From: a virus
Reading direction: 5' to 3' (one strand)
Virus record (IMG/VR): IMGVR_UViG_3300042879_005480
Span: 1 to 26,013 of that record
Length of the DNA stretch: 26,013 nucleotides
Part shown: in pieces, positions 1 through 26,013 of the stretch
Numbering within the stretch: the first letter of the stretch is position 1
How the letters are laid out: each line of letters begins with the position of its first letter
Position numbers and translations under genes: made by a program
The notes under the pieces: model-generated
What the model was told of the DNA's origin: nothing
The model's database searches: none
What the model saw: only the letters and a program-made list of their open reading frames with translations

Positions 1-2
1 AC

Positions 3-1172
3 ACTCACAATGATCATCCCTACAGTATTTTCCCTATTGTACCTCGTGCTTGGTATGATACACTGGGACAGCTCAGTCAGCATCAAATGAACGACGCTTG
101 GCTCACACAAATTGCGTACAAGCTAGATGTATATGAACGAATCCTGGTATGGGTAACTCATGACCGACAAGATCTCACTGGCAATAACAATGATCAAACT
201 TACCGAGCTCGAGTAATGTATGAAGGCAATCCCAACGATCCTAAAGATTTTCACAATCCTGCGGTCACTCAAAACAGAATGATAGAAACTGAAAAGTTGT
301 CCCTGTACATGCAGAGTCAGGGGATCAGCACCGACTTTTGGCAAAGAGTCAAGGCTGGCACTCAGGATCCTTGGGAAAAACTCAAAATCAATGATGTAAA
401 TCAACAGATGAAACAGTTCAAACTGGATTATAACAACCGTATGGTAGAAGCACCAAAACAGCTCTATGATTTCAATTATTATACCAAAGCAGATGGAATC
501 GTGAGCTGGAAAAGCAAAAGCCTGAAATTTGGCGATGCTTTAGCAGCACTGAGCTATGCCTGGGGCCTGACCTGGGATGAGTTGGTTACAGCATTCAAAC
601 CTGCGTTTGATCACAATGCCGACGGCCGGGCTGAAAGCACCGATATCAGCATGGTTCACGAGCAAATGAATTTTTTGAAAACTCAAGGACGGCGCCTGCC
701 CCAGCGAGTGTTGGAAATTGGCGGTGGACGAGGCGAAGTGGCCACGGTACTCAGACATATGGGCGTAGACGTAGTCAGTGTAGAACTTGGACCCGAAGCT
801 GAAAAATGGTATGCAGCAACTGCTTATCATTATTTTGGTGATGCAATTGCTCCAGTGATACCAGTAAACAAGCCCATTCAGGATGCTATGAGCGATTTGG
901 ACATTTCGTCTTTTGATACCATACTCATGATCGAAAGTCTGGAACACATCCCAGCTGATGCCTTTGAGCCTGTATGGCAAGAGATCAAAACCAAATTCAC
1001 TGGCAGACTGGTCATCGTAAACTGGCCAGATTACCATCCTATCTGGATTGGTCGTGATGCTGGGCCCGATGAGCACTGCCGTTTGGTAGATGATGCTCTT
1101 TACGATTCTTGGTCTTCGGCGGCCAAGGCTGTGTACACTCGACGAGGTAGCCATTTAGCTTTGGATTTCTAA
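3..1172 (+). CDS. SAM-dependent methyltransferase-domain protein, 5' partial
   Basis: The frame is open from the window edge, so the true start lies upstream. The ATG at 87 is internal: the preceding codons read as coherent protein (…PIVPRAWYDTLGQL…). Numbered from that Met, a class I methyltransferase motif I lies at about residues 208-216 (VLEIGGGRG), followed by an acidic strand end (VVSVELGP) and a motif like those of known methyltransferases (LMIESLEHIP). The first ~200 residues are a separate region that I do not recognise. Such proteins methylate small molecules, sugars or macromolecules; the substrate cannot be told from sequence. It sits directly upstream of queE. Confidence is good for the fold, low for the role. 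Confidence 0.75.
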   Translation, partial: THNDHPYSIFPIVPRAWYDTLGQLSQHQMNDAWLTQIAYKLDVYERILVWVTHDRQDLTGNNNDQTYRARVMYEGNPNDPKDFHNPAVTQNRMIETEKLSLYMQSQGISTDFWQRVKAGTQDPWEKLKINDVNQQMKQFKLDYNNRMVEAPKQLYDFNYYTKADGIVSWKSKSLKFGDALAALSYAWGLTWDELVTAFKPAFDHNADGRAESTDISMVHEQMNFLKTQGRRLPQRVLEIGGGRGEVATVLRHMGVDVVSVELGPEAEKWYAATAYHYFGDAIAPVIPVNKPIQDAMSDLDISSFDTILMIESLEHIPADAFEPVWQEIKTKFTGRLVIVNWPDYHPIWIGRDAGPDEHCRLVDDALYDSWSSAAKAVYTRRGSHLALDF

Positions 1173-1188
1173 CTGCAGTGTGTATAAT
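1161..1188 (+). promoter_or_regulatory. Putative sigma70 promoter for queE
   Basis: TTGGAT (1161-1166), a 16-nt spacer and a perfect TATAAT (1183-1188). The queE ATG begins only 5 nt after the -10 box, so a transcript starting at the usual distance would be leaderless. No Shine-Dalgarno sequence is visible. Confidence 0.55.
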
Positions 1189-1193
1189 ACAGT

Positions 1194-2048
1194 ATGAAGA
1201 TCAAAATCAGTGAAATATTCTACAGTGCACAAGGCGAAGGCCGTTTTGTAGGTGTGCCTTCGGTATTCTTGCGTACCTTTGGCTGCAACTTTACATGTTC
1301 AGGATTTGGCTGTGCACCTGGACACAAATCTCCCGAGGCTGACAACGTAGCAAAAAATGTACATTTGTACCAGGACTTTGCTAGCCTTCCACTGGTCAAC
1401 ACAGGCTGTGACAGTTATGCTAGCTGGCATCCAGCATTCAAAGAACTGAGTCCAAACGTTGACACAGTCGACATTGTTGATCGCATGTTAGCGCTCACAC
1501 CCAATCGTCACTGGCTTCAGACCAATGGAAACAACGTTCATCTTGTGATTACCGGCGGTGAACCACTACTGGGCTGGCAACGTGCCTATCAAGATTTGTT
1601 GAATCATCCACGCATGGAAGATTTAGAAAATCTTACTTTTGAAACCAACGGCACACAAAAACTACAGCCTGCTTTTGCCAACTATCTCAGCGAATGGAAC
1701 AAAGTAGGTCGCGAACTTACATTTTCGATCAGTGCCAAACTTTCAGCATCGGGCGAGAAGTGGGAGGAAGCAATCTGTCCTGACATAGTGGCCAGCTATC
1801 AAGAGTTAGGCACTGCATATTTGAAGTTTGTGGTAGAAACTCCGGAGCATTTTGAAGAAGTTGACCGTGCAGTCAAAGAATTCCGCGCAGGCGGATTTAC
1901 AGGTATGGTATATGTGATGCCACAAGGTGGTGTGGTCACTCCTTATGAACATAATCGTGTGCGAGTGGCCGACTGGGCACTGAGTCAGGGCTACTATTAC
2001 AGCCCTAGACTGCATGTAGATCTTTGGGGCAATGGGTGGGGGAAATGA
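1194..2048 (+). CDS. queE: 7-carboxy-7-deazaguanine synthase (QueE), radical SAM
   Basis: QueE converts 6-carboxytetrahydropterin to 7-carboxy-7-deazaguanine, an early step towards preQ0, queuosine and phage deazaguanine DNA modifications. The N-terminus (KISEIFYSAQGEGRFVGVPS) is typical of the family. The cluster-binding cysteines are C31, C35 and C40 in CNFTCSGFGC (CX3CX4C instead of CX3CX2C). The GGEP SAM motif is at 121-124. At 284 aa it is longer than most bacterial QueE, with extra sequence between the cysteines and GGEP. No FolE, QueD, QueC or DNA-inserting DpdA is visible in this window, so partner genes would be elsewhere or in the host. QueE can also have side effects on host division in some bacteria; that is only a possibility here. 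Confidence 0.88.
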   Translation: MKIKISEIFYSAQGEGRFVGVPSVFLRTFGCNFTCSGFGCAPGHKSPEADNVAKNVHLYQDFASLPLVNTGCDSYASWHPAFKELSPNVDTVDIVDRMLALTPNRHWLQTNGNNVHLVITGGEPLLGWQRAYQDLLNHPRMEDLENLTFETNGTQKLQPAFANYLSEWNKVGRELTFSISAKLSASGEKWEEAICPDIVASYQELGTAYLKFVVETPEHFEEVDRAVKEFRAGGFTGMVYVMPQGGVVTPYEHNRVRVADWALSQGYYYSPRLHVDLWGNGWGK

Positions 2049-2077
2049 CGCCAGACGTCATGTTAGGAGTATTGGAT

Positions 2078-2464
2078 ATGTTTGATTGGTTCAAGAAAAA
2101 ACCCAAAAAAACTCCCGAAGTCAAGGAGCCGCCCAAGCCCAAGGCTCCGGTAAAGACCGAAAAAGAACTGGCCACCGAACGTGGCGAGCCCTGGGTTGCC
2201 ATTCTCAAAATGGACATTGATCCCAACAACCTGCACCAAGGTGCGTTTGAGCTTGACTGGAATGACATTTTTGTGGCTAGGCTGGTCAAGGCCGGCTACA
2301 TGATCAAACGGGAAGACACTGACGCAGAAATTGTGGATCGTTGGTTTCAAAATATTTGCCGACATGTTGTGATGGAAACATGGGAACAAGAGCAAGCTAT
2401 AAAAAATTCAGGTCTATGGGTGCAGCGCAGAGACATAGGCAATGGTCGCAGTGAAATATCATGA
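2078..2464 (+). CDS. Conserved phage hypothetical protein
   Basis: 128 aa starting MFDWFKKKP. I chose the ATG at 2078 rather than 2024 because AGGAG (2065-2069) lies 8 nt upstream. Residues about 6-35 are a Lys/Pro-rich linker; the rest is a compact acidic domain containing GAFELDWNDIFVARLVKAGY and a segment like those in T4-type marine phage hypotheticals (recognised by resemblance, not by search). No catalytic motif is seen. It overlaps the next gene by ATGA, so the two are translationally coupled. Confidence 0.75.
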   Translation: MFDWFKKKPKKTPEVKEPPKPKAPVKTEKELATERGEPWVAILKMDIDPNNLHQGAFELDWNDIFVARLVKAGYMIKREDTDAEIVDRWFQNICRHVVMETWEQEQAIKNSGLWVQRRDIGNGRSEIS

Positions 2465-3117
2465 ACGACCCGTTGAATCTAAACACGCATGGCAAAACAA
2501 TAGGTACAGGCCAAGCTGTGTTTATGGGATGCAGTTTTACCACAGGCGTTGGAGTTGATCCTGACCAAAGATACAGTAGTTTGATGGCCAAACATTGGGG
2601 TGTGCAAGAAGTAAATCTAGGCACTTTGATCCTCAATAACTACAAAAGTTTTGATGTGTTTTCACAGTTGAAATTTTCATCATCTGGCAATCCTGTTGTA
2701 CTACAGTTGACTGAACTCAGTAGAATACAAACCTATCAATCACAGGCGCCAAGCATTAGATTTTTATCAAACCAACCAAGTAGATCATACCTTGAAGTTT
2801 ACAACGATCAATTTTTGATTTTTGAATTGGTAAAAAATCTAAGATGGTTTGTTGCTATGTGTAGAATGCAACGCCTTAATTTAGTAATGTGGAGCATCGC
2901 TCGGCTCGAACACTCTTTGCATATGATGTTAGAACAGTATCTCGGCCAGTACCAGGAGTATGTTTTTTTATCAAGCATTCTAGGTGACCCTGAATCATAT
3001 CGAGTAGACAATGGCAGCGACGGCACTGATCAGTTAGGTACTGGGCATCCAGGACCTTTGAGTCACCAACGAATTGCTGAAAAATTGCTGCACCATTACC
3101 ACAAGCTATATCAATGA
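2461..3117 (+). CDS. SGNH/GDSL-like hydrolase-fold protein
   Basis: 218 aa. The N-terminal block FMGCSFTTGVGVDPDQRYS looks like block I of SGNH hydrolases, with the candidate nucleophile Ser in GCSFT. Near the C-terminus GTGHPGPLSHQRIAEKL resembles the block carrying the catalytic His. SGNH enzymes are esterases or sugar O-acetyl modifiers; phages often carry such proteins next to glycan genes. ATGA overlaps at both ends place it between the 2078 gene and the cytidylyltransferase. Substrate unknown. Confidence 0.6.
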   Translation: MNDPLNLNTHGKTIGTGQAVFMGCSFTTGVGVDPDQRYSSLMAKHWGVQEVNLGTLILNNYKSFDVFSQLKFSSSGNPVVLQLTELSRIQTYQSQAPSIRFLSNQPSRSYLEVYNDQFLIFELVKNLRWFVAMCRMQRLNLVMWSIARLEHSLHMMLEQYLGQYQEYVFLSSILGDPESYRVDNGSDGTDQLGTGHPGPLSHQRIAEKLLHHYHKLYQ

Positions 3118-3590
3118 TATTCAATCACATCAAAGAACTCAAAGCACAAGGAAAAAGAGTTGGCATCACTTTCTCAACTTTTGACATGCTTCACGCGGGC
3201 CACATTGCAATGCTCTCGGAAGCCAAGAATCACTGTGACTACCTCATTGCCGGGCTGCAAACCGACCCAACTATCGATAGACCCGAAACTAAAAATCGCC
3301 CTGTACAATCTATTGTTGAGCGACAAATACAGTTGGCAGCATGCCGTTATGTTGATGAAGTTGTTGTATACCAAACCGAACAAGATCTTGTTGACCTCTT
3401 GTTGATTCTTCCGTTAGATGTTCGTATTCTAGGCATTGAATATGCCGAAAAGGATTTTACCGGACGTTACGAAGGCAGCGAGCGTGGTATTGAACTGGTG
3501 TTCAATGGTCGAGATCACTCGTTCAGCAGTAGTAGCCTGCGCAAGCGTGTGGTAGCAGCAGAAACAGAAAAAGTGCTATTGCAAAAATGA
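3114..3590 (+). CDS. Cytidylyltransferase-like nucleotidyltransferase (TagD/RfaE2 type)
   Basis: 158 aa. The sequence VGITFSTFDMLHAGHIAML holds the HxGH nucleotide-binding motif (HAGH, residues 27-30). The C-terminal FSSSSLRKRV matches the conserved Ser/Thr-Arg segment. Family members activate glycerol-3-phosphate or heptose phosphate with CTP or ATP for glycan building. Flanking SGNH-like genes and the upstream methyltransferase suggest a glycan or lipid modification set, which is inference. Confidence 0.8.
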   Translation: MIFNHIKELKAQGKRVGITFSTFDMLHAGHIAMLSEAKNHCDYLIAGLQTDPTIDRPETKNRPVQSIVERQIQLAACRYVDEVVVYQTEQDLVDLLLILPLDVRILGIEYAEKDFTGRYEGSERGIELVFNGRDHSFSSSSLRKRVVAAETEKVLLQK

Positions 3591-4297
3591 TTCTATACGT
3601 CAACGGTTGCAGCCACACTGCTGCTGCCGAAGCAGTGGTGCCTGACTGTTTTGCTGTAGATGATGGCAGATATGGCATAGATCGCAGACCACATCCCACA
3701 AATTTAGCTGCCAGCTGGTGCACCTATGTGGCAAGAAAATTGGCAATGGATTTGGTTTGCGATGCAGAATCTGGTGGTAGCAATCCTAGAATCGTGCGCA
3801 CAACCAAAGCTTGGGTAGAACACCATCCAGAGCTTTGGGCTGAAACTTTGGTGCTGATACAATGGACCACATGGGAAAGAGAAGAATGGTTTCACCAAGG
3901 TAAATGGTACCAGGTCAATGCTTCGGGAGTTGACTGGGTACCAGACTCTCTGCAACAACGTTATAAAAATTTTGTAGTAGAAGTAGACTGGAACCAAGCT
4001 ACCAAAAGATGTCATGAAATGGCTTGGGACCTGCACCAGTGGCTGCTGGTCAAGGGCATCAAACATGTATTTTTCAGTGGACATTCCACATTCAGCGATA
4101 TAGACAACCAATTTGATTGGGGACTCAGCTATATCAAACCATACCAACGCAATGCCAGCTATCATAATTGGTTGTTAGAAAACGGTGGTTGCTATGCCAA
4201 TCCAAAAACCTACCATTTTGATGCCAAAAGCCATAGACTTTGGGGCGAACATGTGTTACAATACATTCATTGTAACCAAATTTTAGCCCATCAATGA
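3587..4297 (+). CDS. SGNH-like hypothetical protein
   Basis: 236 aa beginning MILYVNGCSHTAA. GCSHT is a block I-like motif with a Ser, and FDAKSHRLWGEHVL near the C-terminus supplies a D-x2-S-H pair like the distal catalytic block. It has no signal peptide. It starts by ATGA overlap with the cytidylyltransferase and ends by overlap with the exonuclease gene. It is not obviously a duplicate of the 2461 gene; they share only the general motif layout. Confidence 0.55.
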   Translation: MILYVNGCSHTAAAEAVVPDCFAVDDGRYGIDRRPHPTNLAASWCTYVARKLAMDLVCDAESGGSNPRIVRTTKAWVEHHPELWAETLVLIQWTTWEREEWFHQGKWYQVNASGVDWVPDSLQQRYKNFVVEVDWNQATKRCHEMAWDLHQWLLVKGIKHVFFSGHSTFSDIDNQFDWGLSYIKPYQRNASYHNWLLENGGCYANPKTYHFDAKSHRLWGEHVLQYIHCNQILAHQ

Positions 4298-5382
4298 AAT
4301 ATCTATTGATCGACTCATCCAATATGTTTTTTCGCGCTCGGCATCAAGCACACCGAGCCAGTGATACATGGACCAAATTGGGTTTTGCTATTCATTTGAC
4401 TCTAATGAGCGCTAACAAGGTTGCTCGTAATTTTGGGGCCGATCATGTGGTTTTTGCATTGGAAGGGCGCAGCTGGCGTAAGGATCATTACCAAGCCTAC
4501 AAAGCAAATCGTGCAGAAGCTCGTGCGGCATTGAATGAAACCGAAGCAGAAGAAGACAAACTGTATTGGGAAACCTACGACGAGCTGACTAAATACTTGT
4601 CTACAAAAACAAACTGTAGCGTAATCCGTTGCGCCACTGCTGAAGCAGATGACGTCATTGCTCGTTGGATTGCGTTACATCCCCAAGATGAACATGTGGT
4701 AGTCAGCAGTGACTCAGATTTTGTGCAATTGGTTGCACCCAATGTGCAACTCTACAACGGTATCACTGATGTATTGTTCACAGTAGATGGTGTTTTTGAT
4801 TCCAAAGGAAAATCGTTGGCATTTTCAGTTGAAAGCAACTCAAAGATCAAAGTGGGTAAACCAGATCCTAACTTTGTTGTGCCAGCCAACTACAACCGTT
4901 GGGCGCTGTTTCTCAAATGCATGCGCGGCGATCCTGGTGACAATGTGTTTTCGGCTTTTCCAGGTGCGCCCGTGCGCGGTTCTAAAAACCGTGTGGGACT
5001 CACTGAAGCATTTGAAGATCGTGATCGTCGAGGTTACAACTGGAACAATCTTATGTTACAACGCTGGACTGATCACAACGGCATTGAACACCGCGTGTTA
5101 GATGACTACGAACGCAATCGTATCTTGATCGATCTCACTGCGCAACCCCAAGAAATAAAACAAACAGTGGATCAATGCATTCGTGAGCAGGTCAGTCACC
5201 GAGATGTCGGCATGGTAGGTGCACATTTTCTCAAATTTTGTGGTCGGTACGAGCTGACCAAACTCAGCGATCATGCAGATGCAGTGGGTCGTTGGATGAA
5301 TTACACATACAAAGGAGTGCTCAATGACACTGATAGCAAAACCAGTGGTAGACAAACAGTTTTGGATAGTCAAGCAAGATAA
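4294..5382 (+). CDS. 5'-3' exonuclease, T4 RNase H/flap nuclease family
   Basis: 362 aa. Metal-binding motifs are in order: LLIDSSN (D7), ATAEADDVIARW (E117, D119, D120), VVSSDSDFVQLV (D140, D142) and RGDPGDNVFSAFPG (D213, D216), the last being the start of the helix-hairpin-helix that grips DNA. This enzyme type removes RNA primers and 5' flaps during phage replication. There is an unusual stretch at about 165-190 between the PIN-like core and the H2TH region. ATGA overlap couples it to the upstream gene; its 3' end overlaps the next gene by 59 nt. Confidence 0.85.
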   Translation: MKYLLIDSSNMFFRARHQAHRASDTWTKLGFAIHLTLMSANKVARNFGADHVVFALEGRSWRKDHYQAYKANRAEARAALNETEAEEDKLYWETYDELTKYLSTKTNCSVIRCATAEADDVIARWIALHPQDEHVVVSSDSDFVQLVAPNVQLYNGITDVLFTVDGVFDSKGKSLAFSVESNSKIKVGKPDPNFVVPANYNRWALFLKCMRGDPGDNVFSAFPGAPVRGSKNRVGLTEAFEDRDRRGYNWNNLMLQRWTDHNGIEHRVLDDYERNRILIDLTAQPQEIKQTVDQCIREQVSHRDVGMVGAHFLKFCGRYELTKLSDHADAVGRWMNYTYKGVLNDTDSKTSGRQTVLDSQAR

Positions 5383-5770
5383 TCAAAAAGTTGGCAACAT
5401 TCAAGCCAGTGCAGATGGTTATCAAGTTACTTTGAATAATCAAGTAGCCAGCTATAAAACGCTGCCAGCTCTACGCCGCACAGCCAACATTGAATTCGAA
5501 CCCGCAGAAACTGCATCCAAGCCTGTAAATGATCAGGTTCATGGCTATGACACAGGATGCCGCGCCTATAACGGTATGTGGAATGTACAAATGCGAGTTC
5601 CACTTTTTACCAAACAATCCAAGTCTAAATCTTGGTTTGCAGCTGGCTGGTACATGGTCAAACAACATCGAGCTTGGCGGGCTGTAAAAAATCCCAAACT
5701 TATTGTGCTGCAACGTTATGCTTATCAAGGACCATTTCACAGCAAGGAGCAAGCCAATGAATCCGTTTAG
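5324..5770 (+). CDS. Conserved phage hypothetical protein
   Basis: 148 aa. AAGGAG (5311-5316) precedes the ATG and supports this start inside the 3' end of the exonuclease gene. The N-terminus (KQFWIVKQDNQKVGNIQASADGYQVTL) reads like a small beta-rich module with a repeated strand pattern, and the C-terminal half has many aromatic and basic residues. No known catalytic motif. It is translationally linked to the exonuclease and MazG-like genes. Confidence 0.7.
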   Translation: MTLIAKPVVDKQFWIVKQDNQKVGNIQASADGYQVTLNNQVASYKTLPALRRTANIEFEPAETASKPVNDQVHGYDTGCRAYNGMWNVQMRVPLFTKQSKSKSWFAAGWYMVKQHRAWRAVKNPKLIVLQRYAYQGPFHSKEQANESV

Positions 5771-6116
5771 AGATCAAGAAAAATTTATGCGAGCCTGTGA
5801 TCAGACCACAGACCGTCAGAATCTTGAGCAGTACCAAATGTACTGCAATCTCATCCGAGAAGAATTTGAAGAATTAATGGCCAGTCAAACTGCCGAGGAC
5901 GATCTTGATGCCTTGATCGACATTCTTGTGGTCACAATTGGTGCCATACACAGCCTGGGCGCCGATGCCGAGGGCGCATGGAAAGAAGTCATGCGTACCA
6001 ACTTTGCCAAAATTGATCGCGAAACTGGCAAAGTTCGCAAACGTGAAGATGGCAAAGTGCTCAAACCTCAGGGTTGGACCCCACCCGATCTCAAACCTTT
6101 TGTAAAAAAACAATGA
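5757..6116 (+). CDS. MazG-like nucleotide pyrophosphohydrolase
   Basis: 119 aa. The ATG at 5757 follows AAGGAG (5744-5749); the longer frame from 5703 has no such site. Metal-binding helices typical of all-alpha NTP pyrophosphatases are visible: EEFEEL at 35-40 and EDDLDALIDILVVT at 47-60 (ExxE then a D-rich helix). These enzymes hydrolyse (d)NTPs to monophosphates and PPi, controlling nucleotide pools or alarmones in infected cells. It sits in the replication-related part of the operon, directly after the exonuclease pair. Confidence 0.8.
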   Translation: MNPFRDQEKFMRACDQTTDRQNLEQYQMYCNLIREEFEELMASQTAEDDLDALIDILVVTIGAIHSLGADAEGAWKEVMRTNFAKIDRETGKVRKREDGKVLKPQGWTPPDLKPFVKKQ

Positions 6117-6364
6117 AAACACGCGAGCAAATTATAACGTCTATGTGTTATACTTGGCGGCATGATTATGGGCTAACAAAGCATCCTGATCCCGGAGGCT
6201 ACAATTTTCCTCTTGAGTCTGGCATGACACCCGAAGAACAACAGGCTCTTTGGCATCAAATGGCACAGATTTTTGATAATGACATTGCACCATACATGGA
6301 ACCAAAAACTCAGTCTGATCGTACCTGGGCTCAAGACAGCCGCAGCAATTGGATTGAGCCATGA
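6113..6364 (+). CDS. Small phage hypothetical protein
   Basis: 83 aa starting MKTREQIITSMCYTWRHDYG. The start at 6113 is chosen because ATGA overlaps the stop of the MazG-like gene and the first residues are typical of this small-protein class. A segment GMTPEEQQALWHQMAQIFDNDI suggests a helical domain. No function recognised. Confidence 0.7.
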   Translation: MKTREQIITSMCYTWRHDYGLTKHPDPGGYNFPLESGMTPEEQQALWHQMAQIFDNDIAPYMEPKTQSDRTWAQDSRSNWIEP

Positions 6365-6570
6365 GCTTGCACATCAACAGATTTGTAGATGCCATCAAGG
6401 CTGCTGAAAGTCGTGCACAGCGTGACCTAACCATGAGCCTGCGTGATGCCAAAGATCTACATGCTGACATTACCAAATTGTTATTGACCTTGCAATCTTT
6501 GCAGCAGACCACTCAAACTGCTCAAACTGTGGAAGTTGTAATGTCAGGCGGCAGTTTCAAAAGTACATAG
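6361..6570 (+). CDS. Small helical phage protein
   Basis: 69 aa, overlapping the previous stop by ATGA. Most of the protein is predicted helical with heptad-like Leu/Ala spacing (residues ~5-50), possibly a coiled coil, ending in a short Gly/Ser tail. No function recognised. After its stop the sequence AGTTTAT…ATAAACT (6569-6589) can form a weak hairpin before the next gene. Confidence 0.65.
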   Translation: MSLHINRFVDAIKAAESRAQRDLTMSLRDAKDLHADITKLLLTLQSLQQTTQTAQTVEVVMSGGSFKST

Positions 6571-6601
6571 TTTATGGCATAAATAAACTACGGAGAAAGC
6601 A

Positions 6602-6898
6602 ATGAGTCGGCCCAAGCCTACAGTGCTAATTGAGCACACAGACAAGCACACGTACAAGACTGAACAGGTGTTGGCGTCGGAAGGAGTGTGGGCAGTGTTC
6701 TATGATTCCAAGCCCATCAATCTCAAAACTTCAAACTTGCTTACACAGTATCCTGGACCTAAATACAAAAAAGTTAGTTTTTCCAATCCAGGTCATGCTA
6801 GAAACTTGGCCAAGAAATTGAACACACAGTTCCGAACTGACAAATTCACTGTGGTATTGTTGACACAAGGGGCACAAGTGTACCCCAATGCCAACTAA
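6602..6898 (+). CDS. Small phage hypothetical protein
   Basis: 98 aa. The ribosome site GGAGA (6592-6596) lies 5 nt before the ATG. It is a basic alpha/beta-looking protein with VLIEHTDKHTYKTEQVLASEG near the N-terminus and a Lys-rich C-terminal half. The layout (N-terminal strand, central YPGPKYKK loop, C-terminal strand) is seen in T4-like phage hypotheticals, from memory only. It overlaps the next gene by 11 nt. Confidence 0.65.
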   Translation: MSRPKPTVLIEHTDKHTYKTEQVLASEGVWAVFYDSKPINLKTSNLLTQYPGPKYKKVSFSNPGHARNLAKKLNTQFRTDKFTVVLLTQGAQVYPNAN

Positions 6899-7256
6899 AG
6901 CAGCACTCACTCGCATAGTTTTAGATCTTTTGCAGGATCAAACAGCTTACGATTTTGACTCAGCATTGACACTGTGGTGGCAGGACAGTCGTGATATAGG
7001 CGGTATGCGATTGACACCCAGTGGCCATGAGCACTTTCAACAAGCAAGTTTTGAATATTGGAAGTTTGATATTGCCACAAACAAACCAGTAAAGCCAGTA
7101 CATTTTTTGATGTTGACCATGTACTTGCAGATGCCATACTTTCTAGATCTTGGAAAAAAACGCAGCATCAGTTTTTATAGCAGCAAAGAAGCCACACTGT
7201 ATGCATTGTATGGTGACATAGACAAATTTGTCAATGCGCTAGAAAACTTTGGCTAA
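6888..7256 (+). CDS. Phage hypothetical protein
   Basis: 122 aa. It starts inside the 3' end of the preceding gene without a strong ribosome site, suggesting coupling. Aromatic residues are frequent (LWWQDSRD, FEYWKFD, MYLQMPYFLDL). Its last 18 nt overlap the convergent minus-strand gene. No known domain recognised. Confidence 0.65.
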   Translation: MPTKAALTRIVLDLLQDQTAYDFDSALTLWWQDSRDIGGMRLTPSGHEHFQQASFEYWKFDIATNKPVKPVHFLMLTMYLQMPYFLDLGKKRSISFYSSKEATLYALYGDIDKFVNALENFG

Positions 7257-8177
7257 ATCGGCTGTGGCTTTGCTAACCATCCAGGGTAAAAAATCGTTTA
7301 GAACATAGCGCTGATTTTTTGCAATGCGATCTGCCAATGCCGTGAAGTCAGTTTGACCAGTGATCACATCATGATTCAACTGCAAGGCAGCTTCTACACG
7401 GCAATCATTGTCTAGCCAATCGTAGCTGGTATCTACCAAATCATCAAACATGTCAAAGCCAAGTTCTTTGCAATCTTGCACAGCACCTGGGTGACCAATC
7501 ACTATGGGAATTTGTCGAGCCACAAATGCATAAAGAGTTTTCTCGCAAATCACGCCTGGCCTGGCTTGGTAATCAGTTTCTGTCACACAGTTGACTTGGC
7601 TACGTTGATACAAAGGCAATAGTCTTACAAAGTTTTCATAGTTTTCTGTACCACGATAAGTGCTGTAGTCCCACTGTGGCAACGGTATCTTGGTACCTAG
7701 ACTCAGCGTCCCGCCTGACCAATTTCGTAGGATGTCAGCGGCTCGACGCCTGTGAGCACAGACTCTGCCATTGAGACACTGCCAGGCCTGAGTCTTTGGA
7801 TGATCAAGTGCCAGCTGCCATTGTTCTTTGATTCTGAGTAAATCAGTGATAGTCAACCAGTTATGACTGCTGAACTCTACTAGTTGTACTGGACCGCGGT
7901 AAATTTTATCTAGCCCATGGCTGTAATACACCACCACAATCTGCGATGATTTTGAACCATAATGATTCTCGATCGCTTGGAGTTCTCTACAGCCATTGAC
8001 AGTGGGTGTGATTCTGTCTTGAAAGTGTAAAACCAGTCTGGTATTGGCGTGCCAATTGATCAAAGGCAAAGCAAGTGGCCATCCATTATCCGAGTAGGGC
8101 GGTTGCAGCGTATTGAATCTACAGTGCACATCAAAGCCCCTGGACTCAAGACTGGTACGCACAAGTTGCTCTATCAT
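7239..8177 (-). CDS. Glycosyltransferase-like phage protein, copy A
   Basis: 312 aa. The C-terminal part (…GVICEKTLYAFVARQIPIVIGHPGAVQDCKELGFDMFDDLVDTSYD…) has the pattern of C-terminal halves of fucosyltransferase-like GT domains and many T4-like phage proteins: EKT followed by a region ending P-I-V-I-G, then LGFD-x-F-x-D and a YD. The N-terminal ~150 residues are not recognised. It is on the opposite strand to its neighbours and related to the 8854-9924 gene. Such proteins may glycosylate phage or host components; this is inference. Confidence 0.55.
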   Translation of the reverse strand: MIEQLVRTSLESRGFDVHCRFNTLQPPYSDNGWPLALPLINWHANTRLVLHFQDRITPTVNGCRELQAIENHYGSKSSQIVVVYYSHGLDKIYRGPVQLVEFSSHNWLTITDLLRIKEQWQLALDHPKTQAWQCLNGRVCAHRRRAADILRNWSGGTLSLGTKIPLPQWDYSTYRGTENYENFVRLLPLYQRSQVNCVTETDYQARPGVICEKTLYAFVARQIPIVIGHPGAVQDCKELGFDMFDDLVDTSYDWLDNDCRVEAALQLNHDVITGQTDFTALADRIAKNQRYVLNDFLPWMVSKATADLAKVF

Positions 8178-8200
8178 TTTTTTATTTACTAAGTAACCTT

Positions 8201-8914
8201 ATGTACTGGAACAATCCACTGATATCAGCAACTGTGCAATCAGATATTGACCCAGTGATTTTGAGCCAACACAATGGCCGGCACTGTTTGTTTTATGATT
8301 CAGCAGTGCCCAATGAGCTGATTGAAAAAATTGACAGCTTGGACGGTATCTGCGCGGTGGCCAATCGTTGGCTAGACCATTTGGACAATATCACTGACCC
8401 AGGTGACAGAAACAAAGTAGCTAAAACAGTGAGAATAAATCTGTTTGTACATAGCCTCAAACAACATGGCAACGTAAAACCTATTTTGATTCACTACAAA
8501 GGGCAATACCCAATGACTCCGGCCAACGGCGGTACTAGATTTTTAGCAGCAGAGCGTTTGCCAGAATTCAATACTTGGCCTTGTTTTATTAGCACTGCTG
8601 TAAAATACAAACAGAAATTTCAACATCTCAAAGAAATCAAATCAATGGCTGCATTTGCCGAAGCATGCAAAGCTGATGCAAATACCAAGTTTTTATTGCG
8701 TTTGACTGACTCTGCGGCAGACCACGGACTAGACTGGTATGAGGTTGATCTACCAACTACTTTTGTACCCAATGACGATCTTTGTATCCAGTGGTTGCAA
8801 CAATATCAGCAGTCTCAACACTCAAATTTTCAATTTACCAAACAATGGTTTGATCAAGCAATTGATTGGACTACCTTGGGCCACCAGGCCGCCAAATCCA
8901 ACGGCCATTGTTGA
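8201..8914 (+). CDS. Phage hypothetical protein with ParB-like motif
   Basis: 237 aa. It lies between two minus-strand genes of one family and overlaps the downstream one by 61 nt. The segment VKPILIHYKGQYPMTPANGGTRFLAA has the layout of the ParB/Srx N-terminal fold (a substrate-binding strand followed by a G-x-x-R-x-x-A-A helix), but the family is not certain. No ribosome site is obvious before the ATG. Confidence 0.55.
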   Translation: MYWNNPLISATVQSDIDPVILSQHNGRHCLFYDSAVPNELIEKIDSLDGICAVANRWLDHLDNITDPGDRNKVAKTVRINLFVHSLKQHGNVKPILIHYKGQYPMTPANGGTRFLAAERLPEFNTWPCFISTAVKYKQKFQHLKEIKSMAAFAEACKADANTKFLLRLTDSAADHGLDWYEVDLPTTFVPNDDLCIQWLQQYQQSQHSNFQFTKQWFDQAIDWTTLGHQAAKSNGHC

Positions 8915-9924
8915 CGCATATTGCTCAACACTGTTTGATTGTGCGTGGCTGCTCGGTGACATCTTTGTTGTATAGTGTCAAATTGTTGTTGTTTGATTTT
9001 GTCAACTGTGTGAGCGCCAGCATACACAAAATCTACCAATTTGTCTCCATAGGCTGCGGTACGATTTTCAATAAGACTGTCATATTGGTGCGATACCAAA
9101 TCAGACAAAACATCAAAGCCCAGGCTTGTGAGCAGAGCCACAGTGTGTTTACCTGCATACACAATCCAGGGCACTGGCAAACACAAAGCGCGGAATATTT
9201 TTTCACTGAGCGCCACAGTGGTGTCTGAGCTGTAAGTTTCTGCCACTACATTGATCCAGGCACTAACATGCTGTTGTTCGTGATCCAAACTGTGATTTCG
9301 CCATGGCATTTGTTGGCTGAGATAATCAAAGCAAGGTTGGTATAGCGTTTGATACTGCGATTCCAATGAGTGCCATTGTTGGGTGAAATTGTTGATCAAA
9401 CCTGCTTTGCTGCCATTGTCACCATTCCACGACCAGCAGTTGAAATTGATGTAATCCAATTGGTCAGCCTGTGGCGTAAGACGACAACGATGCCATATTT
9501 CCAGCATCAACAACATGCGTTTGGTGTCTAGGCGATTCACACTGAAATTGAAACGGCGATCAGGTTTCCATGTGTTCAGTTGAGGTCTATGACTGTAGAT
9601 TCCAAAAAAACTCTGGGGCAGCCGGTACACAGTGTATTGCGTGGGCACACTTATCCAGTTGTCAGTGATAACCACTGTATTGGCGTCAAACGCATAAGGT
9701 ATGCTTGCTGTGTGGTCAGTTTTGCATGTGGCAAAATCATCTACCACACAAATGACCACGGTACGGTTGCCTCGGCGCCAGGTTTTGTTGTTGTCTGACA
9801 CACTGTGGTATCCCAAGGATTGCAGTTGACTTCTTACAAAATCTACAAAGGTATTTTCGTGCCAGATACAGTTGCTGGTTGCAAAAACTTCACTATTATA
9901 GATACTGTGATAAAGGTCAACCAT
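8854..9924 (-). CDS. Glycosyltransferase-like phage protein, copy B
   Basis: 356 aa from the internal Met at 9924 (MVDLYHSIYNSEVF). A longer frame reaches 10017, but that extension is Cys/Phe-rich and unlike the rest, so I prefer the shorter start. The C-terminal block VALSEKIFRALCLPVPWIVYAG…LLTSLGFDVLSDLVSHQYDS matches the EK…P…LGFD…D-L-V…YD pattern of the 7239-8177 protein, so the two look like diverged paralogues. Function inferred as for copy A. Convergent with the 8201 gene. Confidence 0.55.
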   Translation of the reverse strand: MVDLYHSIYNSEVFATSNCIWHENTFVDFVRSQLQSLGYHSVSDNNKTWRRGNRTVVICVVDDFATCKTDHTASIPYAFDANTVVITDNWISVPTQYTVYRLPQSFFGIYSHRPQLNTWKPDRRFNFSVNRLDTKRMLLMLEIWHRCRLTPQADQLDYINFNCWSWNGDNGSKAGLINNFTQQWHSLESQYQTLYQPCFDYLSQQMPWRNHSLDHEQQHVSAWINVVAETYSSDTTVALSEKIFRALCLPVPWIVYAGKHTVALLTSLGFDVLSDLVSHQYDSLIENRTAAYGDKLVDFVYAGAHTVDKIKQQQFDTIQQRCHRAATHNQTVLSNMRQQWPLDLAAWWPKVVQSIA

Positions 9925-9999
9925 GTTGTTACTTATAAACCACAACAGATCCTGGAAAAATAGTGCAAAAAGTGTGTGTTTTTTACAACAATTTTTTGG

Positions 10000-10028
10000 T
10001 TGACCAAATTTTCCCAAAATGCTATAAT
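10000..10028 (+). promoter_or_regulatory. Strong sigma70 promoter for the GIY-YIG gene
   Basis: TTGACC (10000-10005), 17-nt spacer, TATAAT (10023-10028). The first ATG is at 10035, about where transcription should start, so the mRNA may be leaderless. Confidence 0.7.
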
Positions 10029-10034
10029 AATGGC

Positions 10035-10361
10035 ATGATGAGAAAGAAGCGTTCGGATCGCAACCACATTGTGTATGTGATTCAAATTGGTTTTGAATCC
10101 TATATTGGTATCACAGCCAAGACTCAGCGCACTGTGAACATGAGCCTGCGCTCGCGTATCAACAAGCATATCTATCGTGCTCGCACCGAAGACAAGAGCT
10201 GGCGTCTGTATGAAGCCATTCGTGCAGCCGGTGAGGGTGCTGTGAACTATGCCATCGTTGAAATTGTGCGTGGCAAAAATGTTGCTCACCGGTTGGAGCG
10301 CGAGCTGATTCGCGAGTATCAGCCTGCACTGAACACTGACGTTCGCGTGGCAGCGGCTTGA
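10035..10361 (+). CDS. GIY-YIG nuclease-like protein
   Basis: 108 aa, beginning at the MM at 10035/10038 just after the promoter. [17 protein letters not shown] carries the paired motifs (VYV replacing GIY at ~13-15, YIG at 23-25). A later Arg-containing helix ([13 protein letters not shown]) and [16 protein letters not shown] supply the conserved Arg and Glu of the family. GIY-YIG domains cut DNA and occur as homing or repair nucleases and as small phage proteins. No extra DNA-binding module is present, and no neighbouring intron is apparent. Confidence 0.75.
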
Positions 10362-10386
10362 CCCAAAATTCAGCCGCTGCTATAAT
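10358..10386 (+). promoter_or_regulatory. Sigma70 promoter for the 10413 gene
   Basis: TTGACC (10358-10363) overlaps the TGA stop of the GIY-YIG gene; 17-nt spacer; TATAAT (10381-10386). The -35/-10 sequences and spacing match the promoter at 10000-10028. Unlike that promoter, this one is followed by a ribosome site (AAGGAG, 10401-10406). Confidence 0.7.
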
Positions 10387-10412
10387 ACTGACATCGCAAC
10401 AAGGAGCCAACA

Positions 10413-10727
10413 ATGTCCAAACTGTTGATCACCACCCAAGTTTACGAAAACTACGCCTGGAACGAAGATGGTTCCATCGGCACCGGCGACAACGCCTACT
10501 GGAAGCCCAAGGGCGGTTCGGACTACGTGATCCGCAACATTGACGTCAACCGTGCTCAAGAGCTGGCTAACAAGGCTACCCTGGAATTAGAACAGGCTTC
10601 GGACTATTTCACTGAAACGGTGATTGGCTGGGAAGTGGTTGAGGACGATTACCTCACTGAGTTTGAGCGTGATCAGCTGGAGTTTGAAGGTAAGATTGTT
10701 TACCCTGTGAAAGAACTTTGTGTATAA
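10413..10727 (+). CDS. Conserved phage hypothetical protein
   Basis: 104 aa, AAGGAG 6 nt upstream. Sequence MSKLLITTQVYENYAWNEDG with a Gly/Lys-rich loop (YWKPKGGSDYVI) resembles a short protein frequently found in phages and metagenomic contigs, recalled rather than searched. A C-terminal acidic helix (DDYLTEFERDQLEFEGK) is visible. No function known to me. It begins the small-gene cassette. Confidence 0.75.
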   Translation: MSKLLITTQVYENYAWNEDGSIGTGDNAYWKPKGGSDYVIRNIDVNRAQELANKATLELEQASDYFTETVIGWEVVEDDYLTEFERDQLEFEGKIVYPVKELCV

Positions 10728-10737
10728 GGAGCAAATG

Positions 10738-10989
10738 ATGCTGATTGACTATACTAGCAAGCCTCAAGAGTTTGAAGGCAATCTCTACGACCAACGCCAC
10801 GGTGGTCCGTTTGATCGCGGCGCTGCAGACAGCTACTACCATCGTGGCTATCACCCCCACTACTTTCGGGGTGACACTTTCACTTCGGAGATGGTGACCT
10901 TGGGGGAAATGACTGCTGAGGAAATCACTGCCTACACCGCAGGCTATCGCTACAACGAACAACATGGTGACAAGAAGCAATGGTATTGA
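10738..10989 (+). CDS. Conserved phage hypothetical protein (RHGGPFDRG motif)
   Basis: 83 aa. AAGGAG (10726-10731) is 6 nt before the second ATG at 10738 and only 3 nt before the first at 10735, so 10738 is preferred. The motif YDQRHGGPFDRGAADSYY followed by HPHYFRG and an EEITAYTAGY helix is a pattern I have seen in many phage small proteins. Function unknown. Confidence 0.75.
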   Translation: MLIDYTSKPQEFEGNLYDQRHGGPFDRGAADSYYHRGYHPHYFRGDTFTSEMVTLGEMTAEEITAYTAGYRYNEQHGDKKQWY

Positions 10990-10992
10990 ACT

Positions 10993-11136
10993 ATGAAACA
11001 GGCAATTGATAGAATAACTGGTAATGTTGTCACCGTTCTCCGTGAGGCTAACACTCTGGGCAGCCGGTGTGTAGTGATTCGTCATCCCAACGGCTCTGAA
11101 CAAATTCAATTTCGATCCTTGTTGATTGGACTGTAA
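10993..11136 (+). CDS. Very small phage protein
   Basis: 47 aa starting MKQAIDRITGNVVTVLREAN. It fills the gap between the 10738 and 11138 genes with no extra intergenic space. Alternating hydrophobic strands (VVTVL, CVVIRHP, QIQFRSLLI) suggest a small beta domain. No strong ribosome site; probably translated by coupling. Confidence 0.5.
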   Translation: MKQAIDRITGNVVTVLREANTLGSRCVVIRHPNGSEQIQFRSLLIGL

Positions 11137-11137
11137 A

Positions 11138-11371
11138 ATGAACGAACGAATTCAAGAACTTATCAAACAGGCTTCCTATAACATTATAGAGACCAACGGT
11201 GCTCCAATTATTTCCAATGAATTTAATAAGGAAAAGTTCGCCGAGTTGATTGTGCGGGAATGTGCCAAAGTATGTAAAGCACAGTCAACATATGATCCTA
11301 TTGTGTTGCCCTACAAACCATCTGAACAGTTTGAAAAAGCAATCCTAGAACATTTCGGAGTTGAAGAATGA
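11138..11371 (+). CDS. Small phage protein, FAELIVREC family, copy 1
   Basis: 77 aa starting MNERIQELIKQA. The start at 11138 is chosen by comparison with the copy at 11594, which begins identically. The centre carries KFAELIVRECAKV, and the protein ends HFGVEE. The family is helical, with no catalytic motif visible. Related copies at 11594 and, more distantly, 19266. Confidence 0.75.
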   Translation: MNERIQELIKQASYNIIETNGAPIISNEFNKEKFAELIVRECAKVCKAQSTYDPIVLPYKPSEQFEKAILEHFGVEE

Positions 11372-11592
11372 ACAGGGTTAGCGAATCTACTAAGCATAAA
11401 ATCCTTGATGTTGTACTCGAGTTGGCTACGGAACGCTATCCAAATGCTCGCGGACACCTAGGATTGATGCAAAAAATTGCCCTTGATGACTTTGGAATCA
11501 GGATTACCAAGGATCGTCATAGTTACTGGAACAATGGTATCATAAAAGACGAAAAAAAATTTATGATGTTTTTGTTGATCCACGGAGGTTGA
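11368..11592 (+). CDS. Small phage hypothetical protein
   Basis: 74 aa, starting by ATGA overlap with the copy-1 gene. Residues look like a helix-turn-helix-sized alpha domain (HKILDVVLELATERYPNARG) followed by a basic tail. It sits between the two FAELIVREC paralogues. No function recognised. Confidence 0.6.
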   Translation: MNRVSESTKHKILDVVLELATERYPNARGHLGLMQKIALDDFGIRITKDRHSYWNNGIIKDEKKFMMFLLIHGG

Positions 11593-11593
11593 T

Positions 11594-11809
11594 ATGAACG
11601 AACGAATTCGAGAACTTGCTGACCAAATTTGGGCAGAGGAATATTGGGATAACCCCAATACCGATAAACTTTTGCCAGCGCAGTTAGAAAAGTTCGCCGA
11701 GTTGATTGTTCGGGAATGTGGCGTAGCATTGAGTCCTATGTTGCGTGATATGATCAGCCGTGGCCAAGCATACGATTTAATTAAACAACATTTCGGAGTT
11801 GAAACATGA
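11594..11809 (+). CDS. Small phage protein, FAELIVREC family, copy 2
   Basis: 71 aa starting MNERIRELADQIW, ending HFGVET. DNA identity with copy 1 is very high over the first ~25 bases and over ~33 bases coding KFAELIVREC, while the middle differs, so this is a fairly recent tandem duplication with divergence between conserved blocks. Ribosome site GGAGG (11584-11588). Confidence 0.75.
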   Translation: MNERIRELADQIWAEEYWDNPNTDKLLPAQLEKFAELIVRECGVALSPMLRDMISRGQAYDLIKQHFGVET

Positions 11810-11982
11810 GAGATCGATTTGTAGCATGGCTTGAGCGCAATCGCCGCGCTGTTGGATACACCGCTGGTGGCCTCAATGTGCTGGCTGGTGTGAATTATCT
11901 ATTTCAAGGCCAGACTGGCATGGGCTTGCTTTGGCTGGGCATAGGCATCATGCTGGTGTTGGACACCTGGGAATTTCGATAA
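11806..11982 (+). CDS. Small membrane protein
   Basis: 58 aa, not in the longer-frame list; start overlaps the previous stop by ATGA. A basic N-terminus (MRDRFVAWLERNRR) is followed by a hydrophobic Gly-rich stretch ending LLWLGIGIMLVLD, consistent with one or two membrane helices and a cytoplasmic N-terminus. The next gene starts inside its stop (TAATG). Confidence 0.6.
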   Translation: MRDRFVAWLERNRRAVGYTAGGLNVLAGVNYLFQGQTGMGLLWLGIGIMLVLDTWEFR

Positions 11983-12179
11983 TGCCCGAAGATCGTCCAG
12001 TGATTGGCTACACCCTGGAGCCAATCTATCGTGCTCCCCCGGGCACCATCACCACCCGGGCGTTTATCCTGTGTGCCAGCTGCAACGCAGCCATTGACAG
12101 CTCAGGCGGCCCGCGCTATAATGCGGTGTGCCTCAAATGCATTGAACAATTAGACTTGATCAATCGGTTGAAATTATGA
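11982..12179 (+). CDS. Small zinc-ribbon-like protein
   Basis: 65 aa starting MPEDRPVIGYTLEP. It has two Cys pairs, CASC and CLKC, separated by about 20 residues, the spacing of a zinc ribbon. The start at 11982 gives a one-base overlap with the upstream stop. Function unknown; such ribbons often bind nucleic acid or stabilise small phage proteins. Confidence 0.6.
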   Translation: MPEDRPVIGYTLEPIYRAPPGTITTRAFILCASCNAAIDSSGGPRYNAVCLKCIEQLDLINRLKL

Positions 12180-12445
12180 ACCAAGAAATCGAACTCACAC
12201 CCGAAGGCGGCCGGTATTACAGGGCCATGGCTTTTCACTGGCTAATTGTGTCAGTGTTTATCTTGCCTGTGGCAGCGGCACTGATCATTGCTGTTATAAA
12301 TCCTTTTTGGTTTCGCAGTGCAATGTTTGAGTGGGTGGAACGTGGTGTGAATCGACTGAGCCGCTGGCGCAATTATCAAAAGTATCGTATCTATCTGGGC
12401 TGTGATCCACGCATGTGGCACACCCTGCGTGGCGATTTACAATGA
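12176..12445 (+). CDS. Small membrane protein
   Basis: 89 aa. One clear hydrophobic segment (residues ~18-42, HWLIVSVFILPVAAALIIAV) is followed by a basic aromatic tail, suggesting a single-pass or hairpin inner-membrane protein. ATGA overlaps at both ends place it in the same transcription unit. Confidence 0.65.
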   Translation: MNQEIELTPEGGRYYRAMAFHWLIVSVFILPVAAALIIAVINPFWFRSAMFEWVERGVNRLSRWRNYQKYRIYLGCDPRMWHTLRGDLQ

Positions 12446-12777
12446 CCGACCGATACATACACGATGGTCGAGTAGCCGTGTTGATCAGCCCGGGTTTTGG
12501 TGCTGGCTGGAGCACTTGGTCTCGCAGCGAATACGGCGATGCTGTATTGTTTGATCCTTGGATTGTGGATATCTTGCTCAGTGACAAATACGACCGAAAA
12601 GAAAAGATAGATCGTATCTATGCCCACTGTGCTATAAAATATCCTGACATGTACATGGGCGGGGCGAGTGATCTTACTGTCGAATGGGTTCCCCAAGGCA
12701 CACTGTTTCGCGTCACTGAATACGACGGCAGTGAACTCATTGAACTAAAAGAAGCCGACGACTGGATCCTGGCATGA
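12442..12777 (+). CDS. Conserved phage hypothetical protein
   Basis: 111 aa starting MTDRYIHDGRVAVLISPGFG; this start overlaps the previous stop (ATGA) and fits the conserved N-terminus of a family often seen in phages. Contains GAGWSTW and LFDPWIVDILL motifs. No catalytic residues identified. Confidence 0.7.
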   Translation: MTDRYIHDGRVAVLISPGFGAGWSTWSRSEYGDAVLFDPWIVDILLSDKYDRKEKIDRIYAHCAIKYPDMYMGGASDLTVEWVPQGTLFRVTEYDGSELIELKEADDWILA

Positions 12778-13052
12778 TAGAGATCAATTTTGAACTGCAG
12801 CATCCAGGCTGGTTCAACAGATTCCGTGTGATAGGCAGTCGTCATGGCGCAACACCTGTGCCAAACAAACACTGGGAAGTTGAACTGACCAAAACTGACT
12901 CTCTAATAAAAATGTCCTTGAGCTGGCGCAGGCGTCAAGATCATGCTGGCATCGCTGTAGAACTAGCATTGGTGGGTTGGTGTGTGTCTGTGCATTTGTA
13001 TGACAATCGCCATTGGGATTACGCTGCTCAAAATTGGGAGAAATTGAAATGA
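12774..13052 (+). CDS. Phage hypothetical protein
   Basis: 92 aa, start overlapping the previous stop. It looks like a beta-sandwich-sized domain with alternating strands (INFELQHPGW, KMSLSWRRR, VELALVGWCVSVHLYDNR). No known function. Confidence 0.65.
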   Translation: MIEINFELQHPGWFNRFRVIGSRHGATPVPNKHWEVELTKTDSLIKMSLSWRRRQDHAGIAVELALVGWCVSVHLYDNRHWDYAAQNWEKLK

Positions 13053-13309
13053 ATACCAAATTCCAACAACTGAGTTTGATGGCTGGGGGCAGTCATTATC
13101 CCACTATCAATCCTGATCTACAGCAGCGATTTGGACAAAGCATTGTGCTGCACATTGTTGGTCAAATTGAAGCCGAAACTGTGCGAGCGCTTGAGCAAAA
13201 TCAAACACATGTGGCCACTACTTTGCAGGCATTGGCACTGCAGATATTGCAAAGTTTTGACATGCCGTACCATACCCACAGTTCTACCAAGCACCATGAG
13301 ACGTTGTAA
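13049..13309 (+). CDS. Phage hypothetical protein
   Basis: 86 aa starting MNTKFQQLSLMAGG. The start at 13049 overlaps the upstream stop by ATGA and follows GGGAGAAATTGAA. The C-terminal half has long aliphatic helices. It is the last gene before the terminator at 13353. Confidence 0.65.
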   Translation: MNTKFQQLSLMAGGSHYPTINPDLQQRFGQSIVLHIVGQIEAETVRALEQNQTHVATTLQALALQILQSFDMPYHTHSSTKHHETL

Positions 13310-13352
13310 TCTGCCAAACATCTTGTAGATCGCACACAAAATGTAATCAATG

Positions 13353-13375
13353 CGGGGTGGCTACCCCTTTTTTTT
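13353..13375 (+). terminator. Rho-independent terminator closing the small-gene cassette
   Basis: GGGGT-GGCT-ACCCC stem-loop followed by eight T residues, 44 nt after the 13049 gene. Confidence 0.85.
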
Positions 13376-13416
13376 ATGGCAGTCTCTAGCTAAATACAGC
13401 TAAAGGACTGTGAACA

Positions 13417-14679
13417 ATGGCTGCCTATGAAATTTCCAGTGGAAATATTACTTTTGAAGTGCTCGATGCAGGGGCAACTATCAATCTCACTCCTGGAGTA
13501 TCCGGTGCAAACATCATCACAGCAATTACCGGTAATATTGTAGCCAAAAACTTCTTGTTTGCCAACGGTGTTCCGGTGAGTTCTGGCACTGGCACACAAG
13601 GCGCAACAGGCACGCAAGGCGCAACAGGCGCCCAGGGCGCCACAGGTGCGCAGGGCATACAAGGAAGGCAAGGCACCACTGGCTCACAGGGCATCACGGG
13701 CACACAAGGCACCACAGGTGCGCAGGGAGCCACAGGCACCCAAGGCACTCTGGGCACCCAAGGTGTTCAGGGTACACAAGGCATAACTGGCTCACAGGGC
13801 AACACTGGCACCCAAGGTAACACTGGAACTCAAGGCGGTACTGGCACTCAAGGTACCACTGGTGCTCAAGGTGTTCAGGGTATTCAAGGAATAACTGGCT
13901 CACAAGGTGCCACCGGAACGCAAGGCACTACGGGTGCTCAGGGCACACAAGGCACTCAAGGTGTTGGTGGCGCTCAGGGTAACACGGGCACACAAGGAAC
14001 TACTGGTACCGGAACCCAGGGCGCTACAGGAGCACAAGGCCTAGTGGGTGCACAAGGTACTTCGGGCACCCAGGGCATACAAGGCACCCAAGGCACCCAG
14101 GGCATACAAGGCATAACTGGTGTGCAAGGAGTATCAGGACCTCAAACGCAGATCAACGCAACTGCTGTGACCACAGGCACGTTTTATCCTGTGTTTGTGG
14201 CAGCAGCAGGTTCTAATCAAACTGCAAGTGTGCGTACCGCTGCATCAGCATTCAGTTATGATGCTGCTACCAACGTGCTAAATGTGACCACAGTACAAGC
14301 ACAATATGCTGACTTGGCCGAACAGTTCACGGCTGATGCTGTGTATGAACCAGGCACAGTGGTGGTGTTTGATGGCACAGAAGAAGTTACCATTGCAACC
14401 AGGGTTGCAGATACCAAAGTGGCTGGCGTAATCAGTGCCCAGCCCAGCTATTTGATGAACGCATACATCATAACCAAACACACTGCTACCGTGGCTCTGC
14501 AGGGCAGAGTACCTGTGAAAATAATTGGACCAGTGAGAAAAGGCGATCTTTTGGTCAGCGCTGCCAACGGGCATGCACAGGCCATGGTCAATCCTCCAGT
14601 GGGATCAATAATTGGTAAAAGTTTGCAGAATTTCGATGGCGATTTTGGCACAATCGAAATGGTTGTTGGTCGCGACTAA
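13417..14679 (+). CDS. Collagen-like fibre protein
   Basis: 420 aa. Residues 1-55 form a small N-terminal domain (ITFEVLDAGATINLTPG…). Residues about 56-241 are roughly 60 Gly-x-y triplets, mostly GTQ, GAQ and GTT, as in phage collagen-like fibres. Residues ~242-420 form a C-terminal domain with ADLAEQFTADAVYEPGTVVV, VAGVISAQPSYLMN, GRVPVKIIGPVRKGDLLVSA and GSIIGKSL, a layout common to phage tail-fibre heads. It probably trimerises and serves as a receptor-binding or decorating fibre. AAAGGA lies upstream of the ATG; the terminator at 13353 isolates it from the preceding operon. Confidence 0.8.
   Translation: MAAYEISSGNITFEVLDAGATINLTPGVSGANIITAITGNIVAKNFLFANGVPVSSGTGTQGATGTQGATGAQGATGAQGIQGRQGTTGSQGITGTQGTTGAQGATGTQGTLGTQGVQGTQGITGSQGNTGTQGNTGTQGGTGTQGTTGAQGVQGIQGITGSQGATGTQGTTGAQGTQGTQGVGGAQGNTGTQGTTGTGTQGATGAQGLVGAQGTSGTQGIQGTQGTQGIQGITGVQGVSGPQTQINATAVTTGTFYPVFVAAAGSNQTASVRTAASAFSYDAATNVLNVTTVQAQYADLAEQFTADAVYEPGTVVVFDGTEEVTIATRVADTKVAGVISAQPSYLMNAYIITKHTATVALQGRVPVKIIGPVRKGDLLVSAANGHAQAMVNPPVGSIIGKSLQNFDGDFGTIEMVVGRD
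13586..14142. repeat. Triplet-protein coding tandem repeats of the fibre gene
   Basis: Degenerate 9-nt units (consensus GGCACHCAA and GGYRCMACW variants) encode the Gly-x-y run. Their similarity favours slippage and length change between phages. They also create long spurious Pro/Cys-rich frames on the other strand. Confidence 0.8.
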
Positions 14680-14707
14680 ATTCAATTTCCGCTAAAATAC
14701 ACTCATT

Positions 14708-14782
14708 GGGCTTGTAGCTTAATGGTAAAGCAGTCGACTCATAATCGATCGAGTGGGGGTTCAATTCCCTCCGGGCCCACCA
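14708..14782 (+). tRNA. tRNA-Met (CAU) or Ile-lysidine type
   Basis: Acceptor GGGCTTG pairs with CGGGCCC, D-arm GCTT, anticodon arm GTCGA/TCGAT with loop CTCATAA (CAU), T-loop TTCAATT, encoded CCA. Pair 1-72 is G-C, so it is not an initiator. CAU could be elongator Met or Ile2 if lysidinylated. Confidence 0.9.
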
Positions 14783-14783
14783 A

Positions 14784-14789
14784 TATAAT
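14784..14789 (+). promoter_or_regulatory. Perfect -10 box before the GGQ gene
   Basis: TATAAT directly after the tRNA CCA end and 6 nt before the ATG at 14796. No good -35 is visible. There is no Shine-Dalgarno sequence, so translation may be leaderless or coupled to processing of the tRNA. Confidence 0.45.
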
Positions 14790-14795
14790 ACAGTT

Positions 14796-15170
14796 ATGAA
14801 AGTCACCGAAGATCAGTTTCGTTTTGAATGGTTCTCTGGCACAGGCAAGGGAGGACAGCATCGCAATAAGCATCAAAATTGTTGCCGCTGTATCCACGAA
14901 CCCACCGGAATTACTGCCAACGGAACCAACAGTCGCAGTCGCGAAGACAATCGTGCTGCTGCCTATGCCACTTGTCGCAGCCGTGTGATGGCGCACTTTC
15001 ATCGCGACACACCACGATATCAAGCTGGTTCAGAGCGTATTCGGACCTATCACGAACCTGACAATCGTGTGACAGATCATGCTTCGGGACTGATAGATTC
15101 CTGGACCAATGTCATAATCAAAAATGACATTGAGCCAATGATACTGGCAAGAGCTCGGGCAGTTAGATAA
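14796..15170 (+). CDS. GGQ-domain release-factor-like protein
   Basis: 124 aa. The sequence FSGTGKGGQHRNKHQNCC carries the GGQ motif (residues 19-21) that triggers peptidyl-tRNA hydrolysis. Later, RTYHEPDNRVTDHASGLI matches the conserved RVTDHR region after GGQ in class I release factors. The stop-codon recognition domains are absent, so this is a minimal rescue-type protein (ArfB/YaeJ-like or RF remnant). ArfB would have a C-terminal basic tail; here the end is moderately basic (ARARAVR). It lies between two tRNA genes and some 4 kb from the tmRNA gene. Confidence 0.82.
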   Translation: MKVTEDQFRFEWFSGTGKGGQHRNKHQNCCRCIHEPTGITANGTNSRSREDNRAAAYATCRSRVMAHFHRDTPRYQAGSERIRTYHEPDNRVTDHASGLIDSWTNVIIKNDIEPMILARARAVR

Positions 15171-15177
15171 AATTTTT

Positions 15178-15252
15178 CTGGCGTTAGTATAATGGATAAT
15201 ACAAAGAGCTTCTACCTCTTGAATGTGGGTTCGATTCCTGCACGCCGGACCA
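15178..15252 (+). tRNA. tRNA-Arg (UCU)
   Basis: Acceptor CTGGCGT/ACGCCGG, anticodon stem AAGAG/CTCTT with loop CTTCTAC (UCU), T-loop TTCGATT, discriminator A and CCA. Followed at once by a ribosome site for the next CDS. Confidence 0.9.
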
Positions 15253-15261
15253 AGGATTAAT

Positions 15262-15450
15262 ATGGCTGACCAAGTATTCACCGATACTAATAATTCTATC
15301 ACTTTGAACGCCGCACAAGACGAAATGCTGCGCATCACAGCCGATGGATTCTATGTTCGTGGTCAACGTGTGCCAGTAGACGATAAAGAAGCCCAAACAG
15401 TTTACCTTGCTTTCAAACAATGGCTGGCTTGGGCCAACTTACAAAGATGA
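15262..15450 (+). CDS. Small phage protein
   Basis: 62 aa starting MADQVFTDTNNSI; AAGGATTA overlaps the 3' end of tRNA-Arg. Mostly beta-then-helix (YVRGQRVPVDDKEAQTVYLAFKQWL). It is coupled to the next gene by ATGA. No function recognised. Confidence 0.65.
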   Translation: MADQVFTDTNNSITLNAAQDEMLRITADGFYVRGQRVPVDDKEAQTVYLAFKQWLAWANLQR

Positions 15451-16007
15451 ATCGCAGTCCAGAACGCAATACCTTTCAGCTCAAAAACTATCTTGAACGC
15501 TGCGAAGCCGACGGCAAAGAGCCCAGGGCCGACTACATTGAAATATACCGACAGGCCGACTATCGAGATATGGAAAATGACGCCAATGCCCAATGGAAGA
15601 AAAACAATTTAGAATATGATTTGCGCAGTACCAAGTGGATCTGTGACAAGGCCAAAGCTCGCGAAGAATATGCACAAAACATCTATGCTGCTCTGTGCAA
15701 TCAAGACTGGCAGCGCAACGATGTATGGCCTCTGCTCAAAGGTGAAACTTACTCTTGTTCGTGGCGCTATGCTGGCGGTATTGTGGCTGACATGCGAGAA
15801 GAGGGCGACTATATAGATTGGTACTGCTCGGGCATTCGAGGTGGTGCCAGCGAAGACGAACTGGCGGCCATGGATCCTGATCAACGGGTGAAATATCAGT
15901 GGATGCAAGACCACTTTGTGGGCGAAGGCAAAGTCACTGACGAAGTTCGTGAGGATTTTTTCAAGCTGGGCTGGATACCAGTGCAGGACCAATCACAGGA
16001 TACTTGA
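15447..16007 (+). CDS. Conserved phage hypothetical protein
   Basis: 186 aa starting MNRSPERNTFQLKNYLERCE; the ATGA overlap and a conserved N-terminus decide the start. The body contains YDLRSTKWICDKAKAREEYAQN and the aromatic block SCSWRYAGGIVADMREEGDYIDWYCSGI. I have seen this family in phage metagenomes but know no function. The next gene starts 1 nt downstream. Confidence 0.75.
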   Translation: MNRSPERNTFQLKNYLERCEADGKEPRADYIEIYRQADYRDMENDANAQWKKNNLEYDLRSTKWICDKAKAREEYAQNIYAALCNQDWQRNDVWPLLKGETYSCSWRYAGGIVADMREEGDYIDWYCSGIRGGASEDELAAMDPDQRVKYQWMQDHFVGEGKVTDEVREDFFKLGWIPVQDQSQDT

Positions 16008-16008
16008 T

Positions 16009-17193
16009 GTGGCAATTTTAGAAAACAATGAAAAACTGGGTTTTTACTCTGTAGGCGATCGTCTGCACTACGTCAAACCACAGGCACTGATAGATGCCAC
16101 TCAGTCTGGCTTATTTCCTGAGTGGAATTTCAATCGAGCAGTGTTTGATAATTTTGATTGGAGTCAAGAACCCGAAACTGGGTTGATGTCGTTGTACAAG
16201 CTGCGGGCACAACAGTTACGCGAGCGGTATGACTATATCAGGCTCGAAGTTTCCGGCGGCGGCGATTCAACCACAGTGGCCTACAGCTTTATCAACAATG
16301 GTATTCATCTTGATGAAGTGGTATTTAGGTATCCCAAAACTGGGGAGAAAAATGTCACCGACGATCCATTCAACACCAAGCCAGAAAACACGCTCAGTGA
16401 ATGGCAATATGCAGCACAGCCTTTGCTGCAATGGATAGCTGTGCATGCACCGCGCACCAAAATCACAGTGCATGACTACAGTGCAGACATGCTGGTCAAT
16501 TGGAAAGATGAAGCCTGGGTATTCCGTACCAAAGATTATCTGCAGCCATCCCATTCTTTCAAACACACAGTGGATGCAGTTGACTCACACAAACGTGTAC
16601 TGGATCAGGGCCTCAAAGTTTGTATGCTGTGGGGCGTAGACAAGCCCAAAGTGTGTGTCAAAGATTCCAAATGGTATTTGTATTTCATGGACATTCAGGC
16701 CAACAATGCCAATCCTGAAGTAGGACAGTGGTCTAATGTCACCAACGAATATTTTTACTGGACTCCGGACATGCCCGAGCTGCTGTGCAAACAGGCTCAT
16801 ATAATCAAAAACTGGTTTGACTCACCCAACAATCAGTATCTACAACACTTGGCTCGTTGGCCTAACTATAGTTTTGCTCAACGTACCACGTTTGAACACA
16901 TTATCAAACCTTTGATTTACCCTGAATATGACCCTACCACATTTCAGACTTCAAAACCTACCAACTGCTTTTACAGCGAAATGGATCAGTGGTTTTATGT
17001 AAACTTCAAAGACACTCATGCGTTCAAAGTCTGGCAGGCAGGTCTTCAATATCTCGTTGGCCGTATTGATTCAAAATATTTCAACACGGAGATGGGTCGT
17101 GCTGTGGGTTTTGTGGGATTTATTTCGCCGTTTTACTATTTGGGACCTGCTGTTTTTCAAGACAGTGGAAAAAATGTACATTACAAATTCTAG
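16009..17193 (+). CDS. PP-loop (adenine nucleotide alpha hydrolase) family protein
   Basis: 394 aa from a GTG at 16009. The GTG fits the gene order (1 nt after the upstream stop) and AGGA sits 8 nt upstream; longer frames read back into the previous gene. The PP-loop SGGGDSTTVAYSF is at residues ~82-94. PP-loop enzymes adenylate a substrate before adding S or N (tRNA thiolation, QueC, asparagine synthase). Large unrecognised regions follow. A link with QueE is conceivable but unproven; it does not look like QueC itself, which is near 220-240 aa and carries zinc cysteines. Confidence 0.65.
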   Translation: MAILENNEKLGFYSVGDRLHYVKPQALIDATQSGLFPEWNFNRAVFDNFDWSQEPETGLMSLYKLRAQQLRERYDYIRLEVSGGGDSTTVAYSFINNGIHLDEVVFRYPKTGEKNVTDDPFNTKPENTLSEWQYAAQPLLQWIAVHAPRTKITVHDYSADMLVNWKDEAWVFRTKDYLQPSHSFKHTVDAVDSHKRVLDQGLKVCMLWGVDKPKVCVKDSKWYLYFMDIQANNANPEVGQWSNVTNEYFYWTPDMPELLCKQAHIIKNWFDSPNNQYLQHLARWPNYSFAQRTTFEHIIKPLIYPEYDPTTFQTSKPTNCFYSEMDQWFYVNFKDTHAFKVWQAGLQYLVGRIDSKYFNTEMGRAVGFVGFISPFYYLGPAVFQDSGKNVHYKF

Positions 17194-17223
17194 CAATAAC
17201 TAATCAACAATCAGGAACTTACC

Positions 17224-18123
17224 ATGAAAAAATTTCTTACCATGCTGTTGGTGTCTTTGAGTTTGAATGTCTGGGCCAAAGAAACTGTGACCATATATTA
17301 TGCCTGGACTGCTGCTGACACACAGGCCAATTTTCATCGTGTGCTGGCCGACGAAGCCAATAAAATACAATCTCGTTACCATTTTGTGTTTGACACAAAG
17401 CCAGGCGCAGGCGGCAGCATCGCGGCCAATCATGTATTGAATTCTTCCAACTCATTGTTGGCCACCAGTTCTGCATTCTATGTCAGACCAAATTTTTTCC
17501 CCAACGAAAGTCACGATATTTCCAAGTTTAGGCTGTTGTTTCCACAGTGTGCAGCACCAGCTGCGGTCACAAGTCGCAAGTTTACTAGCTGGGATCAGGT
17601 ACCAGTTGACCGTGCAATCAGTATTGGTGTCAGCGGTATGGGCACAACCACACATTTGATAGCACACCAAATCACTGCTCGTTATCCCTTGGCCATCATT
17701 GTGCCGTTCAAAAGTACCACAGAAGCCATACTGGGTGTGGTCAGCGACAGCGTAGATTTGGCTGTAAACTTTTTGGGAGAATCTGCACAGTATGTTGAGC
17801 AAAAACGCCTGACTGTTCTGGGCGTCACAGGCTCGCAGGCAGTGGCCGGACATGCCACTTTGTCTTCACAAGGATTTGCTAAAAATCTCGAAGCCATGAC
17901 CATACCAGCTCAAATTTTAGCTCCAAACAATTTTCCTGAATCCAAAGTTCAAGAAATCAGATCTATCCTTCGCAGAGCCGGACAGCGTACATCAGTTACA
18001 GACAGTTACAAAGTAGATTTTTGCTTAAACAATAATCAAATGTCAGACAATGACATTGCAACTTGGTTTGTGCGGCAAACCACGGATTGGCGCCGAATCA
18101 CACAAGGCGTGTCACTGAAGTAA
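17224..18123 (+). CDS. Bug/TctC-like periplasmic binding protein 1
   Basis: 299 aa. A signal peptide is clear (MKKFLTMLLVSLSLNVWA, cleavage near 18). KPGAGGSIAANHVLNS at ~59-74 matches the NRPGAGGxIAA block that defines Bug/TctC solute-binding proteins, and the later VPFKSTTEAILGVVSDSVDLAV matches their V-P-Y-K-G block. These proteins bind carboxylates for tripartite tricarboxylate transporters or signal to sensors. Neither TctA nor TctB is nearby. The segment after the signal (YYAWTAADTQAN) departs from the usual P-x-x-A-G-G-x-x-D, so ligand binding may be altered. Confidence 0.75.
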   Translation: MKKFLTMLLVSLSLNVWAKETVTIYYAWTAADTQANFHRVLADEANKIQSRYHFVFDTKPGAGGSIAANHVLNSSNSLLATSSAFYVRPNFFPNESHDISKFRLLFPQCAAPAAVTSRKFTSWDQVPVDRAISIGVSGMGTTTHLIAHQITARYPLAIIVPFKSTTEAILGVVSDSVDLAVNFLGESAQYVEQKRLTVLGVTGSQAVAGHATLSSQGFAKNLEAMTIPAQILAPNNFPESKVQEIRSILRRAGQRTSVTDSYKVDFCLNNNQMSDNDIATWFVRQTTDWRRITQGVSLK

Positions 18124-18158
18124 AAATTGATCAAAAAAACTGTAAATATCAGTTGCGG

Positions 18159-18188
18159 TTGACAAAAAAAGCGTTTTCCTGCTAAACT
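18159..18188 (+). promoter_or_regulatory. Sigma70 promoter for the glycine-zipper gene
   Basis: TTGACA (18159-18164), 18-nt spacer, TAAACT (18183-18188), about 50 nt before the ATG at 18236. A ribosome site GGGAG (18223-18227) follows. Confidence 0.65.
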
Positions 18189-18235
18189 GTAACCAAGTCA
18201 GCAGGTGACTCAATTGCAATAATGGGAGTATAGAC

Positions 18236-18631
18236 ATGCGAAAAGTGCTGTTTGGTTTGATGTTTGTGGTCGGTGCTGCTCAAGCCCAAGAAGTTTATGT
18301 GGTCAGCGTTCAACCTAGATTGGTCACGGTGTATCAACAACAGTGTCAACAGGTTGCTGTGCAACGTCCTGCCGCTTCTGGCAATCAGGCTGGTGGCGTA
18401 CTGGGTGCTCTTGCAGGTGCGGCCATTGGCAATCAAATTGGTGGCGGGTCTGGACGTGACATTGCCACAGCAGCAGGTGCTGTGATTGGATATCAGGTAG
18501 GGCGAGGCGAATCACAGCCTGGTGCAGTTGAATATCAAACTGTGTGCAATCAAGTACCGGTGACTGTGCAGCGTGGTGAAACAGTGACATTTAGCTACAA
18601 AGGGCGCAGATTTACCCAAAATTTTGAGTAA
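18236..18631 (+). CDS. Exported glycine-zipper (2TM) protein
   Basis: 131 aa. Signal peptide MRKVLFGLMFVVGAAQA, cleavage about residue 17. Residues ~52-90 hold a glycine zipper (GGVLGALAGAAIGNQIGGGSGRDIATAAGAVIGYQVG) like outer-membrane SlyB/17-kDa proteins. Unlike SlyB it has no lipobox Cys. Likely in the periplasm or associated with the outer membrane. Its own promoter precedes it. Confidence 0.75.
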   Translation: MRKVLFGLMFVVGAAQAQEVYVVSVQPRLVTVYQQQCQQVAVQRPAASGNQAGGVLGALAGAAIGNQIGGGSGRDIATAAGAVIGYQVGRGESQPGAVEYQTVCNQVPVTVQRGETVTFSYKGRRFTQNFE

Positions 18632-18676
18632 ATCATCGGTGCATCTAGCGGTACCTGGACCACAGCTAAATAATGG

Positions 18677-19261
18677 ATGCGTGTTTTAGAAATCACCAGG
18701 CGAGGTTTGTTGAGAGGTATAGGGGCCGGCGCTGCCGCCATGGCACTGCCTAAAGTAGCTGCGGCCCAAAATGAACCTGACGAGGAAGATGTCTATTGGG
18801 GCGCAAGGAAAGATTACAACGAACAGCCACGCAAACTCATTGCCAATACTACCATAGACAAACCCGATCAATTCATTGGTCAATACAACGTGATTGTGTA
18901 CCAAAAAGGCATTTTCAATGCCATGAACTACAAAGATTTTGTATCAGCCAAATCAAATACCAACTTAGATTATGAAGCCTTGCCAGCAGGCACAATCCCA
19001 GGCATATCAGAAAAAATTCTTTTGACACAGATGGGCGACTACAATTATTTTATCACTCAAAGCTCATTTCAAAAATTTGCACAACAATATAATGTAGAGC
19101 AAATGGTAAAACAAAATAGGGATGTCAAACAAAAAATGGCGCGGGGCGACTGGTCTGCTGGTCAAGGTATTCAAAAAACTCCCCCACAAGGTTACACAGA
19201 TCCAAAGCAGGTAACAAAACCAGTAATGCCTTGGGCAATAAATCGTCAACAGAGTATCTGA
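18677..19261 (+). CDS. Exported protein with Tat-type signal
   Basis: 194 aa. The N-terminus EITRRGLLRGIGAGAAAMAL matches the twin-arginine pattern (T-R-R-x-L-L-R) with a weakly hydrophobic, Ala/Gly-rich core and likely cleavage near AAA|Q30. The rest (DVYWGARKDYNEQPRKLIA…) resembles no family I know; it is charged, aromatic and rich in Gln. Tat export implies folding or cofactor insertion in the cytoplasm first, which is inference. Confidence 0.65.
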   Translation: MRVLEITRRGLLRGIGAGAAAMALPKVAAAQNEPDEEDVYWGARKDYNEQPRKLIANTTIDKPDQFIGQYNVIVYQKGIFNAMNYKDFVSAKSNTNLDYEALPAGTIPGISEKILLTQMGDYNYFITQSSFQKFAQQYNVEQMVKQNRDVKQKMARGDWSAGQGIQKTPPQGYTDPKQVTKPVMPWAINRQQSI

Positions 19262-19265
19262 CTCA

Positions 19266-19460
19266 ATGTTCACTGCTCGCAATGCCAGACTGCAACGTCT
19301 AGCCGAACAGGCCGGCATTGAACTCACCAATGACATAGAATTTTTTGGCGAGCTAGTGGCCGAGGAGTGTGCGGACATTGCAGACTCAGCAACCGCAGTT
19401 GATCTGCCTGCTGCGCCTGTGATTCGTAGACATTTTAGTCTGCCAGAGCCAAAAAAATAA
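19266..19460 (+). CDS. Small phage protein, distant FAELIVREC family member
   Basis: 64 aa starting MFTARNARLQRLAEQAGIEL. The core FFGELVAEECADIAD and final IRRHF align with FAELIVRECA…IKQHFG of the 11138 and 11594 proteins. It lies directly upstream of the permuted tmRNA gene. Confidence 0.6.
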   Translation: MFTARNARLQRLAEQAGIELTNDIEFFGELVAEECADIADSATAVDLPAAPVIRRHFSLPEPKK

Positions 19461-19461
19461 A

Positions 19462-19750
19462 TACAAGTTATTGCTGTATGAAGCAAAGAGAAACAGGTCT
19501 TGGACGCGAGTTCGAATCTCGCCATCTCCACCTAAATGTATTGAGGTATATTTAGGTGGGGATGAAAATGGTTTCGACAGGGCAAAGAGTAACAGAGTGG
19601 ACAGCAGGGTAGGCGATGACCCCAAATCAAGCAAAATCTATAACTGCAAACGCAGCTAACGACGAAGTCTTCGCTCTCGCAGCGTGATTTCCGAGGCAAC
19701 TATGCCTTGTCATCCAAAATAGTAATAGGGACTTTGGTCCCTATTTTTTC
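19462..19750 (+). ncRNA. ssrA: Circularly permuted (two-piece) tmRNA gene
   Basis: The halves of the tRNA-like domain occur in reversed order. First comes the acceptor piece: GGACGCGAG-TTCGAAT-CTCGC T-arm (19502-19522), acceptor strand CATCTCC (19523-19529), A, CC. A 19528-19559 loop (CCACCTAAAT/ATTTAGGTGG) follows, then the normal 5' end GGGGATG (19558-19564) pairing with CATCTCC, and the conserved GGTTTCGAC. The tag frame ends at TGA 19685-19687 and codes …ANAANDEVFALAA. A terminator hairpin (TAGGGAC/GTCCCTA) plus T6 lies at 19727-19748. In permuted tmRNAs the loop is removed, leaving two RNA pieces. The CCA is not fully encoded (CCT). The tag end is betaproteobacterial in style. The 5' boundary and resume codon (19631 or 19646) are uncertain. 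Confidence 0.9.
19727..19748 (+). terminator. Terminator of the tmRNA gene
   Basis: TAGGGAC-TTTG-GTCCCTA followed by six T residues, about 40 nt after the tag stop. Confidence 0.85.
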
Positions 19751-19820
19751 TGTAACTGTCTAACTTTGATACATAGAAAACCAACTGAGAGTTGGTCAAT
19801 CATTCAACCAAAGGAAAAAA

Positions 19821-20714
19821 ATGCGGAAATTAATTTTGGCAGTTGCCATGCTGTTGTCAAACAGTGCGTGGGCTCAAAATATCACAGCGGTTGTAACTGG
19901 TCCAGCAGGTTCAGCCACTGATACCTTTGCCAGAGCTATCATGAAGCGCTATGACGAGCTGCACGGCACAGTGACTATAACGTTGAATCGTCCAGGTGGC
20001 AACGGGATAGTCGGGATCAATGCATTCAATGAATTGCCTCGAGACTCAACAAAAATTCTGTTTCCTTTTACTGGACACATGGTCAATCTTTCCGAAACTG
20101 AGCTATCACGATACACTGGTATACTAGAGGTCAGCCGCTCACCTTTATCAATCTATTGCAAACAGGATCTAGCTGCAAGCAATTGGTCAGAATTTGTAGC
20201 GCTGGCCAAAAAAACCACTGGCAAAATCAACATTGGTACCACTCAAGCAGTTTGGCCTACTCTGGCAGCTCTTGAACGCGATCATGGCATCAGCTTCAAT
20301 TGGATACTGTATGGTGGTACCAGTCGGCCTGAGTTTGATGTCATGAACGGCACGCTGGATTGTACTTTCACTTTGCCAGCTTTGACCAACGAAGCAATGT
20401 TGGCACGCGGCAAAGTGATTGTGGTGTTTAGTTCTGACCCAGGCAAAAATGCTGACGCATCGCTGTATCGAGGTGCAGAAGCGGGTAACCATTATCTTGG
20501 TACCGGTGCATGGGTGTCAGTAGACATGCCTGCTGCCAATCGAGAAAAATTGATACGAGAACTTCAGGAAATAATTCGCAGTCGCTGGGCCGAAGATTAT
20601 TTCACCAGCCGAGGGTCACGTCCAGGTGGTTCGGTAGCAGAACTCAACAAACGCATTCGTGAAATGAATGTTGGTTGGAATCGCCTCAAACTGCAGAAAA
20701 AAGTAAATGAATGA
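19821..20714 (+). CDS. Bug/TctC-like periplasmic binding protein 2
   Basis: 297 aa. Signal peptide MRKLILAVAMLLSNSAWA, then VVTGPAGSATDTFAR (27-38), the P-x-G-x-x-x-D block of Bug/TctC proteins, and NRPGGNGIVGINAF (56-69), the matching NRPGxGGxIG block. Later INIGTTQAVWPTLAALERDHGI resembles the ligand-binding middle segment. Closer to the family than the 17224 gene and probably able to bind a carboxylate in the periplasm. AAAGGAA precedes the ATG; a hairpin CCAACT/AGTTGG sits in the leader. No transporter genes nearby. Confidence 0.8.
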   Translation: MRKLILAVAMLLSNSAWAQNITAVVTGPAGSATDTFARAIMKRYDELHGTVTITLNRPGGNGIVGINAFNELPRDSTKILFPFTGHMVNLSETELSRYTGILEVSRSPLSIYCKQDLAASNWSEFVALAKKTTGKINIGTTQAVWPTLAALERDHGISFNWILYGGTSRPEFDVMNGTLDCTFTLPALTNEAMLARGKVIVVFSSDPGKNADASLYRGAEAGNHYLGTGAWVSVDMPAANREKLIRELQEIIRSRWAEDYFTSRGSRPGGSVAELNKRIREMNVGWNRLKLQKKVNE

Positions 20715-20756
20715 CCTTGAATTGGCTCAAAATACCTGTGTTTTTGCAGGTTTTCG

Positions 20757-20786
20757 TTGACAATACAATAGCTTTCGCTATATACT
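20757..20786 (+). promoter_or_regulatory. Sigma70 promoter for the porin gene
   Basis: TTGACA (20757-20762), 18-nt spacer, TATACT (20781-20786), then a ~45-nt leader with ribosome site AAAGGAA before the ATG at 20833. Confidence 0.8.
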
Positions 20787-20832
20787 ACTCTATGGTTTGC
20801 TTTGACCATAACTTTCGAAAGGAAATATTCTA

Positions 20833-21714
20833 ATGAAGAAAGCAATTATCTCGGCCGCTTTGATGGCCACCACTGCATTGGCTTCGGCACAGGTCACTGT
20901 GTACGGTCGACTCAATGCCACTGTGGACAATACCAAGACTGGTGCTACCACTGTGAACAGCATGATCAACGATGCCAGTCGCATTGGCTTCAGGGTCACT
21001 GAGGATCTTGGCCAAGGTCTGTCCGCTCGTGCTGTGATCGAAACATCAGTGGCCAGCACAGACCCCACTGTGGGCAGCGATACTCAACTGGGCAATCGTC
21101 AAAGCACAGTGGGCCTGGCCACCCGCGCCGGCAGCATTGATTTGGGTCGCCAACTACATGGCGTGTTTACCACCCTGGCCGATGGCGATGCATTTGGCGC
21201 AGCCTACGGCAGCTTGGCCGGTGACGTTCATAACCTGCGTGGTAATCGTCTTGGCAATGCTGTGTTTGTGAGAATCACTGCTGCTCCTGGAGTGGGTGTT
21301 GGCGTTGATCGCACTCACACTGCCACCGGCGCAGAAGCCACAGTGTACAGTGCTACTGCCACAGTGGCTGGCATTGCCCTGGGTGCAGCTCGCTTTGATC
21401 AAGGCAATGAGCGCAGCACAGTGGCCAGCGCAGGCCTGCGTCGTGGCAACACTGGTGTGTTCTACAGCTTCAGTGACAATTCTGGCGCCACTGTGAGCAA
21501 GGGTCACTTGGTGGGCGTGAGCCACCGACTGGGTGCTGTCACTGCCAAGGCCAGCCTTGGTCGCACTGATCGCGATGTCAATGCCTACAACGTGGGCGCC
21601 GAGTATGCTTTCAGCAAGCGCACTGATCTATTGGTCAGCTACCGCAACGTCGACGCTGCTGGAACCAGCAGCGATGTCCGGCAAATTGGTGTGGGTGTTA
21701 CACACCGCTTCTGA
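20833..21714 (+). CDS. Outer-membrane porin, Burkholderiales type
   Basis: 293 aa. Signal peptide MKKAIISAALMATTALASA is followed by QVTVYGRLNATVDN, the first strand signature of betaproteobacterial general porins. Further features: SRIGFRVTEDLGQGLSARAVIE, QSTVGLATRAGSIDLGRQ, and a C-terminus ending GVGVTHRF with the terminal Phe needed for barrel insertion. It is shorter than typical (350-400 aa), so some loops are trimmed. It has its own strong promoter and terminator. Expected role: forms a trimeric channel in the host outer membrane during infection. A similar phage-borne porin is known from coliphage PA-2 (Lc/NmpC type). Confidence 0.85.
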   Translation: MKKAIISAALMATTALASAQVTVYGRLNATVDNTKTGATTVNSMINDASRIGFRVTEDLGQGLSARAVIETSVASTDPTVGSDTQLGNRQSTVGLATRAGSIDLGRQLHGVFTTLADGDAFGAAYGSLAGDVHNLRGNRLGNAVFVRITAAPGVGVGVDRTHTATGAEATVYSATATVAGIALGAARFDQGNERSTVASAGLRRGNTGVFYSFSDNSGATVSKGHLVGVSHRLGAVTAKASLGRTDRDVNAYNVGAEYAFSKRTDLLVSYRNVDAAGTSSDVRQIGVGVTHRF

Positions 21715-21732
21715 CCAACAATGCTGTGACTC

Positions 21733-21760
21733 AAAACCCTACCGTTTGGTAGGGTTTTTT
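21733..21760 (+). terminator. Terminator of the porin gene
   Basis: CCCTACC-GTTT-GGTAGGG stem followed by six T residues. Confidence 0.9.
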
Positions 21761-21761
21761 G

Positions 21762-21790
21762 TTGACAAAAATAAAGTTGTCATATATACT
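21762..21790 (+). promoter_or_regulatory. Strong promoter of a short transcription unit
   Basis: TTGACA (21762-21767), 17-nt spacer, TATACT (21785-21790). The first ATG (21797) is at the expected transcript start. The unit ends at the terminator at 21900. Confidence 0.75.
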
Positions 21791-21796
21791 GTCACT

Positions 21797-21874
21797 ATGT
21801 TCGACGCAATGATTTTATCACTCAGCATATTGGCCTATCTGGAGGAGGATTGGTCACGGGGTCTTTGTGGATAA
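21797..21874 (+). CDS. Possible leaderless 25-aa peptide
   Basis: Frame MFDAMILSLSILAYLEEDWSRGLCG. A hydrophobic centre (residues 5-14) precedes an acidic then basic tail. AGGAGGA lies inside the frame, not before it. The transcript (about 21797-21922) may act as RNA rather than by translation; I keep coding status low. Confidence 0.35.
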   Translation: MFDAMILSLSILAYLEEDWSRGLCG

Positions 21875-21902
21875 GTGGAAATTACTACATCAACAAAGAC
21901 CC
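21859..21902 (+). promoter_or_regulatory. Anti-terminator-like stem
   Basis: GGGTCTTTGT (21859-21868) pairs perfectly with ACAAAGACCC (21893-21902). Its 3' arm shares CCC with the terminator arm CCCTGC at 21900, so the two folds exclude each other. Confidence 0.6.
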
Positions 21903-21921
21903 TGCCATTAGCAGGGTTTTT
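21900..21921 (+). terminator. Terminator of the short unit
   Basis: CCCTGC-CATTA-GCAGGG stem followed by five T residues. Confidence 0.85.
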
Positions 21922-21931
21922 CTTTATGTGG

Positions 21932-21960
21932 TAGACACAAAATGCCTAGAGTGCTATACT
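21932..21960 (+). promoter_or_regulatory. Likely promoter of the tRNA array
   Basis: TAGACA (21932-21937), 17-nt spacer, TATACT (21955-21960). The next well-formed gene is tRNA-Leu at 22137, giving a ~170-nt structured leader. Confidence 0.55.
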
Positions 21961-22023
21961 AGAGGCTAACAAGGAAACAAGGCATTGTCCAGTTTCGCTA
22001 GTTCTTTTACAATTTGACTCATG

Positions 22024-22130
22024 TAGTTGATCTGGATCATGTATCCAGCAACTATATGCAAACACACTGGCACGAAGCTCTGAAAGGCCTAGCTCGAGTA
22101 GGGTAGTAATGCCTGTGTGTTAGCATATGG
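22024..22130 (+). ncRNA. Structured leader before tRNA-Leu
   Basis: TAGTTG-AT-CTGGAT…ATCCAG-CAACTA (22024-22054) makes a 12-bp hairpin with a two-base bulge. TGCAAACACAC and GTGTGTTAGCA (from 22057 to about 22126) close a second helix whose loop includes AGCTCGAGTAGGGTAGT, similar to the 5' end of the following tRNA-Leu. Possibly a tRNA-derived or regulatory RNA. Confidence 0.45.
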
Positions 22131-22136
22131 TTGACA

Positions 22137-22223
22137 GCTCGAGTGGTGGAATAGGTAGACACAAGGGACTTAAAATCCCTCGCCGGCAACGGCGTGCCGG
22201 TTCGATTCCGGCCTCGAGCACCA
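22137..22223 (+). tRNA. tRNA-Leu (UAA)
   Basis: Acceptor GCTCGAG/CTCGAGC, anticodon stem AGGGA/TCCCT with loop CTTAAAA, long variable arm CGCCGGCAACGGCG, T-loop TTCGATT, CCA encoded. Confidence 0.93.
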
Positions 22224-22227
22224 CAGT

Positions 22228-22304
22228 GCCCCGGTGATGGAATTGGTATACATGCCGGTCTTAGAAGCCGTATTTTGCGAGTTCGAGTCTCGCCTGGGGC
22301 ACCA
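22228..22304 (+). tRNA. tRNA-Leu (UAG)
   Basis: Acceptor GCCCCGG/CTGGGGC, loop CTTAGAA (UAG), T-arm GCGAG/CTCGC, CCA encoded. The anticodon stem has a C-T mismatch at its base, and the variable region is only about 7 nt where Leu tRNAs normally have a long arm. Confidence 0.85.
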
Positions 22305-22314
22305 CAAGTTTTTT

Positions 22315-22390
22315 GCACGGTTCGTCTATCGGTTTAGGACACTAGCCTTTCACGTTAGTAAGACGGGTTCGATTCCCGTACCGTGTACCA
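22315..22390 (+). tRNA. tRNA-Glu (UUC)
   Basis: Acceptor GCACGGT/ACCGTGT, anticodon stem CTAGC/GTTAG with loop CTTTCAC (UUC), T-loop TTCGATT, CCA encoded. Confidence 0.92.
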
Positions 22391-22545
22391 GTTTGATAGG
22401 GAGAGCTGCCGCGAGGCTCGCTCTTAAACGACCCGTAGAACTCCCGGGCGTCCCGTAGCAGTTTTTAGCAGTTGCTTGAATCGTGGTTCGCTCCACCAGA
22501 CCGACACGCCCAGAGCGTATCGAAGTAAGATTCCAACTGCTTTTT
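22391..22545 (+). ncRNA. Structured RNA, tRNA-like fragments, unassigned
   Basis: No CDS. GGGAG/CTCCC and CGGG-CGT-CCCG hairpins are followed by a T-arm-like GTGG-TTCGCT-CCAC with CCA, but no complete tRNA fits. AGCAGTTG (about 22468) pairs with CAACTGCT (about 22534), with further nested pairing (GAATC/GATTC, CGCTC/GAGCG). It lies between normal tRNA-Glu and tRNA-Tyr. Confidence 0.4.
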
Positions 22546-22638
22546 GGAGGTCTTGCAGCTATGGCGTGTGCTGCACCGGACTGTAAATCCGGTCCCCCGT
22601 GGTAAACATTCGCGGTTCAAATCCGTGGACCTCCACCA
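22546..22638 (+). tRNA. tRNA-Tyr (GUA)
   Basis: Acceptor GGAGGTC/GACCTCC, anticodon stem CCGGA/TCCGG with loop CTGTAAA (GUA), long variable arm as expected for bacterial Tyr, T-loop TTCAAAT, CCA encoded. Confidence 0.92.
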
Positions 22639-22644
22639 TGTTAT

Positions 22645-22771
22645 GTGCGTTTCGTCTAACCAACGGACAAGACAGAGGGCCATATAAGTCTACAGTGGAA
22701 ACACAACACTGAAAAGTGCGGTAGCGGTGGAATGACTTCAGAATGCGGGTTCGAATCCCGTAACGCACGCC
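22645..22771 (+). tRNA. Abnormal tRNA with ~50-nt insertion
   Basis: Acceptor GTGCGTT (22645-22651) pairs with AACGCAC (22762-22768); D-arm GTCT/AGAC; T-arm GCGGG-TTCGAAT-CCCGT. Between D-arm and T-arm are about 70 nt instead of ~25, containing a hairpin CAGTG/CACTG inside AAGTC/GACTT. A possible anticodon loop CATATAA (UAU) would have A at position 33. The 3' end is GCCG, so CCA is not encoded. It may be an intron-bearing, variable-arm-expanded or non-translating tRNA. Confidence 0.55.
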
Positions 22772-22997
22772 GAATACTAAAACAATGACTAGTAAGATAG
22801 TAGATGGAAACCGACCCATGCGAGAATGCGTGGGCTTCAGGATATAGGTGCTGGTAAAACGGTGCGAGTTGTCTTGACGATGCGAAAGTAAGTCGGTCCA
22901 GTAGGGTATGAAAAGCATTGTTGGCGGTGATGCTGTGGAAGGACAGAAGTTAGGTTTTAGCCCAACTGGCATAGACTTAGCGCCGCGTATTCCTTCA
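22772..22997 (+). ncRNA. Structured non-coding stretch
   Basis: No CDS supported. CCCATGC-GAGAAT-GCGTGGG forms a 7-bp hairpin near 22815. Several G-rich and A-rich linkers follow. No tRNA, tmRNA, RNase P or known riboswitch core was recognised. Confidence 0.3.
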
Positions 22998-23097
22998 CTA
23001 TATTGAAGCACATTGCTTGCCTGACCGTAAAAGTCGTGATAAACTACAAGAGACAGAGGGTTCAAATCCCTGGGACTGGTAGTGTGTTTCAATATGG
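22998..23097 (+). ncRNA. Long hairpin 1 with tRNA T-arm in its loop
   Basis: Arms CTATATTGAAGCACAT (22998-23013) and GTGTGTTTCAATATGG (23082-23097). The loop holds CTTG…CAAG, a CGTAAAA loop and a T-arm-like GAGGG-TTCAAAT-CCCTG preceded by AGAGAC. It lacks a D-arm. It resembles part of a tRNA capped by an extended stem. Related to the hairpins at 23278 and 25385. Confidence 0.55.
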
Positions 23098-23277
23098 TAG
23101 TGGAGTAATTGACCGTTACTGTAGTCGGAAATCATGACTCCGATGACCCGTGGTAGTGTAATGGCTAACACGCAGAGAGACATGGGTTCGAATCCCATCC
23201 GTCCTACAACGGGCGGTAGCTTAGTGGTCTAGAGCGCGGCGAGATGGTGGTTTCGAAATCCACCCCACAATGGGTCG
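23098..23277 (+). ncRNA. tRNA-like pair without normal anticodon arms
   Basis: Two D-arms (GTGTAATGGCTAACAC at ~23155; TAGC…AGAGC at ~23217) are each followed by only about 10 nt (containing AGAGAGAC or GCGAGAT) before the next stem. A perfect T-arm ATGGG-TTCGAAT-CCCAT (23182-23198) runs into CCGTCC-TACAAC-GGGCGG (23199-23216), then a D-arm. That order, 3' acceptor strand, short loop, 5' acceptor strand, is what a permuted tRNA would show. GGTGG-TTTCGAAAT-CCACC (~23246) has a 9-nt loop. No CCA. Assignment is uncertain. Confidence 0.4.
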
Positions 23278-23373
23278 CTATATTGAAGCACATTACACGT
23301 CATGTAACTAGCGGTGGTAGCCTAGTGAAGGGTGCGATTCCTACCGAATCGTTTATAGTGTGTTTCAATATAG
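23278..23373 (+). ncRNA. Long hairpin 2, followed by T5
   Basis: CTATATTGAAGCACAT (23278-23293) pairs over all 16 positions (two G-U) with GTGTGTTTCAATATAG (23358-23373). Loop hairpins TTACA/TGTAA and CGATT/AATCG are present. The element is followed by TTTTT that also begins the region of tRNA-Asp, so it could terminate transcription or be processed. Confidence 0.55.
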
Positions 23374-23378
23374 TTTTT

Positions 23379-23458
23379 GGCCGACGGGACTGCATGGAGT
23401 GGTCGCTTGCCTGTCACGCAAGAGAGTCAGAGGGGATCGTTACCCCTGTCGGTCGCCA
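23379..23458 (+). tRNA. tRNA-Asp (GUC), divergent
   Basis: Acceptor GGCCGAC/GTCGGTC, anticodon arm CTTGC-CTGTCAC-GCAAG (GUC), discriminator G, CCA. The T-arm AGGGG-ATCGTTA-CCCCT lacks the usual TTC loop start, and the variable region is 8 nt. Probably functional for Asp but unusual. Confidence 0.75.
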
Positions 23459-23464
23459 AAGTTT

Positions 23465-23559
23465 TTGCGCATGGTGTAATGGAAGCACAGAAAGTCCGAG
23501 ACACAGCGATGTGGGGTAGGCATCGAGATGCCAGGAGCGGTTCGATTCCGCAGCGCAAT
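23465..23559 (+). tRNA. Abnormal tRNA-like gene with insertion
   Basis: TTGCGC (23465-23470) pairs with GCGCAA (23553-23558). D-arm GGTGTAATGGAAGCAC and T-arm GCGG-TTCGATT-CCGC are clear. Between them about 48 nt include hairpins CACA-GCGA-TGTG and GGCAT-CGAG-ATGCC; no convincing anticodon arm can be drawn. No CCA follows (AATC). Confidence 0.45.
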
Positions 23560-24126
23560 CTAAGTTTCGCAAGTGTTAGCAAGAGAAAGACACATCACAA
23601 TATAGTTTCTTCGAAGGACTATGTGGTGTAAGGCAACGGGGGGCGCAAAACCCTAGCAAAAAATAGACACGTTGGTCCAGTATCCCAAGTAACGTACCAC
23701 CTCCCGTCCGGACTAGCATGAATCGGGTGAATGGTAGAGATCACAGTGGCTCTGCTACTTGCGAATCCTACGTTCCAGCGTCACTGGATATTGTGGTCCC
23801 ACAAGATGAGAAGTGAGGTGACACTCACGGGCGGTACTGTTCTAGCCGAAACAGCGTTGGCAGCACGACAGCGGTCCCGGTCGAGAAGCGGGTGGAAGGT
23901 GTGTGAGATTTGCGGGGCAACCCAAGAGATGATGCACTACAATTACCGCCGCGGGACGCAGAGCATTTGCGTTTTTATAGTCAAGCATCGATACAGGAGA
24001 GGGCCCGGGACGCCGGGTCTATGGCAGCATCCGGCCGGGATGGTAATTGCCTGAACCTAACTGTTGACCTCGGCTGTGGCACAGAAGCACTGGACGCCTA
24101 AATTGGTACGATCTCGGTGCTTGACT
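23560..24126 (+). ncRNA. Gene-poor structured region
   Basis: No CDS I can support. It has a bulged helix (ACACATCACAATATAG against CTATGTGGTGT, ~23591-23630), GTGAG/CTCAC near 23814, CCCGG-GACG-CCGGG near 24004 and a likely terminator ACGCA…TGCGT plus T5 at 23957-23977. One loop, CGCAAAA within GGGG/CCC (~23640-23654), resembles an anticodon loop with G33. The 107-aa frame at 23731-24054 looks accidental. Confidence 0.35.
23956..23978 (+). terminator. Probable terminator
   Basis: ACGCA-GAGCATT-TGCGT stem followed by TTTTTA. Confidence 0.5.
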
Positions 24127-24645
24127 ATGAAAACCCTACGTAAACTTTTGATTGGTTTGTTGCTCATGCCTGTCATGGCCTGGGCCTGTTCAGGTTGGGT
24201 CATTGGCTTTCGTGGTCAGAACGAAGTGTTTGACTATGAAGCCTTTGCAGATTATGCTGTGATCCAGGGCCGATGCTTTAGATCTTTTTCATGGAACCAA
24301 GGCGCCGAAGCCGAACGCATGCTCACGGCTGTAAAAGTTCCCTACGAGCTGTATGGCTTCAGCCGTGGTGCCCAAACAGTGGCCAGCCTGTTGCGACAGG
24401 GTCGTGTGCGCCCAGATCGTGTGATCACAGTGGGTGCGTTTCGCACTGTCAACGTAAATTTTGATCGGCACGGCATTCCATACCGTAACTATTTTGATAG
24501 ATCAGGTCAGGGTCAACTCAGTCCAGGTGTGTATTTGGATGTGGATCATGGTCGTGTTCAACGCACCGTGACTGAAATCTATCGAGCAAAGAATTCTGGG
24601 AGAGTTGCTAATATTGGCCTAAGGGCGACCCTTATAAAGTCGTAA
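24127..24645 (+). CDS. Exported GxSxG (alpha/beta-hydrolase-like) protein
   Basis: 172 aa from the ATG at 24127. Signal peptide MKTLRKLLIGLLLMPVMAWA with cleavage before CSG; the Cys is not in a good lipobox. The nucleophile-elbow motif GFSRGA (G-x-S-x-G) with a preceding strand YELYGF suggests a lipase/esterase fold, but the protein is short for one and the His of a triad is not obvious (candidate in DVDHGRV). The stop codon lies inside the following tRNA gene (24598-24698), so CDS and tRNA overlap by 48 nt. Start has no clear ribosome site. Confidence 0.65.
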   Translation: MKTLRKLLIGLLLMPVMAWACSGWVIGFRGQNEVFDYEAFADYAVIQGRCFRSFSWNQGAEAERMLTAVKVPYELYGFSRGAQTVASLLRQGRVRPDRVITVGAFRTVNVNFDRHGIPYRNYFDRSGQGQLSPGVYLDVDHGRVQRTVTEIYRAKNSGRVANIGLRATLIKS

Positions 24646-24698
24646 GCACCGTCTAGATAAGGCGGCGAATGTGGGTTCGATTCCCACCTCTCCTACCA
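24598..24698 (+). tRNA. tRNA-Ile (GAU)-like with D-loop insertion and A33
   Basis: Acceptor GGGAGAG/CTCTCCT, discriminator A, CCA; anticodon stem CCGTC/GGCGG; T-arm GTGGG-TTCGATT-CCCAC. The D-loop carries an extra hairpin TAAGGG-CGA-CCCTTA (24620-24634), making the gene 101 nt long. The anticodon loop is TAGATAA, so anticodon GAU is preceded by A33 instead of the almost universal U33; the normal tRNA-Ile at 25827 has the same stem with TTGATAA. Overlaps the upstream CDS 3' end. Confidence 0.7.
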
Positions 24699-24934
24699 AG
24701 TTAAACTGACTGCTGTGTGTGAAATCGTTGACAACGAGCCCAACTGCCAGGGAACGACGTTATCCACAGCCGCTGATCGGGCGCAAGTCGCGAGGACTGC
24801 TAGTCACAGTCATATCATGCGAGTGGAGGGATGCTGGGTCTACTGATTCAGGTACCCTTGAACACAAGGCAGTAGCGGTCGGTTTATCCAATTGAGTTGA
24901 ACGCACACTGAAAATGCGTTACACTAAATACTGA
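24699..24934 (+). ncRNA. Structured spacer between tRNAs
   Basis: No CDS seen. CTACTG…CAGTAG encloses CCTTG-AACA-CAAGG (24840-24875), and AACGCA…TGCGTT (24900-24920) forms a hairpin just upstream of tRNA-fMet. The other half has no clear feature. Confidence 0.35.
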
Positions 24935-25010
24935 CGCGGCGTGTTAGAAGCGGTATCTGGCCAGGCTCATAACCTGGAGGTCGGTGGTTCGATTCCACCC
25001 GTCGCAACCA
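24935..25010 (+). tRNA. Initiator tRNA-fMet (CAU)
   Basis: Acceptor CGCGGCG against CGTCGCA leaves C1:A72 unpaired, the bacterial initiator hallmark, with GCAACCA 3' end. Anticodon arm CCAGG-CTCATAA-CCTGG. Its stem has only two of the usual three consecutive G-C pairs next to the loop, so it may initiate less strictly. Confidence 0.85.
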
Positions 25011-25055
25011 AATTTGGCGTGTTGTATAAATACAGCACAAGATAATCGTTTGTGG

Positions 25056-25084
25056 TTGACACACAATCATAAATAAAGTACAAT
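25056..25084 (+). promoter_or_regulatory. Strong promoter of second short unit
   Basis: TTGACA (25056-25061), 17-nt spacer, TACAAT (25079-25084). The first ATG at 25092 is where transcription should start. Confidence 0.75.
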
Positions 25085-25091
25085 AGGACTT

Positions 25092-25220
25092 ATGATGAAA
25101 ACTGCGACTCATTCACTGTTGAAGCCCACAATGTGCTGCCAAGCTCAGGCCTGGTCACGTGGATTTGCGACCGTGAATAGTATTCCAGGCTGTCAGGGGT
25201 CCCGAGGAGACAAGGTGTAA
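25092..25220 (+). CDS. Possible leaderless 42-aa peptide
   Basis: Frame beginning MMKTATHSLLKPTMCCQA, Cys-containing and basic at the end. AGGA is 6 nt before the second ATG but would lie upstream of the expected transcript start. Coding status uncertain; the unit may act as RNA. Confidence 0.3.
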   Translation: MMKTATHSLLKPTMCCQAQAWSRGFATVNSIPGCQGSRGDKV

Positions 25221-25253
25221 TCAAAAACTACACCCAGAATTCAAAAGGACCCC
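25196..25253 (+). promoter_or_regulatory. Anti-terminator-like stem of second unit
   Basis: GGGGTCC (25196-25202) pairs with GGACCCC (25247-25253), whose CCCC is also the first arm of the terminator. A nested GGTGTA/TACACC hairpin lies inside. The design matches the unit at 21762-21921. Confidence 0.6.
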
Positions 25254-25277
25254 AGGACTAAACACCCTGGGGTTTTT
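25250..25277 (+). terminator. Terminator of second short unit
   Basis: CCCCAGG…CCTGGGG stem with a 9-nt loop followed by five T residues. Confidence 0.9.
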
Positions 25278-25280
25278 CAT

Positions 25281-25384
25281 TTAGTGCACTGGCAACGCGA
25301 GCCAGCATCACTCTAAACTGCAAATGAGGGCGGCCTACCGGATGGTAAGTTCCAGGCGATAACTGGAATGTGTAAAATGGTAGC
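25281..25384 (+). other. Short spacer before hairpin 3
   Basis: No gene. A TTCCAG/CTGGAA hairpin (25350-25367) is visible; nothing else recognised. Confidence 0.4.
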
Positions 25385-25451
25385 GTATCGAAGCATATTG
25401 GACTGGTCGTAAAATCATCGTTGGACTTAGAGACTTGGTATGCTTCGATAC
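25385..25451 (+). ncRNA. Long hairpin 3
   Basis: GTATCGAAGCATA (25385-25397) pairs perfectly over 13 bp with TATGCTTCGATAC (25439-25451). The 41-nt loop contains CGTAAAA and AGAGAC, both also in hairpin 1. Arm changes relative to hairpins 1 and 2 are compensated on the other arm. Confidence 0.6.
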
Positions 25452-25480
25452 ACGCATTGGCAACAGTGCGTCAATGATAT

Positions 25481-25555
25481 GGGCTGATAGTGATAATGGG
25501 AGCACATGGGCTTTGCAAGCCTGAGGTCGGGGTTCGATCCCCCGTCGGTCCACCA
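25481..25555 (+). tRNA. tRNA-Ala (UGC)
   Basis: Acceptor GGGCTGA/TCGGTCC, anticodon loop TTTGCAA (UGC), T-loop TTCGATC, CCA encoded. Confidence 0.9.
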
Positions 25556-25560
25556 TGTTT

Positions 25561-25635
25561 ATCTCGGTAAGACAACGGCAGTCGTCAGGTCTCCAAAACC
25601 TTGAAGTGAGGGTTCGAATCCTTCCCGGGATGCCA
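25561..25635 (+). tRNA. tRNA-Trp (CCA)
   Basis: Acceptor ATCTCGG/CCGGGAT, anticodon loop CTCCAAA (CCA), discriminator G, CCA encoded. The base of the anticodon stem has one mismatch. Confidence 0.9.
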
Positions 25636-25645
25636 AAATTTCTGT

Positions 25646-25719
25646 TGGGGATTAGTTAAATGGTATAACATCGGATTTTGATTCCGGATTTGGGAGTTCG
25701 ATTCTCTCATCCCCTGCCA
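25646..25719 (+). tRNA. tRNA-Gln (UUG)
   Basis: Acceptor TGGGGAT/ATCCCCT (T1:T72 unpaired), anticodon arm TCGGA-TTTTGAT-TCCGG (UUG), discriminator G, CCA encoded. Confidence 0.9.
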
Positions 25720-25726
25720 AATAAAT

Positions 25727-25822
25727 GGAAGCGTTAGCCGAATCGGCATAGCGGCAGCAGTCTTGAAAACTGAGGGCCCAGTGACCCTGGGTGTGTGAGT
25801 TCGAGTCTCACCGCTTCCACCA
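25727..25822 (+). tRNA. tRNA-Ser (UGA)
   Basis: Acceptor GGAAGCG/CGCTTCC, loop CTTGAAA (UGA), long variable arm, T-loop TTCGAGT, CCA encoded. Confidence 0.93.
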
Positions 25823-25826
25823 ATAT

Positions 25827-25903
25827 GCCTCCATAGCTCAGTTGGTCAGAGCACCGTCTTGATAAGGCGGGGGTCCGTGGTTCGAGCCCACGTGGCGGCA
25901 CCA
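25827..25903 (+). tRNA. tRNA-Ile (GAU)
   Basis: Acceptor GCCTCCA/TGGCGGC with one mismatch, anticodon stem CCGTC/GGCGG with loop TTGATAA (GAU, normal U33), T-loop TTCGAGC, CCA encoded. Confidence 0.92.
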
Positions 25904-25905
25904 CA

Positions 25906-25981
25906 GGCGACGTAGCTCATCAGGTAGAGCAGCAGACTGAAAATCTGTGTGTGGTTGGTTCGAGTCCAACCGTTGCCACCA
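25906..25981 (+). tRNA. tRNA-Phe (GAA)
   Basis: Acceptor GGCGACG/CGTTGCC, anticodon arm GCAGA-CTGAAAA-TCTGT (GAA), T-loop TTCGAGT, CCA encoded. Confidence 0.92.
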
Positions 25982-25989
25982 AATTCTTG

Positions 25990-26013
25990 TTGACACTGCG
26001 ATGTGTTGACTAT
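25990..26013 (+). promoter_or_regulatory. Probable promoter cut by window edge
   Basis: TTGACA at 25990-25995 with TAT beginning 15 nt later at the last bases; the -10 box is incomplete. Confidence 0.35.

Follow-up and report, generated by a model that had tools for sequence, protein, structure and literature searches.

A phage-encoded, circularly permuted tmRNA gene of the beta type with a tag found only in viruses

Background

Two-piece tmRNAs of phages have been described before: one is encoded by the Methylophilales myophage Melnitz, and in a phage set of 2021, 53 of the 133 unique tmRNAs were two-piece, 50 of these 53 being aquatic (PMC9004378). A further source gives 79 unique bacteriophage tmRNA sequences and introduces the model RF04321 (PMC11915505), and huge phages with both tmRNA and SmpB have been noted (PMC7162821). 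The gene analyzed here lies in a window of 26,013 bp, which is an entire IMG/VR virus record. Like Melnitz and the pelagiphages (PMC9004378), the window combines a permuted two-piece tmRNA with an aquatic myophage, but the Melnitz gene is related to alphaproteobacterial ones and carries a glutamine riboswitch, whereas the gene of the window is of the beta type, gives no riboswitch match and has a tag shared with a family of large phages.

Among cellular genes, the bacterial beta type (RF01850; e.g. in Sulfurisoma, Rhodocyclaceae and some Burkholderiaceae) resembles that of the window in gene order, in a short hairpin (25 nt in many), in an ACC without the final A and in an ANDExFALAA-like tag, but the bacterial tags are mostly 10 residues long (ANDERFALAA, ANDEQFAIAA and similar) and none of them is ANAANDEVFALAA. 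The standard one-piece tmRNA (RF00023) has the same expected function, but unlike the gene of the window it is not permuted. The phage isolates DLP_6, Marzo (Menderavirus), Rb1 and BUCT628 also have permuted, RF04321-positive genes, but with other tags (ANDDSFAPMAIAA, VAANDDSYTVRIAA and others) and on separate branches. Of these four records Marzo's alone is annotated as tmRNA; the gene is unannotated in DLP_6, Rb1 and BUCT628, which are phages of Stenotrophomonas, Xanthomonas and Acinetobacter. The published two-piece genes and these isolates contradict an earlier note on this DNA, made from its sequence, in which a phage copy was called unusual. Two-piece phage tmRNAs are thus already known; new at the level of the family are the virus-only tag and the swapping of tags and inserts between similar RNAs.

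Results

Identification and anatomy of the permuted tmRNA

Positions 19468-19745 (+) of the window are a circularly permuted, beta-type tmRNA gene encoded by a phage (Table 1). RF04321 matches 19472-19687 (+) with 125.7 bits (E 1.5e-24, gathering cut-off 47, model positions 1-213), and beta_tmRNA (RF01850) matches 19420-19747 (+) in full length with 115.6 bits, above its gathering cut-off of 84; the beta model is the best of its clan, and since clan overlap keeps the best match only, the alpha and cyano models are unreported. ARAGORN calls a tmRNA* at 19441-19778, in agreement with the covariance models, and no match to RF00023, the standard one-piece order, was reported in the window, so that the permuted models win. 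The tag-less form known from DS6A was ruled out for this gene by its complete tag frame. These searches, which the earlier note had proposed as checks, support its reading of a phage-encoded, permuted tmRNA of the beta type, and the order that it had read, with the T-arm and the 3' acceptor strand ahead of the 5' strand and the tag, is found exactly as described (19506-19687).

The arms CCACCTAAAT and ATTTAGGTGG, said in the note to extend the acceptor stem, do so in a predicted hairpin of 19 pairs formed with the intervening segment; the whole 280 nt fold with z = -4.85, and 0 of 200 shuffles were equally good. The incomplete CCA had been called unusual too; the beta Rfam consensus reads ACCc, and the tmRNA database paper states that not every gene has CCA encoded at this position (PMC11915505). 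An unencoded final A is normal for beta-type genes. The covariance-model alignment of the window has mismatches in the region of the long-range helix, the RF04321 scores of strong bacterial permuted genes (123-176 bits) reach higher than that of the window, and no sigma-70 promoter was scored on the + strand near the gene. Judged from its sequence and that of its relatives, the two-piece tmRNA of the window is real and probably working.

Table 1. Features of the permuted tmRNA gene and of two protein genes in the window
Feature	Positions	Strand	Basis or remark
RF-1 domain (GGQ) only protein, 124 aa	14796..15170	+	PF00472 8e-16; PDB matches to RF1 domain 3
TctC-like exported binding protein	17224..18123	+	PF03401; upstream neighbour of tmRNA in several relatives
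Permuted tmRNA gene (precursor)	19468..19745	+	conserved 5' segment to end of terminator stem, 5' end approximate; RF04321, beta_tmRNA, ARAGORN
Acceptor piece	19472..19532	+	RF04321 alignment, acceptor covariation
Inter-piece helix, strand UGCUG	19472-19476	+	alternates in relatives
T-arm	19506-19522	+	read from the sequence, RF04321 alignment
3' acceptor strand CATCTCC	19523-19529	+	precedes ACC
ACC	19530-19532	+	end of acceptor piece
Intervening segment, 25 nt, expected to be removed	19533..19557	+	hairpin extending the acceptor stem (fold)
5' part of coding piece	19558..19645	+	holds acceptor strand, GGTTTCGAC, CAGCA and TAACT
5' acceptor strand GGGGATG	19558-19564	+	7-bp stem with CATCTCC, including G3.U70
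GGTTTCGAC	19570-19578	+	between 5' acceptor strand and tag
Inter-piece helix, strand CAGCA	19602-19606	+	pairs with UGCUG
Resume context TAACT	19641-19645	+	directly 5' of the resume codon
Tag frame GCA AAC GCA GCT AAC GAC GAA GTC TTC GCT CTC GCA GCG TGA, most likely ANAANDEVFALAA and stop	19646..19687	+	resume context, relatives
3' part of coding piece	19688..19723	+	similar to this region in other ANAANDEVFALAA genes, e.g. GGCAACTATGCCTTG..CCAAAATAGTA
Intrinsic terminator AATAGGGACTTTGGTCCCTATT and T run	19724..19750 (stem to 19745)	+	terminator call, fold

A comparison of about 150 viral relatives shows strong covariation in the two-piece acceptor stem. In 155 unique viral genes, acceptor pairs 4-6 switch on both sides (GC/CG; CG/GC/AU; UA/AU), there is hardly any variation at pairs 1, 2 and 7, and 152 of the genes have G.U as pair 3. 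G3.U70 is a known identity element for alanine. The helix between the two pieces reads UGCUG/CAGCA in 85 genes and is compensated as UGUUG/CAACA in 29. These are raw gene counts, which include kinship between the genes.

A tag restricted to viruses

The tag of the window most likely comprises 13 residues, ANAANDEVFALAA, with the resume codon placed at 19646 because of the conserved context, which is UAAAU|GC in the models and UAACU|GCA in the window. In the earlier note the tag starts three residues late, as ANDEVFALAA (start 19655); judged by the relatives and by the resume context, both this 10-residue version and the 11-residue AANDEVFALAA of ARAGORN (start 19652) begin too late. ARAGORN itself gives ANAANDEVFALAA for 18 unique relatives. 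The tag is encoded by 16 different synonymous DNA versions, that of the window included, and its near variants are few (ANAANDEVYALAA, ANASNDEVFALAA). Over its last 11 residues it is laid out like the tag of E. coli, in the SspB/ClpX-type manner.

A degenerate pattern for the ANAANDEVFALAA coding sequence matched 31 viral contigs and none of 84,980 bacterial and archaeal species genomes (contigs of at least 3 kb only); across these cellular genomes and the viral contigs, the 13-residue tag is found in viruses only. The looser pattern ANDExFALAA has matches in 78 of 399 Burkholderiales genomes, none of which has V at position x.

The phage family and its locus

The lineage consists of large, T4-like phages from freshwater. 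A query with the GGQ protein retrieved 242 viral contigs and one with the neighbouring 425-aa protein 35, and at least 120 viral contigs share the conserved 5' segment of the tmRNA gene. RF04321 matched 27 of 50 records searched whole in a first set and 39 of 50 in a second; only the former is a fair rate for the tmRNA, because the second set includes contigs picked by the tmRNA pattern. The permuted tmRNA is present in 13 of the 16 relatives that reach 100 kb and whose GGQ protein shows an identity of 68% or more, and since three have no match, the gene is not strictly essential. T4-type gp23 capsid genes are present in 19 and terminase genes in 16 of 20 large relatives. SmpB was found in none of 26 large phage records, and therefore host SmpB is presumably used.

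The order QueE, nucleotidyltransferase, exonuclease, MazG, GGQ, orf15420, orf15916, TctC, tmRNA recurs piecewise in many contigs. The position among exported-protein genes, odd in the opinion of the earlier note, is therefore normal for the family. Two binding proteins of the TctC type and a Porin_4 porin are encoded in the window (17224-18123, 19821-20714 and 20833-21714). In relatives, the first of the two TctC genes is likewise seen close to the tmRNA, and so, less often, is the porin gene. At least 12 tRNA genes are arrayed downstream of the tmRNA (22137-25981). It also includes tail fibre and QueE genes. In 120 Burkholderiales genomes, searched without a positive control, the porin had no match at E <= 1e-20, and a DNA search of a phage collection with positions 1-8000 gave a single weak match.

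The GGQ protein, a conserved marker of the family, matches domain 3 of RF1 only, including an RTY..P..RVTDH-like region, and the codon-recognition domains are absent. From these matches it is a plausible candidate for a second release or ribosome-rescue factor, or for a peptidyl-tRNA hydrolysis factor. The phage thus has two genes of rescue type. This gene, like the virus-only tag and the mosaicism of the tags, had gone unmentioned in the earlier note.

Probable exchange of tags and intervening segments

We calculated a tree of the RNA bodies from 151 columns, with the tag and the intervening segment left out. On this tree, 10 changes are required to explain the 19 ANA-type tags (9 are forced by starred branches; the shuffled mean is 18.2), their grouping into one clade is rejected (AU p = 0.0002), and the 11 long tags described below need 9 changes. 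The contigs L250 and L316 have bodies 99.4% identical and tag DNA 27% alike; they share an ORF in the intervening segment, and the tag is ANDSQFALAA in one and AKANTTVTVSGKNVKFSARTAKESLAV in the other. The body of the window pairs with that of L003, which has the tag ANDEQFALAA (support 95/90); the tag of the window and the 45 nt after it are closest to ANAANDEVFALAA genes, with a downstream identity of up to 0.84 versus 0.62 for L003. As the ANAANDEVFALAA tag occurs on several separate bodies, tags and 3' parts appear to have been exchanged. Such an exchange is the simplest reading of these sequences, and the gene of the window itself looks mosaic; with 151 columns, part of the apparent mosaicism could come from limited signal, and single placements in the tree are unsure.

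Several relatives (11 loci) have tags of 26-30 residues, e.g. AKASTGEVTVSGKGVKFSARTAKAESFAV, with synonymous and non-synonymous differences. Most of these share a conserved SGK..KFSAR.AK core and end in LAV, FAV or VLA, not LAA. A search with one of them matched no known family, and the PHROGs and Pfam searches with long tags and nested ORFs gave nothing convincing, the best match being a sub-threshold DUF6552.

The intervening segment, which has no ORF in the 25 nt of the window, reaches 274 nt in phages, whereas its length in those permuted genes of bacteria that we examined is 6-43 nt (25-43 nt in most of the beta type). A Shine-Dalgarno-preceded ORF that fills at least 60% of the segment is present in 18 of the 113 distinct segments with a length of 60 nt or more, versus 2.3 on average and at most 9 in dinucleotide shuffles; only ORFs closed within the segment were counted, and many others that start there run into the RNA body. 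Nested small ORFs were seen at five viral loci and at others, and some are homologous between phages (e.g. LKELQE.LAKDLV... and M.N.SKW.VI..ILLFI..EMTT). In the literature that we searched, outside of which most subscription journals lie, we saw neither an exchange of tags nor protein ORFs within the intervening segment described; a tRNA gene and a repeat have been reported from this segment (PMC11915505).

Discussion

The explanation that best accounts for the whole is a working, permuted two-piece tmRNA of the beta type, an established gene of a freshwater lineage of large T4-like phages, in which two kinds of module, the tag plus 3' part and the intervening segment, are exchanged; we give it a probability of roughly 0.8. 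From the anatomy, the covariation, the constrained tag, the conserved locus and the lack of SmpB in large relatives, all observed here, and from established tmRNA biology we infer the following course from processing to degradation. The phage would transcribe a single precursor ending at the gene's own terminator, and the 25-nt segment would be excised by the tRNA-processing enzymes of the host, with RNase P acting at the 5' acceptor strand and with trimming of the 3' end and addition of CCA. Pairing in the acceptor stem and in the UGCUG/CAGCA helix would hold the two resulting pieces together. The tmRNA would be charged via G3.U70 by the AlaRS of the host, whose SmpB and EF-Tu would bring it to ribosomes that have stalled on broken mRNA. 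Such a ribosome would then add Ala and ANAANDEVFALAA, stop at UGA and be freed, and the peptide would be marked for degradation by the usual LAA degron. The tag with the 3' part, and likewise the intervening segment, would move between tmRNA bodies by recombination.

An alternative is that the phage tmRNA mainly re-programmes tagging, i.e. that it outcompetes the host tmRNA and that its tag gives peptides a different fate, with slower or altered degradation or the use of different adaptors; tags would then differ and be exchanged because tagging is re-programmed. This would agree with the absence of the tag from the 84,980 genomes, with the swapping of tags between bodies and with the long tags of relatives that lack an LAA end, but the tag of the window keeps AANDE...ALAA, for which a standard degron is the simpler reading, and we regard re-programming as its main role as unlikely. 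A broader proposal, somewhat less doubtful but still tentative, is that large T4-like phages keep a two-piece tmRNA pool of their own, in which cassettes of tags and segments are exchanged under selection; it would yield phage-specific tags (the 13-residue ANAANDEVFALAA and the basic ones of 26-30 residues without LAA ends) that alter the fate of rescued peptides, as well as small protein genes nested in the removed segment.

The remaining alternatives deny the gene of the window a working role or a phage origin. It would be passive cargo if it were a captured host or phage RNA gene that sits next to the tRNA array without benefit, or a decaying remnant; the large array downstream and the relatives without the gene fit this, but strong covariation, an intact tag frame with synonymous variation, a terminator of its own and a conserved locus make it improbable. 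Slightly more improbable still is a decoy that blocks trans-translation of the host, for which the model is the tag-less form of DS6A, an inhibitor of tmRNA in E. coli (PMC11915505). A relative, the 108.6-kb phage contig G038, has no permuted match and does have such a DS6A-like RNA of 82 nt (about 1582-1501 (-); RF00023 61.6 bits, encoded CCA), but a decoy needs neither the complete, constrained tag frame nor the stop codon of the window. That bacterial DNA or an assembly chimera was filed as viral is hardly credible: the nearby TctC and porin genes look bacterial by family, but parts of the locus order recur in many viral contigs, including long ones with gp23 and terminase, the window has a tail fibre and QueE, the tag occurs in no bacterial genome searched, and the porin has no close match in the 120 Burkholderiales genomes.

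Conclusions

A working two-piece phage tmRNA with exchanged modules, the reading that we prefer, bears on the hosts as well. Strong permuted matches (at least 123 bits) occur in only 16 of 399 Burkholderiales genomes, and ARAGORN reads the next five matches above the cut-off as one-piece genes, so the one-piece tmRNA appears to be the form in most of the Burkholderiales sampled. If the host is an ordinary member of this order, phage and host tmRNA forms would differ, and if it has a one-piece tmRNA, two-piece phage genes would need to work in hosts with another architecture; the same demand may hold for the isolates from Stenotrophomonas, Xanthomonas and Acinetobacter. The tmRNAs of phages make up a separate reservoir, and with a tag shared by many phages and absent from the 84,980 cellular genomes, and with swaps between near-identical bodies, it can now be tested whether these RNAs serve the recovery of ribosomes only or also control what becomes of the tagged peptides.
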